Shown: in pieces, positions 1 to 64,000 of the stretch
Position numbering within the stretch: position 1 is the stretch's first letter
How the letters are laid out: the number at the start of each line of letters is the position of its first letter
Source of the DNA: an uncultured bacterium
GTDB taxonomy: Bacteria > UBP6 > UBA1177
DNA length: 64,000 nt
Reading direction: 5' to 3'
Assembly (NCBI GenBank): GCA_905233945.1
Contig: CAJOFY010000004.1
Coordinates: 1-64,000, forward strand
The notes under the pieces: model-generated
Told to the model about the DNA's origin: nothing
Database searches by the model: none
The model's input: the letters and a program-made list of their open reading frames with translations, nothing else
Translations under genes and position numbers: made by a program

Positions 1-1
1 A

Positions 2-913
2 AGTGAAAACAGGCGTCAGATAGCCGCAGACGGGACAATTTTCGAGGTTTTGGAAGACGGAACAATCAAGCGGATAGGGAAATTATCGGAGGAGGGCAAT
101 TTTGAGCCGTTCAGAACGCCGAAGAATTGGAAGTGTCCGCAGTGCGGAACGGAAAATGAGAGTGGAGACAATTTCTGCGGTAAATGCGGAACGAAGAAGC
201 CGGAAGTAAATTTTGCTGATACTCAGCCATTGGCAAAAAAATGTGCAAAATGCGGCGCACAGCTTTCTGATGAAGCTCTTTTTTGTTCTAATTGCGGAGC
301 AAAGCGTAAAAAATGCTGCGGAGAATTTCTTGATGCCGGATTTAAATTCTGCCCTAAATGCGGGAAACCGGTTGACGCAGAAGGAAGCCATGAAGATAAA
401 GAGGCGAAACCGGTAGATGCAGAAGAAATCCGTGAAAATAAATGGGCCAAACCGGTAGATGCAGAAGAAAGCCAGGAAGATAAAGAAGTGAAACCGGTTG
501 AACAAAAGAAAACAGAAGAACAGATGATGATGGATCCGGATAATTATATCGATAAAGGTGATTATATAGAATTGGTTCATCCTGTTGGAAATATCCGGAT
601 GATCCAGAAAGATTGTATTAGAGAGAAAGGATGGCTTTTTTCTTATTCCAGATTTGACTGGGAAGAGGCAATGAAACTTGCGAAAGAACTTGGAATAGGT
701 GGCTTCAGCGACTGGCGAGTTCCGACAAAAGAAGAGCTCGAAATAATATATAAAATCAAGGATATTTGTGGAATCAAAAAAAATGATGACTGGTTCTGGT
801 CTTCATCTATCAGGTCTGATAATACAGATTGTCCCTGGATCGTGAGTTTTGAAGATGGGTATGTGTTCGACGACTATAAGTCATACAGTTACCATGTCCG
901 CTGTGTAAGGTAG
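2..913 (+). CDS. Zinc-ribbon and DUF1566 (Lcl) protein, 5' end outside the window
   Basis: The frame is open back to base 2, upstream of the first TTG at 50, so the gene begins before the window. The first visible residues (ADGTIFEVLEDGTIKRIGKL) match the first half of the N-terminal module of the proteins at 8746, 9215 and 12577. Instead of the second half there are three CxxC zinc ribbons (CPQCG..CGKCG, CAKCG..CSNCG, CCGE..CPKCG). A linker of about three KPVDAEE-type repeats follows, then a C-terminal DUF1566 domain with DWRVPT, WSSS and YHVRCVR signatures. No signal peptide or helix is visible, so a cytoplasmic location is likely. The function is unknown. Lcl domains have a C-type-lectin-like fold and are usually binding modules. 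Confidence 0.8.
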   Translation, partial: SENRRQIAADGTIFEVLEDGTIKRIGKLSEEGNFEPFRTPKNWKCPQCGTENESGDNFCGKCGTKKPEVNFADTQPLAKKCAKCGAQLSDEALFCSNCGAKRKKCCGEFLDAGFKFCPKCGKPVDAEGSHEDKEAKPVDAEEIRENKWAKPVDAEESQEDKEVKPVEQKKTEEQMMMDPDNYIDKGDYIELVHPVGNIRMIQKDCIREKGWLFSYSRFDWEEAMKLAKELGIGGFSDWRVPTKEELEIIYKIKDICGIKKNDDWFWSSSIRSDNTDCPWIVSFEDGYVFDDYKSYSYHVRCVR

Positions 914-915
914 CA

Positions 916-947
916 CTTCGATTCCAACGACCGCTCCGGAACCGAAG
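916..947 (+). terminator. Possible terminator hairpin after the first gene
   Basis: CTTCGATTCC (916-925) can pair with GGAACCGAAG (938-947) with one mismatch around a 12-base loop. A T-rich stretch follows about 20 bases later rather than directly, so this is a weak intrinsic-terminator candidate. It could equally be a structural or protein-binding site. Confidence 0.3.
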
Positions 948-1021
948 CACAGCGACCGTTTTCCACTCATTTTTTGTCTTTTCCTAACAAAAATCCATCC
1001 CTGACGATATATTCCAAAAAG

Positions 1022-1062
1022 TTGACAATATCCGATAAAAAGCTACAAAAACACGTTTTTGT
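1022..1062 (+). promoter_or_regulatory. Promoter with overlapping inverted repeat, upstream of the GTPase/SEDS/PBP genes
   Basis: TTGACA (1022-1027) and TACAAA (1044-1049) are 16 bases apart, a good sigma-70-type pair. An inverted repeat, ACAAAAA (1045-1051) and TTTTTGT (1056-1062) around CACG, covers the -10 and the likely start of transcription. It could be an operator. This is the only clear promoter seen ahead of the gene run starting at 1108. Confidence 0.5.
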
Positions 1063-1107
1063 AACTTTGAAATTTAACAAATGATTCTGAATCAATGGAG
1101 GTAAACT

Positions 1108-1584
1108 GTGGTTGAAGAGTTTATTTTGTTTGCAGCGGCAATATTGGTGTTGTGCACCATTGCTTTTATCGTGAAAAATACGGTGTGGTTTCATGTTCGT
1201 AATCTGTGGAACAATATTTTCTTACAGCCACAAAGCCTGAGTAAAAATAGAAAAAAATATGTCAGAATTGTTAAAAAAGATCCGAAACCGACAGAAATAA
1301 TTAAAGAAATAAAAGGGGAAGAGTTAGAGATTACAATAAATGACAAAGGTGAGCTCGTCTTGGAGGACGGTCCCAGGAGCAACGAGAAGTGGTATCGGAT
1401 AAAATTCGATGCTGAAACTGAACAAGACGATGACGGCCTTTATCTGAAGCTTACGCGCCCCGGTGAAAACACACCGACAACAATTTATAACAACACCGTG
1501 GAAGAAAGGGACTTTAATATAGATAACAAGACGATTCATCTTGTTTTTGTTTATGTTAATATTCAAATTTACGGAAAAGCTTAA
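1108..1584 (+). CDS. Small single-helix membrane protein of unknown function
   Basis: The protein has 158 residues and starts at GTG 1108 behind GGAGG. Residues 4-24 form one transmembrane helix. A basic stretch (about 45-60) follows, and then a roughly 90-residue acidic, beta-rich domain with no family I recognise. It is the first gene of a run whose next members are a GTPase-like protein (16 bases downstream), a membrane protein, a SEDS polymerase and a PBP. It may be an anchor or sensor subunit of that assembly, but this is inferred from position only. Confidence 0.7.
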   Translation: MVEEFILFAAAILVLCTIAFIVKNTVWFHVRNLWNNIFLQPQSLSKNRKKYVRIVKKDPKPTEIIKEIKGEELEITINDKGELVLEDGPRSNEKWYRIKFDAETEQDDDGLYLKLTRPGENTPTTIYNNTVEERDFNIDNKTIHLVFVYVNIQIYGKA

Positions 1585-1599
1585 AAAAGGAGCGGCATT

Positions 1600-2754
1600 A
1601 TGACAAAATTACTTGGCATAGGGGATGCAATATATAAAGAAGGAACATCAATACAAATCTCGAAACCGGATGACTGGGGTTGGTATTATCGCAATGATGA
1701 AGGTGATGTGGCTGTAATTCAAGTCAAGAAAAACTGGATGGGAAAATGGGTGAAAAGCATACCATGCCCGGATAAACAGCAGAATATTGAAATAGAAGTG
1801 GCGCTTTACAATAATAAGGTCAGCAGAGAGAAAAACGGTTTTCCCTACGAAGTTTTAGCAGAAATCAGAAAAAAGGGGAGTCGCGAAAAGGTTATAACGC
1901 CACTAAAACGTATATCGCTGAAACGCTATTTTGAAGATGGACAAGTGACAGAACTTGTTAAAGAATCCGGTTATTATCCCACACTTTTTATTTTTATGCT
2001 TGGCTCTACAACCAACGGAAAAACATGCTTTCTTAACTCGTTGGGGACCAGTGCAGTAAGAAAAAGAGTTCAAAGACGACAAATTCGCTATTTTAATGTA
2101 GAAAGAACTGAAATAAAAAAACCTTTAGATCCTACAAAATTGGAAGTAATAGAATTTAAACCATTCTATTTCTTATTAAAAGAAAACGGAAAAGACAAAA
2201 ACAAAGTTATCGCTTTTATTGTTGATTTGGCCGGCGAATCAATAAATTGTGAAGACCCGAAAAATGCTGCAGTAATACTTAGAAATTCAATTAGAGAATA
2301 TGCATCGGGGATTTTTGTTGTCAGAAGTGCTAAATGGTTGATTAACCAGAAGGATCAGATAATAAATCAATATGATCCCTCAGAGTATATATTTCAGCAT
2401 CTCGATGATGATATTAAAGATAAACTCTGCTATGTTCTTACCGGAGCAGATCTTTTAAAGAAAGAACTTGAGTGTAATCGTCTGGATAAGAAACTCAGTG
2501 AAGAACTTAATTTAACTCCGGACGGTCCGATTTTCAGACCAGTGGGCAACACAGAGCAAATGTATGAAAATATGGCAATAACATCCTATATTATGAATAT
2601 TTTTGATGCAGACATAGTAGACTCTCCATGCTTTGCTGTCAGCTGCTGTTGTGATATCGAAGACGAGAAAGGAAATAAACTGCTGGACTTTGGACAAAGT
2701 TATAATACTGATCTGCCGATCACATATATGCTGCAGAGACTTATAAAAAGATGA
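1600..2754 (+). CDS. P-loop GTPase-like protein of a SEDS/PBP gene cluster
   Basis: This is a 384-residue soluble protein. A Walker A motif (GSTTNGKT, residues 135-142) is followed by DLAGE (209-213) in the place of the DxxG switch II motif, and by LTGADLL (280-286) resembling the TKxD/NKxD specificity region. A unique N-terminal domain of about 125 residues precedes the P-loop. The layout resembles GTPases of bacterial GTPase-associated systems, but that is an inference and nucleotide preference cannot be read from the sequence. It overlaps the next gene by four bases (ATGA), which suggests coupled translation with the 2751 membrane protein. Confidence 0.65.
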   Translation: MTKLLGIGDAIYKEGTSIQISKPDDWGWYYRNDEGDVAVIQVKKNWMGKWVKSIPCPDKQQNIEIEVALYNNKVSREKNGFPYEVLAEIRKKGSREKVITPLKRISLKRYFEDGQVTELVKESGYYPTLFIFMLGSTTNGKTCFLNSLGTSAVRKRVQRRQIRYFNVERTEIKKPLDPTKLEVIEFKPFYFLLKENGKDKNKVIAFIVDLAGESINCEDPKNAAVILRNSIREYASGIFVVRSAKWLINQKDQIINQYDPSEYIFQHLDDDIKDKLCYVLTGADLLKKELECNRLDKKLSEELNLTPDGPIFRPVGNTEQMYENMAITSYIMNIFDADIVDSPCFAVSCCCDIEDEKGNKLLDFGQSYNTDLPITYMLQRLIKR

Positions 2755-4424
2755 AGACCACAATTCTTATCCATGAAAACGAACACTGGATTTATTATCC
2801 GGATACTTCCGATAAAATCGACCATGTCTCTGACACAATAGCTGACGGGTGCTTCTTTTTTGATCCTGTTAAATGTTCTTCTGTCACATCGGTCATACCG
2901 CAGCCGCCGACGGAAGAAGACCCGCGAGCCGGGCACCTGATGATCAATCTGCATCTGGATGCAGACGAGCTGGATTGGTTCCTGGATAGACCCGGCAGAA
3001 TCAAGGGATTGAAGGAGTGGCTTGGAAACATATCCAAAGCGGAGGCAAAGCGGTACGCTTTGGACATGCCGGCACTGCCAAAAAAAGAAATTGAAACAAA
3101 GTCAATCGAATTCGATGCAAAAACGGCTTCACTCAGTCCTGCTGAGGAGGCGATCGTTTTGCAGATTATGACCGCGGTTATCCAAAGCGACAATCCTGAT
3201 ATTTTTATAATAGCCAGACATCAAAGAGACGATTTGATAATCAGTGTGCTTAAATCATTACCCAAGGCATTCAGAAAAGTAGAAATTTCCATGCCGTGGT
3301 CTTCGGGGATGGATGCCGGAAGAATAAGCATAACCGATGAAGATAAACTTCCGATGTTGTCCAAGCCGATGTTTGTTGTTACAGAGTCTTCTCAAAAACT
3401 GGCTTCCAAGTTCCCCGAACAGTTTGCAATCGCGGAAGCATTTCTTTCCGACACCAGCCTTTCATATGAAAAGATTGAGGTTTCTGATATTGCGAAGGCA
3501 ATTCATCTGGAATCAAAAGGTCTTTACGAAGATGCAGCAAATGTTTTTAAGTCTGAAAAATTTAAAGGTGTTTGGCAAAAACTTCATCCCCATAAAGTGC
3601 CTCAGATAAAAACAGGTAATGCCGGCAACAAGCCGCAGTCCGCGCAACAAAAACATTATCCTGCTGTTAAACAAGCAAGAGGTGCAGCGAGTGCGGTTCA
3701 ATCTGAAAACAGTGTTAAAAAGCAGGCAGCAGGTGCGCGGTTCACGGATATTATCCTGTTTGCCGTTGAAACAGCGCTGCTTGTTATAGAATTTATTTAC
3801 TATTCAGTGACCAAGGAGTTTTTTATGGATTTGTTTTCTTTGTCATTTGTTTTAGCCTTTTTCGCCGTTTTCCTGTCGTATTTGTCGGAAAAATATTGGA
3901 CAAGAGATAGATTAAAGGCTGTGTTAGTCAATGTCGGAGGTCACGATCATCTCAATCTTGAAGAAAATCAGTGCGACAGCGACATGATAGATCTGACAAA
4001 AAGGTTCTATCAGGCGGAATTCGGTGGACCCGAGGTACGGTTTGACGGGATAACGCTCAGAGTGGTAATTGACAAGAAGTTGGAACCGCATGACATTCTG
4101 GCAAAAGTCTTTTTGAACGATAGCAGATTCGTGATAAACGGAACGGTATCGGTGATTTCAGGTCCTGTCGCCGAGAATAGAGACAATGAAGTCATAGAAC
4201 ATTATGATTTCACTAAAGTAAAAAACTACACGGGCTCAGAAGAAATAAAACTGTATGATAATGATCTTATATACATAAAACAGAATGGGAAAACCGTTGC
4301 AGCATTTCGTTTCCTGATGGTTGACGATATATTGTCTCAACCCGACAAAAACAGAATACGCAACAAAATCACTGTTGAAAATCAGCAACCTGAAACGTCA
4401 GAAGAGGAACAAGATGAATTATAA
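2751..4424 (+). CDS. Membrane protein, possibly GAP1-like partner of the upstream GTPase
   Basis: The protein has 557 residues. The N-terminal soluble part (1-330) contains a stretch around 125-190 (VLQIMTAVIQ.. followed by LKSLPKAFRKVEISMPW) that resembles the middle region of GTPase-associated protein 1, where a long helix leads to an LP..LR..LSF motif. This likeness is from memory and weak. Two transmembrane helices follow at about 335-385. The C-terminal domain (about 395-557) is soluble and unrecognised. The gene overlaps its neighbours on both sides, so it is probably made together with the GTPase and the SEDS protein and could link them at the membrane. Confidence 0.55.
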   Translation: MKTTILIHENEHWIYYPDTSDKIDHVSDTIADGCFFFDPVKCSSVTSVIPQPPTEEDPRAGHLMINLHLDADELDWFLDRPGRIKGLKEWLGNISKAEAKRYALDMPALPKKEIETKSIEFDAKTASLSPAEEAIVLQIMTAVIQSDNPDIFIIARHQRDDLIISVLKSLPKAFRKVEISMPWSSGMDAGRISITDEDKLPMLSKPMFVVTESSQKLASKFPEQFAIAEAFLSDTSLSYEKIEVSDIAKAIHLESKGLYEDAANVFKSEKFKGVWQKLHPHKVPQIKTGNAGNKPQSAQQKHYPAVKQARGAASAVQSENSVKKQAAGARFTDIILFAVETALLVIEFIYYSVTKEFFMDLFSLSFVLAFFAVFLSYLSEKYWTRDRLKAVLVNVGGHDHLNLEENQCDSDMIDLTKRFYQAEFGGPEVRFDGITLRVVIDKKLEPHDILAKVFLNDSRFVINGTVSVISGPVAENRDNEVIEHYDFTKVKNYTGSEEIKLYDNDLIYIKQNGKTVAAFRFLMVDDILSQPDKNRIRNKITVENQQPETSEEEQDEL

Positions 4425-6531
4425 TAAATTGAGTAAGATAATCAAATCAGGAGGACTGGCTCTTATTTCGCTTTTGTTTTTTCAATGGATACTTTACTTC
4501 GCGATTGTTGATCGTAATGCAAACAGACTGCCTATCCGCCATTGGGTTACGATGAATACTTTTCAAGAAAACCTGCCGGAATCAAAAGAACTGACAATCG
4601 TTCATAAGAAAACTTATGAAACCGATTCTGTTGAAATTGTCAGGGACCATTTCGGTTTTGATTTCAACATAACAACCCAGCTTTTAGTGCTGTCTATTTT
4701 AGCGGTTGTCTTATTCATGATATTTCTGAAAATGGGTATCTATCCCCCTCCGTTTTTGATTCCGTTGTTTATAATTTTAACAATTTCAATCTTTTACCAT
4801 AATTACTTGGGCCATCGTCTTAGTAATAAAGTTTTTGTGGAAGCGGTTCTGTGCGAAGAAAATTGTGATAGCGGAGACAAAAATATCGAAATTAAGCGGT
4901 GCGAGGAAGGCAAGTGCAACGATTACAAGATTATTCCCGACAAATATAAAAGCAAAACAGAAGCGAATGTCAAGGAGCTTAGGATCGATAGGGAAAAGTT
5001 CAAAAAAGCTTTTAAAGTTTACCCCGCAGATCATAAGACACCGATTACACTGACAAAAGAAGATCCTGATGAAAATACGAGCGAAAACAATAAATATCTC
5101 AGAGCATCGAGTGATTCAAAAAATCATTTTTTTGCAATATTAATAGGGATCTTCTTCTTCCTTTCTGCAATGATTTTTGCAAAATGTTTTTCAAAAATCA
5201 AAAACTTCTCTGATTGCGAATTCCATTTCCTGCTTGTCGGGAGCATAGCGCTGTGTATTCTTCTGAAATCACTGTCCGTTATAGACACAACATCATTGGT
5301 CGAGGTTCTAAAGTTGCTTGCGATAGTTTTTACTGTCGTAGGATATGAGAAAATCAGTAAAAACAAGGTGAATTTATGGCTTTACATAGTGATAGTTGCC
5401 GTCATCGAGATTGGAATGCTGGCATTCTTTAAGAGTTGGGGTGACATGCTTATTTTGGGATTTACAGTTTTATTGGTGCTGTTTATAACCCCTCTGACAT
5501 TTAAGTTGAAGAAAATTTTCCTTGTTCCCATAGTATTACTTTTTATTGTTGCAATTGCATTCGGCTCCTATTTCTATATGAAAATCCACGAACCTGATTC
5601 CCGCCTTTTATGGCGGCTGTCAGATACCTGGGACGGAACAGAACATCCTCAGTATTTGTGTGAGATAGCGCTAGGGAATAAAAAACTGCAGTCCTTTTCT
5701 GAAGAGAGTTCATTGGTCATTCAGACAGCGTTCGGCAAATTAGAAAATAATACTCTGAAATTCTTTTCAAAGAAACCTTCCGCCGAAATACGTATTAAAG
5801 GTGATGATAAAGATGTTGTTGTGGTAAATAACTGTAAAAATATTGAAAATCAAGACGGGAAAAAGCAGTTTAAAAAATGCGATTCGGTCTACAATGTTTC
5901 AAAAATTTCTTATGAAAGCGGTGAAGTGGAGTTCGCAGCGGATTCACCTTTCTATAAACATGATTGCAGACAGATAAACACAGATCCGCGTGTGGCAATT
6001 TTTGCTATGCTGAAGGACGGATTTTCAGGCGGCGGTCACGAAGGTTTCAAAGAAAACACATTCCTGCTTGACAACAACTATATGTATACAGATTTTGTTT
6101 TCTGCGGACTCGCAGCATTTTTCGGAATATGGCTCGCTCTTTTGGTTGCCGGATGTCTGTTTATTCTTTTGTTGAACTGCAATATACAGCCGAAACAATG
6201 CGGCAACAACTATAAACACTTTCTCTATTCCAATATAATAGTGGCGATGTTGGGAATCCAGGTAATCATACATATCGGCGCCAATCTTAATGTCGTTCCT
6301 TTTACAGGGGTTATTCTGCCGTTTTTGTCTAGAGGAATGGCAAACACATTCGTCTCTTTTATGGCACTCGGATTCGCTCTGGGCGGACTTGTTTCCGATG
6401 ACTTTATAGAAAAAAAACCTGTGAAAACGGCATGGTCGGTTTTTGAGAAAATCAGAAGTGTTTTTAAACAAAAGTGTGAACCAAAGTACGAAAAGTTATT
6501 CGGCTTCATCAATAACAAACTAAGTAAATGA
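4414..6531 (+). CDS. Divergent SEDS (RodA/FtsW/SpoVE-type) glycan polymerase
   Basis: This is a 705-residue polytopic membrane protein. I chose ATG 4414 (after GAGGAAC) because it overlaps the upstream stop by 11 bases. SEDS signatures lie near the C-terminus: YTDFVF with the conserved Asp at 560, GIQVIIHIGANLNVVPFTG (614-632), then LPFLSRG (635-641). WGDMLIL earlier matches the family's acidic helix motif. It differs from normal RodA/FtsW proteins, which I recall at about 370-430 residues. Two large, Cys-containing loops probably face the periplasm, and the Glu pair that usually follows the TDF motif is replaced by AAFFG. The PBP gene follows directly, as for known SEDS-bPBP pairs. Catalytic activity is plausible but unproven. 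Confidence 0.75.
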   Translation: MNYNKLSKIIKSGGLALISLLFFQWILYFAIVDRNANRLPIRHWVTMNTFQENLPESKELTIVHKKTYETDSVEIVRDHFGFDFNITTQLLVLSILAVVLFMIFLKMGIYPPPFLIPLFIILTISIFYHNYLGHRLSNKVFVEAVLCEENCDSGDKNIEIKRCEEGKCNDYKIIPDKYKSKTEANVKELRIDREKFKKAFKVYPADHKTPITLTKEDPDENTSENNKYLRASSDSKNHFFAILIGIFFFLSAMIFAKCFSKIKNFSDCEFHFLLVGSIALCILLKSLSVIDTTSLVEVLKLLAIVFTVVGYEKISKNKVNLWLYIVIVAVIEIGMLAFFKSWGDMLILGFTVLLVLFITPLTFKLKKIFLVPIVLLFIVAIAFGSYFYMKIHEPDSRLLWRLSDTWDGTEHPQYLCEIALGNKKLQSFSEESSLVIQTAFGKLENNTLKFFSKKPSAEIRIKGDDKDVVVVNNCKNIENQDGKKQFKKCDSVYNVSKISYESGEVEFAADSPFYKHDCRQINTDPRVAIFAMLKDGFSGGGHEGFKENTFLLDNNYMYTDFVFCGLAAFFGIWLALLVAGCLFILLLNCNIQPKQCGNNYKHFLYSNIIVAMLGIQVIIHIGANLNVVPFTGVILPFLSRGMANTFVSFMALGFALGGLVSDDFIEKKPVKTAWSVFEKIRSVFKQKCEPKYEKLFGFINNKLSK

Positions 6532-6541
6532 AAGGTGAGCT

Positions 6542-8722
6542 ATGAAAGAAAAAAAGAATAATCCGATACAGCCGGTCAATTTTGTTGGAAGGATTCCTCA
6601 TTTTATATGCGGATTTCTGGCTTTCATAATACTTTTGGGATTATTTCACATCTACGGCAACGGGCAAAAGGTATTTGATTCAACATTGCATTCTGAAAGA
6701 CAGAAATTGAGCACACAGGTTTCTGTCGACGGAGAACTTCAGATTTCCAAATATAAATTTGTAAAGAATATCTGGGCAAGAAATGAAAAGACGGAGAAAG
6801 AAAACGGTGAAAAGAAATTTCTTCTTTGGGAGTCGCTTCCAGATTTCAATGCTAAAATTTCGAAAGATATAGAGGTTCTTTCATGTGAAAATAAAAAAGG
6901 AGATGACTGGTCTAAAGAAAAAACGGAAAAAACCAACGCATGGTGCAGTCTGATAGGCACAACTCCTCAGGCAATCGATGCCAAAAACGGTAAAAATCGA
7001 ATAAGGCAGATCGTAAATAAAAGTGATGAAATTGAAATAAAAGATAAAAACGGGAATCCTACGGGAAAATACTATGATTATGACGGAAACAAAGAACTGT
7101 TCGACCTGCCGCCATATGATTTCTGGAAAGGAATCCAGAAATTCCCGGACAATGAAATTTCTAAAAACGGGGAATATACTCTTTCCATTTATCCTTCAGT
7201 ACAGGAAGGCATGTATGAATTTATGAGTAAACACAATATGACAGGCTCTGTTTTTGCCTACAGGCCTTCCAACGGAGATATTTACTGTATGGCTTCAACT
7301 CCAGGCTGGACTGAACGGGAAAAGAAGATGGTCGTAAAAAAAGGCGTCTATAAGGAAATTCCGGGACAACCCGGTTTCTATTATCCTGAACGTGAGAAGA
7401 TGGAAGTTCCCAAAGACGGTTCCCAGATGAATAAGAATTTCTACTCTTTTACTCCGGGATCAACAATGAAGCCTCTCACTCTTCTTCTTTTGAAAGATCA
7501 AGGTATAGATTTAAACAGCCTGAAATTTTCAGTCACCCACGAAGACTCGGGATACGGAGGAGATTCACATGTCTTAAAGGATGGTACAGCAGCTCATTGT
7601 TCGGCGAATCACTCCCAAAAAGAACAGTCGGCTTCAGACGGTCTCGGTAATTCATGCAACAGCTTTTTTGCGATGAGTGCCGAGAAATTGAATCTCAAAA
7701 CAGCCAAAGAAACACTCGAAGCTATGGATTTTTATGTGGAGGAATACACTGGAGATCCCAGGGAAACGAGAACTGACGCTCTCAAATATGCAAGTGCAGT
7801 TGATAAAATTCCGTATACTAAAAACGCGCTTCCACTTGAAAAAACGATGACGCACAGTTTTAGAAATGTCGAGAATTTTATCGGTGAGGGAAGTCTGCTG
7901 GTTTCACCGATTGATATGGCTGTTTTAGCAGCATTGTTCGGAAAACTTTCCGAAGATATAAACAGCCGGGTTTACTTTCCGCGAATCTGGCTGCCGGTCG
8001 ATGAAAACAAACAGAATGAAGGTTCTCCGGAACTGTTGCTGACAGAAAAAAATCCCGCCGGAAATGAGCATGTTGCCAAACTTTCGGATTTTGTATCGAC
8101 ACGCAAAGAGTCTATCGCTGAGGTCGGCACTATCTGGAAAAAGGCTTTCAAAGAACACTATCGCCATAACAACCAGACATGGCCGGCACGTAAACATTTA
8201 GACCAAAATAAATTAACTGATTGGTCGCAATGGATTGACATGGCTAAAACAGGAACGGTTAACAGGAGACCGGATAAAACAGATCCCAGTTATGGTTGTC
8301 ACAAATACAAATACCATAAAGATAAAGGTTACCAATGTGCTACGGCACCAAACAAGGCAGAACACAGAAAACAGCGGACTCTCTCTCTGTACTCGGAAGA
8401 GCTCGATTTGGCGGCATATATCGTTATTGAAAATTATGGCGGAGTATCTGCCGGCAACAGTGAGATCAAACTTGATTCGACATCGCTGATGCTCACAAGG
8501 CTTGTTGCAGAGGCTCTCGGGAAAAAACTCAATTCGGAACAACAAGCAATAGAGGATGAGCAGTGGGACAGATTTAACGGCAGAGCGGTTAAACAGCAGC
8601 AGTTCAGACAGCAGCTCAAAAAAGCTCCCGCAAAACAAAAAGGCAGCAAAACTCAAAACAATAAAAAGCAGCAGCCAAAAAAAGTTCCTGCAAAACAAAA
8701 AGGCAAATCTAAGAAAAGATAA
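6542..8722 (+). CDS. Class B-like penicillin-binding transpeptidase paired with the SEDS protein
   Basis: The protein has 726 residues and one N-terminal membrane helix (about 20-38). The transpeptidase domain keeps all three active-site motifs: STMK (Ser307, Lys310), SCN (371-373) and KTGT (569-572). The region before it (40-230) is not a recognisable PBP dimerisation domain. An insert rich in Tyr and charged residues sits just before the SxxK motif. The tail is a Lys/Gln/Pro-rich repeat (PAKQKG twice). It lies 10 bases behind the SEDS gene with its own AGGTGAG site. The likely role is peptide cross-linking of glycan made by the SEDS partner. A second, conventional PBP2 is present at 34896, so this one is accessory. 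Confidence 0.85.
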   Translation: MKEKKNNPIQPVNFVGRIPHFICGFLAFIILLGLFHIYGNGQKVFDSTLHSERQKLSTQVSVDGELQISKYKFVKNIWARNEKTEKENGEKKFLLWESLPDFNAKISKDIEVLSCENKKGDDWSKEKTEKTNAWCSLIGTTPQAIDAKNGKNRIRQIVNKSDEIEIKDKNGNPTGKYYDYDGNKELFDLPPYDFWKGIQKFPDNEISKNGEYTLSIYPSVQEGMYEFMSKHNMTGSVFAYRPSNGDIYCMASTPGWTEREKKMVVKKGVYKEIPGQPGFYYPEREKMEVPKDGSQMNKNFYSFTPGSTMKPLTLLLLKDQGIDLNSLKFSVTHEDSGYGGDSHVLKDGTAAHCSANHSQKEQSASDGLGNSCNSFFAMSAEKLNLKTAKETLEAMDFYVEEYTGDPRETRTDALKYASAVDKIPYTKNALPLEKTMTHSFRNVENFIGEGSLLVSPIDMAVLAALFGKLSEDINSRVYFPRIWLPVDENKQNEGSPELLLTEKNPAGNEHVAKLSDFVSTRKESIAEVGTIWKKAFKEHYRHNNQTWPARKHLDQNKLTDWSQWIDMAKTGTVNRRPDKTDPSYGCHKYKYHKDKGYQCATAPNKAEHRKQRTLSLYSEELDLAAYIVIENYGGVSAGNSEIKLDSTSLMLTRLVAEALGKKLNSEQQAIEDEQWDRFNGRAVKQQQFRQQLKKAPAKQKGSKTQNNKKQQPKKVPAKQKGKSKKR

Positions 8723-8745
8723 TCTTCTTAAATAAGGAGAAATAC

Positions 8746-9189
8746 ATGGGAATGTCTGAAAAGCCGCAGAACGGAATGAACATCACACCTGACGGCACAA
8801 TTTACGAGATACTGGAAGACGGTACAATAAAACGAATCGGCAAAGTTTCGCCTGATGGCGAATTCGAGCCGTTCGGAGGGCCGAAGGACGGTGTCAGCGT
8901 CAGAGACGGATTCATATATCGTATAATCAACGGGGAAGAGCAGGAAATCGGCAGAATATTGCCGAACGGTGAGATAGAATCAAATTCAAAGACAGTTGCA
9001 AAGCAGCAAAAGGAGAAGGGCGGCTGTCTCGGCTGTTTCGGAAAAATGATACTTGTCGGCTTTATATTGCTGCTGATTGCTGCTGTGGGTTTTGCAGTCT
9101 TTGTAGGTTATATCTCAATTGAAGAGAATATAGATGTCGAAGAAGTTCTGATAAAACTTTTTGACGAATTCTCCCGTATGATAAAATAA
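8746..9189 (+). CDS. Short membrane-anchored copy of the duplicated GTI-module family
   Basis: This 147-residue protein starts at ATG 8746 behind AAGGAG. Residues 12-80 form the module shared with 2-913, 9215 and 12577: a first unit (GTIYEILEDGTIKRIG..PDGEFEPF) and a shorter second unit (GFIYRIINGEEQEIGRILPNGEIE). This looks like an internal duplication of a 25-30 residue beta motif. A Gly/Cys linker and one membrane helix (about 100-123) follow, with a short acidic tail outside. There is no lectin-like domain, unlike its relatives. By position it belongs to the PBP/SEDS gene run. Function unknown. Confidence 0.75.
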   Translation: MGMSEKPQNGMNITPDGTIYEILEDGTIKRIGKVSPDGEFEPFGGPKDGVSVRDGFIYRIINGEEQEIGRILPNGEIESNSKTVAKQQKEKGGCLGCFGKMILVGFILLLIAAVGFAVFVGYISIEENIDVEEVLIKLFDEFSRMIK

Positions 9190-9214
9190 ACGCCGGCAGC
9201 AGGAGAGAAATACC

Positions 9215-10372
9215 ATGGGAATGCCTGAAACGCCGCAGAACGGAATGAATATCACGCCTGACGGAACAATATACGAGATGCTGGAAGACGGAACGATAAA
9301 GCGGATAGGGAAGGTATCATCAAACGGCGAGTTCGAGCCGTTCGGCGGCCCGAAGGACGGTGTCTGTGTCAGAGACGGCTTCATATACCGTGTGATCAAC
9401 GGAAAGGAACAGAAAATCGGTCGAATACTGCCTAACGGAGATATAGAATCTATAAGTCAAAGAATTAAAAGCGAAGCAGAAATTTCCAGAAACAAGGTGA
9501 AAATAGTTGCAATAGTGAGTGTTCTGATCGCCTTTATTATCGGGGCAGGAATCTATCTTTTTGAAGAAGAGCAGAAAGGCAAAGAACCGCTTGAGAAAGT
9601 GCTCAATACGCCTAAAAGTAATGCGGAGACGCCGCAGCCTGCTGAAGATGATCGCAAAGCGTGTGAATTTGCGCGTTCAAACTCTCAAAACAATGCAGAA
9701 GCCTGGGAATTTTACCTTAAAGAGTTTCCAGAGGGATGGTGTGCTGATGAAGCAAAAGAAGTGATAAGCAGATATCAGGAAATTGAAAGAGAGAAAGAAA
9801 TCACAGCACAGAAGGTCAAAGAAGTGGAAGCCTATCAGAAAGCGAAAGAACTTAACACCCGTGCGGCATGGGAAGATTATCTTCGTGAGTTCCCGGAAGG
9901 AGAACATGTATTTGAAGCTAAATTCAATAAAGATAAGATGAAAAAAATCGGCAGTCTTGAGTGGTCAGATCGCTCGCAAAAAAATATGGACTGGAATGCG
10001 GCGAAACAATACTGCAAAAATCTGACAGAAGGCGGATACAATGACTGGAGGCTGCCGAATATTGACGAACTCAGAACAACTATCAGAAACTGCTCTAAAA
10101 CAGAGACTGGCGGGCAGTGCAAGGTCAGTGGGAAAAACGGGCGTTTATCAAGAGGAGATTGGAATCCTGAAGGTTCGTGTTATTGTGAAAGCAGAAACAA
10201 CAACGGCGGTTATTACAGCAAACTTGGGGATGATGATAATGTCTGGCTTTGGTCGTCTTCTACTCGGTCAGATAATACAGATGCCGCATGGGGCGTGTAT
10301 TTCAGAAGTGGGCGTGTGGGCAGCCACTATAAGTCGTACGAGTACGATGCCTATGTTCGTTGTGTCAGGTAG
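9215..10372 (+). CDS. GTI-module, membrane helix, repeat and DUF1566 protein
   Basis: The protein has 385 residues. The duplicated N-terminal module (12-80) is nearly identical to that of the previous gene. A single membrane helix follows at about 93-114. Two copies of a helical motif come next (AWEFYLKEFPEGWCADEAK and AWEDYLREFPEGEHVFEAK). The C-terminal DUF1566/Lcl domain (about 245-385) has WNAAKQYC, NDWRLPN, WSSSTRSDNTD and YVRCVR. The topology suggests a cytoplasmic GTI module and a lectin-like domain outside the inner membrane, so the protein could signal across it. No catalytic residues are recognised. Confidence 0.8.
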   Translation: MGMPETPQNGMNITPDGTIYEMLEDGTIKRIGKVSSNGEFEPFGGPKDGVCVRDGFIYRVINGKEQKIGRILPNGDIESISQRIKSEAEISRNKVKIVAIVSVLIAFIIGAGIYLFEEEQKGKEPLEKVLNTPKSNAETPQPAEDDRKACEFARSNSQNNAEAWEFYLKEFPEGWCADEAKEVISRYQEIEREKEITAQKVKEVEAYQKAKELNTRAAWEDYLREFPEGEHVFEAKFNKDKMKKIGSLEWSDRSQKNMDWNAAKQYCKNLTEGGYNDWRLPNIDELRTTIRNCSKTETGGQCKVSGKNGRLSRGDWNPEGSCYCESRNNNGGYYSKLGDDDNVWLWSSSTRSDNTDAAWGVYFRSGRVGSHYKSYEYDAYVRCVR

Positions 10373-10394
10373 ATATGTTTAACTAGGTTTTGTT

Positions 10395-11189
10395 ATGGAA
10401 AAGTACTTGCTGCAGCTCCTCGGGGCGTTTGGATCTTTTGTCAACCTGATCTACTGGATTGTGAGATTTGTTGTACTGCTCACGCCTGAAAACAGGAAAA
10501 ACATTCGTTCAAATGTACGGGATATCAAATCAGTAGCAACCTCGAATAAAATGCATCTGATTATAGCCATTGCTATATTTCTTGTTGCTGTTGCATTTCT
10601 TGTTTTGTCCCTTTTTGCAGGCGGCGCGTTTTGGACGGTACCGGGCGGTGACGTAAATCAGGAGGAGGAAAATGCTACTATCGAGTTCGGCGGCGGCAAA
10701 AATAAGATTGAGTGGATTGTCATAGATAAAAATAGGAAATATTGGACTCTGATGAGTAAAAATTGTTTTGAGGCGAGACCGTGGCAGGAGACTCTTAAAG
10801 ATGGGAAAAAACTTAAATGGGAAAAAAGCTCGCTGAAAGATTGGCTCAACAGTGAGTTCGTCAAAAATTTTTCCGAATCCGAAAAAAGTACGATGGTTGA
10901 ATTTAGAAAAGGTGAATTTGTGACTCTTCTGGATGAAAAACAGGCAAATAAATTAAAAAAGGAAGATAAAGACTTGTTGATTTGTATTCCCGTTTCAGAA
11001 GAAAAAGCTGATGAGAAAGCAAAAGGGTGGTGGCTTCAAACGCCTGGAACAGAGAAACACTGTGTTACATTTGTCGATTCTTTTGGGGATATTTGGTCTA
11101 CCTGCAGCGGATATTCCAATAAAGCCGACAGAAGTTTATATGTCCGGCCTGTAATCAGAAAAAATGTAAGATTGGAGAATAATAAATGA
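10395..11189 (+). CDS. Membrane-anchored DUF6273-type protein
   Basis: The protein has 264 residues. Hydrophobic segments at about 7-30 and 56-79 flank a basic loop. After the second helix, the domain from about 95 to the end has the layout of DUF6273: IEWIVIDKNRKYWTLMSKN, then WLNSEF, then GWWLQTPG, then the closing VRPVIR. This family is related in fold to the formylglycine-enzyme/C-type-lectin superfamily, like the DUF1566 domains next door. Its stop overlaps the next start by four bases (ATGA). It probably presents a binding domain in the periplasm. Ligand unknown. Confidence 0.7.
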   Translation: MEKYLLQLLGAFGSFVNLIYWIVRFVVLLTPENRKNIRSNVRDIKSVATSNKMHLIIAIAIFLVAVAFLVLSLFAGGAFWTVPGGDVNQEEENATIEFGGGKNKIEWIVIDKNRKYWTLMSKNCFEARPWQETLKDGKKLKWEKSSLKDWLNSEFVKNFSESEKSTMVEFRKGEFVTLLDEKQANKLKKEDKDLLICIPVSEEKADEKAKGWWLQTPGTEKHCVTFVDSFGDIWSTCSGYSNKADRSLYVRPVIRKNVRLENNK

Positions 11190-12544
11190 AAAAACTTGCT
11201 GCTTTTATCCTTTTGTTTCTTGTCTTTCATTCTCTTCGGGCATCAGATTTTGTATATCGTGTTCATTTTGTTGAAGCAAAAGGGCTGGAACGTCTGGTGG
11301 ACAGAGATGAAAAAATTTTAAAAAACCAAATAAAAATAATCGAGAAGATTTTTCAGGATAATTTTAATCCCACAGGTTTCAAGCAAATAAATTCCCGTAT
11401 GCTGGAAACAGTCAGAGATGCTTCTTCCGGTGGTGTGGATTTTTCCGATGACGATGACATCGAGACTCCTGTCGTAAATAAAATTATCATAAATAAACTG
11501 AATATCACCCATTCTCTGCGGGGGGAAATCAACAATATGGGGGATGCCTTTTATGTAAAAGTTGTTTTTAACGCCGTAAGCCCGAGTCTTAGAAGGATTG
11601 CTGTCGGCAATTTCGACTGTGCTGTTTCCGACTCGCTTGCAAAATGTACTCGGGAATTCGCAAGAAAATTCGCACAAAATCCAGCCATAATAGAAGAAGG
11701 CAAACGGGCAAACACTGTGGTTCAGCAGGATGAAGAAAAGGAGAAACCACGCCTGATTTACGGTTTTCTTAACGTTTTTCCTTCGGATATCGGCAGATAT
11801 AAGGAAATTCCTTCGGAGATTATAAAAAAAATCAATGCAAGCGATGTATTTAAAGATCAGGATTGTGAAGAATGGCGTGTCCCGACAGAAAACGAGATTG
11901 CTTTGCTTGCCAGTGAGAGTCTTATCTTAAAAAAAAGCGAAAAATACATGACTGATAAAACATCCAGCGGACACCTTAGGCCAGTAGCAGGTTGCAAAAA
12001 ATCGCAGAAAGGAACAGCTTCGCAGAACAACAATCTGCCGCAGTCAGCAGAACCAGAAGTGGTTTACGGTTTCCTCAAGGTTTTTCCGAAAGATTTGGGT
12101 GTAAAAGATTTGGGAGAATTTACAAATAGACCGACAGATATTGTAGCGAAGATCAACTCAAGCAGCGATACAGGGATTTACGGCTGTAAAAACTGGCGGA
12201 TTCCGACTGAAAACGAGGTTGCTTTGCTGGCAGCCATAGGGATTATTTTAAAAGCGGATGATTATTTGTCTATTGACGGAAAAGACCACGGCCTGCTTCG
12301 TCTGGTTGCGGATATGCCTGGATATGAGAGCGAATCTGAAAATCAGAAAAACGGGGATCAGGGACCTGAAAAAGAGACAGCGAAAACACATCCGGACAAA
12401 AAAACTGACAACACAGCTGAACAACGAGAAACAGCAGAGCCTGAATCTGATTTGAAATTGGAACAGGCTTCTCGGTCAAAACAGGAAGAGGCTGCGTCAA
12501 AGCCAGCCGTAAAAGGGTGCTCGGTGGATATTTTTGATTTATAA
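11186..12544 (+). CDS. Exported protein with two tandem DUF1566-like mini-domains
   Basis: The protein has 452 residues with a signal peptide (1-19, cleavage near RASD). The N-terminal domain (20-175) is unrecognised. Two copies of a repeat of about 80 residues follow at about 188-270 and 292-378. They share YGFL.VFP.D.G near the start and WR[VI]PTENE[IV]ALLA in the middle, and end in LRPVA or LRLVA. The WRxPTENE core resembles the DWRLPT motif of DUF1566, so these look like degenerate or minimal Lcl units. The tail is charged, low-complexity sequence rich in Lys, Glu and Thr. It probably acts in the periplasm or at the cell surface. Confidence 0.65.
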   Translation: MKKLAAFILLFLVFHSLRASDFVYRVHFVEAKGLERLVDRDEKILKNQIKIIEKIFQDNFNPTGFKQINSRMLETVRDASSGGVDFSDDDDIETPVVNKIIINKLNITHSLRGEINNMGDAFYVKVVFNAVSPSLRRIAVGNFDCAVSDSLAKCTREFARKFAQNPAIIEEGKRANTVVQQDEEKEKPRLIYGFLNVFPSDIGRYKEIPSEIIKKINASDVFKDQDCEEWRVPTENEIALLASESLILKKSEKYMTDKTSSGHLRPVAGCKKSQKGTASQNNNLPQSAEPEVVYGFLKVFPKDLGVKDLGEFTNRPTDIVAKINSSSDTGIYGCKNWRIPTENEVALLAAIGIILKADDYLSIDGKDHGLLRLVADMPGYESESENQKNGDQGPEKETAKTHPDKKTDNTAEQRETAEPESDLKLEQASRSKQEEAASKPAVKGCSVDIFDL

Positions 12545-12576
12545 TAAAATACAGCAATTCTGAAGGAGGGAACACA

Positions 12577-13374
12577 ATGGGAATGACAGAACAAAAGCCG
12601 CAGAACGGAATGAACATCGCGCCTGACGGCACAATTTACGAGATTTTGGAAGACGGCACAATCAAGCGTATAGGTAAAGTATCTCCTGACGGTAAATTCG
12701 AGCCGTTCGGAGAGCCTAAGGACGATGTACGTGTCAGAGACGGTTTCATATACCGTATAATCAACGGCAAGGAGCAGAAAATCGGTCGGATACTGCCTAA
12801 CGGAGATATAGAATCGGTAAGTCAGAAAATCAAAAGCGAAGCGGAAATATCCAGAAACAAGGTGAAAATTGTGACGATAGTTTGTTGCCTGATAGCGCTT
12901 CTTGCGGCTGCAGGAGCAGGAATCTATCTTTTTGAAGCAAAGGAAAAGCGCACTCAGGAACGGATGCAGGATGAAGAATACGAAACTAAGATCAAGCCTG
13001 TGGTTGACGAATATCTGCAGGAAACATCCCCAAAAGCTGAAAGACTGAACTTTTATATAGAAAAGCTGAAACTGATGAAATTAAGCCTGAAATACGAAGA
13101 AAACAAGAAAAAAGCAGATGAAATAATTTCAAATATAAAGAGCCGGAAGGCTGATGTCGAGACAAAGACAGCGGCTCAGGCAGTATTAAAACCGGAACCA
13201 AAGAAAGCAGAACCTCAGCTCGAACAGCCGAAACCTGAAGAACCAAAGGAAACAACCGTCAAGTTTGAGTCTAAGAAAGAAGAATCCGGAACAGAAGCAG
13301 TAAAGCTGGAGACGAAGCAGGCAGAAGACAAGCCAGCTGCGAAACATGAAACCAAGTCAACCGCTACGAAATAA
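12577..13374 (+). CDS. GTI-module membrane protein, 5' part of a gene interrupted by a TAA
   Basis: This is a 265-residue product. The duplicated module (13-82) and membrane helix (about 94-117) closely match the 9215 protein. A helical stretch and a long Lys/Glu/Pro/Thr-rich linker follow. The frame closes at TAA 13372-13374, but the same frame continues without further stops through a DUF1566 domain to 13803. The full architecture therefore equals that of 9215-10372, and I infer a nonsense interruption, a natural read-through site or a sequence error. If translated only to the stop, the protein would lack its lectin-like domain. Confidence 0.7.
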   Translation: MGMTEQKPQNGMNIAPDGTIYEILEDGTIKRIGKVSPDGKFEPFGEPKDDVRVRDGFIYRIINGKEQKIGRILPNGDIESVSQKIKSEAEISRNKVKIVTIVCCLIALLAAAGAGIYLFEAKEKRTQERMQDEEYETKIKPVVDEYLQETSPKAERLNFYIEKLKLMKLSLKYEENKKKADEIISNIKSRKADVETKTAAQAVLKPEPKKAEPQLEQPKPEEPKETTVKFESKKEESGTEAVKLETKQAEDKPAAKHETKSTATK

Positions 13375-13803
13375 CAGCCAGGTAAGGTACAGAATACAAA
13401 GAAAAAAACAAGAAGGTCCTGGTCCTCGCGCTCTTCATATGCAATGAACTGGAATGCTGCCAAACAATACTGTGATGACCTGACTGAAGACAGTTACGAC
13501 GGCTGGAGACTGCCTAACATTGATGAATTAAGGACACTCATTGATGAAAAACATTCAGGAACAACATCAGGCGGGAGTTGCAGAATAAGCGAGAATACGG
13601 GCTCTCTTTCTCAAGGATTCTGGACGAACAGTGACTGTAAAGGCCGCACCGGCGGTAATTTCAGCAAATCAGGTGATTCGGGTAGACTTTGGTCTTCGTC
13701 AGCCAGACCTCATTCGGGAAATCGCTGGTATGTTGATTTTAGCAGCGGTGAAATTAATCATGCTGGAGCTGAAAACCAATATCATGTCCGTTGTATAAAA
13801 TAA
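13375..13803 (+). pseudogene. DUF1566 3' part of the interrupted gene
   Basis: This is the in-frame continuation of the 12577 gene after the TAA at 13372. It encodes 22 linker residues ending RRSWSSRSSYA and then a DUF1566 domain (WNAAKQYC, DGWRLPN, RLWSSSARP, YHVRCIK). The first ATG is at 13444 (119 residues to the stop at 13801-13803). No ribosome site precedes that ATG, and it falls inside a conserved part of the domain (SxNMDWNAAK in the 9215 protein). An independent start is therefore unlikely. The domain itself shows no damage, so either the interruption is recent or read-through keeps it under selection. Confidence 0.6.
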
Positions 13804-13853
13804 TAATATAATTACTGGCAAAGGATGGTTTTTATCATTTCTATGGGGGAAAA

Positions 13854-14891
13854 ATGAAAAAAATTATTATTGTTTTGGTGTCGCTTTTGTTGACTATCCA
13901 GCTTTTTGCCGTATCTGGAAAACCCAGAATTGCGATTCTTGAGTTTGAAGATACTACAGGCAAATTTTCCAGACAAGATCTTAGTGCATTGAAAAAACAT
14001 TTTAGTATTTATTTCAGACAGCAGTGCAATAACAAATTTATTGTTATAATCGATCCGGATCAGGAAGAACTGATTAAAAAGATGGCTGAAGAATCCGGCA
14101 GAATGGATAGAAATACCGCATACCAATTGGCAAAAAACAGAGGAGTCTCTGCCGATAAAATTCTTTATACAACAATAACTAGAATTGGAAAAAAGTATAG
14201 CGTATCCTCCGAATTGATAGATTTACAAAGAGAAATCACCGACATAGGTATGGCTGGAATTGAACATTTTGACGGAACTCCTGAAGGTTTGCTGGATGCC
14301 TTGCAGTCGGTGGTGCTACAATTGGTAAGACAAGCAGAAAAAGGCTATCATCTTTATGAGCAGGCACAAAATGCTGCGCAACGTGAAAAAGATGCTGAGC
14401 AGGAGAAAAAAGCAAAGGCTGAGGAAGAAAATTCTCGGATTGCAGAAGAACGAAGGGCTATTGCATCAAGACGGGAACTGTTGGGATCTAACGGACGAGA
14501 CTGGTCAGAATCAAGATACGGCAACTGGCATGATGCGAAAAAATATTGCGAGGATCTGGTCTATGGTGGTTACGATGACTGGCGTCTGCCGACAATAAGC
14601 GAACTTAGAACTCTTGTACCGTATTCAGTCTGTTCCAGAACCTATCCGTATGGCGAATGTCCGATAAAAGATTCTGACACATCGCTTTATTCCTATAAGA
14701 AAAGTAAATGTCACTGTGATTATGGCAAAAACAAAAGCAATCCTTTGGGAGATAGAGGAAGAATGTGGTCTTCTTCAATTTGCCAGGGTAATGGCAGGGT
14801 GTGGTATATTTACTTCGGAAGCGGAAGCATTTATTCCGACAAAAACGGTGATGCGTATGATAAGAACGATTTCCGTTGCACAAGAGATTAA
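13854..14891 (+). CDS. Exported CsgG/TolB-like N-domain with C-terminal DUF1566
   Basis: The protein has 345 residues with a signal peptide (1-19). Residues 23-165 begin PRIAILEFEDTTGKFS, the opening beta strand typical of CsgG- and TolB-N-like periplasmic domains that report on or build outer-membrane assemblies. A charged coiled coil (about 165-205) follows. The DUF1566 domain (about 215-345) has WHDAKKYC, DDWRLPT, MWSSS and a variant end FRCTRD in place of YVRCVR. It is the last lectin-like gene of the cluster and has its own GGGGG-rich ribosome site. It may be a periplasmic partner of the membrane-anchored DUF1566 proteins. Confidence 0.75.
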   Translation: MKKIIIVLVSLLLTIQLFAVSGKPRIAILEFEDTTGKFSRQDLSALKKHFSIYFRQQCNNKFIVIIDPDQEELIKKMAEESGRMDRNTAYQLAKNRGVSADKILYTTITRIGKKYSVSSELIDLQREITDIGMAGIEHFDGTPEGLLDALQSVVLQLVRQAEKGYHLYEQAQNAAQREKDAEQEKKAKAEEENSRIAEERRAIASRRELLGSNGRDWSESRYGNWHDAKKYCEDLVYGGYDDWRLPTISELRTLVPYSVCSRTYPYGECPIKDSDTSLYSYKKSKCHCDYGKNKSNPLGDRGRMWSSSICQGNGRVWYIYFGSGSIYSDKNGDAYDKNDFRCTRD

Positions 14892-14956
14892 AGTATTAAC
14901 GAAGTGTGACTCCACACAATTTGGATTCCAAAGACTTTGAAAAAAGGATTGAATGC

Positions 14957-14999
14957 ACATCGGATTTAAAAAAACTTCTTGTAATAAAGTCCGATTTGT
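14957..14999. repeat. Imperfect inverted repeat in a gene-free gap
   Basis: The gap 14892-15122 holds no gene. CACATCGGATTT (14957-14968) and AAGTCCGATTTG (14988-14999) form a 12-base inverted repeat with two mismatches around a 19-base AT-rich loop. It could be a weak terminator of the upstream cluster or a binding site. I see nothing else in the gap except a ribosome site (GGAGG) ahead of 15123. Confidence 0.3.
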
Positions 15000-15122
15000 T
15001 TAAAATCTGCCGTTTTGTTGGTTGTTGAATTGATATTTTCGGTGACTGTTCACATATGCCGGAAGTTGCAGATATAATAAAATTTTGAATGGAATGACAT
15101 TTTTCATTATAGGAGGAAAACA

Positions 15123-15458
15123 ATGAACGTAAGACAAGATATAGAGCAAAGGATAGAGCAAAGAATGCACTATCAAATGCAGTTGAAGGATGCGTTAAAA
15201 AAGAAGAAGGCGGCTTTAACCGCTGTTTGTTCATTGGGTTTGTCAGAAACACCGCTCGTAAAACTGTTTAGGGAATCAGACACTACAAGAAAACAGATGT
15301 CTTTTGGTCATACGCCAGCTGGCTGGGTATTTCAAATTCTATGGTTCGGTTTTCTGACAGTAATTACAATGGCCATATTTTGGGTAATCAACATTTTTAA
15401 ATTAATCAATTATGCAGATTTGGTCAATAGATTACAGAAAAAAATAAACTCTTTATAA
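15123..15458 (+). CDS. Small membrane protein of unknown function
   Basis: The protein has 111 residues and an AGGAGG ribosome site. The first half is a charged, probably coiled-coil region (QDIEQRIEQRM..ALKKKKAAL). Residues about 68-92 are one or two closely spaced membrane helices around a PAGW motif. A short basic tail with another amphipathic helix follows. I recognise no family. It stands alone between the lectin-like cluster and the minus-strand rhomboid gene. Confidence 0.6.
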   Translation: MNVRQDIEQRIEQRMHYQMQLKDALKKKKAALTAVCSLGLSETPLVKLFRESDTTRKQMSFGHTPAGWVFQILWFGFLTVITMAIFWVINIFKLINYADLVNRLQKKINSL

Positions 15459-15526
15459 GTGACAAGTATCCGGAATCATAAGAAGGCGATTGGCAGTCTT
15501 TTCAGCGAAACAAAAGAGAAAGTCCG

Positions 15527-16114
15527 TTAATCCAGGATATCATTTTCAATCGATGCGGTTCTTTTATTAAGTTTATATCCCGCCGCAGCACCGACTAAAC
15601 CGCCGATAATGTGAGCGGTATGCGCAATGTTGTCTATTCTTGACAATCCAGTATAGATTTCCTCTCCTAAATATATGAGTGCTACAAGTATAAAAGTCAG
15701 AGGAACTTCTCCGTCTTTAAACCCTGTAAAAGAAGTGAGCAGGATAAATGAAAAAACAATGCCGCTTGCTCCGAGCAGACTTACATTCCAAAAAAATATG
15801 TAATGCACCAGACCTGTCGCCAAAGCCGTCAAAAGCATTATTACAATCAGTTTGTCTGATCCGTATTTTTCCTCCAGCATAGGCCCCAAAAGCAGTATCA
15901 TCAGAGAGTTGCTCCAAAAGTGGTCAAAATTTGCATGCCCGAAAACATGGGTGAAAAATCTCAAGTATGTCATCGGGTCGGAAAGCGAAGAATGATACGT
16001 TACAAATATGACACGATTCACTGTGGGAGTTGTTTCTCCGGCGATAGTTGCGATAAAGCAGATAAATATGAATATCAAAACTACGGGTGAATTGAAGCTC
16101 ACTTTAAACTTCAT
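15527..16114 (-). CDS. Rhomboid-family intramembrane serine protease
   Basis: The protein has 195 residues and about six membrane helices, the minimal bacterial rhomboid layout. The catalytic GASG motif puts the nucleophile at Ser117. The helix-6 motif AHTAHIIGG supplies His168. FTHVFGHANFDHFWSN (about 54-69) matches the conserved H..H..N region that shapes the active site. Rhomboids cleave membrane proteins within their helices. The substrate is unknown, although single-helix proteins of the adjacent cluster are conceivable targets. It is transcribed toward that cluster and away from the Sel1 gene. Confidence 0.9.
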   Translation of the reverse strand: MKFKVSFNSPVVLIFIFICFIATIAGETTPTVNRVIFVTYHSSLSDPMTYLRFFTHVFGHANFDHFWSNSLMILLLGPMLEEKYGSDKLIVIMLLTALATGLVHYIFFWNVSLLGASGIVFSFILLTSFTGFKDGEVPLTFILVALIYLGEEIYTGLSRIDNIAHTAHIIGGLVGAAAGYKLNKRTASIENDILD

Positions 16115-16429
16115 TGCATTCTCCTGATTTTATTTCAGTTTGTGTATCAACACCAAATTTCAACATTGAAACCGGAATTTTTTTCACCACATCTTTTGCC
16201 AAATGTCAAAGAAATTCCTTTATATTTTTCAAAGAATTAAGTGATTAAAAATATTGACAACAAACCACATATGAAATTTTTCTTAAAAAGCGGAAATTTT
16301 TTCTAGATTATCGCTTTGAAATATGTATGGAAGATTATGTGTCTTTTTGAGGTGCAGGCAGAGCTAAAATAAATAAAAACGGAGGGTAAAATGAGGAAAA
16401 ACGTGCTTTTGGTACTAAGGAGTAAGCCG

Positions 16430-16882
16430 ATGAACACTAAATTTTTGCTATTTTGTTGTTTTGTTATGCTGCTTTTTTCTGGATGTGACGAACAGCAGAT
16501 TGAAGAAGCCATGCAGAAAGCCGATCAGCTTTATGCTGAAAAAGAGTACGGGCCGGCATGTGAAATTTACAGAGAGTGTGCAAAACACGGATCTGCGGAT
16601 GCGCAGTATGCTGTAGGTTTTTGTTATGATGAAGGAAAAGGATTCCCGAAAGACAAGAAAGAAGCCTTCTACTGGTGGCTTAAAGCTGCAAAGCAGGGGC
16701 ATGCGAAAGCTCAGGTAATAGTTGCTGTGTCATATTATTTGGGCGAAGGTGTCGATAAAGATGAGAAGGAAGCCTCGAAATGGCTTGCGAAGGCAAAAGA
16801 GCAGGGTGAAAAAAAGGCAGAAGAGCTGCTTGACAATTTTAAGAGCGACTTGTTCGAACAGGTGAAAAAATTGTTTAAATAG
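16430..16882 (+). CDS. Sel1-repeat lipoprotein
   Basis: From ATG 16430 (behind AAGGAGT) the product is 150 residues with a compact lipoprotein signal ending LLFSGC. An in-frame ATG at 16391 behind GGAGGG would add 13 residues before the same signal and cannot be excluded. The mature part has about three Sel1-like (TPR-related) repeats, such as ADAQYAVGFCYDEGKGFPKDKKEA and AKAQVIVAVSYYLGEGVDKDEKEA. Such proteins are protein-protein scaffolds. Here it would be membrane-anchored on the periplasmic side. It is a single-gene unit. Confidence 0.85.
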   Translation: MNTKFLLFCCFVMLLFSGCDEQQIEEAMQKADQLYAEKEYGPACEIYRECAKHGSADAQYAVGFCYDEGKGFPKDKKEAFYWWLKAAKQGHAKAQVIVAVSYYLGEGVDKDEKEASKWLAKAKEQGEKKAEELLDNFKSDLFEQVKKLFK

Positions 16883-17007
16883 GCACAAGTATAATTGCAG
16901 GAGCGGAATGTTGTTATAACCGCATTTCTCTCGCATTTTCCGAAAAACTGAGTATAATGCGGCGGTTTTTGTTCTTGTCGTTTTTTTCGACGCCGCCAAT
17001 CTTTTTC

Positions 17008-17031
17008 GTTATAACGTTATTCCGGTATAAC
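17008..17031. promoter_or_regulatory. Zur-like palindromic operator ahead of a metal ABC transporter
   Basis: Bases 17008-17031 begin GTTATA and end TATAAC, with symmetric CG pairs inside, so the 24-base site is an imperfect palindrome. Zur operators in Gram-negative bacteria are AT-rich palindromes of the GTTATA..TATAAC kind. Its position just upstream of a ZnuC/ZnuB-type gene pair supports zinc-dependent repression. A half-site TTATAAC also occurs near 16914. No zur gene is visible in the window. Confidence 0.5.
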
Positions 17032-17102
17032 GGGATACCGACATGGGGCGGCGAATCGATAATAACGATAAGAACGATAATAACGATAAGAGAGGAAAAA
17101 TT

Positions 17103-17843
17103 TTGGATAAACCTGAAGTCATAAATTTCGACAAGGTTTCGTTTTTTTACGGGAAAAACGAGATTCTGCGCGATGTCACTTTTTCGGTAAAGAAAGAGGA
17201 TTTTTTTGCGATAATAGGCCCGAACGGCGGCGGAAAGACGACGATCCTCCGTCTTATGCTCGGTTTTATAAAGCCGACAAGCGGAAAAATCACGGTTTTC
17301 GGCGAGGAACCTGGCAGGAATTTCACGAAAATCGCCTCTGTTCCGCAGTTTTCCTCCCACGACAGGCTTTTTCCGATAACGGTTGAGGAAGTCGTGCTTC
17401 AGGGCTTGATCAAATCGACTTCTTTTCTTCCAATTTATACGAAAAGCGAGAAGGAAAAGGCTGCAGACGCAATGAAAAAACTTGGGATTTCAGACCGTGC
17501 CGGTGCCCGTTTCGGAGATCTGTCTGGCGGTTTGAAACAGCGTACTCTCATTGCGAGGGCGATTGCGAGCGATCCTGAGATCCTTCTTCTCGATGAGCCT
17601 GTAGCGAGTGTCGACAGTTCGGTCGAAAAGGATATTTACGAGATGCTGCTTGATATGAACAAAAAAATCACGATCGTCATGGTGTCGCACGACATCGGCT
17701 TTGTTTCGAGTTTTGTGAATAAAATCGGCTGCGTGAACAAGATTTTCGTCGAGCATAATTCAAAAGACGAGATGTGCTGCCTTGAGGAGCATCACGCATA
17801 CAGCGGAAAAACAACGATGATTCATCATAAGTGCGGGATTTAA
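17103..17843 (+). CDS. znuC: Metal (zinc/manganese-type) ABC transporter ATP-binding protein
   Basis: I prefer TTG 17103 (AGAGAGG just upstream, 246 residues). ATG 17043 is in frame but has no good ribosome site and lies only 11 bases past the putative operator. Walker A is GPNGGGKTT. The signature is LSGGLKQR, a variant of LSGGQ. Walker B with the catalytic Glu is LLLDEP, and the switch His lies in VMVSHD. The sequence best fits the ZnuC/MntB family, which energises uptake of divalent metals. The permease gene follows without a gap. The substrate-binding protein gene is not adjacent and must lie elsewhere. Confidence 0.85.
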   Translation: MDKPEVINFDKVSFFYGKNEILRDVTFSVKKEDFFAIIGPNGGGKTTILRLMLGFIKPTSGKITVFGEEPGRNFTKIASVPQFSSHDRLFPITVEEVVLQGLIKSTSFLPIYTKSEKEKAADAMKKLGISDRAGARFGDLSGGLKQRTLIARAIASDPEILLLDEPVASVDSSVEKDIYEMLLDMNKKITIVMVSHDIGFVSSFVNKIGCVNKIFVEHNSKDEMCCLEEHHAYSGKTTMIHHKCGI

Positions 17844-18656
17844 ATGGATTTTTTTAGTGCGCTTTCAACATATTCATTTTTGCAGAATGCGGTTCTCGCG
17901 GCAATTTTTGCGGCAGTTTCCTGCGGGATTTCAGGCACTTTCGTATATGTCAACAGAATCACTTTTATTGCCGGCGGAATAGCTCACGCGGTTTTGGGCG
18001 GAGTAGGGGCTGCGGTTTATTTCGGAATTTCGCCCTTTGCTGGAGCGGTTTTTACGGCGCTTCTTTTTGCTGTTCTGCTGGGAATAATCAGACTCAGGGC
18101 GTCGCAGCACGAGGACACGGTGATCGGCGCGATGTGGGCGTGCGGAATGTCTGCCGGTATAATTTTCATGTATCTGACTCCCGGATACGCCGTAAATCTC
18201 AACAACTATCTTTTCGGCAACATCCTACTTGTATCGAAAGGGGATATCACGGCTCTTTCGGTGCTTGCGGCGCTCGTCATCGTGATTACCGCACTCTTTT
18301 TCAGGCAGTTCAAGGCAGTCAGTTTCGATGAGGAAAACGCAACTCTGCACGGCGTTAAATCGTCGCTTGTCTATATTCTCATGCTTTCGGTAATAGCGCT
18401 TACTGTCGTTGTTCTGATGAAAGTCGTAGGACTCATTTTAGTCATCGCGTTTATGAGTCTTCCAGCTGCCACTGCCGCTATTTTCCAGAGAAAAGTCGGC
18501 GGAATAATCGTTCTTTCCGTAATTCTCAGCTTCATTTTCAGCATGAGCGGGCTCTTCGTTTCATACACTTGGAATCTGCCGACCGGCGCTGTAATCACAC
18601 TTGTTTCGGGCGCGGTTTACGCGGTTGCACTGATTTTTTCAAAACTGAAGAACTGA
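17844..18656 (+). CDS. znuB: Metal ABC transporter permease (ZnuB family)
   Basis: The protein has 270 residues with about eight membrane helices, typical of the ABC-3 permease family. It has the family's early VNRITFIAGGIAHAVLGGVG segment and the later VVGLILVIAFMSLPAATA segment. It starts directly behind the ATPase stop, so translation is probably coupled. With the ATPase it forms the membrane core of a zinc or manganese importer. The upstream Zur-like palindrome favours zinc. Metal choice cannot be read from the permease alone. Confidence 0.9.
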   Translation: MDFFSALSTYSFLQNAVLAAIFAAVSCGISGTFVYVNRITFIAGGIAHAVLGGVGAAVYFGISPFAGAVFTALLFAVLLGIIRLRASQHEDTVIGAMWACGMSAGIIFMYLTPGYAVNLNNYLFGNILLVSKGDITALSVLAALVIVITALFFRQFKAVSFDEENATLHGVKSSLVYILMLSVIALTVVVLMKVVGLILVIAFMSLPAATAAIFQRKVGGIIVLSVILSFIFSMSGLFVSYTWNLPTGAVITLVSGAVYAVALIFSKLKN

Positions 18657-18692
18657 TCTGAAATTTTTGGTTTTTTCTAAGAAATTTTTGTT

Positions 18693-20450
18693 CTAAATGC
18701 AGAAGCCGCCTTCGCAGGTATAGCCGTAGTCGCAGTCATCATTAATATCGCAGGGGTCACCGACATAGGTGCATGTGCCGCCTTCACAGCGCTCGCCGTA
18801 GCCGCAGTCTGTGGATGATTCACACGGTAAGTCGCCGTCATATAAACACTCATATGTGTCCAGATCGCAGTAGTAGCCTACATATCCGATTGCTTCGCAG
18901 TCTTCATTGTTTTCACACTCTTTTTCATAGCATTGATGGTAAGTCTGGTCACAGTAGAAATTCGCATCATACATATCATTGCACTGTGCGTCGGTATCGC
19001 ACTCTTTTGTGTAACATGAAAGATCGTCGGGATCGCAGTACATGTCACATTCGCCGTCTATACCGTCACAGCAGTCGTCGTCGATGTAGCACTCTTCCTC
19101 ATCGCCGCCGTCAAGAAAATCCCATTCAAGATAGGGGAGCGAGTAGCATGTTCCGCCGGTAACAGGAACGAGTTTGTTTGTTGCAGGATCGATTTCCGCC
19201 GGATAAAAATCGATATATTCCCCGTATCCGCTCGAAAGCATTGTTTCAGGCTCGACTTCATCGAAATGAATGTATCCGTCGAGAGGATAGTAGGCGAAAG
19301 TGTTCTGATATTCACCAGCTTCGTTGTAAACAACCTTGTAGAATATGATGCAGGTTTCGCAGTCGTTGATATCCGTTTCGTCAAAATAAATATCCTCACC
19401 TTCGAGGTCCGACATATCTGTTCTGAAACCGGTTGGGTTGTTCTGGTCCTTGAAAGTAATTTCGATATAGCTTCTCTGATCCTGTATTTCATCGCCGACA
19501 AGGTAAGCGGAATAGGTTGTCTGTATGCCGCCGCCGGAGATTTCGCGTTCTTCAATAACCATGTCTTCGATTGTCATTTCTATGCAGTTTTCTTCATCAG
19601 GATCTTCGTCGGAATCTTCATCGGAATCTTCATCGGAATCTTCCTGCTGCTGTTCCATGGTGTTCCAGCTGAACGGAGAGACTACGTAGCATTTTCCTTC
19701 TTCGGTATAGGATGAAAAATCGGTTTCATCGTCTATTTCGACTTCGTAAAGGATAAAAGAGCCTGTTCCTTTTGAATCAGTTGTTCCCCTGGTGACATCT
19801 TCAAAGGTAAGAGAGCCGTTTTTTGCAAAGTAGTATTTTGTATAGTCGCCGTTTTCATTCGGATCACCGTAGAGAAGGACACATTCGGTACAGGTCGCGA
19901 GGTTTACGTTCTTTCCTTCGCCGAGAGATACCGTTTCGCCTTTGAGACCTGTAATATCTGTTCTCGGAATTTGAGTCGGTTTGCCGTTTTCGTCGGTGCT
20001 GTAGCTGTAAAATTCAATGCTGAGGTAAAAAAAGTATTCGTCTTTTTCCGGATCCATCATCGAAGCATAAATCTCATTCTCATAGCTCTCGACATCATCC
20101 TCAAGGAAATAGAGCTTTTCACACTCTGAAACGGTACCAGAATCAGAATTGTCCTCGTCATTTCCCGAGTCGCCTGAATCGTTTCCTGAGTCGGAAGTGT
20201 CGCTGTCATTTCCGGAATCGGAATTGTCTCCGTCGTTTCCTGAATCGCTGTTGTCAGGAGTTGTGTCGGAATTGTTGTCGTCGGTTTCGCCGCTGTCGGA
20301 ATTGTCAGAATCATCGCCTTGTTCGGTTTCAACAACATCGGAATCGTTTGTTTCAGCGCTGCCGTTGTTCTTCACTTTTTTCTTGCCACCGCATGAAACA
20401 AAGAAAATCATTGACAAAATCAGAATTGAAATCACAAAAAACTTTTTCAT
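18693..20450 (-). CDS. Asp-rich linker, Cys-rich lipoprotein
   Basis: From ATG 20450 (behind GGGAGG) the product is about 585 residues with a lipoprotein signal ending FFVSCGG. Residues about 25-110 are a tandem NSDSGND-type linker. Two similar domains of about 140 residues follow, each with a C.EC.L.YG or CETCIIFY strand and an EIYFDE-like motif. They are separated by a DEDSDEDSDED run. The C-terminal 130 residues hold repeated Cys motifs (C....DC....YYCD..TYEC) like those of other secreted lipoproteins in this window. It is probably surface-exposed. The function is unknown. Confidence 0.8.
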   Translation of the reverse strand: MKKFFVISILILSMIFFVSCGGKKKVKNNGSAETNDSDVVETEQGDDSDNSDSGETDDNNSDTTPDNSDSGNDGDNSDSGNDSDTSDSGNDSGDSGNDEDNSDSGTVSECEKLYFLEDDVESYENEIYASMMDPEKDEYFFYLSIEFYSYSTDENGKPTQIPRTDITGLKGETVSLGEGKNVNLATCTECVLLYGDPNENGDYTKYYFAKNGSLTFEDVTRGTTDSKGTGSFILYEVEIDDETDFSSYTEEGKCYVVSPFSWNTMEQQQEDSDEDSDEDSDEDPDEENCIEMTIEDMVIEEREISGGGIQTTYSAYLVGDEIQDQRSYIEITFKDQNNPTGFRTDMSDLEGEDIYFDETDINDCETCIIFYKVVYNEAGEYQNTFAYYPLDGYIHFDEVEPETMLSSGYGEYIDFYPAEIDPATNKLVPVTGGTCYSLPYLEWDFLDGGDEEECYIDDDCCDGIDGECDMYCDPDDLSCYTKECDTDAQCNDMYDANFYCDQTYHQCYEKECENNEDCEAIGYVGYYCDLDTYECLYDGDLPCESSTDCGYGERCEGGTCTYVGDPCDINDDCDYGYTCEGGFCI

Positions 20451-20489
20451 AAAAAAACCTCCCAAAAAAGTTGAACGAAAAAACACGGA

Positions 20490-20517
20490 ATTTTAGCTGA
20501 AAAAAGATAAAAAACAA
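20490..20517 (-). promoter_or_regulatory. Promoter of the Asp-rich lipoprotein gene
   Basis: On the minus strand TTGTTT (20512-20517) and TAAAAT (20490-20495) are separated by 16 bases, about 40 bases ahead of the start codon. The same TAAAAT box with 16-base spacing recurs at 22581-22608 and 33500-33527. Confidence 0.5.
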
Positions 20518-20532
20518 GGCTGTACTAATTAA

Positions 20533-21150
20533 TTATAAGAGAACCGGCTTTATTTTTCCGCCGGTTTTTTCGACCATTTCTGCAATAAATTTTTCTACTG
20601 AAGCGATAGGAATTCTTACGGTCAGCGAACTTCCTGATTCTGTGTAAGTTGTTGATTTTATTTCCAAACCTTCAAATCTGCCGATATAGCTCATTGCAAT
20701 TCCCGTGAAGTCGAAAGGAATTTCTATGGCAACTTCCTTTTTTATGATGACAGTTTCGGTTTCCGCCGTTTCTAGTGCCGCTCTCGCCGAAGCGCCGTAA
20801 GTTCTGGTTAGACCGCCTGTGCCCAGCTTGATTCCGCCGTAATAACGGACACTTGTGACCAGAATATTAAAAAGTTCTTTTCTTAAAATTTCGTTGTAGA
20901 TAGGAAGTCCTGCCGTGCCGGAGGGTTCGCCGTCGTCGCTGTATCGGAAAGCTGCAGTTTCTCCTTCGCCCAGAAGATAGGCAAAACAGATGTGGGTGCA
21001 GTCGTAGTGTTCTTTCCAGAGTTTTTTTATGATTTCTTCGGCTTCTTCTTTTGTTGCAACGGGAAAGCACTGCGAAATGAAACGGCTGTTTTTCTCTTTT
21101 ATTTCAATCGGTTGAGTTGCTTTGAAAATTGTTTTGAACTGCTTGATCAT
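20533..21150 (-). CDS. yigZ: YigZ/IMPACT (UPF0029) family protein
   Basis: The protein has 205 residues, the family's usual length. The N-terminal UPF0029 domain shows the family pattern SRFISQCFPV, CTHICFAY and DDGEPSGTAGLPI, then YYGGIKLGTGGLTRTYGAS. The smaller C-terminal DUF1949 domain follows. The biochemical role is not settled in the family; links to translation have been proposed for IMPACT homologues. Its start overlaps the lgt stop (ATGA), making it the third gene of the lspA-lgt-yigZ operon. Confidence 0.9.
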   Translation of the reverse strand: MIKQFKTIFKATQPIEIKEKNSRFISQCFPVATKEEAEEIIKKLWKEHYDCTHICFAYLLGEGETAAFRYSDDGEPSGTAGLPIYNEILRKELFNILVTSVRYYGGIKLGTGGLTRTYGASARAALETAETETVIIKKEVAIEIPFDFTGIAMSYIGRFEGLEIKSTTYTESGSSLTVRIPIASVEKFIAEMVEKTGGKIKPVLL

Positions 21151-21974
21151 TCGGTTTTTTCCGCTTTTTTCAAAGTCGTTTCAGACGGAAGAATGAAAAT
21201 CGCCATGCCGATGATGAATGTGATTAGCGCGACAAGCTGAGAAGTCGAAAGCATGTTGTTGAAGAAAAGTCCGCGGTCGTCTGCACGGAAAAATTCGATC
21301 GTGAAGCGGAAAGCCGCATACATCGTGAGCCAGAGGCCGAGAATGGCGCCATCTTTTTTTGTTCTTTTGCGGAAATAGAACCAGAGAACGAGGAAAATCG
21401 AAGTCGTCACAAAAGCCGAAACAAGCTGTGTCGGCAGGACCGGAAGCGGCATATCCTTCAGATTGAGAAGAATGTCTCGCGCAAACTGGTTTTTCGCGCT
21501 CAAACCGTATCTCAGAAAGGTTTCGGCAAAAGGCGAAGCCGAGATTTCGCCGAAGCAGCAGCCGTTGAGGTAACATGCGAAACGCCCGATCCCGAGCCCG
21601 AAAGCGAGTCCCAGAACGTAGCAGTCCAGGTATTTCATAAGCGGCGCCTTGTGGCTTGTGAACCACCAGACTGCTGTCGGAAGACCGAAAATGACTGTGC
21701 CGTAAAATGCCAGTCCCCCTTTCCAGAAGGCAAACATCGCGAGCGGTTTCTGAATGTAGATGTCAAGGAATCCGTCAAAGACGATGTGCATCGCCCTTGC
21801 ACCGACATAACCCATAAACGTAGTGATTACGGCACCTTTCAGCGCCAGATTTATGTCCAGCTTATTGCGCCTGATTTCCCACCATGTGAGGATGTTCCCG
21901 ACAATTACGCAGAAAATGACGACCGCGTAAAACGATGAAAAGGAAAAATCTCCGATCGACAGGGTAGGGTGCAT
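21147..21974 (-). CDS. lgt: Prolipoprotein diacylglyceryl transferase
   Basis: The protein has 275 residues and about seven membrane helices. It transfers diacylglycerol from phosphatidylglycerol to the lipobox Cys, the first step of lipoprotein maturation. Family signatures include KGGLAFYGTVIFGLP, GIGRFACYLNGCCFGE (the core motif with the key Arg and Asn), PTQLVSA and FRFTIEFFRADDRG near the end. Its start shares a base with the lspA stop, so the two steps of lipoprotein processing are made together. Two lipoprotein genes flank this operon. Confidence 0.95.
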   Translation of the reverse strand: MHPTLSIGDFSFSSFYAVVIFCVIVGNILTWWEIRRNKLDINLALKGAVITTFMGYVGARAMHIVFDGFLDIYIQKPLAMFAFWKGGLAFYGTVIFGLPTAVWWFTSHKAPLMKYLDCYVLGLAFGLGIGRFACYLNGCCFGEISASPFAETFLRYGLSAKNQFARDILLNLKDMPLPVLPTQLVSAFVTTSIFLVLWFYFRKRTKKDGAILGLWLTMYAAFRFTIEFFRADDRGLFFNNMLSTSQLVALITFIIGMAIFILPSETTLKKAEKTE

Positions 21975-22498
21975 TATTTTGCCTCTTTTGCGGCTTTCTG
22001 ACGCTTCGGCTGAAGGAAAAGAAGCTCGACTGCAAGCAGGAAAATCGCGACTACGATCGCGACATCGGCGATGTTGAAAGTGGGCCAGTGATAAATTTCG
22101 CCGAGGTGCCAGTCAATGAAGTCGATTACTGCGAAACCTCTGAAAAAGCGGTCGTAAAGGTTTCCGAACGCTCCGGCGACGATAAGGCCGTAAATTATTT
22201 TCATGAATTTTGTTTCGGCATAGGCCAGAAGAAGATAAATCACAAGGAGTGTGACGATTGTCGAAAAACCTAAGAAAATCAGCTGTCTCAGCGAATCGGG
22301 AAAGTTTGCGCCGAGTCCCCAGAGAGCCCCTTTGTTTTCGACGTAAATGAAATTCCACCAGCTTTCAAAAACGACGATTCCCTCTTTGCCTTTAAGCGAA
22401 AGCGCCCAGTTTTTGGTCAGAAAATCGATGATGAAGACAGGAAGTGTCACCGTCAGCAGATATATCGAATTTTTCCAGTTTATTTTTGCAAGTTTCAT
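21974..22498 (-). CDS. lspA: Lipoprotein signal peptidase (signal peptidase II)
   Basis: The protein has 174 residues and four membrane helices. It is the aspartic protease that cleaves the signal peptide of diacylglyceryl-modified prolipoproteins. The two catalytic Asp regions are visible: VAGAFGNLYDRFFRG and then DFIDWH..FNIADVAI. ENKGALWGLG matches the conserved ENxGAxF region. It is the first gene of the lspA-lgt-yigZ operon and is divergent from the lipoprotein gene at 22633. Confidence 0.95.
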   Translation of the reverse strand: MKLAKINWKNSIYLLTVTLPVFIIDFLTKNWALSLKGKEGIVVFESWWNFIYVENKGALWGLGANFPDSLRQLIFLGFSTIVTLLVIYLLLAYAETKFMKIIYGLIVAGAFGNLYDRFFRGFAVIDFIDWHLGEIYHWPTFNIADVAIVVAIFLLAVELLFLQPKRQKAAKEAK

Positions 22499-22580
22499 AA
22501 ATTTCTCCGTTTCAAAGTGCCTCGCGGCTAAAACTCAAGTAATATAGTCGGATTTAAAGGTTATGCAAAAAAACATTTTT

Positions 22581-22608
22581 TTGTAAAAATGCGGCTTCTG
22601 AGTAAAAT
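22581..22608 (+). promoter_or_regulatory. Promoter of the 22633 lipoprotein gene
   Basis: TTGTAA (22581-22586) and TAAAAT (22603-22608) are 16 bases apart, about 25 bases before the start codon, with GGGAGG in between as the ribosome site. Confidence 0.5.
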
Positions 22609-22632
22609 ATAGCGCTTTTTGGGAGGTGTGAT

Positions 22633-24324
22633 ATGAGAAAAAATCTTTTTTGGTTCTGTTTGGCCCTTCTACTTGTCGTTTCGTGTTCCGGCGGGGATGA
22701 ACCCGGGCTCTTGTGTGTAACTGTTGTTGACTGCCCTGACGCTTCTTATTCGTGCGTTGACGGCGAGTGTGTTCCTGCTTCCGCTGAAATTTCCGATTCT
22801 GATGCCGACAACAGCGGGAATTCTTCGCAAAATGACGGCGAAAATCAGGAGATTTCGGGCGACAACGATACGAACGGAGGAAATAATTCCGACAGTGAAA
22901 ACGGCGGAGATTCTGAACTTCCGGATCCTGTAAAGGACGATAATGATGAAGGCGGCGATACAGACCATAATCAGGATGCAGACGAAACTTCCGATACTGA
23001 CAATACCGAAGAAAACGACAGCGATTCTGCTCCGGCAGACGGTGATGCCGATCAGGACGGTGAAAATTCCGACACGGAAAACAGTGATGCTGACGGCGAT
23101 TCTGTTCCGTCAGACGGCGAAAATTCCGATAACGATACCGATACGGATGCTGAAGAAAATCCGTCAGGCGAAGTTACGGACTGCACTGAAGATACGGTAT
23201 GCAAGGAGAATCTGAACAATATTTACTGCGACACCGCTTCTGGCAAATGCGTAATGTGCGTTACAGATGCTCACTGCCTTGGAGCTTACGGTCAGACATG
23301 TGATTTAACGACGCACGAATGTGTATCTAATGCAACATGTGCCGCAGCGATCGAAAAGCTGCCTCACGGCGGAAAATTCGACTGGGAAGACGGCACGACG
23401 CAGGGATTTTCGACAAATGCTTACTGGAATCTTGTTTCTTCGTCTCTTCTTCCGGCAGAAGTCGAACCGGTTCTGACGCACGGCGGGAACTACAGCTTCG
23501 GTCAGTATTCCGGGTATAGTGAGCTGATGGATTATACTTCGGTACTTGAGTCGGTTTCAGATTTGTCGGCATGTTCGCAATGTGTCGTAAAAGCTCATTT
23601 TTATGCGAGAGGTCAGGTAGAGAACGATTCAAGTTCGAGGGACTTTATACATCCTACCTGTAACGGAGCGGGTCAGTTCGAAGCAAAGAACTCCAAGGTC
23701 AGCACTCAATCCTTTGATCCCGAATCTCCTTGGGAAAAAGCAAGATTTGATAACGGTCAGGGGTTTGAAGTCAAGTACAACAGTTATTCCACTCAGAAAT
23801 GGACTGAATTGGACTGGACGATCCCTGAAGCATGCAAAACGGACCAGTTTGTTTTCGGCTTGAGATTTACCAGCAGTTTTATGGTAAATAAGAACGGTCT
23901 CGTCGTTGATGATCTCACGATCGCTCCGGCTGCTACGGAATATGTGCCGAACGGCGAATTCGAATCGGCTGACGGCGGCAGCATAAGAGGTTGGGCTTGT
24001 GATCTCGATGCGCCTTTGAAGTATATTCTTGTAAAAATCGAATACTACAAAAACAAGGACGAGTCGGCTGCTGCGGCTGTCCGCTGGGCTTATGCAAAAC
24101 TTCAGAGACCGGGCGATTCCGAGCTTGAGACAAAATGCAGTTCGACATTCAACCACGGTTTCGAGATGCCGTTTGACGCTGCTCTCAAGACAGCTCTGGG
24201 GGAAGGAACTCACAGTGCGGCTGTTTTTGCGGTCGATATTCCGGCTGCCGAGATACACTGCTCAGGAACTTACACAAAACTTGGCGATACAAAAGAGTTT
24301 ACAATAGCTGAAGATGCTAAATAA
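22633..24324 (+). CDS. Asp-rich linker lipoprotein with Cys motifs
   Basis: The protein has 563 residues with a lipoprotein signal ending LVVSCSGG. A first short Cys motif (CVTVVDCPDASYSCVDGECV) is followed by an Asp/Asn/Ser/Glu-rich linker of about 130 residues. A second Cys cluster (about 182-238) is related to the one in the 18693 lipoprotein. The rest (about 245-563) looks like a beta-rich, possibly carbohydrate-binding-like module (GKFDWEDGTTQGFSTNAYWN), then a domain with SIRGWACDLDAP. No catalytic motif is recognised. It is probably displayed on the outer membrane. Confidence 0.8.
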   Translation: MRKNLFWFCLALLLVVSCSGGDEPGLLCVTVVDCPDASYSCVDGECVPASAEISDSDADNSGNSSQNDGENQEISGDNDTNGGNNSDSENGGDSELPDPVKDDNDEGGDTDHNQDADETSDTDNTEENDSDSAPADGDADQDGENSDTENSDADGDSVPSDGENSDNDTDTDAEENPSGEVTDCTEDTVCKENLNNIYCDTASGKCVMCVTDAHCLGAYGQTCDLTTHECVSNATCAAAIEKLPHGGKFDWEDGTTQGFSTNAYWNLVSSSLLPAEVEPVLTHGGNYSFGQYSGYSELMDYTSVLESVSDLSACSQCVVKAHFYARGQVENDSSSRDFIHPTCNGAGQFEAKNSKVSTQSFDPESPWEKARFDNGQGFEVKYNSYSTQKWTELDWTIPEACKTDQFVFGLRFTSSFMVNKNGLVVDDLTIAPAATEYVPNGEFESADGGSIRGWACDLDAPLKYILVKIEYYKNKDESAAAAVRWAYAKLQRPGDSELETKCSSTFNHGFEMPFDAALKTALGEGTHSAAVFAVDIPAAEIHCSGTYTKLGDTKEFTIAEDAK

Positions 24325-24347
24325 CCAGTAAATTAAAGGAGTTAAAA

Positions 24348-24698
24348 ATGTGTGACTGTATTTTTTGCAAAATTGTAAAAGGCGATATCCCGTCTCCGCG
24401 TCTTTATGAGGACGAGAATTTTATTGTTATCCGCGATATCAATCCGCTGTGCAAAGTTCACGATCTCATCATCACAAAAAAACACATCAAGTCGGTGAAC
24501 GAGATCGAAAAAGAAGATGAGAAGATTTTTGCGTCACTTTTTACGGTTGCAAAAAAGATTGCAGCTATGGAAAATATGGCTGAAAGCGGCTACCGCGTAG
24601 TCGTAAACTCGGGCAAGGATTCGGGACAGGCTGTTCCTCACTTCCACGCTCACGTTCTCGGCGGCGAGGATCTCAAAGGAAAACTTCAGGGAATGTAA
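24348..24698 (+). CDS. HIT-family nucleotide hydrolase (HinT-like)
   Basis: The protein has 116 residues, typical for HinT. It starts CDCIFCKIVKGDIPS, the usual opening of the family, and ends with the catalytic histidine triad HFHAHVLGG. HinT enzymes hydrolyse purine nucleoside phosphoramidates such as AMP-lysine. It begins 23 bases after the lipoprotein gene and is followed closely by the DUF2520 gene. A housekeeping cytosolic role is likely. Confidence 0.95.
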   Translation: MCDCIFCKIVKGDIPSPRLYEDENFIVIRDINPLCKVHDLIITKKHIKSVNEIEKEDEKIFASLFTVAKKIAAMENMAESGYRVVVNSGKDSGQAVPHFHAHVLGGEDLKGKLQGM

Positions 24699-24704
24699 TC
24701 CGGA

Positions 24705-25397
24705 ATGGATATTTTTCTGATTGGTCTCGGGAAAGTAGGGACCGCCCTCTCTAATTTTCTGAAAAAACGGAATGTCGAACACAAAATTCTGCAAAAAGTG
24801 CCTGAAAATGTATCCGGAATTTTGTTTTTGGCGGTTTCCGATTCGGCGGTGAGTCCGCTTTTAAGCGAAATCCTTGAAAAAAATCCTGAACTTTTTGTTG
24901 TGCACTTTTCGGCTGCGACTCATTTTGAAGATAACCGCGTTTTTCTGCTTCACCCTTATTCTTCAATAAATAAGAGAACTGAATTAAATCAAATACTTTT
25001 CACGCTTTGGGGAGATAAAAAACCTGTTTTCGAAGAGATGCTGAACAAAACGGGACTAAATTTTGTTTATTGCGGCAAAAATCCAGGTCCGCTTTATCAT
25101 GCGTCTGCTGTAATCAGCGGAAATTTCACGCAGTTTTTTGTTCTTCAGGCATCTGCACTTCTTGAAAAATCGGGTTTTACAAAAGAAGATTCCGAAAAAC
25201 TTCTGCGGCAGCTTGTCAATTCGTCGCTTGACAACATTTTCCTTGACGGAAAGAATGGAATCACAGGACCTGCTTCACGCGGCGAAAATGAAGTTTTGTC
25301 AAATGAATACAATGCCTTAAATAATGAAAATTCCGAACTGGCATTGATTTTCAAAGCGGTAAACGAGGCAATTTCCCGATTTTGCGCCGACAAATAA
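24705..25397 (+). CDS. DUF2520 Rossmann-fold dehydrogenase-like protein
   Basis: The protein has 230 residues. The N-terminal Rossmann domain begins MDIFLIGLGKVGTALSNFL with the GxGxxG nucleotide-binding turn. The C-terminal helical domain has LYHASAVISGNF and GITGPASRGE, the pattern of DUF2520 proteins that resemble ketopantoate reductase and prephenate dehydrogenase. The substrate is unknown. The gene lies six bases behind the HIT gene and about 65 bases before the prenyl synthase. Confidence 0.8.
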   Translation: MDIFLIGLGKVGTALSNFLKKRNVEHKILQKVPENVSGILFLAVSDSAVSPLLSEILEKNPELFVVHFSAATHFEDNRVFLLHPYSSINKRTELNQILFTLWGDKKPVFEEMLNKTGLNFVYCGKNPGPLYHASAVISGNFTQFFVLQASALLEKSGFTKEDSEKLLRQLVNSSLDNIFLDGKNGITGPASRGENEVLSNEYNALNNENSELALIFKAVNEAISRFCADK

Positions 25398-25462
25398 AAA
25401 ATATTCTGGAATAGTTCTCAAAAATCGGTATCTTAACGCGTATTTTTTGTATGGAGGCCATA

Positions 25463-26356
25463 ATGTTGGAAGATGTTTTCTTGAAAAAGCTGAAGGACGA
25501 AAAGGCAACTATTGAAAAATATTTGAAGTTTTATCTCGATTCGCTTCATGTTCCCGGCGTTCTGCACGAGGCGATGGAATACAGTCTGAGTGCCGGCGGC
25601 AAAAGGCTGCGTCCGTTTCTGGCTATTGCTGTTGCAGATATGTTCGGCAAGCCGCGTGAAATCATCATGCCTTATGCCTGCGCCCTTGAATTTATCCACA
25701 CGTTTTCGCTGATTCACGATGATCTTCCGGCGCTTGACAACGACGATCTGCGCCGCGGCAAACCGAGCTGTCACAAGGCTTTCCGTGAAGATATCGCGAT
25801 TCTGGCAGGCGACGCGCTGAATACCGATGCCTTCTCGCTTCTTTTTGAATTCGGAGAAGGGAACATTAAAAAAGCCGGAAAATACTTTGCAAAAGCGGTC
25901 GGGGGCAGGGGAATGACACTCGGGCAGGTTTACGACTGCACGATTCCCGAAAACGAAAGGACGGTCGAAAAACTCGATTTCATCAACTATTACAAGACTT
26001 CGGAACTTTTTATCGCTGCTACTGCCGGTGCCGCGGCATGGCTTGATGCGGCTGATGAAGAAATCAAGGCGCTTGAGGAATACGCTTCAAATCTCGGAAT
26101 TGCTTTCCAGATTGCCGACGACATTCTCGACATAACTTCCACAACCGAGAAATTGGGCAAAAAAGTGGGAAGCGACGCGGCTCTCAACAAGGTGACATAT
26201 CCTGTTCTGATCGGTATAGAAGGGGCGCAGAAAGCTGTCGAAGAGAGGGTTCTGAAGGCGCACAAAGCGCTTGAACCGTTCAAAGATAAAGAGGGTGCGG
26301 AAATTTTTACAGGTTTCGGCGACTACATAAAAAACATTATGGCAAAAAACAATTGA
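25463..26356 (+). CDS. ispA: Short-chain polyprenyl diphosphate synthase (farnesyl/geranylgeranyl type)
   Basis: I take ATG 25463 because GGAGG lies just upstream, inside the codons that follow the in-frame ATG 25451. The product has 297 residues. The first Asp-rich motif is HDDLPALDNDDLRRGKPSCH and the second is IADDILDIT, the Mg-diphosphate sites of trans-prenyl synthases. The YSLSAGGKRLRP segment matches the conserved GGKRxRP. It condenses isopentenyl and allyl diphosphates, supplying precursors for undecaprenyl phosphate and quinones. The close match to IspA suggests a C15 product, but chain length is not certain. Confidence 0.9.
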   Translation: MLEDVFLKKLKDEKATIEKYLKFYLDSLHVPGVLHEAMEYSLSAGGKRLRPFLAIAVADMFGKPREIIMPYACALEFIHTFSLIHDDLPALDNDDLRRGKPSCHKAFREDIAILAGDALNTDAFSLLFEFGEGNIKKAGKYFAKAVGGRGMTLGQVYDCTIPENERTVEKLDFINYYKTSELFIAATAGAAAWLDAADEEIKALEEYASNLGIAFQIADDILDITSTTEKLGKKVGSDAALNKVTYPVLIGIEGAQKAVEERVLKAHKALEPFKDKEGAEIFTGFGDYIKNIMAKNN

Positions 26357-26363
26357 AATTGAA

Positions 26364-27410
26364 ATGACTGAAAAACTTAATATTCCTGATAACTTAACGA
26401 TAGAAAACAGCAAAGAGGCTTATGACGGGCTTTCAAAGGAGTTCGTCTCCGGCGCTTCTTTCGAAATCGACAAAAGTATCCAGCTCAATTCCATAACAAA
26501 GGCTTTGATCCGCCGGCTTTCCGAGGATTATCCCGGACAGCTGACTGTTCCAGAAGAGCTGAAAAGCGATATTTTTTACCCGAAAGACGAAGCTGAAGCA
26601 GGAAATGAAAGCGAAGAAAAAACTGCCGAGCCGCGTCTTGAGAGGCTTGGTGGTAGAATCCTGAAACTCTGGGACGTTATTTTCTACTTTTTCGTAATAA
26701 TGGTCGATATGATTTTCTATTCGCTGGAATCGATTTTCAACCGCAAGTTTATTTTGAAAAACGATACGACGAAAAATGCCTATTATATAGGCTACTTAGC
26801 TGTTCCTATCGTTTTCCTGCTCGCGTTTCTCATCGGCTTTACGATTGCGCTGCAGGCGGCTATTCAGCTCGCCAAAATGGGCGGACAGAGCATGATCGCG
26901 ATGATGAGCACGATGATTATGACAAAAGAACTCGGCCCGCTTATCACGGCGATAATCATTGCCGGACGTACCGGAAGCTCGATTGCGGCAGAAATCGGAA
27001 CGATGGTCGTTATGGAAGAAGTCGACGCGCTCAAAACGATGGGTGTCAAGCCGCTGAAATTCCTCCTTGTTCCAAAATTCTGGGCATTCACCACAGTTAT
27101 GCCGGTCCTCACGCTGGTTGCCGACATAGCAGGAATTTTCGGCGGTTTTCTTATTGCTTCGGCATACAATATTCCGCCTGGATCGTTCATGGTTGACGTT
27201 ATCGAGTCGATAAAAATGTCCGATATTTTCTGGGGCACGATAAAAAGTATCTCTTTTGCGTGGGTAATTCTCGCTGTCGGCAGTTTCAAAGGGCTCAATG
27301 TCCGCGGCGGTGCAGATGCGGTAGGGCGTGCCACGACGGAATCAGTCGTTGTCTCGATATTCATGGTTGTCGCAATTGATGCAATTTTCTCGTTATTCCT
27401 TTACACTTAG
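26364..27410 (+). CDS. MlaE-family ABC lipid-transport permease
   Basis: The protein has 348 residues. The N-terminal 90 residues are an extra soluble domain with a STAS-like feel (not firmly recognised). The permease domain (about 105-348) has the MlaE signatures MIMTKELGPLITAIIIAGRTGSSIAAEIGTM and EEVDALKTMGV. MlaE permeases move phospholipids between the inner and outer membranes with an MlaF ATPase and an MlaD MCE protein. Neither is adjacent here, so the partners must be encoded elsewhere. It lies seven bases behind the prenyl synthase. Confidence 0.9.
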   Translation: MTEKLNIPDNLTIENSKEAYDGLSKEFVSGASFEIDKSIQLNSITKALIRRLSEDYPGQLTVPEELKSDIFYPKDEAEAGNESEEKTAEPRLERLGGRILKLWDVIFYFFVIMVDMIFYSLESIFNRKFILKNDTTKNAYYIGYLAVPIVFLLAFLIGFTIALQAAIQLAKMGGQSMIAMMSTMIMTKELGPLITAIIIAGRTGSSIAAEIGTMVVMEEVDALKTMGVKPLKFLLVPKFWAFTTVMPVLTLVADIAGIFGGFLIASAYNIPPGSFMVDVIESIKMSDIFWGTIKSISFAWVILAVGSFKGLNVRGGADAVGRATTESVVVSIFMVVAIDAIFSLFLYT

Positions 27411-27422
27411 AACGGAGTGAAA

Positions 27423-28475
27423 ATGAAGATTTTAGTCACCGGAACAGCCGGATTTATCGGTTTCCATCTCGCAAAAAGGCTGCTCGGAAGAGGCGATACC
27501 GTTATCGGGCTTGATGTCATAAACGATTACTACGATGTCAATCTTAAATATTCGCGTCTTGCTGAAACGGGAATAAAAAAAGAGGAGATTGAATACGGAA
27601 AAATTGTGAAAAGCATGAAATATTCGGCTTATTCTTTCATAAAGCTCGATCTGAAGGATAAAGAGGGAATAGACGCGCTTTTTGAAAGTGAGAAATTTGA
27701 TAAAGTCTGCAATCTCGCAGCTCAGGCAGGAGTCAGATATTCTTTAACAAATCCGATGGCTTATATCGACAGCAACATCATCGGTTTTATAAATATTCTT
27801 GAAGCCTGCCGCCATAACGGAATAAAGCATCTGGCTTACGCTTCGAGTTCGAGTGTCTACGGCGCGAACGAGTCGCTTCCGTTTTCGACTTCCGACAATG
27901 TCGATCATCCGATAAGCCTTTATGCCGCTTCGAAAAAGTCAAACGAACTCATGGCGCATGTTTACAGCCATCTTTTCGGGATTCCGACAACCGGACTCCG
28001 TTTTTTTACGGTTTACGGGCCATGGGGAAGGCCTGACATGGCGCTTTTCCTCTTTACGAAGGCAATTCTTGAAGGAAAACCGATTGACGTTTTCAACTAC
28101 GGAAACATGCAGCGCGATTTCACCTATGTCGACGATATTGTTGAAGGAGTTGTCCGCGTTATCGACAATCCGCCTGCGGGAAAAAGTGACTGGAACGGCA
28201 AAAAGCCTGATCCTTCGGCTTCGAAAGCGCCCTACAAAGTCTACAATATCGGAAACAACGCACCGGTCAGACTTATGTCATTTATTGAGGCAATCGAAAA
28301 GAAGCTCAGCAGGACCGCAGAGAAAAATATGCTGCCGCTTCAGGCCGGCGATGTTCCCGCAACTTATGCCGATGTGAGCGATCTTGTCAGCGATTTAGGC
28401 TACAAGCCTGACACTCCGGTAGAAACAGGAATAAGCCGTTTCATAGACTGGTATCTTGATTATTACCGTGTCTGA
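27423..28475 (+). CDS. NAD-dependent sugar epimerase (UDP-glucuronate 4-epimerase type)
   Basis: The protein has 350 residues from ATG 27423 (CGGAG upstream; GTG 27417 adds only two residues). It is an extended short-chain dehydrogenase with GTAGFIGFH for NAD binding, SSSSVYG with the catalytic Ser, and the YAASKK (YxxxK) pair. [15 protein letters not shown] and [18 protein letters not shown] are typical of UDP-glucuronate 4-epimerases of capsule and O-antigen pathways. It probably makes UDP-galacturonate for surface polysaccharide. It is the last gene of the 24348-28475 run. Confidence 0.9.
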
Positions 28476-28508
28476 TGAATAAATAGAATCCGGAAACCGC
28501 AGAAAATA

Positions 28509-30554
28509 TCAAGGTCTGTTTTTTTGATTTTTTCTCATTGAATCGAAAAATTCGTCAATCCACTGGTTGCACTTTACGAAATCGCTGTTCTGAAGTGCTT
28601 CCTTTATCTCAGCCGGAGCGTTTTTTTCGATTAGGGCGCGCTGTCTTTCGGAAAGTTTGTTGTAGTCCTTTTTTATCGGGGCTGAACTGGCGTTGGTGTT
28701 GAAAACATAGTTGTTCCGCCTTATTTTTTCGAAAACTTTTTTTAGAAAAACTTCTGTCTCAGAGATGATTTCCGCTTCGCCTTTAAGAGCTTTTTTCTTA
28801 ATGAATCCCGATAGTTCCTGCTCAAGATTGGCCGAAAAGTCCGGTATTGTGAGTTCTTCCGGAAGAATGTCGTAAAGTTGTATTCCAAGTTCTGTCGGAA
28901 CGTAGCTTCCGTCGTTGTTTTTCACAATGTAGCCGCGTTTCATGAGAAGCGGCGGGAACGACGCCCTTGTCGCTGCCGTGCCGATGCCGTCGGCCTCTTT
29001 CAGCGCTTTTTTGAGCTGCGGATCTTTTATCTGAAGATGGGCTTTTTCCATGAGTGTGAGAAGGGAGGCGTCTTTGAAAAGTTTCGGAGGTTTTGTCATA
29101 TCCTCTTTCATTTCGATTGAGCCTTCAACCGAGTCATTTTTCTTGTAACTGACTGAAATTATTTTATCTTCTTCATCAGGAACAGATTTGTTCTCGTTGT
29201 TTAGTTCCGCATCGTCGCTTGCTTTCTTTTTGTCGGACTTAATAAATTCGAGATAACCGGGATCTGTGTAGTTTTTGAATTTGGCAAGAAAAAGGTAATC
29301 ATCGATTTTTCCGTGAAATTCTGTCGTGTCGCCTTTTGCCGGATTGAGAAGAGTCGCGCAGAATCGCTTTACGATGAGGTCAAAAATAAGTTTTTCGCCG
29401 CCGGAAAGGGCAGGAACGGTGTTTTTGTCATAGGAAAGGACCGGGATTATCGCATAGTGGCCTTCAAGTTTTCCGATATATTTCGAATTGAGTTCAAGCG
29501 AAGGATTCTGTGCTTTTACCGCCATGACAAGCGGTTTGTACTCGTCGAAACGGTAAATCAGGTTCATCGCGTGGCGCAGTTCCTTTGCCTCCTGCTCGCT
29601 GAGAACGGAGCAGTCAGTTCTCGGATAGCTTATCAGATCGTATTTTTCGTAAAGATTCTGGGCATATTTAAGTGTGTCGTCAGGCGAAATCCCGTAACGC
29701 GTCGCGGCATCTTTCTGCAAAGCCTTGAGGTCATACAGACTTGGCGCGTATTCAACGAATTTTTTCTTCTTAACGCTTGTAATTATTAAGTTTTTACCTT
29801 GAAGTGCCGCTTCGATCCTGTCGGCTTCCTCTAAATCTGTCGTCTTGAAAATGCGGTCGTCCTCGTCAACCATCTGAAAGGCGACTCCTTCTTTTGAAAT
29901 AAATGTGAAAGTCCTGAAAGGTTCCGGCTTGAAGTCGCGGTTTTCAAAGAATCTTTTAATGATTTCGGCAAGTAACCAAGTCTGCACGCGGCCAATGCTC
30001 ACAGGTTTTCCCGGAGTTCCGTATTTCACGCTGTAAAGGATCGTGAGCTGGATCCCGATGAGCCAGTCGACGATTTCGCGGGTACGTGCCGCTTTGTAGT
30101 AACCTTCGTATTCGGTGTAGCTTTTTCTTGCTTCGAATGCCTTCTTTATTTCGGGCGCTGTTTCGCTGTGAAGCCATATCCTCGTGATTTTGTCGGTCGA
30201 AACTGAGCCGTTTTCGGTTGCAAGTTCAAGAATGTTGCGGTGGATAAGCTCTCCTTCGCGGTCGGGGTCGGCGCCCAGAATGATTTCAGTCGCGTTTTTA
30301 AGTGCTCTTTCAATTTCGCCGAAAACCTGCTTGTTTGTAACTGTATGCCTGAAATCTTTGGGAATAAACGGCAGAAACTGAAGAAGATCGCGCCAGAAAG
30401 GCTTTTTTCCGTTTTGAAAATGATCCTGAAGATAAAATTCAAGGTCTCTGAGCGATTCGATGTGACCGACACTTGAAACGACCTTGACTTCGCTCCCCAG
30501 TGCTGCCTCCATTTTGCGCTTCATGGAAGGCTTTTCGACTATCATAACTCTCAT
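28509..30554 (-). CDS. topB: DNA topoisomerase III (type IA)
   Basis: From ATG 30554 the product has 681 residues. This start overlaps the stop of the meaB gene (ATGA). The Toprim domain opens MRVMIVEKPSMKRKMEAALG and carries DPDREGELIH. The active-site Tyr lies in DLISYPRTDCS. GKPVSIGRVQTWLL is typical of TopB-like enzymes. No C-terminal zinc fingers are visible, which distinguishes it from TopA. It relaxes and decatenates single-stranded DNA regions. Its place in an operon with folD, a DciA-like gene and meaB is unusual but need not be functional. Confidence 0.9.
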   Translation of the reverse strand: MRVMIVEKPSMKRKMEAALGSEVKVVSSVGHIESLRDLEFYLQDHFQNGKKPFWRDLLQFLPFIPKDFRHTVTNKQVFGEIERALKNATEIILGADPDREGELIHRNILELATENGSVSTDKITRIWLHSETAPEIKKAFEARKSYTEYEGYYKAARTREIVDWLIGIQLTILYSVKYGTPGKPVSIGRVQTWLLAEIIKRFFENRDFKPEPFRTFTFISKEGVAFQMVDEDDRIFKTTDLEEADRIEAALQGKNLIITSVKKKKFVEYAPSLYDLKALQKDAATRYGISPDDTLKYAQNLYEKYDLISYPRTDCSVLSEQEAKELRHAMNLIYRFDEYKPLVMAVKAQNPSLELNSKYIGKLEGHYAIIPVLSYDKNTVPALSGGEKLIFDLIVKRFCATLLNPAKGDTTEFHGKIDDYLFLAKFKNYTDPGYLEFIKSDKKKASDDAELNNENKSVPDEEDKIISVSYKKNDSVEGSIEMKEDMTKPPKLFKDASLLTLMEKAHLQIKDPQLKKALKEADGIGTAATRASFPPLLMKRGYIVKNNDGSYVPTELGIQLYDILPEELTIPDFSANLEQELSGFIKKKALKGEAEIISETEVFLKKVFEKIRRNNYVFNTNASSAPIKKDYNKLSERQRALIEKNAPAEIKEALQNSDFVKCNQWIDEFFDSMRKNQKNRP

Positions 30555-31495
30555 TTGCTGTCTTTTTTCCAAATGATTTCAAGGTTTTTGTCAAGCTCAC
30601 TCATGGCTGAGTAGGGGTTTGTCCTTCCGTCTATTATTCCCTGCGTCCAGTCTTCGATTATTCCTTTTGAATTGAGGAGATTCATAATTTCATAACCGAT
30701 CCTGTCCATCGCTTTATGCTTGAACTGATTGATGATTTTCTCCTTTTTGACATCAGTTCCGCTCTCTTTGAGCCATGAGTTCCTGTCGGCAACCGAATCC
30801 ATGAGTCTTCCGATTCCCTGATTTTCAGTAGCAATTGTTTCGACTACCGGCGGAACCCACAGAAAACGGTGCTTGTTGAGGTTGATTATCATGTTTATTT
30901 CGGCAAGAAGTTTCTCTTTTCCGTCCTTGTCGGCCTTGTTTACGACGAAAATGTCGGCGATTTCCATGATTCCCGCCTTTAAAGCCTGGATATCGTCGCC
31001 GAGTCCGGGAACTAAAACCAGAAGAACGGTGTCCGCAATGCTCATGACATCGATTTCGCTTTGACCGACACCGACCGTTTCGACGATAAGAACATCAAAA
31101 CCGACACTTTTCATCAGATTGAGAACGTCAATCGTCGCCGGAGCGAGTCCGCCGAGACTTCCGCGGCTTCCCATCGAGCGGATGAAAACTCCCGGGTCTG
31201 AAGCGTGATCCGACATCCTGATTCTGTCGCCCAGGATCGCTCCGCCGGAAAAAGGGGAGCTAGGATCGACTGCCACTACGCCGACAGTTTTTCCTAAGTT
31301 GCGGTATTCTTTGATGATTCTGTCTGTAAGTGAACTTTTTCCCGCTCCGGGAGGGCCTGTGATTCCGATAGTCAGTGTTTCCGAATTTTCTTTGTAAAGC
31401 GACATCAGATCATCTTCAAAACCGGCTCTGTTGTTTTCGATTTTTGAGATGAGTTTTGCCAAAGATCTGAAATCCATAATGAGATCATTAGTCAT
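30551..31495 (-). CDS. meaB: MeaB/ArgK-family G3E GTPase chaperone
   Basis: The protein has 314 residues, the usual family size. Walker A is GITGPPGAGKSSLTDR. SPFSGGAILGDRIRM, FIRSMGSRGSLGGL, VGQSEIDVMS and VVNKADKDG are diagnostic for MeaB. MeaB protects and reloads B12-dependent acyl-CoA mutases such as methylmalonyl-CoA mutase. No mutase gene is next to it here. Its start overlaps the end of the upstream DciA-like gene. Confidence 0.92.
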   Translation of the reverse strand: MTNDLIMDFRSLAKLISKIENNRAGFEDDLMSLYKENSETLTIGITGPPGAGKSSLTDRIIKEYRNLGKTVGVVAVDPSSPFSGGAILGDRIRMSDHASDPGVFIRSMGSRGSLGGLAPATIDVLNLMKSVGFDVLIVETVGVGQSEIDVMSIADTVLLVLVPGLGDDIQALKAGIMEIADIFVVNKADKDGKEKLLAEINMIINLNKHRFLWVPPVVETIATENQGIGRLMDSVADRNSWLKESGTDVKKEKIINQFKHKAMDRIGYEIMNLLNSKGIIEDWTQGIIDGRTNPYSAMSELDKNLEIIWKKDSK

Positions 31496-31949
31496 TCTGG
31501 CCTCTTTTTATATTTAGAAGTTCGATTTTTGCGGCAATTACGGCAATACTTTCTTCAAGACCGAATTTGTCGATAAGTTCCTGTTTTTTTTGATAAATAT
31601 CTTCTTCTGTAAGCTCTATTGTCTGTGGATCGGATTTTATTTTTTCGGTCTTTTCCTTTTTAAAATAAGCCGGTTCTATAATAAATTTCAGTTTCTGCAC
31701 ACTGTCTTCCCCGGCACACAGATTTGCCTTTTTTGTGATAAGTGGCGAAAATTTTGAAGTCGCTGCAAGAACAATGTTGTTCGGAAGGGCAATTTCCAGA
31801 GTTTTCTGCTTCAGTTCTACCGGCATCATCATTTTAGCATTGCTTTTTCCGACGATTTTAGACCAGTTCATCAGTATTATAAAAAACTTGTTCTGTGAAT
31901 CGGAAATTATGGATCCGATAGACTTTACGGCAGCTTTTCTTGGTTTCAT
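31488..31949 (-). CDS. DUF721/DciA-like protein
   Basis: The protein has 153 residues. Residues 10-100 follow the DUF721 pattern: a helix, then WSKIVGKSNAKMMMPVELKQKTLEIAL, an N-x-x-L segment and a final hydrophobic strand (KLKFIIEP). The DUF721 family contains DciA, the helicase loader in bacteria lacking DnaC. The C-terminal 50 residues are charged and probably helical. The similarity is moderate. It lies between folD (4 bases) and meaB (overlapping). Confidence 0.65.
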   Translation of the reverse strand: MKPRKAAVKSIGSIISDSQNKFFIILMNWSKIVGKSNAKMMMPVELKQKTLEIALPNNIVLAATSKFSPLITKKANLCAGEDSVQKLKFIIEPAYFKKEKTEKIKSDPQTIELTEEDIYQKKQELIDKFGLEESIAVIAAKIELLNIKRGQND

Positions 31950-31953
31950 GGAA

Positions 31954-32790
31954 TCAATCCGTCTGGTTCTGGAGTTTTCTGCACTGGACGAGGTTGTGGA
32001 GCATCATTGCGTTTGTTACAGTTCCGACTCCGCCCGGAACCGGAGAGTAGTTGATTCTGTTTTCTTCGTTTTCCTGATCTATTATCATGTCTCCGACAAC
32101 TTTTCCTTCTCCAGTGACATGAATTCCGACATCGACAACACTTGCACCGTCTTTGATTTCACTCGATTTTACTATTCCGCGTGTTCCGGCACATATTGCA
32201 ACAATGTCGGCATTGTGTATCATATTCTGCAAGTTGCAGGTTCCTCTGTGAGCTACCGCAGGGGTCGCGTTTCTGTTCAGGAAGAGCTTGAAAAGGGGAA
32301 GTCCTACGATATAACTGCGCCCGATAACAAGCACATTTTTGCCGGCAAAATCGATTCGATAATGCTCAAGCAGTTTTATCGAAGCAGCGGCGGTGCACGG
32401 AATCAGTTCTTCATTCCTTGAAGTGAAGATGCGTCCCTGATTGAAATAAGTTATTCCGTCAACGTCCTTGAACGGATTTATTCTTGTCAAAAGCTCTTTT
32501 TCGGGAATTTTTACCGGCAGAGGAAGTTCAACCATAATTCCCGTTATTGATGTATCTTTGTTTAAAATTTCGAGATTGCGGAAAAATTCGTCCTGAGTCA
32601 TTTTTTCGTCAACAGGAACGACTTCGATTTTCGCGTTTATTTTCTTCAGCCACTTTTCTTTTGTCTTGAGATAACTTTCGGCAGCTCCGTCGTTAAGCGG
32701 ATGAAAAACCGCAAGAGTAAGATTCGAAAGATCTTCGTTTAAAAGCTCCGAAACTATTCCGTCTGCTGCTTCCTTGCCTTTAAATAACAT
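31954..32790 (-). CDS. folD: Methylenetetrahydrofolate dehydrogenase/cyclohydrolase
   Basis: The protein has 278 residues, the family length. It interconverts 5,10-methylene-, methenyl- and 10-formyl-tetrahydrofolate with NADP. Visible signatures are GIMVELPLPVKIP, KDVDGITYFNQGR, and then VLVIGRSYIVGLPLFKLF (the nucleotide-binding GRSxxVGxP turn) and PVPGGVGTVTNAMM near the end. The usual catalytic Lys region (Y.K in TKEKWLKK) is present. It follows the exported coiled-coil gene by 13 bases. Confidence 0.95.
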   Translation of the reverse strand: MLFKGKEAADGIVSELLNEDLSNLTLAVFHPLNDGAAESYLKTKEKWLKKINAKIEVVPVDEKMTQDEFFRNLEILNKDTSITGIMVELPLPVKIPEKELLTRINPFKDVDGITYFNQGRIFTSRNEELIPCTAAASIKLLEHYRIDFAGKNVLVIGRSYIVGLPLFKLFLNRNATPAVAHRGTCNLQNMIHNADIVAICAGTRGIVKSSEIKDGASVVDVGIHVTGEGKVVGDMIIDQENEENRINYSPVPGGVGTVTNAMMLHNLVQCRKLQNQTD

Positions 32791-32803
32791 AGTAACTCCT
32801 TAA

Positions 32804-33391
32804 TTATTTTGACATTTTCATTATTTCCAGTTCTTTTGCGATTGCATCCATCGCAGGTTGTTCTTCGGCTAAAACCCCGTCTATGGTTGTTTTCAGAGCA
32901 TTGTTTGCCTTTTCCAGTTCTTTGGCAATTTCAGCAGCTTCCTTTTTCTCGAACGCTTTGTTTCTGAGTTCGTTCCAGTCGTTGTATGCCTGCTGCATTC
33001 CGAGTGAGAGGCGGTGAATATCCTGAACTTTTTTCCGGTCTTTGGAAAAAGTTGCTTCTTTCCATTCCTCATCCATATCCGCATAATGCGGTTTTGACCA
33101 CTTTTTTTTAAGTATTTCAATGAGTTTAGTGTTTATGTCGTAGTATCTTTTACATTTATTCTGTATAATTTTCACTAAAGATGCAGCCTGAGAAAATGCT
33201 TTGTTTTTATGCTTTGAAGCAAGAACCTCCATGTCACGGATTGTATTTTTATAAGTGTTGTCGTTAGGCCGGAATTCCTGGTAAAGCGTGTAGCCGTCAT
33301 TATGGAGAACCGCAACCTGAACAGGCTCCTTGGCTGAAAGAAAAAGCGGAAAAACAAAAAGAACAGCCGCTAAAATAATGAATTTTCTCAT
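32804..33391 (-). CDS. Exported helical protein of unknown function
   Basis: The protein has 195 residues with a signal peptide (1-20, cleavage near LSAKEP). The mature part is almost entirely helical and charged, with several amphipathic segments (AEIAKELEKANNALKTTIDG). It resembles periplasmic coiled-coil proteins in composition only. I recognise no family. It is the first gene behind a minus-strand promoter and is followed by folD. Confidence 0.7.
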   Translation of the reverse strand: MRKFIILAAVLFVFPLFLSAKEPVQVAVLHNDGYTLYQEFRPNDNTYKNTIRDMEVLASKHKNKAFSQAASLVKIIQNKCKRYYDINTKLIEILKKKWSKPHYADMDEEWKEATFSKDRKKVQDIHRLSLGMQQAYNDWNELRNKAFEKKEAAEIAKELEKANNALKTTIDGVLAEEQPAMDAIAKELEIMKMSK

Positions 33392-33423
33392 ATTTTTGAT
33401 CTCCTCCCAAAAAACAACGCGGG

Positions 33424-33451
33424 ATTATAGCGGTTATTCCGAGCAAAGCAA
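33424..33451 (-). promoter_or_regulatory. Promoter for the 33391-to-28509 operon
   Basis: On the minus strand TTGCTT (33446-33451) and a perfect TATAAT (33424-33429) are 16 bases apart. They lie about 33 bases ahead of the 33391 start, with GGGAGGAG as the ribosome site. Confidence 0.55.
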
Positions 33452-33499
33452 ATTTAGTAGGGAATCCAGGGAGCCCAGGGAAATTTTCTTTTATTCTTC

Positions 33500-33527
33500 T
33501 TGAATTTAGGCTGAAAATCGTTAAAAT
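33500..33527 (+). promoter_or_regulatory. Promoter of the LysM-M23 gene
   Basis: TTGAAT (33500-33505) and TAAAAT (33522-33527) are separated by 16 bases, about 25 bases before ATG 33552. GGAGGG precedes the start codon. Confidence 0.5.
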
Positions 33528-33551
33528 AGACAGTTTTTTGTTGGAGGGAAG

Positions 33552-34298
33552 ATGAAAAAGGTTGTAATCCTCGTATTTTCGGTGTTTCTCTTTTTTTCGT
33601 GCGCGGCACCTTTCGGAGTCTATCACCGCGTAAAAAAAGACGAAACCCTTTACAGTATTGCAAAACTTTACGGAACAAGTGTTGACAACCTGGAGAAAAA
33701 CAATAATATCCCCGACGCAAAAAAGATCCGGGTAGGAGATTATCTCTTTGTTCCCGGTGTAGCCGCGCCACTTGAACAAGGCGTAAAGCCGGCTGCAGCT
33801 CATTCAAATACGAAAAAAGAAAGTCCCAAGAATGTGAAAGCTCCCAAGAAGGAGAAAGGCGGCATTCCGGCGAAGCCCGGCAAACCGGCTCCTGCGAAGA
33901 AACAGGCAATAAAACCCGGTCAGTTTATATGGCCGGTGAAAGGGGTTATTACTTCAAAATTCGGTCCGCGCAACGGAAAAAAGCACAGCGGTCTGGACAT
34001 AGGCTGTCCTGAAGGAACGCCTGTTTATGCGGCAGCTGCAGGAAAGGCTGTGTTTGTAGGGGAAAAAAGCGGATACGGCCAGCTTGTCATTATTTCACAT
34101 TCAAACGGTGCCATTTTTACGATTTATGCCCATAATTCGAAAAATCTGGTGAAACCGAATGCAGAAGTCAGGCAGGGAGACAAGATCGCCCTTGTCGGTC
34201 AGACGGGGAAGGCAACGGGTCCTCATCTTCATTTCGAGATAAGGATCGAATCCGAAGCCGTGGATCCGCTGCTGCATTTGCCCAAGACGGTCCCATAG
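33552..34298 (+). CDS. LysM domain, M23 family peptidase lipoprotein (NlpD-like)
   Basis: The protein has 248 residues with a lipoprotein-type signal ending FFFSCAAP. A LysM peptidoglycan-binding domain (about 27-74, YHRVKKDETLYSIAKLYGTS) is followed by a Lys/Pro-rich linker. The M23 lysostaphin-like domain (about 125-245) has HSGLDIG and GPHLHFE, the zinc-ligand motifs, so it is probably active or a divisome-type amidase activator. The stop codon TAG (34296-34298) lies inside the following tRNA-Arg gene, giving a 10-base overlap. The MreD-like and PBP2 genes come next. Confidence 0.9.
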   Translation: MKKVVILVFSVFLFFSCAAPFGVYHRVKKDETLYSIAKLYGTSVDNLEKNNNIPDAKKIRVGDYLFVPGVAAPLEQGVKPAAAHSNTKKESPKNVKAPKKEKGGIPAKPGKPAPAKKQAIKPGQFIWPVKGVITSKFGPRNGKKHSGLDIGCPEGTPVYAAAAGKAVFVGEKSGYGQLVIISHSNGAIFTIYAHNSKNLVKPNAEVRQGDKIALVGQTGKATGPHLHFEIRIESEAVDPLLHLPKTVP

Positions 34299-34365
34299 CT
34301 CAGACGGATAGAGCGGTCGCCTCCTAAGTGACAGGTCACAGGTTCGACTCCTGTTGGGATCGCCA
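34289..34365 (+). tRNA. tRNA-Arg(CCT) with encoded CCA
   Basis: A complete 77-base cloverleaf is present. The acceptor arms GGTCCCA and TGGGATC pair with one G-T. The D stem is GCTC/GAGC. The anticodon stem GTCGC/GTGAC encloses the loop CTCCTAA, giving anticodon CCT. The T arm is ACAGG/CCTGT around TTCGACT. G and CCA follow at the 3' end. Its first ten bases are also the end of the M23 peptidase gene. Confidence 0.92.
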
Positions 34366-34404
34366 CTTTTTTTCGTGTTTTTCGGTTCTTTTCGCAGGTG
34401 TTTT

Positions 34405-34899
34405 GTGAAGACTCTTTCTTTCAAGTTTGTTTTTGAACTGCTTTTATCTTTCGCGCTTTTCTCTTTCATTCTTTATTCGCTGGAAGTGTCTCAGTTTCTT
34501 TTTCCTCATTTCCCGATTGTCGCAACAATCCTTTACACTGAAAAAAACTTAAAAAAAAGAATGACTTACATAATTCTTGCGGCTTTGATCTATTCTCAGG
34601 CCGCAGCTCCGCTGCCGTTTCTTTTTATTCTTACGGTTGTTACGCAGATTTATATTCTGACTGCCGCTTTCTTCGCCTCGACGGCGTTTGACTATTCCTT
34701 GACGGCGCTTATCAACACGATTTTCGCCTCTTTGATGATGAATTTTGACAAAATCCTCTATAAATACACTTTTACCGGTGAGATTTCAGCTTTTTCGTTT
34801 CTTTTTCCGTCGGCTTTCTCGGCTTTCATACTGATTCTTCTGTTTATTCTCTTCAAACCTAAGGTTGATTCTCTCTTTTATAAGGAGACCTGGCTGTGA
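34405..34899 (+). CDS. mreD: MreD-like rod-shape membrane protein
   Basis: From GTG 34405 (CAGGTG upstream) the product has 164 residues and about five membrane helices. The sequence is too variable for firm family motifs, but the size, the helix pattern and the short proline-containing VSQFLFPHFPIV segment fit MreD. The strongest support is that it overlaps the PBP2 gene by four bases (GTGA), as mreD-mrdA pairs often do. mreB and mreC are not in the window. The in-frame codons upstream of 34405 lie in the tRNA gene and were excluded. Confidence 0.6.
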   Translation: MKTLSFKFVFELLLSFALFSFILYSLEVSQFLFPHFPIVATILYTEKNLKKRMTYIILAALIYSQAAAPLPFLFILTVVTQIYILTAAFFASTAFDYSLTALINTIFASLMMNFDKILYKYTFTGEISAFSFLFPSAFSAFILILLFILFKPKVDSLFYKETWL

Positions 34900-36776
34900 G
34901 AATTCTTAATCAGGCAGACGAGGTCAAGAACATCCACAGAAAGACGCGTCCGTTGATTTATGTTATATTTTTCTCTTTTTTAGCTCTTCTTGTCAGGGTT
35001 TTTCTGCTTCAGGTAATGAGAGGCGACGAATTTTACGGCAGGTCGCGCGACAACTTCATCCTCAACGAAAAAATTTTCCCGGCCCGCGGTGAAATACTTT
35101 TTTCCGACGGACCTGTTATGGCTTCGACGGAGCCTTCGTTCAAAATTTCGCTTGTTCCCATATTTTTTGCGAAAAGCGACCAGATGGAGGAACAGATCGA
35201 CAGGCTGAGTTCCCTGATTGAGCTCAAGAAAAATGAAAAACAGCGGCTTTTGTCAAAACTTTCAGGGTGTTACGGAAGGTGCAAGTATCTGCCGATACTC
35301 GTCAAAGACGAAATACCGAAAAAGAAAATTCTTAGTTATTCCGGTTATTTGACTAATTTTACCGGAACGATCATATCCTCTTCCTACAGACGGGTATATC
35401 CTTACGGCGAAACTACGGCGCATATAACAGGATATGTCTCAAAAATAAACCAGGCCGAACTTGAAATTTACAAAAATTACGACCCGGAGGATTTTACAGG
35501 AAAGACCGGACTGGAAAAGTGGTATGAAACCAAACTTCACGGTGAATACGGCGAAACTTTTCATGTCATTGACAATCTCGGGCGCAAAATCGAGCTTCCG
35601 GAAAACATCGACGGGGCGATTCCGGGAACAAAACATGCTCTTAAAGGTGATTCGATACGCACGACGGTTCTCTCGTATCTTCAGGAGACTGCTGCTTCGG
35701 CATTGGGCGAACTCAGCGGCGCTGTTGTCGTTATGGAAGTAAAAACCGGAAGAATTCTGGCACTTTATTCCGGTCCTTCTTTTGATTCGAACCTTCTCTC
35801 AAAGAAACGTATTCCGGACAAAATCTGGAACGAATACAGCCAGAGCATACTGCACCCGCTCCTTAACAAAGTTGTCCGCCAGACTTACTTTCCGGGCTCG
35901 ACTTTCAAGATAATTCCAGCGGTTGCAGGGCTTCACTACAGTCTGATCACGCCGAAATCGACATATCTGTGCAGCGGATGTCTCTCATTCGGACGCGATA
36001 CGAAATGCTGCTGGAACCGCGGCGGACACGCTTTTGTCAACCTTAACGCTTCCTTGAAGGCAAGCTGCGATATTTATTACTATTTTCTTTCTCAGGAACT
36101 CGGAATTGACAGAATGACCCGTTTTGCCGCACTTTTCGGCGTCGGGAGTGCGACAGGGATCGATCTTCCCGGTGAGGAAGGAGGAATACTGCCGACCAGG
36201 AGCTGGTTTTCTTTTAATTATCCCGGAATGAGGATCAACAACGGAATGATCATGAACATGTCGATAGGGCAGGGCGACATCAGGATGACACCGCTCCAGA
36301 TCGCGGTGGCATATGCAGCATTTGCGAACGGCGGAATAATCGTAAAGCCCAAAATCGTTGACGAAATCATCCACGAAGACGGCACTTCAACCAGAATAGA
36401 GAACGAAGTTGTCCGTATTCTCAACATCAAACCCCAGCATTTAAAGGATGTCAACAAAGCGTTGTGGTCAGTAACGAACGAGCCAGGCGGGACCGCTTTC
36501 CATCACGCGGATCATACAATTCCCGATGCTGCAGGAAAAACCGGAACAAGCCAGGTCATTTCAAACGCAGAAAGAAGAAATATTGACAGCACGGAGGACG
36601 AAAGAAAATTCCTGACACAGGACGACGCCCTTTTTGCTGCGTTCTTTCCGTATAAAAATCCTGAAATTGTTGCTGTTGCAGTTGTCGAAAGCGGTGCACA
36701 CGGCGGAAGTACGGCGGCTCCGATTGTCTATAAAGTGCTTAAATCATACTATCTTAAAGCGAAAATTTCAGAGTGA
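34896..36776 (+). CDS. mrdA: Penicillin-binding protein 2 (elongation transpeptidase)
   Basis: The protein has 626 residues from GTG 34896, with one N-terminal membrane helix (about 19-38). The pedestal domain is followed by a transpeptidase with STFK (Ser335, Lys338), SCD (390-392; PBP2 proteins often have SxD) and KTGT (548-551). FTGKTGLEKWYETKLHGEYG and GSATGIDLPGEEGG are typical PBP2 segments. It cross-links peptidoglycan during cell elongation together with RodA, whose canonical gene is not here. Its TGA stop abuts the HtpX stop on the other strand. Confidence 0.95.
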   Translation: MRILNQADEVKNIHRKTRPLIYVIFFSFLALLVRVFLLQVMRGDEFYGRSRDNFILNEKIFPARGEILFSDGPVMASTEPSFKISLVPIFFAKSDQMEEQIDRLSSLIELKKNEKQRLLSKLSGCYGRCKYLPILVKDEIPKKKILSYSGYLTNFTGTIISSSYRRVYPYGETTAHITGYVSKINQAELEIYKNYDPEDFTGKTGLEKWYETKLHGEYGETFHVIDNLGRKIELPENIDGAIPGTKHALKGDSIRTTVLSYLQETAASALGELSGAVVVMEVKTGRILALYSGPSFDSNLLSKKRIPDKIWNEYSQSILHPLLNKVVRQTYFPGSTFKIIPAVAGLHYSLITPKSTYLCSGCLSFGRDTKCCWNRGGHAFVNLNASLKASCDIYYYFLSQELGIDRMTRFAALFGVGSATGIDLPGEEGGILPTRSWFSFNYPGMRINNGMIMNMSIGQGDIRMTPLQIAVAYAAFANGGIIVKPKIVDEIIHEDGTSTRIENEVVRILNIKPQHLKDVNKALWSVTNEPGGTAFHHADHTIPDAAGKTGTSQVISNAERRNIDSTEDERKFLTQDDALFAAFFPYKNPEIVAVAVVESGAHGGSTAAPIVYKVLKSYYLKAKISE

Positions 36777-38171
36777 TCACTCCGGATATTCGATTTTGAC
36801 TTTCGTTCCGCAACGTTTGCAGACTGCGTAAGTTCCGCGGAAAAGCGGAGAAAGCTGAAAAGTGAATTTGCCGCACTGACACGGGAACGATTCCCAGGCG
36901 GTGAGTGTTGTCCGTTTGAAAACGAGTTCTGTTTCACCGTCTTCAGAAGCGGTTGAGCTCAGAACGCCGCTTTCTGTACACAGCTCTTTTTTGCAGCGCG
37001 GGCAATTGATTTTTGCAGCCGTCGAACTCGGAGGCAGTTTGATTTTGAGACCGCATTCGCAGGTAAGTATTTTGAAACCTGCGTTTGCAAGCAGGATGTC
37101 TCCGACTTCTTTCGCGGATTCAGCTGCAGTTTCTTCAACGCTCTGGGCCCGTATTTTTTCGCCTGTGTCTGCCTTGAGGACAGCGTTTGAAAGAAGCTGC
37201 GATTTTTCGACTTCTTTTTCATATATTTTCTGGTAATTGCCCAGCGATACCGTTCCGCCGTGCTGAAGCTGCGTTAAAATGGCGATTCTTTTGTAAATCG
37301 GCGGATGGGTCGATGCCGCAAAAACCGAGTCTTCGTCGCCTCCCGCGAAGTGCGGGTTGACGATGAACATCGGAGCCGTGATTTTGCTGACAAAACTGAC
37401 CGATGATTTTTTCGCTATTTTCTGAAGTGCTGAAGCAAGGCCGATAGGGTAGCGCGTAAGCCTTGCCGCGGTGGCATCAGCCAGATACTCCCGTTTTTTG
37501 GAAATCGTGAAGTAGAAAATTCTTGCTAAAACAGGGGCGAATACGGCAAGCAGGAGCAGAACGATGATTACGAGCGGGTGACTGCCGGGAATGTTGTTTT
37601 TTTTGCGGGATCTTCTGTCGGAATTCGCAAAAATTGTTCCACGCAGCAGTGCGTTTGAGAGCATCGTGATTGTTCCCAGCATTACTCCGGCAAACGTCAT
37701 AAAAAGAACGTCGCGGTTTAAAATGTGGCTCATTTCATGGGCGATGACGCCCTGAAGCTCGTCGCGGTTAAGGCTTTCGACAAGTCCGCTCGTGACGCAT
37801 ATCGCCGATTTCTGGGGGCGGATTCCAGTGGCAAAAGCATTGAGCCCGGGACTTTGGACGATGTAAATTTCGGGCATAACTGCAAGACCTGATGCGATTT
37901 TCATCTCTTCAACGATGTTGTAGAGCTGCGGCGAACTTTCCGGCGTGACGACGACTGCCATGTTGAAGTGGAGGACTATGTCGTCACCGAGAAAATAAGC
38001 GACAAGAGACTGAACTGCCCAGAGCAGAATCCCGAACGCCGCTCCCCAGTAGGCGCCGTACTGCGGCTCGATCGCAAAACCTATCGCCCCTGACAGCAGT
38101 GTCATTAAAACAAACATCAAAATCAGTACTGCAATCGACTTGCGCTTGTTTTTCTCAATAAGTTCCCACAT
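36777..38171 (-). CDS. htpX: HtpX-like M48 metalloprotease with C-terminal zinc ribbons
   Basis: The protein has 464 residues. The first 60 hold two membrane helices. The protease motif HEMSH (His145, Glu146, His149) and the downstream Glu in KREYLADATAAR form the zinc site. Further helices lie around 155-225. After about residue 330 there is an extra C-terminal region with two CxC..CxxC ribbons (CECGLKIKL..CPRCKKEL and CQCGKFTFQL..CKRCGTKV), absent from standard HtpX. HtpX degrades damaged membrane proteins. The lemA gene lies just upstream in the same direction, a common pairing. Confidence 0.9.
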   Translation of the reverse strand: MWELIEKNKRKSIAVLILMFVLMTLLSGAIGFAIEPQYGAYWGAAFGILLWAVQSLVAYFLGDDIVLHFNMAVVVTPESSPQLYNIVEEMKIASGLAVMPEIYIVQSPGLNAFATGIRPQKSAICVTSGLVESLNRDELQGVIAHEMSHILNRDVLFMTFAGVMLGTITMLSNALLRGTIFANSDRRSRKKNNIPGSHPLVIIVLLLLAVFAPVLARIFYFTISKKREYLADATAARLTRYPIGLASALQKIAKKSSVSFVSKITAPMFIVNPHFAGGDEDSVFAASTHPPIYKRIAILTQLQHGGTVSLGNYQKIYEKEVEKSQLLSNAVLKADTGEKIRAQSVEETAAESAKEVGDILLANAGFKILTCECGLKIKLPPSSTAAKINCPRCKKELCTESGVLSSTASEDGETELVFKRTTLTAWESFPCQCGKFTFQLSPLFRGTYAVCKRCGTKVKIEYPE

Positions 38172-38189
38172 GAAGAAAAACCAATAATT

Positions 38190-38753
38190 TTAGAAATTTA
38201 CCTTCGGAGCTTCCTTTTCTTCCTTTTTCTCGATCTCAAAGAAATCAGACTGCTTGAAGCTGAACATTCCGGCAATAATGTTTGTCGGGAACATCTCGAC
38301 AGCGTTGTTGAAAACCATAACGGCATCGTTGTAAGCCTGACGCGCAAAAGCGATTTTGTTTTCTGTCGAAGAGAGTTCTTCCTGAAGCGCAATGAAGTTC
38401 TGGTTAGCCTTGAGCTCGGGGTAGTTTTCAAAAGTCATAAGCATTTTTGCCAGGCTTGCATCGAGATCGGCGGCAGCAGCACCGACTTCCTTCACGTTGC
38501 CTTTTCCAATTGCCGACATTGCCGCAGCGCGTGCTTCAGTCACTTTCACGAAAGTTTCGTTTTCATGCTTCATGTAGCCTTTTGCGGTTTCAACGAGGTT
38601 CGGAATGAGGTCAAAACGTCTTTTGAGCTGAACATCGATCTGACTCCACGAGTTTTTGACTATGTTGCGAAGGCCTACGAGTTTGTTGTAAAGTGCAAAA
38701 AAGAAAATCGCGCAAACAACGAGAACTGCTAAGAAAATTAAAACAAAAGTCAT
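38190..38753 (-). CDS. lemA: LemA family protein
   Basis: From ATG 38753 (AGGAGG upstream) the product has 187 residues, the usual LemA size. It has an N-terminal membrane helix (about 3-22), then the conserved NSWSQIDVQLKRRFDLIPNLVETAKGY and ARQAYNDAVMVFNNAVEMFPTNI segments of the LemA helical bundle. Its molecular function is not established. It is co-oriented with the HtpX-like gene 18 bases downstream and is probably co-transcribed with it. Confidence 0.93.
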   Translation of the reverse strand: MTFVLIFLAVLVVCAIFFFALYNKLVGLRNIVKNSWSQIDVQLKRRFDLIPNLVETAKGYMKHENETFVKVTEARAAAMSAIGKGNVKEVGAAAADLDASLAKMLMTFENYPELKANQNFIALQEELSSTENKIAFARQAYNDAVMVFNNAVEMFPTNIIAGMFSFKQSDFFEIEKKEEKEAPKVNF

Positions 38754-38908
38754 GATTCCCTCCTGAAAAAACATAAAATCCATCCAAAAAACGCAGAATT
38801 TTAGCCGAAAAAAAGAAAAAAGCACTATTTTGATCTATAATTGAATAAAAGCTTGCTTTTCATATGAAATTGGACAAAATTCATCGTTGTTTTTTTGAGG
38901 AGGGTGGT

Positions 38909-39046
38909 ATGAAAAAAGTCAGTTTTTTTATTCTTTCTGTAATTTTATTCTTGATTGCAGGCTGCGGTGACGAAAGCCGTTCCCTTAACACTGCCATGGG
39001 TAGTGCCGGTGGAAAATGTTATGGAAATAAGACCTGTGATTCATGA
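38909..39046 (+). CDS. Tiny Cys-rich lipoprotein
   Basis: This 45-residue product starts at ATG 38909 behind GGAGG. The lipoprotein signal ends FLIAGCGD, so the mature peptide would be about 27 residues (CGDESRSL..GGKCYGNKTCDS). Its end resembles the start of the Cys motifs in the Asp-rich lipoproteins of this window, so it could be a truncated relative. TATAAT at 38836 is a possible -10. It overlaps the next gene (ATGA). A role as a small anchor or leader is possible but unproven. Confidence 0.55.
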   Translation: MKKVSFFILSVILFLIAGCGDESRSLNTAMGSAGGKCYGNKTCDS

Positions 39047-40884
39047 GAAAAATCCTGATTTTCATACTGATTTTGCTTCCGGTTCTGCAGATTTCCGCAG
39101 TTGAGGATACTTTTCTTCTGAAATCGGACGAGACTCAGAAAACATACGAAAGAAAGGCTGTCATGGGATTCGGCGACATCGGCTTCATGCAGGATGCCGT
39201 GCGGGTGCCGATGCGCTACTGCGAATACAACGAAAAGGGCGAGGGAAGGTGCATTCCGTGGACTTTTTCGGTGAATTATCCGCTTGACACAAGTGAAAAG
39301 CTGAAAGCGGCGAAGATTTTCTACCAGTGGACGATCACAAACCGCTTCGACAAGATAATTCTTGGCAACAACGTTGCTTTCATGCGGACGAAAGGCGGCG
39401 AAGTGAAGATCGATTTAGGTGGAAGAATTCCGGCTTTCCGTGCCGGAACGAGCGACCGGGAAACTTTCAGGCGCCGTCTTGAGCATTATCTCAATTCCGA
39501 TGTCAGAAAAGTTTTCGGGAATCTGCTTGACGCGAGTGCGGAGCAGAGATATTCGGAACTTTCGGAAAAAGAGCAGGAAACTTTCATGGTGACAAAGGCT
39601 AAGGAACTTGGTCTTTCGGCGGCTTTTGTCAAAAATCTTCTCAATTCTTCCTATGTTTTCGCGGCTCATGTCGCTCCGATCGGCAGTGCAGGGCGAGTTG
39701 TCCGCACGCGGCATAAATCGGTTACAACCGGTCTTTATTACAGTTCATTCGATATCGAAATCGAGCTTTCGGTCGATGTCGTTTTCATGATTTACCGCTA
39801 TAACTACGAGACGAAACGCTTCGAGCATTACGGCGACATCGTGGGACATTCGGGCGGAATTTCAGGTTCGACCGACACCGCGCTTCAGATAATTCCGACC
39901 CCGAAACAGGTCATGGCGGTTTTCAACGACACTTTCCGTACCGCGATAAAAGCAGCCGCGCTTAACGCCAATTATCAGCTGAAGCAGGATGACAATTTCG
40001 CTATTTTCATGCCGGTAAAAAGCAGCGACGGCAAAAAAATCGAAAGCAGTTTCGGAGTTATGGAAGATATCCGTGTCGATCATCCTTTCGAAATTCTTGA
40101 AACTGTTGACGGCAAAACTCAGCGCAAAGGTTTCGCCCGTGCCCGTGAAGTTTCTCTCAACTGCAAGGAGGGTGCCGTACCGACGATAATCAAGGTGACA
40201 AACGGAGATGCAGAGGAAGGCGACCAGCTGCGGGAATATCCGTGGACAGGCCTCTATTTTAATTTCGGACTGGAAAACAGCGGAGTTGCAATATCGGTAT
40301 TGCAGAAAAATAGTGAAGAACAAAGGCAATACGGTGAAGTCGGAAGTTTTCTAATCGGTCCTGGTTTTCATCTCGGAACAACGGTAGATCTTGGTTATGT
40401 GCTGAACAGATCTGCTCTAAGCGAATTTTATTTGAGCGCATTTCTTGATTTGAACTTTACCCCAGGCATAGCAGAATGGGCTCCTGAAGGACTTTATCTT
40501 ACACAAAGTGTTTATTCATGGCTGGGCGGTGGTCTGGGTATCTCTAAAAGGTTTTATGTCGGTTCTGCCGGATTTTTCATTGCGCCGGCTATCGATGCTT
40601 CTTATCACGGCACTCTGAACGATGATTGGAATTTTCAGCATTTTATTATAACTCCCCAGATCCAATTAGGTTTCAGTGCGACTCCGAGTTTTGATTTCAT
40701 AATCAAGGCGGGCTGGAATGTCGGTTTTCTCACAAAGGCTGAATATGAGGATTCGATTGATCTCATAAATGACTATTCCGGTTTTGTCCACGGACTTTAC
40801 GCATCGCTCGACTTCAACTTCCATCTTCCGATAGTGAGCGCGATGGCGAGAATGTATACGCCGTCTTCAAATGTGTGCAGGTGA
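39043..40884 (+). CDS. Exported, possible outer-membrane protein of unknown function
   Basis: The protein has 613 residues with a signal peptide (1-19, cleavage near ISAVED). The N-terminal 410 residues contain no family I recognise. They start with a QKTYERKAVMGFGDIGFMQDAVRVPMRYC segment. From about 420 on, alternating hydrophobic strands, many ending in aromatic residues (GPGFHLGTTVDLGYVL, SEFYLSAFLDLNF, FFIAPAIDASYHGTL, FHLPIVSAMARMY), suggest a small C-terminal beta barrel. It is co-transcribed with three lipoprotein genes, so a surface-assembly or secretion role is plausible. Confidence 0.6.
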   Translation: MRKILIFILILLPVLQISAVEDTFLLKSDETQKTYERKAVMGFGDIGFMQDAVRVPMRYCEYNEKGEGRCIPWTFSVNYPLDTSEKLKAAKIFYQWTITNRFDKIILGNNVAFMRTKGGEVKIDLGGRIPAFRAGTSDRETFRRRLEHYLNSDVRKVFGNLLDASAEQRYSELSEKEQETFMVTKAKELGLSAAFVKNLLNSSYVFAAHVAPIGSAGRVVRTRHKSVTTGLYYSSFDIEIELSVDVVFMIYRYNYETKRFEHYGDIVGHSGGISGSTDTALQIIPTPKQVMAVFNDTFRTAIKAAALNANYQLKQDDNFAIFMPVKSSDGKKIESSFGVMEDIRVDHPFEILETVDGKTQRKGFARAREVSLNCKEGAVPTIIKVTNGDAEEGDQLREYPWTGLYFNFGLENSGVAISVLQKNSEEQRQYGEVGSFLIGPGFHLGTTVDLGYVLNRSALSEFYLSAFLDLNFTPGIAEWAPEGLYLTQSVYSWLGGGLGISKRFYVGSAGFFIAPAIDASYHGTLNDDWNFQHFIITPQIQLGFSATPSFDFIIKAGWNVGFLTKAEYEDSIDLINDYSGFVHGLYASLDFNFHLPIVSAMARMYTPSSNVCR

Positions 40885-40910
40885 TGAATGAAATATTTAT
40901 GGAGGAGAAA

Positions 40911-42113
40911 ATGAAAAAAATTTTAATGTTTGCTGTTTTAGTGCTCTGCTTTGCAGGTTGTTCGGCGCCTAAATGCGAGGTCAACACTCAGCCGACTCCG
41001 GCTCTTTACGAAGCGACTTTCGTCGAAAGCAGCGGCACGGGCGAAATGATGATAAAGGCGACGGGCATCGGCTGCTCGGTCGAAGAGGCGCTGGAAGAAG
41101 CCAAAAAGACTGCTGTCTGGTTCGTTCTTGAAGGCGGTGACAAGCCGATCCTCAAAACGCAGGCTGAAAAAACGAGAGCTTACGGCCTTGAAATGCAGAT
41201 GTATGCGAATCCGGTCAAATATATCCGCTGGATTTCCGACATAAAATCGAAGAAAAAAGAGGGCGGAAAAACAAAAGTCACATATCTTTTCAAAATCGAT
41301 ACCGCGATGATACAGCAGGAGCTTGCGGCTGCCGAAATAATCACTTCAACCGAGGATCTGGGCGAAAGCATGGGACTTCCGACAGTTTCGGTTTTTGCCG
41401 ATAAGGGCGGTGATTTCGCAAAAACAGCCGTCAGCGCGCTTCAGGAATACTTTCAGGATAATTCTTTCGAGGTTTACAAGGCTGCTCAGGGTGACACTGT
41501 GAACAAAATCGTTGCCAAAATGGCCGCTTTGGAAGGAGCCGAGACCGATCCGATGCACGACATGGCGCTTTCTTTAGGCACCGATGTCTATGCGAAAGTA
41601 AACTATTCCGGAGTCAACGGAACCGCCGGGACAAAGGCTTCGGTCGCAGTCGAAGTTTTTGAGACGGCAAGCGGCAAAATGCTCGCAACGACGACCGGTT
41701 TTTCGGATGAAAGAAGAGTCTCAGACGCCAACGCGCTTGTTCAGGAAGCGGTGAACGATGCCGGCGCGAAAGTTGTGAGCCAGATCAGAAAAGAGTGGAT
41801 GGAGATGGTGAAAAAAGGAAAACCGTTCAAAGTTGCTGTCCTTTCGAACAGTGCCGACGGTGCGGCGGTCGATGAGGCGGTCTACGGCGCGCTCAAAGGG
41901 CTTTCGTCAAGGCCGATAAAGCGTCAGGCGGGCGGAAAATCGACATTCACATACATCGTTTATGTCAAGGATATGCCGAACGCTTATGAACTTTTCCAGG
42001 CTGTGAAAAAGGCTTACAGCGGTCCGGGACAGCTTGAAAAGGTGAGCGATGCAGGTTCGTTCCTTGTTATCAAGGCGGCGGGAAACGGAGAAATCGAACT
42101 TACAATAGAGTAG
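40911..42113 (+). CDS. Lipoprotein with LPP20-like and DUF6175-like regions
   Basis: From ATG 40911 (GGAGG upstream) the product has 400 residues. The lipoprotein signal ends LCFAGCSA. Residues about 35-110 (TGEMMIKATGIGCSVEEALEEAKKTAVWFV) have the G.G.s..EA...A pattern of LPP20-type domains. The region from about 145 (GLPTVSVFADKGGDFAKTAVSALQEYF) resembles DUF6175. Both assignments rest on recall and are tentative. It follows the 613-residue exported protein by 26 bases. Confidence 0.7.
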   Translation: MKKILMFAVLVLCFAGCSAPKCEVNTQPTPALYEATFVESSGTGEMMIKATGIGCSVEEALEEAKKTAVWFVLEGGDKPILKTQAEKTRAYGLEMQMYANPVKYIRWISDIKSKKKEGGKTKVTYLFKIDTAMIQQELAAAEIITSTEDLGESMGLPTVSVFADKGGDFAKTAVSALQEYFQDNSFEVYKAAQGDTVNKIVAKMAALEGAETDPMHDMALSLGTDVYAKVNYSGVNGTAGTKASVAVEVFETASGKMLATTTGFSDERRVSDANALVQEAVNDAGAKVVSQIRKEWMEMVKKGKPFKVAVLSNSADGAAVDEAVYGALKGLSSRPIKRQAGGKSTFTYIVYVKDMPNAYELFQAVKKAYSGPGQLEKVSDAGSFLVIKAAGNGEIELTIE

Positions 42114-42120
42114 TAAAAAT

Positions 42121-43401
42121 ATGAAAAAAATTATTTTTCGTAACTTGTTGTTTTTATTGTTAGTTTCCTTGGTTTCGTGCGCATCTCCGGCAAAATCAGG
42201 AAACTACGGAAAAACAAAGCAGAACGCTTCCAATGCTTTCGCGGAACTTGAAGGAAAAGAATCTTTGTCGGAGCAGCATGAAGAAAATGAGCAAAACGGC
42301 GGCGGGAAACCGGCTTTCGATGACTTGGAAAACGAAGATTTTGACTTGGCGGAAGCTGTTCTTAAAGGAAGCGGCATCGGTGAAGACGAGAAAACGGCAA
42401 AGACAGACGCTCTTGCGCAGCTCGGCAGTTCGATTGTCGCGAATGTTTCTTCCAAGCTTTTTATGTCTCAGGAGGAAAATAACGGCAAGTACTCAGAATC
42501 ATTTAAGAATGATGTGGTTATCCGCTCCAATGTCTTTCTTAAGGGAGTTAAGTTCACAAAACCTGTCAGAAAAGATGAAAATGTTTCTGTTATGGCGATT
42601 ATGACTCGGGAATCAATAATAAATACAATAACTTATCTTCTTAAAACCATGCCTGATGATATTGACACGCTTTCGCCGGAAAAATTCGACGATGTACTGA
42701 CCATGATCTATCTTTCCTATTCTCTGCTTTACGCAGTAACAGACTCGCAGATCCCCGAAAGAGGAAAATATATCGAAATGCTGAACAGTTTAAAAAAGGA
42801 AATCGAAACAGCCGCGACGCACGGCTCGGTTTATTTTTCCGCTGAATACGGCGCAAAGGGAAAAGTTGAGATCGCGGGAGAATCCTTTGAACTCAACAAA
42901 AAGATATTTTTGAAGCCTGGAAATTATAAATTTTCAGTAAAACTGGACGGTTACAAAAATCTTTCAGGCTCTCTCCAGCTTTCAAAAGGAGATAAAAAAT
43001 TCGTCGAAATTTTTCTTGTTCCGGAAAATCCCGAAAAGCACGAAGTTTTTCTTAAAGTGGAAAATCCGCTTCCGATAGCTGATGACATTGAAAAGGCACT
43101 GCTTGATTTCGGGATCGTTCCGACTCAGAAAAATGAGCTCCCGCATCAGATCGTCGTTGTCGTAAAAACCGCTTCAGTAAAGGTCGATAACTATGAAAGA
43201 CACACGATTTCAGTCGATATCAGCACTTTCAAAAACGGTGAAAAATTCAAAATAACCCGTTATGAACACACTCCTTTTTTTGCGACAGCGCAGAATAGGG
43301 ATAAAAAAGTTGAGGAAGAGAGCCGCAAGATTTCATCTGCCGTTGTCAAGAAGTTCCTTTCATCGGTAAATCTTAAGGAATTTTTCGACGACAAAAATTA
43401 A
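42121..43401 (+). CDS. Lipoprotein with LPP20-like and PEGA-like domains
   Basis: The protein has 426 residues and the lipoprotein signal ends LVSCAS. After a Glu/Asn-rich linker, residues 75-180 (AVLKGSGIGEDEKTAKTDALAQLGSSI) have the LPP20 pattern seen also in the previous gene. Residues about 255-305 (AKGKVEIAGESFELNKKIFLKPGNYKFSVKLDGYKNL) are PEGA-like, a small periplasmic beta domain. The C-terminal 120 residues are unrecognised. The pair of LPP20-like lipoproteins and the possible barrel protein suggest one envelope complex. Confidence 0.7.
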   Translation: MKKIIFRNLLFLLLVSLVSCASPAKSGNYGKTKQNASNAFAELEGKESLSEQHEENEQNGGGKPAFDDLENEDFDLAEAVLKGSGIGEDEKTAKTDALAQLGSSIVANVSSKLFMSQEENNGKYSESFKNDVVIRSNVFLKGVKFTKPVRKDENVSVMAIMTRESIINTITYLLKTMPDDIDTLSPEKFDDVLTMIYLSYSLLYAVTDSQIPERGKYIEMLNSLKKEIETAATHGSVYFSAEYGAKGKVEIAGESFELNKKIFLKPGNYKFSVKLDGYKNLSGSLQLSKGDKKFVEIFLVPENPEKHEVFLKVENPLPIADDIEKALLDFGIVPTQKNELPHQIVVVVKTASVKVDNYERHTISVDISTFKNGEKFKITRYEHTPFFATAQNRDKKVEEESRKISSAVVKKFLSSVNLKEFFDDKN

Positions 43402-43424
43402 AAATTCTTAAATTTTCTTATTTG

Positions 43425-43457
43425 TTGACACGACCTGTGAAAAACGCTATTTTCACA
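43425..43457 (+). promoter_or_regulatory. Promoter with palindromic operator before the acyl-CoA synthetase
   Basis: TTGACA (43425-43430) and TATTTT (43448-43453) are 17 bases apart. A 22-base palindrome (43436-43457) with perfect 8-base arms, TGTGAAAA and TTTTCACA, covers the spacer and the -10. Repression by a fatty-acid-responsive regulator of the TetR or GntR type would fit the downstream gene, but the regulator is not in the window. Confidence 0.6.
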
Positions 43458-43484
43458 AGTCTTTTTGTTTTTTAGGGGGATGAA

Positions 43485-45164
43485 ATGCTAAAAGAAGATC
43501 TTGTAAAGGTTCTCGAAGACGCTTTAAAACTGAACTGGGAAAAGCCGTGTTTCAGCGATTATGGCTCGGATCCTCTCACATTTGGCGAAGTTGCCGCTAA
43601 GATCAAGGAAATGCATGCTTTGTTCGAAGCTCTCGGAATAAAAAAAGGTGATAAAATATCGGTATGCGGAAAGAATTCGACAAGCTGGGCAATAGTCTAT
43701 CTTTCAGCAGTCACTTACGGCGCGGTCATTGTTCCGCTTCTCAATGATTTTTCTGCGGAGGAGATACATCATCTGGTCGAGCATTCCGATTCCAGGCTCT
43801 TTTTTGCTTCGGAATACATCATTGAAAAGCTCGACTCTCAGCTTTTTGATACTGTCGAGGCTGTTTTCAAACTTGAGGATATGTCGGCTGTATATTCCAA
43901 AGAGGAAAATCTGAACAGCAAAGTGGCCGAAACTGTTAAGAATTTTGCTGAAACCCAGACTGTGACAAAGGAAAACCTCTCTTTTGAAATTCCAGAAAAA
44001 ACTGATCTTGCCACGATAGTTTATACCTCAGGGACGACGGGATTTTCAAAAGGTGTAATGATTTCGCACAATTGTCTTATGGCTAATATTCAATACGCCA
44101 TTGATTCGCTTCCGAAAGGCGGAGATGCAATGGTTTCATTTCTTCCTCTGGCGCACTGTTTCGGATGCGCTTTTGACTTTGTTCTGCAGTTCGCGAGAGG
44201 ACTTCACATCGTTTTTATCAGCAAAACCCCGACGCCGAAAATTCTCATCAAGGCTTTCAGCGAGGTCCAGCCGTTCCTTGTGATTTCGGTTCCGCTCATC
44301 CTTGAGAAAATATATACTTCGAAGATCCGTCCGCTGCTTGAGACCAAGAAAATGAGAATACTCATGGCGATCCCAGGCATCAGACAGCTCATAATGAGAA
44401 AAATAGGGAAAGGGATCAGCGATTTCTTCGGCGGAAAGTGCTACGAAGTCATTTCCGGCGGAGCCGCTTTCAACCCGAAAATCGAATCGTTCCTGCTTAA
44501 AGCCGGTGTCAGGTTCACTTCCGGCTACGGCATGACAGAGTGCGCGCCGCTTATCGCATACACCGACTATGCCGACAACCGTAAAATCGGCAGCTGCGGC
44601 AAAATAATGACTTATCTCACTGCTAAAATCGATAATCCCGACAAAAAAGGAATAGGAGAAATCTGCGTCAAAGGCGAAAATATTATGAGCGGATACTACA
44701 AAATGGAAAAGGAGACCGCTGAAGTTCTTGACAGTGACGGATGGCTTCACACCGGCGATCTGGGGCGTATCGACAGCGACGGATTCCTTTTTATCTGCGG
44801 CAGACTGAAAAATATGATTCTTTCGTCATCCGGACAGAACATCTATCCGGAAGAAATCGAGCTCAAAATCAACTATATGCCTTTTGTGAACGAGTCCCTT
44901 CTTCTTGACGCGGGACACGGCAAGCTGATCGCTTTTGTTTATCCTGACCGCGAAAAAATGAAGGCTGAGAATGTTGCCGATGAACAACTGCCTGAAATTA
45001 TGGAGAAAAACCGCGTTGAACTTAACGAAACGCTCCCGGCTTATGCGAAAATCGCCGAAATCAGGATTCATCCCGAGGAATTTCAGAAAACTTCGACAAA
45101 AAAGATCAGAAGAACGCTTTATACCCATCTTGTTGACAAGAAAAAAGGCTTTTTAAAGCACTAA
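43485..45164 (+). CDS. AMP-forming long-chain acyl-CoA synthetase
   Basis: The protein has 559 residues. The adenylate-forming signature IVYTSGTTGFSKGVM is followed by SGYGMTECAPL and WLHTGDLGRIDSDGFLFICGR. GQNIYPEEIE and KTSTKKIRR near the end supply the C-domain hinge and catalytic Lys region. It activates fatty acids to acyl-CoA via acyl-AMP for degradation or lipid remodelling. It is a single gene under its own operator-bearing promoter. Exact chain length is unknown. Confidence 0.9.
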   Translation: MLKEDLVKVLEDALKLNWEKPCFSDYGSDPLTFGEVAAKIKEMHALFEALGIKKGDKISVCGKNSTSWAIVYLSAVTYGAVIVPLLNDFSAEEIHHLVEHSDSRLFFASEYIIEKLDSQLFDTVEAVFKLEDMSAVYSKEENLNSKVAETVKNFAETQTVTKENLSFEIPEKTDLATIVYTSGTTGFSKGVMISHNCLMANIQYAIDSLPKGGDAMVSFLPLAHCFGCAFDFVLQFARGLHIVFISKTPTPKILIKAFSEVQPFLVISVPLILEKIYTSKIRPLLETKKMRILMAIPGIRQLIMRKIGKGISDFFGGKCYEVISGGAAFNPKIESFLLKAGVRFTSGYGMTECAPLIAYTDYADNRKIGSCGKIMTYLTAKIDNPDKKGIGEICVKGENIMSGYYKMEKETAEVLDSDGWLHTGDLGRIDSDGFLFICGRLKNMILSSSGQNIYPEEIELKINYMPFVNESLLLDAGHGKLIAFVYPDREKMKAENVADEQLPEIMEKNRVELNETLPAYAKIAEIRIHPEEFQKTSTKKIRRTLYTHLVDKKKGFLKH

Positions 45165-45463
45165 ATCCAAAATTTAAGGAAAAAAACAGGAAACCCGCCG
45201 CAGCCGTGGCCCAGAAACAAGCTTTATCCTGTGCTCACAGGTGGGGAAAGCCGAACCGATCAACATTCACGGTAATAAGTACAAACCCCAAAATTTAAAT
45301 AGGAAAAAACTTCTAACGTCCCAAGCTCACGCACCGGGCAGGCAGAAGAATGTTAGTCAGCTTTCATAGAGAGTCAATTTTTCACATCGTCACATCGTTA
45401 AGCCGTCACGAAATGGACTTTTTTTTAAAAAAGGCTATTGAAGTTCTTGAGATGGAGGTGGCA
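45165..45463. other. Gene-free interval with nested pairings, possible structured RNA
   Basis: No gene is seen here. Nested complementary segments suggest a folded RNA: GCC 45203-45205 with GGC 45341-45343, GCCC 45209-45212 with GGGC 45336-45339, AAGCTT 45219-45224 with AAGCTC 45323-45328, hairpin CCTGTG/CACAGG (45228-45241), and GGGG 45243-45246 with CCCC 45286-45289. A T-run on the minus strand (45181-45187) could end a minus transcript. A near-direct repeat CCAAAATTTAA occurs at 45167 and 45288. I do not recognise a known RNA family, and either strand is possible. Confidence 0.35.
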
Positions 45464-46003
45464 ATGCGAAACAGACCTTTGATCTACATGAGCAGATGCT
45501 TCGGCTTCGACAAATGCCGCTACGACGGAAAGGACTTTCCCTGCGATTTTGCCGAAAAGCTCAAAAAACACGCCGAAATTCTCCACTGGTGCCCGGAAAC
45601 CGCGATAGATCTGGGCTGTCCGCGCGAAAAAATCAGAGTTATCCGAATTGACGGAAAAAATCTCCTTTTTCAGCCCGAAACCGGAAAGTTTTTCACTGAA
45701 AAAATGAATGAATATTCAGACAACTATTTGAAAACACTTGAAAATATCGACGGATTTTTCCTCAAGGCGAAAAGCCCGAGCTGCGGAGTCGTCAACACCA
45801 AACTTTTTGAAGGAAAAAGCGAAAAAATCATCTCTTACGAAGCAAGCGGTTTTTTTGCTGAAAGAGTTCTCGCACTTTTTCCAGATACTCCTGTCATCAC
45901 AGAGCTGGATTTGGAAAACAAAGAAAAAACAAAAGATTTTCTTACAAAAGTTTTTTTGAAATACGGCAGGATCCCTGCCTGTTTTTCGGAATTTTTCAGC
46001 TGA
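45464..46003 (+). CDS. DUF523-family protein
   Basis: From ATG 45464 (GGAGG upstream) the product has 179 residues. DUF523 signatures are the opening SRCFGFDKCRYDG, then CPETAIDLGCPREKIR and KAKSPSCGVVNTKLF. These conserved Cys residues suggest a metal or Fe-S role, which is not established for the family. In-frame codons upstream back to 45350 have no ribosome site and were excluded. Its stop overlaps the lon stop of the opposite strand by eight bases. Confidence 0.85.
   Translation: MRNRPLIYMSRCFGFDKCRYDGKDFPCDFAEKLKKHAEILHWCPETAIDLGCPREKIRVIRIDGKNLLFQPETGKFFTEKMNEYSDNYLKTLENIDGFFLKAKSPSCGVVNTKLFEGKSEKIISYEASGFFAERVLALFPDTPVITELDLENKEKTKDFLTKVFLKYGRIPACFSEFFS
45965..45986 (+). terminator. 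Terminator-like hairpin in the tail of the DUF523 gene
   Basis: GGCAGG (45965-45970) pairs with CCTGCC (45974-45979) around ATC, followed by TGTTTTT. It lies inside the last codons of the DUF523 gene and may end transcription between the convergent genes. The stem is short, so confidence is low. Confidence 0.35.
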
Positions 46004-48341
46004 TTTTAAGTTCAGGAAGTGCTTCCTTCAGGATCTCGCGGCACTCTTTTACGAATTTAACTTCGATTCCATCTTTGATTTCATCGGGAATTTCGCTGTA
46101 GTCGCCGCGGTTTTCTTCCGGAATGAAAAGTTTTGTGATTCCGGCTTGTTTTGCCGCCATGACTTTGGCTTTGAGGCCGCCTATTTTCGTGATTTTTCCT
46201 TTGAGCGAGACTTCGCCAGTCATAGCGATTTTCGGATGCACCGGAATTCCGGACATAAGCGATGCGATTGCAAGTGAAATAGCGTCGCCCGCCGATGGAC
46301 CGTCTTTCGGTGTCGCGCCGTCAGGAAAGTGGATGTGAAGAATTGATTTGTCCCATATCTCGTCTTCTATGATTTTGTTTTCCGAGAAGAGCGCGCGGAT
46401 GTAACTGCCTGCGATCTTTACAGATTCTTTCATTACATCCCCCAGACTTCCTGTAACTTCAAAACCGCCTTTTCCGGGATATTTTATCGCTTCGACCTGA
46501 AGCACTGTTCCACCGTAAGGAGTCCACGCAAGGCCGTTGACAACGCCGATCTCGGGCTCTTTTCCAATCGCGTCTTCGGAATATTTCTCGACTCCGAGAT
46601 ATTTGCCGAGATTTTCTTCAGTTATCGTCGCTTCTGTTTCTTTCCCTTCCGCTTTTGCGAGAGCGGTCTTTCTGCAAATCGACGCGATCTTTCTTTCAAG
46701 TTCACGGACTCCGGCTTCGCATGTGTAAGATTTTATCAATAAATCCAGTGCTTTGTCTGTAAAATCAAGATTGGTGTCTTCAATTCCGTTGAGTTTTTTC
46801 TCTTTCGGAATGAGGTGCTTTTTTGCGATATTTTTCTTTTCGAAAGTGGTGTAACCGTCGATATCGATGACTTCCATCCTGTCTTTGAGTGCGACCGGAA
46901 TTTTGTTCTTGTCGTTTGCCGTCGCGACAAAAAGGACGTTGCTTAGGTCAAATTCGAGATCAAGGAAGTGATCGGTGAAAGTCTTGTTCTGCTCAGGGTC
47001 TAAAACTTCAAGCAGAGCTGAGGAGGGATCACCTTTGTAGTCGGCGCCGAGTTTATCGATTTCGTCCAGTAAAAACAACGGGTTATTGACTTTTACCTTT
47101 TGAAGCGAAAGGATTATTTTCCCCGGCAGAGCAGCTAAATATGTGCGTCTGTGGCCTCTGATTTCGGCTTCGTCCCTGACTCCGCCCAGAGAGTGACGGA
47201 CAAACTTTCTTCCGGTTGCAGTTGCAAGAGATGACGCGATACTTGTTTTTCCCACTCCGGGAGGGCCTGCGAGGCAGATTATCGGAGCTTTCAGATTTCC
47301 CGAAAGTTTGAGAACGGCGAGGTATTCAAGGATCCGCTCCTTGACTTCGGTAAGTCCGTAATGGTCGTCGTCAAGCTGCTTTCTCGCGCGGTCGATGTCG
47401 ATTTCAGTCTTTGTCGACTCTTCCCACGGAAGCGACTGAATCGTTTCGATATAGTTTCTGATAACTTCCTGTTCCGGCGTAAAAGGAGGAATCCTCGCCG
47501 ATTTAGTGAGTTCGGCTTTAAGGCGCTCCTTTACGTAATCAGGAGCTTTGAAAGAGTTCAGGTCGAAATTCAGGCTTTTATTCGGATCGCCGCCGTTCTC
47601 GATATCGCCCTGATAGTTTTCCCCGTTCAGTTCTTCGTTGAGAAGGCGGATTTTCTCCCGCAGAAACTGCTCGCGCTGGCTTCTTTCAAAACGCTCGTGA
47701 ACTTCGTCGTCTATTTCGTTTTCGATGTGCGCGATATTGGTTTCGGCAAGGAAAATCTTTGTCAGATCGACTATTCTTTTGTAGAGATCCTTCTCTTCAA
47801 AAACTCTGCGGAAACCCTCCGGATCCATGGACTGGTCAAGCGATGATGCGCAGCAGTCGACGAAATCTTCGAGATTTTCCTCCTCGATTATCTGATTCGC
47901 TTTTTCAGGCGGAAAACCGGCTATGTCAAAGTATCTTCTGAGGGCGTCCTCCAGAATTCTCCGTGCAACCGCAGGATCTTTCTCTTTAGGAAAAGTTGTC
48001 TTGAACTCTTTGACCTTTACTGTAAAAAGGCGGGTACGCGGATTCTGCTCATAAGAGTAGAAAAGGACGCGCTTCGCTCCGGCGAGAACGACCTTGCTTT
48101 TACCTGCCTCGATTTCTTCGATGTGAATGACGTCGCACAATGTCGCAACCGGAAGAAAAATGCTTCTTTCAGGATCGTCGGGAAGTTTCTCGAACGCCGC
48201 GACCACGACCTGCTCCTCTTTGCTGAAGGCTTTGCTGAAAACTTCGTATTCATACGGGTCGCTGACAGAAATCGTGAACGAATAATAGGGAAATATAACT
48301 GTGTCGTTGTATAGAAACAACGGAAAAGTATTGGAACTCAT
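45996..48341 (-). CDS. lon: ATP-dependent Lon protease
   Basis: The protein has 781 residues. The LonA substrate-binding domain (1-200) and coiled coil (200-290) are followed by an AAA+ module with Walker A GPPGVGKT and Walker B FLLDEIDK. The serine-lysine protease domain has KDGPSAGDA with the catalytic Ser and a conserved Lys 43 residues later (GLKAKVMAAKQAG). It degrades misfolded and regulatory proteins in the cytoplasm. It is the last gene of the clpP-clpX-lon series, the usual order. Confidence 0.97.
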   Translation of the reverse strand: MSSNTFPLFLYNDTVIFPYYSFTISVSDPYEYEVFSKAFSKEEQVVVAAFEKLPDDPERSIFLPVATLCDVIHIEEIEAGKSKVVLAGAKRVLFYSYEQNPRTRLFTVKVKEFKTTFPKEKDPAVARRILEDALRRYFDIAGFPPEKANQIIEEENLEDFVDCCASSLDQSMDPEGFRRVFEEKDLYKRIVDLTKIFLAETNIAHIENEIDDEVHERFERSQREQFLREKIRLLNEELNGENYQGDIENGGDPNKSLNFDLNSFKAPDYVKERLKAELTKSARIPPFTPEQEVIRNYIETIQSLPWEESTKTEIDIDRARKQLDDDHYGLTEVKERILEYLAVLKLSGNLKAPIICLAGPPGVGKTSIASSLATATGRKFVRHSLGGVRDEAEIRGHRRTYLAALPGKIILSLQKVKVNNPLFLLDEIDKLGADYKGDPSSALLEVLDPEQNKTFTDHFLDLEFDLSNVLFVATANDKNKIPVALKDRMEVIDIDGYTTFEKKNIAKKHLIPKEKKLNGIEDTNLDFTDKALDLLIKSYTCEAGVRELERKIASICRKTALAKAEGKETEATITEENLGKYLGVEKYSEDAIGKEPEIGVVNGLAWTPYGGTVLQVEAIKYPGKGGFEVTGSLGDVMKESVKIAGSYIRALFSENKIIEDEIWDKSILHIHFPDGATPKDGPSAGDAISLAIASLMSGIPVHPKIAMTGEVSLKGKITKIGGLKAKVMAAKQAGITKLFIPEENRGDYSEIPDEIKDGIEVKFVKECREILKEALPELKIS

Positions 48342-48346
48342 TAAAA

Positions 48347-49621
48347 CTATGCTCCTTTGCCGGAAATTTTGCTGCCGGAATTTTCAGATTTGTATTTTTT
48401 TACGGGTTCTTTGCCGGATTCTATGACTTCGGGTGTGATGACGATCTCTTTGATCCTTCCTTTTTCTTCTGGTGCTTTGTACATGATGTCGAGCATCGCA
48501 GTTTCGAGGATTCTTCTGAGGCCTCTGGCTCCGGTTTTGAGGAGCTCTGTTTTTTTGACTACTGCGTCCAAAGCTCCGTCGGAGAAGGAAAGCTCAATGC
48601 CGTCAAGTTTGAAAAGCTCTTTGTATTGCGAAACAAGCGCATCTTTCGGCTCAGTCAGAATTCTCCGCAGCTCTTTGGACGAAAGTTCTTCAAGATAAGC
48701 AGTCATCGGAAGTCTGCCGATAAGCTCGGGAATGAGTCCAAAACGAAGAAGGTCAACCGGCTGGATTTCCGCCAGAATGTGCCTGTCATCCGTTTTTTTG
48801 CCGAGCTGGGCGCCGAATCCGACTTTCTTTTTGCCGATTCTGCGTGCGATGATTTTTTCGATCCCCTCGAACGCGCCGCCGACAATGAAAAGGATTTTGG
48901 AAGTGTCGATTTTGATGTATTCCTGCTGCGGATGTTTTCTTCCGCCGGTCGGAGGAACGTTCGCGATTGTTCCCTCGACTATCTTGAGCAGTGCCTGCTG
49001 TACTCCTTCGCCGCTGACATCGCGTGTGATCGAGCGGTTTTCCGATTTTCTCGCGATTTTGTCGATTTCATCGATGTAGATTATGCCGCGCTCTGCCTTT
49101 TCGACATCGTAATTTGCAGCCTGAATCAGCGAGAGAAGGACGTTTTCCACATCTTCGCCGACATATCCCGCTTCCGTCAGTGTTGTTGCATCGGCGATGG
49201 AGAAGGGGACGTCGAGGAATTTTGCAAGTGTTCTCGCGAGAAGTGTTTTCCCTGAACCCGTAGGTCCGAGAAGAAGGATGTTGCTCTTCTGGATGCTGTT
49301 CTTTTCCGGCGAGTTTACCCTTTTATAATGATTGTAAACCGCGACCGAAAGAACTTTTTTGGCGTAGTCCTGTCCGATTACGAACTGGTCGAGATGTTCC
49401 TTTATCTGCATCGGGGTCACATGACTTCCGTGATGATAGTGTCTCTCGGTTTTTTTTTCATTTTCTTCAGGAATGTTGCTTTTTTCTCCGAGAAGAGCCG
49501 AGCACATTTCGACACATTCATTGCAGATGTAGGCGTTCCTGCCGTAAATTATCCTGCCGACATCGCTTTGCGGTCTTCCGCAGAACGAGCAGTGTATGTC
49601 TTGTTTGTTTTTCGGTGCCAT
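48347..49621 (-). CDS. clpX: ClpX unfoldase subunit
   Basis: The protein has 424 residues. The N-terminal C4 zinc-binding domain ([16 protein letters not shown]) is followed by an AAA+ core with Walker A GPTGSGKT, Walker [10 protein letters not shown] and sensor motifs, including [10 protein letters not shown]. It unfolds tagged proteins and feeds them to ClpP, encoded just upstream. It lies seven bases after the clpP stop and five bases before lon. The operon is minus-strand. Confidence 0.97.
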
Positions 49622-49627
49622 TTTTAC

Positions 49628-50233
49628 CTATCTTTTTGTTACAACGTTGTCGATAAGACCGTAATTCAGCGCCTCGTCAGCAGACATGAAGAAATCGCGT
49701 TCCATATCGGCGCGCAGAGTTTCGATATCCTTTCCTGTGTGCGAATGAAGAATCTGAAGCAGACGGTTTTTGATGAACATTATTTCTTTCGCGTGGATTT
49801 CAATGTCGGTCGCCTGACCTCTGAAACCGCCGAGAGGCTGATGGATCATAATTCTTGAATTCGGAAGCGAAAATCTTTTTCCTTTTGCTCCGCTTGCAAG
49901 AAGAACAGCAGCCATGCTTGCAGCCTGACCTACGCATATCGTCGAGACATCAGGTTTGATGTACTGGATCGTATCGTAAATGGCGAGTCCGGCTGTAACG
50001 GATCCGCCAGGGCTGTTGACGTAAATATAAATATCCTGCTCGCTGTCCTGTCCTTCGAGAAGAAGAAGCTGCGCTACGACAGCGTTCGCCAGATCGTCTG
50101 TAATCTCTTCTCCTATGAAGATTATGCGGTCTTTGAGAAGGCGCGAGTATATGTCGTAAGCTCTTTCTCCGCCGCCTTCCTTTTCAACGACTACCGGAAC
50201 GAGTCCAGCCTGAGGTCTGATTGTTTTTTGCAT
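49628..50233 (-). CDS. clpP: ClpP protease subunit
   Basis: From ATG 50233 (AAGGAG upstream) the product has 201 residues. The upstream in-frame codons to 50293 have no ribosome site. The catalytic Ser106 lies in [11 protein letters not shown] and His131 in [10 protein letters not shown], matching the ClpP family. [20 protein letters not shown] is also diagnostic. It forms the proteolytic chamber for ClpX. No trigger factor gene precedes it within the window. Confidence 0.97.
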
Positions 50234-50309
50234 TTTTTTCTCCTTAGCAAAAATTAAAACCGCCTTATTTACCATTTTTTTATTTTTTTGCAATATCCTG
50301 CGAAAGTTT

Positions 50310-50338
50310 TTGCAAAAGCTTGATAGCCGGCATATTTT
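50310..50338 (+). promoter_or_regulatory. Promoter of rdgB
   Basis: TTGCAA (50310-50315) and TATTTT (50333-50338) are 17 bases apart and lie about 35 bases before the rdgB start. The region also separates rdgB from the divergent clpP operon. Confidence 0.45.
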
Positions 50339-50373
50339 AGGTTAAAAAAAGCGGTTTTTCGGTGGAGGCCGCA

Positions 50374-50958
50374 ATGAAAATAAAAATAGTTTTTGCTTCA
50401 GGAAACAGCGGAAAAATCCGCGAGGCTTCGGAAATATTCGACGGGTTTGAAATTGTACCGATAAGCCTTTTCCCGGAATGGAAAGCTCCGGATGAAAACG
50501 GCACGACTTTTCTTCAGAACGCGGTCATAAAGGCCGAGGCAGCGGCAAAGGCGGCCCCCGGTTCCATTGTTCTTGCAGACGATTCCGGGCTTGTCGTTCC
50601 CGCTTTGAACGGGGCACCCGGTATTTTTTCGGCACGTTTTTCGGCTGAGGCGACCAATGAGTCGAACAGAAAAAAGCTCCTGGACGAACTTTCCGGAGTT
50701 GCTGACAGGCGCGCATACTTTTTATGCACTGCCGTCATGATTTTTCCAGACAGAACGGTAATTTCAGCCGAAGGAAGATGTTACGGACAAATAATCGAAA
50801 GCTGCCGCGGGAACAACGGTTTCGGTTATGATCCGCTTTTTGTTCCGGAAGGTTACGCCGAAACTCTGGCCGAGCTTTCCGAAGATGAAAAAAATTTGAT
50901 AAGCCACCGAGGAAAAGCCTTCCGAAAATTGTTGACTTTTAAAGGCTCTTCAATATAA
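50374..50958 (+). CDS. rdgB: dITP/XTP pyrophosphatase
   Basis: From ATG 50374 (GGAGG upstream) the product has 194 residues. FASGNSGKIREASEIF is the HAM1/RdgB opening. VLADDSGLVVPALNGAPGIFSARFS carries the catalytic Asp residues, and GFGYDPLFVPEG is the conserved C-terminal motif. It hydrolyses non-canonical purine triphosphates to keep them out of DNA and RNA. Confidence 0.95.
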   Translation: MKIKIVFASGNSGKIREASEIFDGFEIVPISLFPEWKAPDENGTTFLQNAVIKAEAAAKAAPGSIVLADDSGLVVPALNGAPGIFSARFSAEATNESNRKKLLDELSGVADRRAYFLCTAVMIFPDRTVISAEGRCYGQIIESCRGNNGFGYDPLFVPEGYAETLAELSEDEKNLISHRGKAFRKLLTFKGSSI

Positions 50959-51002
50959 AGGCGCGGTTTTTTTGTTTTATTTCTATTGTTTTGGAGGAAA
51001 TT

Positions 51003-51743
51003 ATGGCTTTGAAGCTCAGAGGCGCAAGAAAGGCGAAGGCAAAAGGGCTCGAAACGGCAGAGCATACAGTTGAAAACGACGCTTTTCAGGAACAGGGTAA
51101 AAAGGTTGTCACTGAACATCCTTATTTTATTTTCGGCTGTGTAGGCGCGATAGTTGTTATCGTTATAGCGGCCATGCTCATTTCAACGCTTGTAAAATCG
51201 GCGTCTGACGCGAAATCGCTTGAATACGCTGCGGCAACGGAACTTCTCGACAAGGCTGACAGTGATTCTACTGAAAACGCTAAAGCATCTTACGAAAAGG
51301 CTCTTGATGCTTTCGACAAAGTTATAAAAAATCAGTCCGGTTCAATGAATGCGGCTGCGTCTATGGTTTTTTCCGGTCGTATTTACAAAGAAAAAATGAA
51401 CAACTGCGACAAAGCAGTCGACTTCTTTAAACAGGCCCGCATGAGCGGCAGACTTGACACCGACATCCGTTTCGTAACTTACGAAGGCGAGGCGATGTGT
51501 TACTTCGACAAAGGCGATTTTGAAAAAGCTGCCAACCTTTGGAAAGAGTGGCTTGACCAGAAAACCGATATTTATAAGGATTACGCGCTTTACTATACTG
51601 CTATGAGCTATGAAAAACTCGGCAAAAATGATGACGCGGCTGTTTATTACGACAGAATTAAAAAAGAATATCCGAAAAGCATCCTTATTGCAAAAATAGC
51701 GGGCAAAGTTACAACGAAAGAGCCTGAAAAAGCACAAAATTAA
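51003..51743 (+). CDS. YfgM-like membrane-anchored TPR protein
   Basis: From ATG 51003 (GGAGG upstream) the product has 246 residues. A basic cytoplasmic tail of about 35 residues precedes one membrane helix (about 42-65). The periplasmic part is built of TPR-like helical pairs (AMCYFDKGDFEKAANLWKEWL, YYTAMSYEKLGKNDDAAVYYD). The layout fits YfgM, a periplasmic chaperone-network protein. The following gene is a BamB-like propeller overlapping by one base (TAATG), which repeats the yfgM-bamB neighbourhood of Gammaproteobacteria and supports the assignment. Confidence 0.75.
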   Translation: MALKLRGARKAKAKGLETAEHTVENDAFQEQGKKVVTEHPYFIFGCVGAIVVIVIAAMLISTLVKSASDAKSLEYAAATELLDKADSDSTENAKASYEKALDAFDKVIKNQSGSMNAAASMVFSGRIYKEKMNNCDKAVDFFKQARMSGRLDTDIRFVTYEGEAMCYFDKGDFEKAANLWKEWLDQKTDIYKDYALYYTAMSYEKLGKNDDAAVYYDRIKKEYPKSILIAKIAGKVTTKEPEKAQN

Positions 51744-52945
51744 TGTTCCCTCACAAATTTTTTTTCATTTTTTTCATTTTTTTATTTTCATTTCAGGTTT
51801 TTGCCGAATTTGACGAAAACGCCGGAAAAGCACCGGTGTTTGTAAAAAAAGGGGAGCCGCATCTTGCAATCGAGTGGGCGGTTCCGCTGAAAAAAAATCA
51901 GGTTCAGGTAAACAGGCGCGAAGAGGCGGGAGTGACATTTTTCGGCGACGATCTTCTTGTCGCGACTAGAGCCGGCGAACTTCATCTTTTCGGAAAAAAC
52001 GGCGGTCTCAAAGTTACGGCGGTTTTTGAAGGCGAATGTACTGTTGCTCCGCTTGCAGTCGATGAAACACATGTCCTTGTTCCGGTTTCGAACTCTGTTT
52101 TCATGCTCGAACTTGTGACTGAAAAAAAAGGAAAAAGAACCGGATACAGCTGGAAAGTTCTCTGGAATGTCACAGGAAAGGCGTCAGTTGCAACCCGTCC
52201 GTTCATTTATGATGACAAATTTGTGCTGATTCAGTTCCACGACAGCGTTATATATGTCGTTGACAAGGAGAGCGGCGAACTCAAAAATATGTACAGCGAC
52301 TACGAAAACAGCGAAGAGCTGGCTGTCGTCCGCCTTGCACCGCCGGTTGTTGTTGACGGAAAGATTGTTTTCGGTTTTTCTGACGGAACAATAACTTTTT
52401 TCATGCTGCGCGACGAAGGAAAAGTCGATCTTATTCCTTATTACAAATTTAAGACGGCGGGCTCGATGAAAAGATTTGAAAAACGCGATTTTTTTGATGT
52501 CCTTTCATTTATCGGCATCGAAGACTCCATTCTTTTCTCGGGCGGGGAATACGGCGGCGTGATTGTCAGCGGAACACCGACGAAACTTGAAAATATGGAA
52601 GACCTGCAGCTTTTCAAATACGGAAACGGTTTTGCCGGTTTCGGTCGTCGCGGAATTTTTATTTTTGATGAAGACGGAAAATTTAAATCGCAGCCTTTCA
52701 AGTCTATGAATTACGTTACGAACCTTGTTCAAGGAAACGGTTTTGCAGTAGCGATGACTTCCGGCGAAGGTCCGATGCTTGGAGATACGGACGCGTTTAT
52801 ATACCTGCTTTCCCCGGATTTCACGCAGGTGTACTATTCAATGATGATTCCGAACGGAGTTTCAAGCAATGCGGTCAGTGAAAGGAACGCATTATACTTT
52901 GTTTCGGACATGGGAGTGCTTTATAAATTCAAAGTGTTAAAATAA
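51743..52945 (+). CDS. BamB-like PQQ beta-propeller protein
   Basis: The protein has 400 residues with a signal peptide (1-19, FQVFAEF). It has no obvious lipobox Cys. Repeated blades of the PQQ/Trp-Asp type are visible, such as DLLVATRAGELHLFGKNGGLK, KFVLIQFHDSVIYVVDKESGEL and KIVFGFSDGTITFFML. BamB is a scaffold of the outer-membrane protein assembly machine. The pairing with a YfgM-like gene supports that role, though the sequence is divergent and blade count was not fixed. Confidence 0.65.
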   Translation: MFPHKFFFIFFIFLFSFQVFAEFDENAGKAPVFVKKGEPHLAIEWAVPLKKNQVQVNRREEAGVTFFGDDLLVATRAGELHLFGKNGGLKVTAVFEGECTVAPLAVDETHVLVPVSNSVFMLELVTEKKGKRTGYSWKVLWNVTGKASVATRPFIYDDKFVLIQFHDSVIYVVDKESGELKNMYSDYENSEELAVVRLAPPVVVDGKIVFGFSDGTITFFMLRDEGKVDLIPYYKFKTAGSMKRFEKRDFFDVLSFIGIEDSILFSGGEYGGVIVSGTPTKLENMEDLQLFKYGNGFAGFGRRGIFIFDEDGKFKSQPFKSMNYVTNLVQGNGFAVAMTSGEGPMLGDTDAFIYLLSPDFTQVYYSMMIPNGVSSNAVSERNALYFVSDMGVLYKFKVLK

Positions 52946-52957
52946 TGGAAAATTTTC

Positions 52958-52985
52958 TTGCAATATCACAAAAAATGGATAGAAA
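52958..52985 (+). promoter_or_regulatory. Promoter of the HU gene
   Basis: TTGCAA (52958-52963) and TAGAAA (52980-52985) are 16 bases apart, about 40 bases ahead of the HU start. GGAGGAG is the ribosome site. Confidence 0.4.
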
Positions 52986-53026
52986 AGAGCGGCTTTTTTG
53001 GAGCAAGACTTTTTATGGAGGAGTGA

Positions 53027-53302
53027 ATGAATAAGTCGAATTTAATTGCTGTTTTTTCAGAAAAAGCAAACCTTTCAAAGAGAAATGCGGAACAGTTTGT
53101 AAACCTTATGATCGATGCTATGACTGAAGCCCTCAACAACGGCGAACGTGTTGAAATCAGAGGTTTCGGAAGTTTTGTAGTCCGCACTTACGCTGCTTAC
53201 GAAGGCAGAAATCCCAAGACAGGCGAGACAATTACCGTTAATCAGAAGAAACTTCCTTTCTTCAAAGCAGGAAAAGATCTTCTCGCCCGTATCAACGACT
53301 GA
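53027..53302 (+). CDS. hup: HU/IHF-family DNA-binding protein
   Basis: The protein has 91 residues, the family length. NLIAVFSEKANLSKRNAEQFVNLMIDAMTEAL is the dimerising helical part. RVEIRGFGSFVVR, then GRNPKTGETITV, form the beta-arm with the conserved RNP DNA-intercalating motif. It bends and compacts DNA as a dimer. It is a single-gene unit with its own promoter and a strong terminator. Confidence 0.95.
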   Translation: MNKSNLIAVFSEKANLSKRNAEQFVNLMIDAMTEALNNGERVEIRGFGSFVVRTYAAYEGRNPKTGETITVNQKKLPFFKAGKDLLARIND

Positions 53303-53319
53303 TAAGTTTCAGTTTTTTC

Positions 53320-53344
53320 GCCGCCTTTTCAGGCGGCTTTTTTT
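53320..53344 (+). terminator. Intrinsic terminator after the HU gene
   Basis: GCCGCCT (53320-53326) and AGGCGGC (53331-53337) form a perfect seven-pair stem around TTTC, directly followed by seven T (53338-53344). This is a classic rho-independent terminator. Confidence 0.92.
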
Positions 53345-53364
53345 GACTTTTTCGGATAAATCAT

Positions 53365-55872
53365 ATGTCGTTCAAAGCTGAGCTTTATTTTACCTCGGAA
53401 GCCCTGCAGCTTGCCAGACATCTTATTTCGCAGAACGACGGAAACGAAATCGTAATGGTCGGCAAGGTGGATGCTGACGGTAAAGTCTGTGATCTTCACC
53501 GTGCCGCAATGGGTGATGCAGGCTCTGTTCCTGCCGTTATAGCAGCTGCCCAGCCGGGAGAAATCCTTATCCACAACCATCCGAGCGGAAACGTCAGTCC
53601 GAGCGGCGCCGATATAGAAGTCGCGGCACGCGCGGCAGAAAAAAGTGTCGGTTCATATATCGTTGACAACAATCTGGTGAATATTTTTCCGGTTGTCGAA
53701 CGGATTATGCCGGAAAGCACCGAAATCGAGCCTGTAAACCTTGAAGAAGTTGCCGAAATATTCAGTAAGAACGGCAGGCTTGCCCAGTCCGACAGCGCGT
53801 TCGAGTTCAGAAAACCGCAGACTGAAATGGCTCTCGGAGTTGCCGAGGCGATAAATTCTTCTTCTCTTCTGGTGGCTGAAGCGGGAACGGGAACGGGAAA
53901 AAGTTTCGCTTACCTTGTCCCGGCGCTGCTTTATGTCTCGCAGAACAAAGGAAAGAGGGTCGTCGTCAGCACTTCGACAATCGCTCTTCAGGAACAGCTT
54001 TTCAATAAGGACATTCCGGCGCTGCTGAAAAAACTTGATATTCCTGATATTGCAACCGTTGTTTTGAAAGGGCGCGCAAACTATCTTTGCAAAAGAAGAT
54101 ACACCGATTTCAGAATGAGCAGCGTCCAGACCCAAATTGATGAAGGCCAGACAAAAAAAACACTGGAAACTGTCGAGGAAATCGACCGCTGGCTCGGCAA
54201 TACCGACGACGGATCGCGCTCGAACATGAACTCGGCAGTAGCTGTCGACATCTGGAACGAAATCTGCGCCGACGAGCTTGCGTGCGAGAAAAGCAAGTGC
54301 CGTTTTTTCAATTCGTGCTTTTTTTTCAAAGCGAGAAGACGGGCGAATTTTGCTTCGCTGATTCTTGTGAACCATCATCTTCTGATGGCTGACGTATCGA
54401 TGAAATCAAAAGAGGACGAAGGTGACGGTCTTTTGCCTAAGTTCGATATTCTGGTAATCGACGAGGCGCACAAAATCCTCAAAAGCGCGGTGAATTTCCT
54501 CGGCGAATCGGTTTCTTCAAACTCTCTGAGGAAACTGCTCGGCAAACTTTACAACACTTCGTCCGGTCAGGGGCTTCTGACAAAAGTCCTGAACAACAAT
54601 GCCGACTCCATGCTTCTTAAACCGCTGGAAAAGGCGGTGAACATACTTTCAAGCGGTATTCAGGCTAAAATTACGAATTCGTTTCTGCCGGAGCTGATTT
54701 CAATTCTGGGCAGAAACAGCGATGAAAACCTCTACGAGCTTGATGATCCGGCCAGACGCTCCGTAATGACAGATGTCCTCGGGAAAATTGTCAAAGTCGT
54801 TACCGATGTCACGGATCTTATAGCACCTGTTGTGAAGCAGTTGAAAGAAAAGGATGAGCAGGTTGTTCTGCGCAGTGTAATGGACGATATGAACCGCTCT
54901 CTTATAACCGATCTGGAAGGCGTTGTGACGAAGTTGGCCAAACATGCCGGATTTTACAGCGAATTCTGCATCGGAACAAATGTCGAAAACCAGGTTTTCT
55001 GGGGCGAGAAAAGCGGCGAAGTCCTCACTTTGACGATAAGTCCGCTCGATGTTCAGAAAATTCTTGCCGACAATCTTTACAAGGATACAAAAAGCATAAT
55101 TTTCACTTCGGCGACACTTACGACAGGAAAAGGGGAAAGCGGTTTTGACTTTTTCTACCGCGAAAGCGGACTAGCCCTTTCGGAAAGGGAAAAGAAGGCG
55201 ATAAGTCTTGAAAGCTGTTTTGATTATGCATCTCAGATCAAGGCTTTTGTCAGCAGCGATCTGCCTGATCCGTCGAAAAGCAAGGATGATTTCGACTCAG
55301 AGAGCATTGAAGCTGCGCGTGAAATCGTGAAGGCTTCGGGCGGCGGCGCCCTTGTCCTGTTCACTTCGATAATTCACCGTGAAGCGGCACTGAAATATTT
55401 TTCCGATCTTGATTTTGAAGTTATTTCGCAGGGTAAAATGCCTGTTCAGGCGATCGTTAAGAAATTCCGCGAAGATGTAAACGCGACCCTTCTTGCAACG
55501 GAGACTTTCTGGGAAGGAATCGACATGAAAGGGGAGACTCTGCGGAATTTAGTGATAATCAAGCTGCCTTTCCAGTATCCGAGCCATCCTTTCATCAAGC
55601 GTTATGTTGCGAAACTTGAGAAGGAAACAGGAAAAAACGGTTTCATGGCATATACTCTCCCGAATGCTGTTCTCAAATTCAAGCAGGGGTTCGGCAGACT
55701 TATCCGGACAAAGAGCGACATCGGAACTGTCACTGTGCTTGACAAACGCATCAGGGATAAATATTACGGTAAGGATTTTATCCTCGCGGTTCCGACCGGA
55801 GTCCGCTTTAAACCGCTTCCCGTCGCCGCAATCGCGGACGAAATTAAAGATTTTTTTGGCAGAAACGATTGA
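53365..55872 (+). CDS. JAB-domain/DinG-type helicase fusion
   Basis: The protein has 835 residues. Residues about 1-120 are a RadC-like JAB/MPN domain with HNHPSG (70-75) and the following SPSGAD (78-83). The rest is a DinG/XPD-type superfamily 2 helicase. It has Walker A AGTGTGKS (173-180), Walker B DEAH (366-369) and a four-Cys cluster (CKRRY..CADELACEKSKC..CFF) in the Fe-S position. The C-terminal helicase motifs (ETFWEGIDMKG and QGFGRLIRT) follow. It probably repairs or resolves DNA structures. The fused JAB domain may process or bind a partner. Confidence 0.88.
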   Translation: MSFKAELYFTSEALQLARHLISQNDGNEIVMVGKVDADGKVCDLHRAAMGDAGSVPAVIAAAQPGEILIHNHPSGNVSPSGADIEVAARAAEKSVGSYIVDNNLVNIFPVVERIMPESTEIEPVNLEEVAEIFSKNGRLAQSDSAFEFRKPQTEMALGVAEAINSSSLLVAEAGTGTGKSFAYLVPALLYVSQNKGKRVVVSTSTIALQEQLFNKDIPALLKKLDIPDIATVVLKGRANYLCKRRYTDFRMSSVQTQIDEGQTKKTLETVEEIDRWLGNTDDGSRSNMNSAVAVDIWNEICADELACEKSKCRFFNSCFFFKARRRANFASLILVNHHLLMADVSMKSKEDEGDGLLPKFDILVIDEAHKILKSAVNFLGESVSSNSLRKLLGKLYNTSSGQGLLTKVLNNNADSMLLKPLEKAVNILSSGIQAKITNSFLPELISILGRNSDENLYELDDPARRSVMTDVLGKIVKVVTDVTDLIAPVVKQLKEKDEQVVLRSVMDDMNRSLITDLEGVVTKLAKHAGFYSEFCIGTNVENQVFWGEKSGEVLTLTISPLDVQKILADNLYKDTKSIIFTSATLTTGKGESGFDFFYRESGLALSEREKKAISLESCFDYASQIKAFVSSDLPDPSKSKDDFDSESIEAAREIVKASGGGALVLFTSIIHREAALKYFSDLDFEVISQGKMPVQAIVKKFREDVNATLLATETFWEGIDMKGETLRNLVIIKLPFQYPSHPFIKRYVAKLEKETGKNGFMAYTLPNAVLKFKQGFGRLIRTKSDIGTVTVLDKRIRDKYYGKDFILAVPTGVRFKPLPVAAIADEIKDFFGRND

Positions 55873-55930
55873 TTGTGCTATGAATACCTGCAAATTGTTA
55901 TATTTTAATTGTTTTTTATAGGAGATTCCA

Positions 55931-57655
55931 ATGAGAGTAAGTCAGCTTTTTTTCCAGACGTTGAAGGAAGTTCCCAAAGAGGCGCAGATCGAAAGCCACA
56001 GATTGCTTTACCGCGCCGGAATGATACAGAAACTTGCGAGCGGCGTTTACAACTATCTTCCGCTCGTTCTCAGAAGCATCAGAAAACTTGAGGACATCAT
56101 CCGCGAAGAGCTCAACAAACGCGGCTGTCAGGAAGTTCTCATGCCGTCGGTCCAGCCTGCGGAACTTTGGCAGGAAAGCGGCAGATGGAGTTATTACGGT
56201 CCCGAACTTCTCCGTTTGAAAGACAGAAAAGGCGGCGATTTCTGCCTCGGCCCGACACACGAGGAAGTTATTACCGATATGGTCCGCAGAAATCTCAGAA
56301 GCTACAAGCAGCTTCCTTACAACCTTTACCAGTTCCAGAGCAAGTTCCGTGATGAAGTCCGCCCGCGTTTCGGTCTGATGAGAGGACGCGAGTTCATAAT
56401 GAAGGACGGCTATTCGTTTGACGTCAGCGAGGAGAAGGCGAAGGAATCCTACAAAAAAATGTATGAGGCTTACAACGCGATTTTCAGAAGAAGCGGTCTC
56501 AAATTCAAACCGGTTGACGCGGCCACAGGCGCTATCGGCGGCGATATGAGCCACGAATTCCAGGTCCTTGCCGATGCAGGCGAAGACACGATCCTTTCTT
56601 GCAGCAAATGCGATTACGCGGCAAACCTTGAAAAGGCGACCTCGGTTTACAAAGAAAACGAACTCGACTTTTCGGCTGTTCCGCCGATGAAAGATGTTGC
56701 GACTCCAGATCAGAAATCTGTTGAAGAAGTTGCGGCATTTCTGGGTAAAACCACTGAAGAAATAATGAAATCAATGATTTACATGGTCGATGAAGAGCCT
56801 GTATTGATTCTTGTCCGCGGCGACAAAGAGATAAACGAAGCGAAAGTCCAGGCTTTCTGCAAAGGAAACGCGGTCGAACTTGCAAGCGATTCGGTGATCG
56901 AGGAAATTTCGAGTGCCGAGCACGGCTTCATCGGGCCGGTAGGGCTTAAAAAGCAGATAAAGATCCTTGCCGACTACTCGGTAACGACAATGCCTTCGCT
57001 TACTGCAGGCGCAAATAAAGTCGGTTTCCACACCGAAAACGTCGTGATCAAACGCGATTTCACGCCTGATGCGATCAGCGATTTTGTTATTACCACTGCC
57101 GGAGAGAGATGCCCGCACTGCGACGGTGTTCTTGAAGAGTGCAGAGGAATCGAAGTAGGGCAGGTTTTCTACCTCGGAACAAAATACAGTTCGAAAATGA
57201 AATGTGAATTCATCGACGAAAGCGGTGCTTCCGTTCCCGCTGTCATGGGTTGCTACGGAATCGGTGTAGGGAGAACAGTTCAGGCTGCAATAGAGCAGAA
57301 CCACGACGAATTCGGCATAATCTGGCCGATGGCGATCGCGCCTTACGAGGCAATTGTTCTTCCACTCCAGATGAACAAAGAAGAAGTCAAGAACGCCGCT
57401 TTCGATTTTTACGAAAAACTCAACATGGCAGGAGTCGAAACAGTTATCGACGACCGCGACGAAAGGGCAGGATTCAAATTCAACGATGCCGACCTTGTAG
57501 GGTATCCTGTTCAGGTCATTTTCGGCGCGAAATCGCTTGAGAAGGGCATAGTGGAAGTAAAAATCCGCAAAACCAACGAAAAACAGGAAGTCAAAATCGA
57601 CGAAGCTATCGATTTTATTGTTAATTTTAAGAAGGAAGAATTGAAGCAGAAATGA
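55931..57655 (+). CDS. proS: Prolyl-tRNA synthetase
   Basis: The protein has 574 residues, the bacterial ProS size. The class II core has YRAGMIQKLASGVYNYLP, CLGPTHEEVITDMV (motif 2 region) and PRFGLMRGREFIMKDGYSFD. The insertion (editing) domain is at about 225-400, followed by a motif 3 region (MGCYGIGVGRTVQAA). The anticodon-binding domain closes the protein (TVIDDRDERAGFKFNDADLVG). It overlaps the next gene by four bases (ATGA). Confidence 0.97.
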   Translation: MRVSQLFFQTLKEVPKEAQIESHRLLYRAGMIQKLASGVYNYLPLVLRSIRKLEDIIREELNKRGCQEVLMPSVQPAELWQESGRWSYYGPELLRLKDRKGGDFCLGPTHEEVITDMVRRNLRSYKQLPYNLYQFQSKFRDEVRPRFGLMRGREFIMKDGYSFDVSEEKAKESYKKMYEAYNAIFRRSGLKFKPVDAATGAIGGDMSHEFQVLADAGEDTILSCSKCDYAANLEKATSVYKENELDFSAVPPMKDVATPDQKSVEEVAAFLGKTTEEIMKSMIYMVDEEPVLILVRGDKEINEAKVQAFCKGNAVELASDSVIEEISSAEHGFIGPVGLKKQIKILADYSVTTMPSLTAGANKVGFHTENVVIKRDFTPDAISDFVITTAGERCPHCDGVLEECRGIEVGQVFYLGTKYSSKMKCEFIDESGASVPAVMGCYGIGVGRTVQAAIEQNHDEFGIIWPMAIAPYEAIVLPLQMNKEEVKNAAFDFYEKLNMAGVETVIDDRDERAGFKFNDADLVGYPVQVIFGAKSLEKGIVEVKIRKTNEKQEVKIDEAIDFIVNFKKEELKQK

Positions 57656-58236
57656 AGAAAGCCTTTCTTCTGATATCGATTTTTTGTCTTTCGTTTTCCC
57701 TTTTTGCAGCAAAAGTAAACTATGATCCTGAAATAAAAGTTGACGAGAATCTGACTGTTCCGCTCAGAAATTACGGTGTTTTTGCTCCGGCTTCTTTCTC
57801 GCTGTATGCAATCGGGCTTTACGTTGAAGGAAAAGAAACTGACAATATGAAGCTTAAAGATGCGGACAAACCGATGGCGATCCGTCTTGTTTCGCTTTCC
57901 AATCTTCTTGGAATGAAGAGGCTTATCAGTGAGCTGAAGCGCGGTTTCAGCTACGGAATGGATCATGACAAGGAGTTTCTGAAAACTATTCAGACCCGCA
58001 TTGACAAATTTCTTGCCATGCTTGAAAAATCAGGAAAAAAACCTAAAAAAAACAAACACCTGACGTTTTTGTATGTTCCAGGCAGAGGTACCAGCGTCTA
58101 TTTTGAATCGGAACTTCTCGGTGTAATCAAAGGCCACGACTTCAAGCGCGCCCTTTTCGGTATCTGGCTCAACAACAACTGCGCGGACAAGAAACTTCGT
58201 GACGAGGCAATCAAAATAGAAAAGGTGAATAAATAG
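57652..58236 (+). CDS. Chalcone-isomerase-like exported protein
   Basis: The protein has 194 residues with a signal peptide (1-18, LFAAKV). The mature part fits the chalcone-isomerase-like family: LRNYGVFAPASFSLYAIGLYVEG, IRLVSLSNLLGMKRLISELKRGF and FKRALFGIWLNNNCADKKLRDE. Bacterial members have no known chalcone substrate and are thought to bind fatty acids or act in the envelope. It is translationally coupled to proS, probably without functional meaning. Confidence 0.8.
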   Translation: MKKAFLLISIFCLSFSLFAAKVNYDPEIKVDENLTVPLRNYGVFAPASFSLYAIGLYVEGKETDNMKLKDADKPMAIRLVSLSNLLGMKRLISELKRGFSYGMDHDKEFLKTIQTRIDKFLAMLEKSGKKPKKNKHLTFLYVPGRGTSVYFESELLGVIKGHDFKRALFGIWLNNNCADKKLRDEAIKIEKVNK

Positions 58237-58248
58237 TGGAGGCTTGAA

Positions 58249-59148
58249 TTGGGCGAAAATAAAGGAAGCATCTCAAAAATTCCGATTCTTTCGCAGAACA
58301 CTCTTTCGACATATATCAGAAGCGTTCTTTCCGTTCCCGACCTTTCGCGAGAGGAAGAAGCCGATCTTTTCAGGGAGTTCAAGGAAAAACAGAACAAGGA
58401 GGCAGCGGAAAAACTGATCGTCAGCAACCTGAAACTTGTTGTAAACCTTGCCTATAAATTCAGAAATTTCCGCGATGTTCCAGATTTGATACAGGAGGGA
58501 AGCCTGGGACTTCTTACTGCTCTTCAGAAATTCGATTTAGACAAAGGTGTCCGTTTTGCAACCTACGCAACTTGGTGGATCAAGGCGAAGATCCAGGAAT
58601 TCATCATCAGTCAGATGAGTATCGTCCGCTTCGGCAAAAGTCGTGACGAGCGCAAACTTTTCTTCAACATGATGGCGACAATCAAGGATATCCAGAGTTA
58701 CGACAAGGACGGCGAAATATCAAAAGAGGAACTTATTCAGGAAGTCGCGAAAAGGCTCAACGTCACGCCGGACAAAGTCATTGATGCGCTTCAGGTTGTA
58801 TCCTCCTACAACGATGTTTCGATTGACCAGACTATCGAAGGAAGCGATGAAAAGCTGATTGAACTCAAGGATAAAAGCGATTTTGACCAGGAAATTGACG
58901 ACGAGGATATGAAAGTCAAGCTCCAGAATGCTATAAGCACTCTGAATGAAAGGGAAAAATTTGTTATCTGGAACCGTTATTTAGCTGATGAGACTATGAC
59001 TTTGGAGGAAATCGGTGAAAAATACGGCATTTCAAAGGAGCGTGTCCGCCAGATTGAGTCGCGAGCGTTAGCCAAAATCAAACTTTTCACAATGAAGCAG
59101 CCCAAGCTGTTACCACAGCCGCAAAGCGATATTGTTGATATTTTCTAA
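58249..59148 (+). CDS. rpoH: RpoH-type RNA polymerase sigma factor (sigma-32)
   Basis: The protein has 299 residues and starts at TTG 58249 behind GGAGG (no in-frame ATG is suitable). Regions 1.2-2 have LSREEEADLFREFKEKQN and DLIQEGSLGLLTALQKFDLDKGVRFATYATWWIKAKIQEFI. SRDERKLFFNM is the RpoH-box position. Region 4 ends with EEIGEKYGISKERVRQIESRALAKI. The factor directs heat-shock promoters. lon and the clp genes nearby are likely targets. It is convergent with glgP. Confidence 0.88.
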   Translation: MGENKGSISKIPILSQNTLSTYIRSVLSVPDLSREEEADLFREFKEKQNKEAAEKLIVSNLKLVVNLAYKFRNFRDVPDLIQEGSLGLLTALQKFDLDKGVRFATYATWWIKAKIQEFIISQMSIVRFGKSRDERKLFFNMMATIKDIQSYDKDGEISKEELIQEVAKRLNVTPDKVIDALQVVSSYNDVSIDQTIEGSDEKLIELKDKSDFDQEIDDEDMKVKLQNAISTLNEREKFVIWNRYLADETMTLEEIGEKYGISKERVRQIESRALAKIKLFTMKQPKLLPQPQSDIVDIF

Positions 59149-59166
59149 AAGAGTTTCTTAAATAAA

Positions 59167-61665
59167 TCAGTCAATTTCGAATTTTACAGGTTTGATGTCC
59201 CAGATATCTTCGGCATACTCGCGGATAGTTCTGTCTGATGAGAATTTGCCGCTTCTTGCAGTGTTGAGGATCGACATTTTTGTCCACGCTGTTTTGTCGA
59301 GGTAAACTTTTTCGACTTTGTCCTGCATATCGACATACGAACGATAGTCGGCGAGAAGCATGTAGTTGTCGCCGTAGTTGACGAGATCGTCGTAAAGCCT
59401 TGAAAATATTCCTGGTTCTGAATTGAAGTGATCGTTTTTGATCATGTCGAGAACCTGTCTGAGCTCCGGATCTGAATCATAGTAAATGCGCGGATTGTAG
59501 CCCAAAGCCTTCATTTCGCTTACTTCGTTCGCCTTGAGTCCGAAGATGAAAATGTTGTTTGCGCCGACTTCTTCGAGCATTTCGACATTTGCGCCGTCGA
59601 GGGTTCCGATCGTCATAGCGCCGTTGAGCATGAATTTCATGTTGCCGGTGCCGCTCGCTTCGAATCCTGCGGTCGAAATCTGCTCCGAAAGGTCGCTTGC
59701 CGGAATGACTTTTTCAGCCATCGAAACGGAGTAGTTGGGGAAGAAGAAAACGTTGAGATACTTGTTGACCTGAGGGTCGTTATTGACAACGGAAGCTACT
59801 GAATTTATTAGTTTTATTATCATTTTCGAAATGTAGTAGCCGGGAGCCGCCTTGCCGCCGAAAATCTTCGTTCTCGGAACGAAGTTTCCGTTCGGATTGC
59901 TCTTTATCCTGTTGTAAAGCGTGATCGTGTGGAGAACGTTGAGAAGCTGTCTCTTGTATTCATGCATTCTTTTGACCTGAACGTCGAACATCATGCTTGT
60001 GTTGAGATCGAAGCCGAGTTTGTCGTGAGCGTAAACTTTAAGCTTTTCTTTAGCCTGTGCTTTTGCGTCAGCCCATGCAGCCTGGAACTCTTTGTTGTCT
60101 GCAAATTCCTCGAGTTTTCTGAGTTCGTCGAGGTTCGCGACCCAGCCGTTTCCGATTTTTGAAGTGATGAGGTCGGCAAGGGGAATATTTGATTTTTCAA
60201 GCCATCTTCTCGGGGTTATACCGTTGGTTTTATTGACGATTTTGCCGGGATAAAGCTCGTCGAAGTCTTTGAACATGCTCTCTTTCAGGATTTTCGTGTG
60301 GAGTGCGCTGACGCCGTTTACTTTGTGGCTTCCGATTATCGCAAGGTTAGCCATTCTGACGAATTTGCAGCCCGATTCCTCGAAAATCGAGACATCTTTG
60401 ATTCGTTTTACGTCGAAATTGCGGAAGTCGCGCGCCTCGTTGATGAATCTGCGGTTGATTTCGTAGATTATCTGGAGCTGTCTCGGAAGGAGCGGTCCCA
60501 TGATTTCGACATCCCATTTTTCGACAGCTTCCGGGAGAACGGTGTGGTTCGTGTAGGCGAAAGTGTTGCGCGTGATTTCCCACGCTTCGTTCCAGCCGAG
60601 TTTTTCCTCGTCGATGAGAATTCTCATAAGCTCCGGGATCGCGATGCTCGGATGTGTGTCGTTGAGTTGTATTGCGACTTTTGACGGGAAATCGTCGAAT
60701 TTTTCGGTTCCGTAGTTCTTTTTGTAGTGGCGGATGATATCCTGAAGCGTTGCCGAAACGAAGAAATACTGCTGTTTGAGACGAAGGACCTTGCCCTGCT
60801 GCATGTTGTCGTTGGGGTAGAGGACTTTCGAGATGTTTTCGCTTCTGTTTTTGTCGTTTACAGCTGCCATGTAGTCGCCGCTGTTGAAGTAGTGGAAGTC
60901 GAATTCGTTCGTGCTTTTCGCCTGCCACAGACGGAGGTTGTTGACTGTCGGAGTCTTGTAGCCAGGAACCGGAACGTCGTAAGCCTGCGCCAGAACATCC
61001 TCGGTATCGACGAGTTTATATCTCTCTTCGCCGTTGTCATCGCGGTAGGAAACAACTTTGCCGCCGAAACGGACTCTGTATTCAAGGTCGGGACGGCAGA
61101 TTTCCCACGGGCATGTGTATTTGAGCCAGTTGTCGGGAACTTCGACCTGGTATCCGTTTTCGATGCCCTGACGGAAGATTCCGTATTCGTATCTGATGCC
61201 GTATCCGTAAGCGGGGAGTCCCAGAGTCGCCATCGAATCGAGGAAACACGCCGCAAGTCTTCCGAGACCGCCGTTTCCTAGCCCCATATCGGGTTCCATG
61301 TCGCGGAGTTCTTCCATATTGTAGCCAAGTTTTTCGGCGAGCCGCGAAACTTCATCGTGGCAGTCAAGGTTTATGAGAGTATTTCCCATGAGGCGTCCCA
61401 TGAGAAATTCCATCGAAAGGTAGTAAACCCTTTTTGACTTGTTTCTGCGGTATTCGTGCTGAGTTCGAAGCCAGTTTCTGATGAGTTTGTGGCGGATCGT
61501 CGTTGCGAGCGCTATATAAACGTCTCTTGCTTTGACCGTTGTTTTGTCTTTTACCTGGTTGTATTCAAGTGTTTCAAGCAGATCTCGCTCGAAAAGCGAT
61601 GATTTCTCGTCCAGAGTATCGGTGAAAAATATCGAATCTTTGAGTTCGTCTTTTGTTTTAGTCAT
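59167..61665 (-). CDS. glgP: Glycogen/maltodextrin phosphorylase
   Basis: From ATG 61665 (GGAGG upstream) the product has 832 residues. YYLSMEFLMGRLMGNTLINL, DMGLGNGGLGRLAACFLDS and the PLP region EASGTGNMKFMLNGAMTIGTLDGAN with the Schiff-base Lys identify an alpha-glucan phosphorylase. It releases glucose 1-phosphate from glycogen or maltodextrins. No other glycogen genes are adjacent. It stands as a single gene between rpoH and the TonB-like gene. Confidence 0.97.
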   Translation of the reverse strand: MTKTKDELKDSIFFTDTLDEKSSLFERDLLETLEYNQVKDKTTVKARDVYIALATTIRHKLIRNWLRTQHEYRRNKSKRVYYLSMEFLMGRLMGNTLINLDCHDEVSRLAEKLGYNMEELRDMEPDMGLGNGGLGRLAACFLDSMATLGLPAYGYGIRYEYGIFRQGIENGYQVEVPDNWLKYTCPWEICRPDLEYRVRFGGKVVSYRDDNGEERYKLVDTEDVLAQAYDVPVPGYKTPTVNNLRLWQAKSTNEFDFHYFNSGDYMAAVNDKNRSENISKVLYPNDNMQQGKVLRLKQQYFFVSATLQDIIRHYKKNYGTEKFDDFPSKVAIQLNDTHPSIAIPELMRILIDEEKLGWNEAWEITRNTFAYTNHTVLPEAVEKWDVEIMGPLLPRQLQIIYEINRRFINEARDFRNFDVKRIKDVSIFEESGCKFVRMANLAIIGSHKVNGVSALHTKILKESMFKDFDELYPGKIVNKTNGITPRRWLEKSNIPLADLITSKIGNGWVANLDELRKLEEFADNKEFQAAWADAKAQAKEKLKVYAHDKLGFDLNTSMMFDVQVKRMHEYKRQLLNVLHTITLYNRIKSNPNGNFVPRTKIFGGKAAPGYYISKMIIKLINSVASVVNNDPQVNKYLNVFFFPNYSVSMAEKVIPASDLSEQISTAGFEASGTGNMKFMLNGAMTIGTLDGANVEMLEEVGANNIFIFGLKANEVSEMKALGYNPRIYYDSDPELRQVLDMIKNDHFNSEPGIFSRLYDDLVNYGDNYMLLADYRSYVDMQDKVEKVYLDKTAWTKMSILNTARSGKFSSDRTIREYAEDIWDIKPVKFEID

Positions 61666-61719
61666 AAAATCCTCCAAAAAATTCAAAAAAGCGAAAAAAC
61701 AAACCGCATTTATATTGGA

Positions 61720-62463
61720 TTAAAGCGAAATTTCAAATTTTACGACAAATTCTATGAGAGAGATGGCCTCAGAGCCGTCAGCGAGTTTCCCCGGCGAGAA
61801 TTTGTATTTTTTTACCGCTTTGATGGCAGATTCCGAAAAAAGCTCGTGGTCGCTTTTTATAACTTTGGCTTTTAAAACTTTTCCTTCTTTTGAAATCAGA
61901 AGTTCCAAAGTGACAGAGCCTTCAACGCCTTCTTCTTCAAGAACTTCAGGATAATCAGGGGTTTTAGGATTCATGGCTTTAGGAATAACTGCGAGTTCTC
62001 CTGCGGTTTTCGGGGCGTTGCCTGGCGCGCCGTTGTTCTCATCGAGATTTTGATATTTCGATATTTCGATATTTCGATTTGGCACGCCGCTGTTATCGTC
62101 GTCCCGTCGTTCCGTCGTCACGTCGTCACGATTCTCGACGCCGCTGTTGTCATCGATATTTTGAGGTTTCGATATTTCGAGGTTTCGATTTTGCGCGTTT
62201 TCGACGTTACGGCGTTTCGTCGTTACGGCGTTACGGTTTTGCGCGCCGCGTTTCTTTTCGATATTTTGAGGTTTCGATATTTCGAGGTTTCGATTTTCCG
62301 GCGCGCTCTTGTTTTCTTCCCGAAAAATCGAAATTCTTGTTATTTTCTTCAGATAATCATTTGAATTTATTTCGCTTTTTAATTCCGGCGCAAAAATGAA
62401 AAGCAGGATGTGAAGCAGTATCGAAAGCGTGATTGCGATTATGAGAAAACGGTGTTTTTTCAA
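61720..62463 (-). CDS. TonB-like energy transducer with internal repeats
   Basis: The protein has 247 residues. An N-terminal signal-anchor helix (about 7-24) is followed by a 130-residue linker holding about two and a half copies of a 35-residue unit. Each copy opens NRN[LI]EISKPQNI or a close variant and continues with NR.[AD]VTT[KE]RR. The C-terminal TonB domain (about 165-247) has YPEVLEEEGVEGSVTLELLI and SAIKAVKKYKFSPGK. It would transfer proton-motive energy to outer-membrane receptors. ExbB and ExbD are not adjacent. Confidence 0.85.
   Translation of the reverse strand: MKKHRFLIIAITLSILLHILLFIFAPELKSEINSNDYLKKITRISIFREENKSAPENRNLEISKPQNIEKKRGAQNRNAVTTKRRNVENAQNRNLEISKPQNIDDNSGVENRDDVTTERRDDDNSGVPNRNIEISKYQNLDENNGAPGNAPKTAGELAVIPKAMNPKTPDYPEVLEEEGVEGSVTLELLISKEGKVLKAKVIKSDHELFSESAIKAVKKYKFSPGKLADGSEAISLIEFVVKFEISL
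62153..62297. repeat. Direct repeat in the TonB-like linker
   Basis: A 40-base unit starting TCGATATTTTGAGG occurs at 62153-62192 and again at 62258-62297, 105 bases (35 codons) apart. Shorter TTTCGATATTTCGA-type tracts extend the pattern to about 62050. Such repeats can expand or contract by slippage and so change linker length. Confidence 0.85.
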
Positions 62464-62541
62464 GTCTCACCTTTGAAATAAATCCAAAAAAGCTGCTGAT
62501 TATACGCGCAGGAAAATTTCTTGAAATTATTTTTGCAAAAC

Positions 62542-62569
62542 TTGAAAAAAATATGACTGTGACTAATCT
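62542..62569 (+). promoter_or_regulatory. Possible promoter of pyrH-frr
   Basis: TTGAAA (62542-62547) and TAATCT (62564-62569) are 16 bases apart and about 27 bases before the pyrH start, with GGAGG between. The -10 is weak. Confidence 0.35.
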
Positions 62570-62595
62570 TTTTCGACTTTTTTACGGAGGTTACT

Positions 62596-63306
62596 ATGCT
62601 TTACAAAAGAGTTCTGCTCAAAGTAAGCGGCGAAGCGATGCTTGCCAAAGACGGAAAACCTATTGACTCAGAGTTTCTTTCATTTCTTGCAGACGAGATA
62701 AAACCTGCGGTAGAGGCGGGAGCACAAATCGGAATAGTTGTCGGCGGCGGCAACATTTTCAGAGGTCTTTCGGCAAATACCGAAACAGGGCTTGACCGCG
62801 TGACGGGCGACAACATGGGAATGCTCGCAACGATGATAAATTCGCTTGCTCTCAAAGCGGCTTTCGAGGCTCACGGAATGCCGACGACTGTCATGTCCGC
62901 AGTCGAAATCAACAAAGTTGCAGAATATTTTGTCCGCGAAAATGCGGTTAAACACCTTGAAAACGGAAGAATCGTCGTTTTCGGCGCCGGAACGGGCAAT
63001 CCTTTCTTCACGACAGACACAGCAGCCGCTCTCCGTGCAGTCGAAATCGGTGCCGACGCTCTTGTAAAAGCTACAAAGGTTGACGGACTTTACGATAAAG
63101 ATCCGAAAAAATTCGCAGATGCGGTTTTCATTAAAAAGACAACTTATCAGGACGCTATTGCGAGAAAACTCAAAGTCATGGACATGACGGCGATAACTCT
63201 CTGCGAAGAGAACAAATTGCCTGTCAAAATTATAAATATTTTTGAAAAAGGCAATATTTTCAAAGCCTTGAACAGCGATGAAATCGGTAGTTTAGTTACA
63301 TATTAG
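62596..63306 (+). CDS. pyrH: UMP kinase
   Basis: The protein has 236 residues. KRVLLKVSGEAML, GIVVGGGNIFRGL, TGDNMGMLATMINSLAL and RIVVFGAGTGNPFFTTDTAAALRA are the bacterial PyrH signatures. It phosphorylates UMP to UDP. It is followed by frr, as usual. The rpsB-tsf genes that often precede pyrH are absent here, replaced by the TonB-like and glgP genes on the other strand. Confidence 0.97.
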   Translation: MLYKRVLLKVSGEAMLAKDGKPIDSEFLSFLADEIKPAVEAGAQIGIVVGGGNIFRGLSANTETGLDRVTGDNMGMLATMINSLALKAAFEAHGMPTTVMSAVEINKVAEYFVRENAVKHLENGRIVVFGAGTGNPFFTTDTAAALRAVEIGADALVKATKVDGLYDKDPKKFADAVFIKKTTYQDAIARKLKVMDMTAITLCEENKLPVKIINIFEKGNIFKALNSDEIGSLVTY

Positions 63307-63315
63307 GAGAGAAAA

Positions 63316-63879
63316 ATGTTTGAACAGAAAGCTTTTTTTGACAATTTGAAGTCAACTTACGACAAGTCGATCGATTCCTACAAAAACGAAATCGGGCAGT
63401 ACAGAACGGGAAAGGCTTCCCCGAAACTGCTTGACAGCATTTTTGTGGATTATTACGGAACAAAAACTCCGCTTAACCAGATGGCTTCGGTCACGACTCC
63501 CGACGCAAGACTTATCGTTGTTCAGCCTTATGACCGCTCGGCTTTGAACAAAATCGAAACCGCCATCAGAAACGCTAACATCGGCTTCAACCCGAGCAAT
63601 GACGGCATCGTCGTAAAAGTTCCGGTTCCAGCTCTCACGCAGGAAAGAAGAAAAGAACTCGTAAAACAGCTGAGCCAGCTTTCAGAGAAATTCAAAGTCA
63701 GCCTCAGAAACATCCGCCGCGACGCTATCAGCGATATTCAGAAGGCTCAGAAAGGCAAAGAGATCACTGAAGACGACGAAAAGAAATTCACCGATAAAGT
63801 TCAGAAAGACCTCAACGACTACATCAAAAAGCTCGAAGATATCACGAAAGCGAAAGAGAAAGAGATCCTTGAAGGATAG
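63316..63879 (+). CDS. frr: Ribosome-recycling factor
   Basis: The protein has 187 residues, the family length. YKNEIGQYRTGKASPKLLDSIFVDYYG, QPYDRSALNKIETAI and RKELVKQLSQLSEKFKVSLRNIRRDA are RRF signatures. It releases ribosomes from mRNA after termination, together with EF-G. It follows pyrH by nine bases with GGAGAG as ribosome site. Confidence 0.97.
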   Translation: MFEQKAFFDNLKSTYDKSIDSYKNEIGQYRTGKASPKLLDSIFVDYYGTKTPLNQMASVTTPDARLIVVQPYDRSALNKIETAIRNANIGFNPSNDGIVVKVPVPALTQERRKELVKQLSQLSEKFKVSLRNIRRDAISDIQKAQKGKEITEDDEKKFTDKVQKDLNDYIKKLEDITKAKEKEILEG

Positions 63880-63967
63880 TAAAAAATCATACAAAACGCT
63901 TTCCACCGGCATTGAACGACAAGTTTCTTGACTTTCATGCCGCAAAGAGTATAAATCTCCGGCTTTT

Positions 63968-64000
63968 GCGGGCGTAACTCAGTTGGTAGAGTGTCGGCTT
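63968..64000 (+). tRNA. 5' part of a tRNA, cut by the window edge (possibly Gly)
   Basis: GCGGGCG, TA, the D stem ACTC/GAGT with loop AGTTGGTA, and the start of the anticodon stem TCGGC followed by TT are visible. The anticodon lies beyond the window. The GCGGGCG acceptor end resembles tRNA-Gly, but the identity is not proven. Confidence 0.75.

Follow-up and report, generated by a model that had tools for sequence, protein, structure and literature searches.

A DO-GTPase-like gene beside a divergent SEDS-PBP pair in an island of atypical composition: a possible acquired, GTPase-linked envelope module

The closest described counterparts of the locus reported here are the pairs formed by a SEDS protein and a class B PBP (RodA-PBP2, FtsW-FtsI and SpoVE-SpoVD), the divisome driven by FtsZ, which is a tubulin-fold cytoskeletal polymer, and the DO-GTPase-GAP1 conflict systems. 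DO-GTPases are defined, among other features, by a Walker B motif with a conserved Glu (Kaur et al. 2020, PMC7159879). The membrane is where the DO-GTPase systems published so far exert their action, some of them with peptidoglycan-binding domains, and neither SEDS proteins nor PBPs are named among their effectors, with 0 mentions of FtsW in that account (PMC7159879). Moreover, a search of the open-access literature found no described set of a GTPase, a SEDS protein and a PBP, which was consistent with the preliminary description of this DNA, where a SEDS-PBP pair with a dedicated GTPase had been regarded as undescribed.

In the present study, a run of five co-directional open reading frames on the + strand, named here by their first positions (1108, 1600, 2751, 4414 and 6542; Table 1), was analyzed in a window comprising the first 64 kb of a 73.8-kb contig, which belongs to a genome of 2.65 Mb that is 99.7% complete. 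The reading preferred here, to which a probability of about 0.4 is given, is that the run represents an acquired, accessory, GTPase-linked SEDS-PBP envelope module, which may serve in conflict or stress. Genes 1600 and 2751 overlap by 4 bases, genes 2751 and 4414 overlap by 11 bases, and a gap of 10 bases separates genes 4414 and 6542, exactly as had been reported. The four genes of the original set were found to be real; however, gene 1108 also belongs to the run, which extends on the same strand past 8722 as far as 14891, no gap exceeding 70 bases. The left flank of the run is missing because the window begins at the contig end. The suggestion that one promoter serves the set was borne out insofar as a consensus TTGACA/TACAAA match was present and GGAGG preceded the GTG start of gene 1108. 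However, promoter-like matches occurred in the region at chance level (25 found, 19.4 +/- 4.9 expected), and a single promoter for the 1108-8722 run is therefore only plausible.

Table 1. Coordinates of the features discussed, with the evidence or remark attached to each
Position	Strand	Feature	Basis or remark
50..16882		Island of atypical composition	Right edge lies after 16882 and before znuC (17043); left edge lies past the contig end
50..913	+	Zinc-ribbon and Lcl_C (DUF1566) protein, N-terminus cut by contig end	Upstream, same island
1022..1049	+	Candidate promoter	Exact TTGACA at 1022, 16-base spacer, TACAAA; consensus match only
1108..1584	+	Small protein, one N-terminal helix and a soluble domain, no family	Library search, hydropathy
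1600..2754	+	P-loop GTPase-like, DO-GTPase-like protein with an N-terminal domain of ~115 aa	Motifs, DO-GTPase HMM
2751..4424	+	Membrane protein, two-helix hairpin at ~330-380 between two soluble domains, no family	Hydropathy
4414..6531	+	Very divergent SEDS protein, recognizable part C-terminal only (528-656, Asp 560)	PF01098, HMMs
6542..8722	+	Class B PBP-like transpeptidase, one N-terminal helix, Lys/Gln-rich tail	PF00905, motifs
8746..14891	+	Mostly Lcl_C/DUF1566 and related membrane or secreted proteins	Downstream run, same direction

The product of gene 1600 harbored GSTTNGKT at 135 (Walker A), DLAGE at 209 (Walker B) and TGAD at 281, and the combination of Walker A with a Walker B motif bearing Glu after Gly agreed with the DO-GTPase trait. 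Compared with the base-recognition motif [NT]KxD, TGAD retained the Asp and had Gly in place of Lys. No model of the Pfam, NCBIfam, PADLOC or PHROGs libraries matched this protein above its cut-off, and the Pfam DO-GTPase families PF19993 and PF19975 gave no match that reached their thresholds. An HMM built from nine DO-GTPases collected in this analysis aligned co-linearly with residues 122-379 and scored 18.6 bits, against 2.2 bits for the best shuffled copy; without the P-loop region, the score was 11.4 bits against 3.5 bits for shuffled sequence. Moreover, among 1332 open reading frames this protein was the top match of the HMM outside the training set, with a MobB-like protein at 16.8. 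When the P-loop was masked in all sequences, it scored 9.8 bits compared with 6.0 for Obg, 3.5 for FtsY and 0.1 for the MeaB-like GTPase of the window, a comparison that is conservative but small because the controls were partly picked by the earlier DO-GTPase search. The P-loop alone was recovered by hhalign with a six-sequence alignment, and the GTPase fold was not recovered by single-sequence structure prediction, which was too poor to use (mean pLDDT 30). The original assignment as a GTPase was thus sustained by the motifs and by the whole-domain HMM alignment, and was left unsupported by the Pfam thresholds and the predicted fold. Because of the latter two results, the protein is called only DO-GTPase-like, an assignment that is modestly supported and does not amount to proven membership of the family.

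Hydropathy confirmed the membrane hairpin that had been described for the product of gene 2751. The gene occupies the place of GAP1 after the GTPase gene, yet its product has no sequence relation to GAP1; the weak GAP1-like stretch reported previously was rejected, as no Pfam GAP1 match was obtained at E<=5, no match was obtained with hhalign, and the HMM score fell below that of shuffled sequences. A search for GAP1-M in the genome was likewise negative. The predicted structure of the N-terminal region of the 2751 product was too poor for use (mean pLDDT 45; best Foldseek E 0.24), and mutual comparison of the 1108 product, the GTPase N-terminal domain, the 2751 C-terminal domain and the loops of the SEDS protein and the PBP revealed no similarity.

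The product of gene 4414 matched PF01098 with 32.3 bits (cut-off 26.4), and this match was confined to residues 528-653 in the last third of the protein; all matches in Pfam, NCBIfam and the PDB lay within residues 528-656. When HMMs derived from 30 SEDS proteins were applied to the protein by halves, the C-terminal part scored 56 bits against a locally shuffled maximum of 14.8, whereas the N-terminal half scored below the shuffled controls and was unrecognizable as SEDS. The initial SEDS assignment therefore stood by virtue of a significant PF01098 match, but for residues 528-656 only. The hydropathy profile was compatible with ten or more helices and contained two long hydrophilic stretches (134-236 and 393-555), which are unlike ordinary SEDS proteins. 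Residue D560, within TDFVF, aligned with D255 of Thermus thermophilus RodA, the catalytic Asp of that enzyme. The counterpart of that Asp in Escherichia coli FtsW, D297, is treated as catalytic as well (PMC8765783). The alignment of the 30 SEDS proteins has 56 columns with a conservation of 85% or more, and the 4414 product retained 23 of them; the Arg-Trp of ECL2 had no counterpart and SYGG was replaced by SRGM, such that the positions R137/W138, Y379 and G381, which are essential in FtsW, were lost or changed. Mutants of E. coli FtsW altered at R137, W138, Y379 or G381 fail to complement and have dominant-negative effects (PMC8765783). Because residues essential in FtsW are absent or changed, the polymerase activity of the 4414 product is uncertain, as judged from its sequence.

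The product of gene 6542 matched PF00905 with 40.5 bits (cut-off 22.1) and contained STMK at 307, SCN at 371 and KTGT at 569, so that the SxxK, SxN and KTG motifs were all found intact, as had been claimed. Residues 40-210 gave no library match to a pedestal (PBP dimer) domain. The conventional PBP2 noted at 34896 was verified, with 546 bits for pbp2_mrdA (cut-off 455), and a conventional RodA was present on another contig of the same genome. Because these conventional enzymes exist elsewhere in the genome, the 4414/6542 pair is additional to them, and the view that the gene set is accessory is supported. Nothing observed at the locus pointed to the spore, stalk or predation-related functions that had been suggested for it.

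The composition of the region pointed in the same direction. The GC3 of the island genes at 50-16882 was 0.403 +/- 0.040, against 0.509 +/- 0.054 for the 26 other genes of the window, and their codon-adaptation index, with the same 26 genes as reference, was lower; all five genes of the run had this atypical composition. The genes in front of znuC-znuB are gltX and a regulator gene in six sibling genomes, and here the island lies in front of znuC-znuB. The gene set looks foreign to this genome, that is, acquired, and its description as accessory agreed with the atypical island, with the absence of the set from sibling genomes and with the presence of RodA and PBP2 elsewhere.

Most of the remaining island genes encode Lcl_C/DUF1566 proteins or paralogues that have an N-terminal domain in common with these. 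Between 50 and 14891, at least seven Lcl_C/DUF1566 or related proteins lie in one same-strand run, several of them with a common N-terminal domain (PDGTIYEILEDGTIKRIGKV...). Tandem Lcl_C paralogues are located at 8746, 9215 and 12577, with part of another at the contig end, and the repeats among these genes consist of whole-domain paralogues with identities of 69-84%. Genes 12577-13374 and 13444-13803, taken together, correspond to the one gene 9215-10372, and the two are likely a split or frameshifted Lcl_C paralogue. DUF1566 domains are reported to adopt the CLec fold and to be frequent targets of diversity-generating retroelements (PMC6642488). Outside the island, lipoprotein-like genes with long Asp/Ser/Asn repeat linkers (of the DNSDSGND type) and Cys-rich repeats were observed at 18693-20486 and 22633-24324. 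It is very unlikely that the run is a decaying passenger, in which genes acquired without a selected function are diverging and the missing SEDS residues represent decay. The extreme SEDS divergence (23/56 conserved columns kept), the apparent splitting of the neighboring Lcl_C gene (12577/13444) and the absence of the set from siblings would agree with such a history; however, five long intact frames with overlaps over 7.6 kb would be improbable under neutral decay, as would an intact D560 together with intact STMK, SCN and KTGT.

A rhomboid orthologue, with 70% identity and the only one found in the genus, is present in a sibling of the same genus (locus L071, positions 8165-18998; G012:C65). 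It adjoins three vWA proteins, a PP2C phosphatase, a protein kinase, a DnaK-like protein and a coiled-coil protein, an arrangement that resembles a TerY-P type set; from this one case, the neighborhood suggests that the rhomboid travels with signaling or conflict genes. Such surroundings bear on a second explanation, namely that the SEDS-PBP pair serves as the effector of a GTPase-centric conflict system, where the altered SEDS protein, once triggered, would bind its partner or lipid II without polymerizing and thereby poison the cell's own wall synthesis or block an invader at the envelope. This explanation is considered unlikely. The DO-GTPase-like switch, the island position with CLec-fold neighbors and the vWA, PP2C and kinase genes next to the rhomboid orthologue would fit it, as would the dominant-negative behavior of FtsW mutants at several residues altered in the 4414 product (PMC8765783). 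However, no GAP1, GASH, EAD or known effector domain and no PADLOC match were detected, SEDS-PBP effectors are absent from the published catalogue as far as it was searched (PMC7159879), and a pure poison would need neither D560 nor the transpeptidase motifs, which are intact.

Relatives of the GTPase, the 2751 product and the full-length SEDS protein were absent from 27 other genomes of the phylum (14 of the same genus) and from samples of 386 genomes. No orthologues were detected in plasmids or viral contigs, nor in phages, where the GTPase was the only query; a peptide-pattern search of species genomes found no orthologue, its one match being an ordinary SEDS protein. The SEDS matches in other genomes were ordinary and confined to the C-terminal part of the 4414 product. 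Two apparent SEDS relatives of 762 aa in siblings were discarded, as they were ordinary RodA proteins of 366 aa within longer open frames. PADLOC and PHROGs gave no matches for the set. Compared with the number of known species these samples are small, and the absences apply to the genomes searched. A lack of conserved gene order in related genomes had been named beforehand as a result that would count against the preliminary description, and it was the outcome in all genomes searched. Conservation is thereby lost as support; this does not mean that the set is non-functional, because the genes are absent from those genomes, not rearranged.

Occurrence in one genome also leaves room for uncoupled neighbors, that is, a GTPase-membrane module (1108-1600-2751) and a separate SEDS-PBP pair that share an island and perhaps a transcript without acting on each other. 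The overlaps indicate co-transcription at most, and the wider run contains many unrelated Lcl_C genes. However, the 11-base overlap ties gene 2751 to the SEDS gene itself, and the 2751 product is a membrane protein, as a link between the two would have to be; this alternative is judged somewhat unlikely. The preferred module and its rivals cannot be told apart by a gene order seen in a single genome.

According to the preferred module reading, the DO-GTPase-like protein would switch a specialized SEDS-PBP pair through the membrane proteins 1108 and 2751. The 4414 and 6542 products would pair with each other in the manner of RodA-PBP2 and FtsW-FtsI, and the 1108 and 2751 products might carry the nucleotide state of the GTPase to the membrane. 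The long SEDS loop (393-555) and the PBP with no recognizable pedestal may replace the usual activation interface, and the neighboring CLec-fold Lcl_C proteins might act as sensors of envelope ligands or envelope damage. Under some condition, the module would synthesize or cross-link the wall locally. This reading is favored by the close spacing of the genes (two overlaps, one gap of 10 bases), by the DO-GTPase HMM, which covers the whole domain and scores above shuffles and P-loop controls, by the alignment of D560 with D255 of the T. thermophilus RodA and the intact transpeptidase motifs, and by the island composition of all five genes, whose SEDS-PBP pair is additional to RodA and PBP2; the membrane action of the published DO-GTPase systems is a further point in its favor (PMC7159879). 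It is weakened by the single genome with no conserved neighborhood, by the unrecovered GTPase fold and unmet Pfam DO-GTPase thresholds, and by a SEDS protein that lacks FtsW-essential residues and is of uncertain polymerase activity. GTPase control of the SEDS-PBP enzymes is thus inferred from gene order in one genome. A bolder form, quite unlikely at present, is direct gating of a SEDS-PBP peptidoglycan synthase by a DO-GTPase-type P-loop GTPase in a horizontally acquired conflict or stress island with CLec-fold sensors; such a wall synthase (or wall poison) would be switched by nucleotide and belong to neither the FtsZ nor the MreB machinery. If the coupling is true, a SEDS-PBP pair would be under a dedicated P-loop GTPase in place of a cytoskeletal filament, and GTPase-centric conflict systems would be linked to cell-wall synthesis. 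Furthermore, the altered SEDS protein, which keeps the catalytic Asp and has lost other essential residues, offers a natural test of the residues that polymerization needs.

Compared with the DO-GTPase-GAP1 conflict systems (PMC7159879), the locus similarly has a GTPase-like domain with the Walker B Glu followed by another gene, membrane-associated partners and an accessory position; unlike in those systems, neither GAP1 (N, M and C domains) nor a zinc ribbon, a second GTPase, or a GASH or FNIII protein was detected here. Typical DO-GTPase-GAP1-N2 loci were encountered among the controls (L078, L079, L080 and L125), and L078 also contains a vWA protein. With the RodA-PBP2, FtsW-FtsI and SpoVE-SpoVD pairs, the set shares adjacent SEDS and transpeptidase genes, the catalytic Asp in TDFVF, and the SxxK, SxN and KTG motifs. 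It differs from these pairs in the unrecognizable N-terminal half of the SEDS protein, the changed ECL2 Arg-Trp and SYGG, the two long hydrophilic SEDS stretches, the PBP with no recognizable pedestal, and the GTPase-like gene in the run. The FtsZ-driven divisome resembles the proposed module insofar as, in general terms, a GTPase exerts an effect on a pair of SEDS and PBP enzymes, whereas the GTPase-like protein described here has a P-loop and is encoded by its own gene next to the pair.
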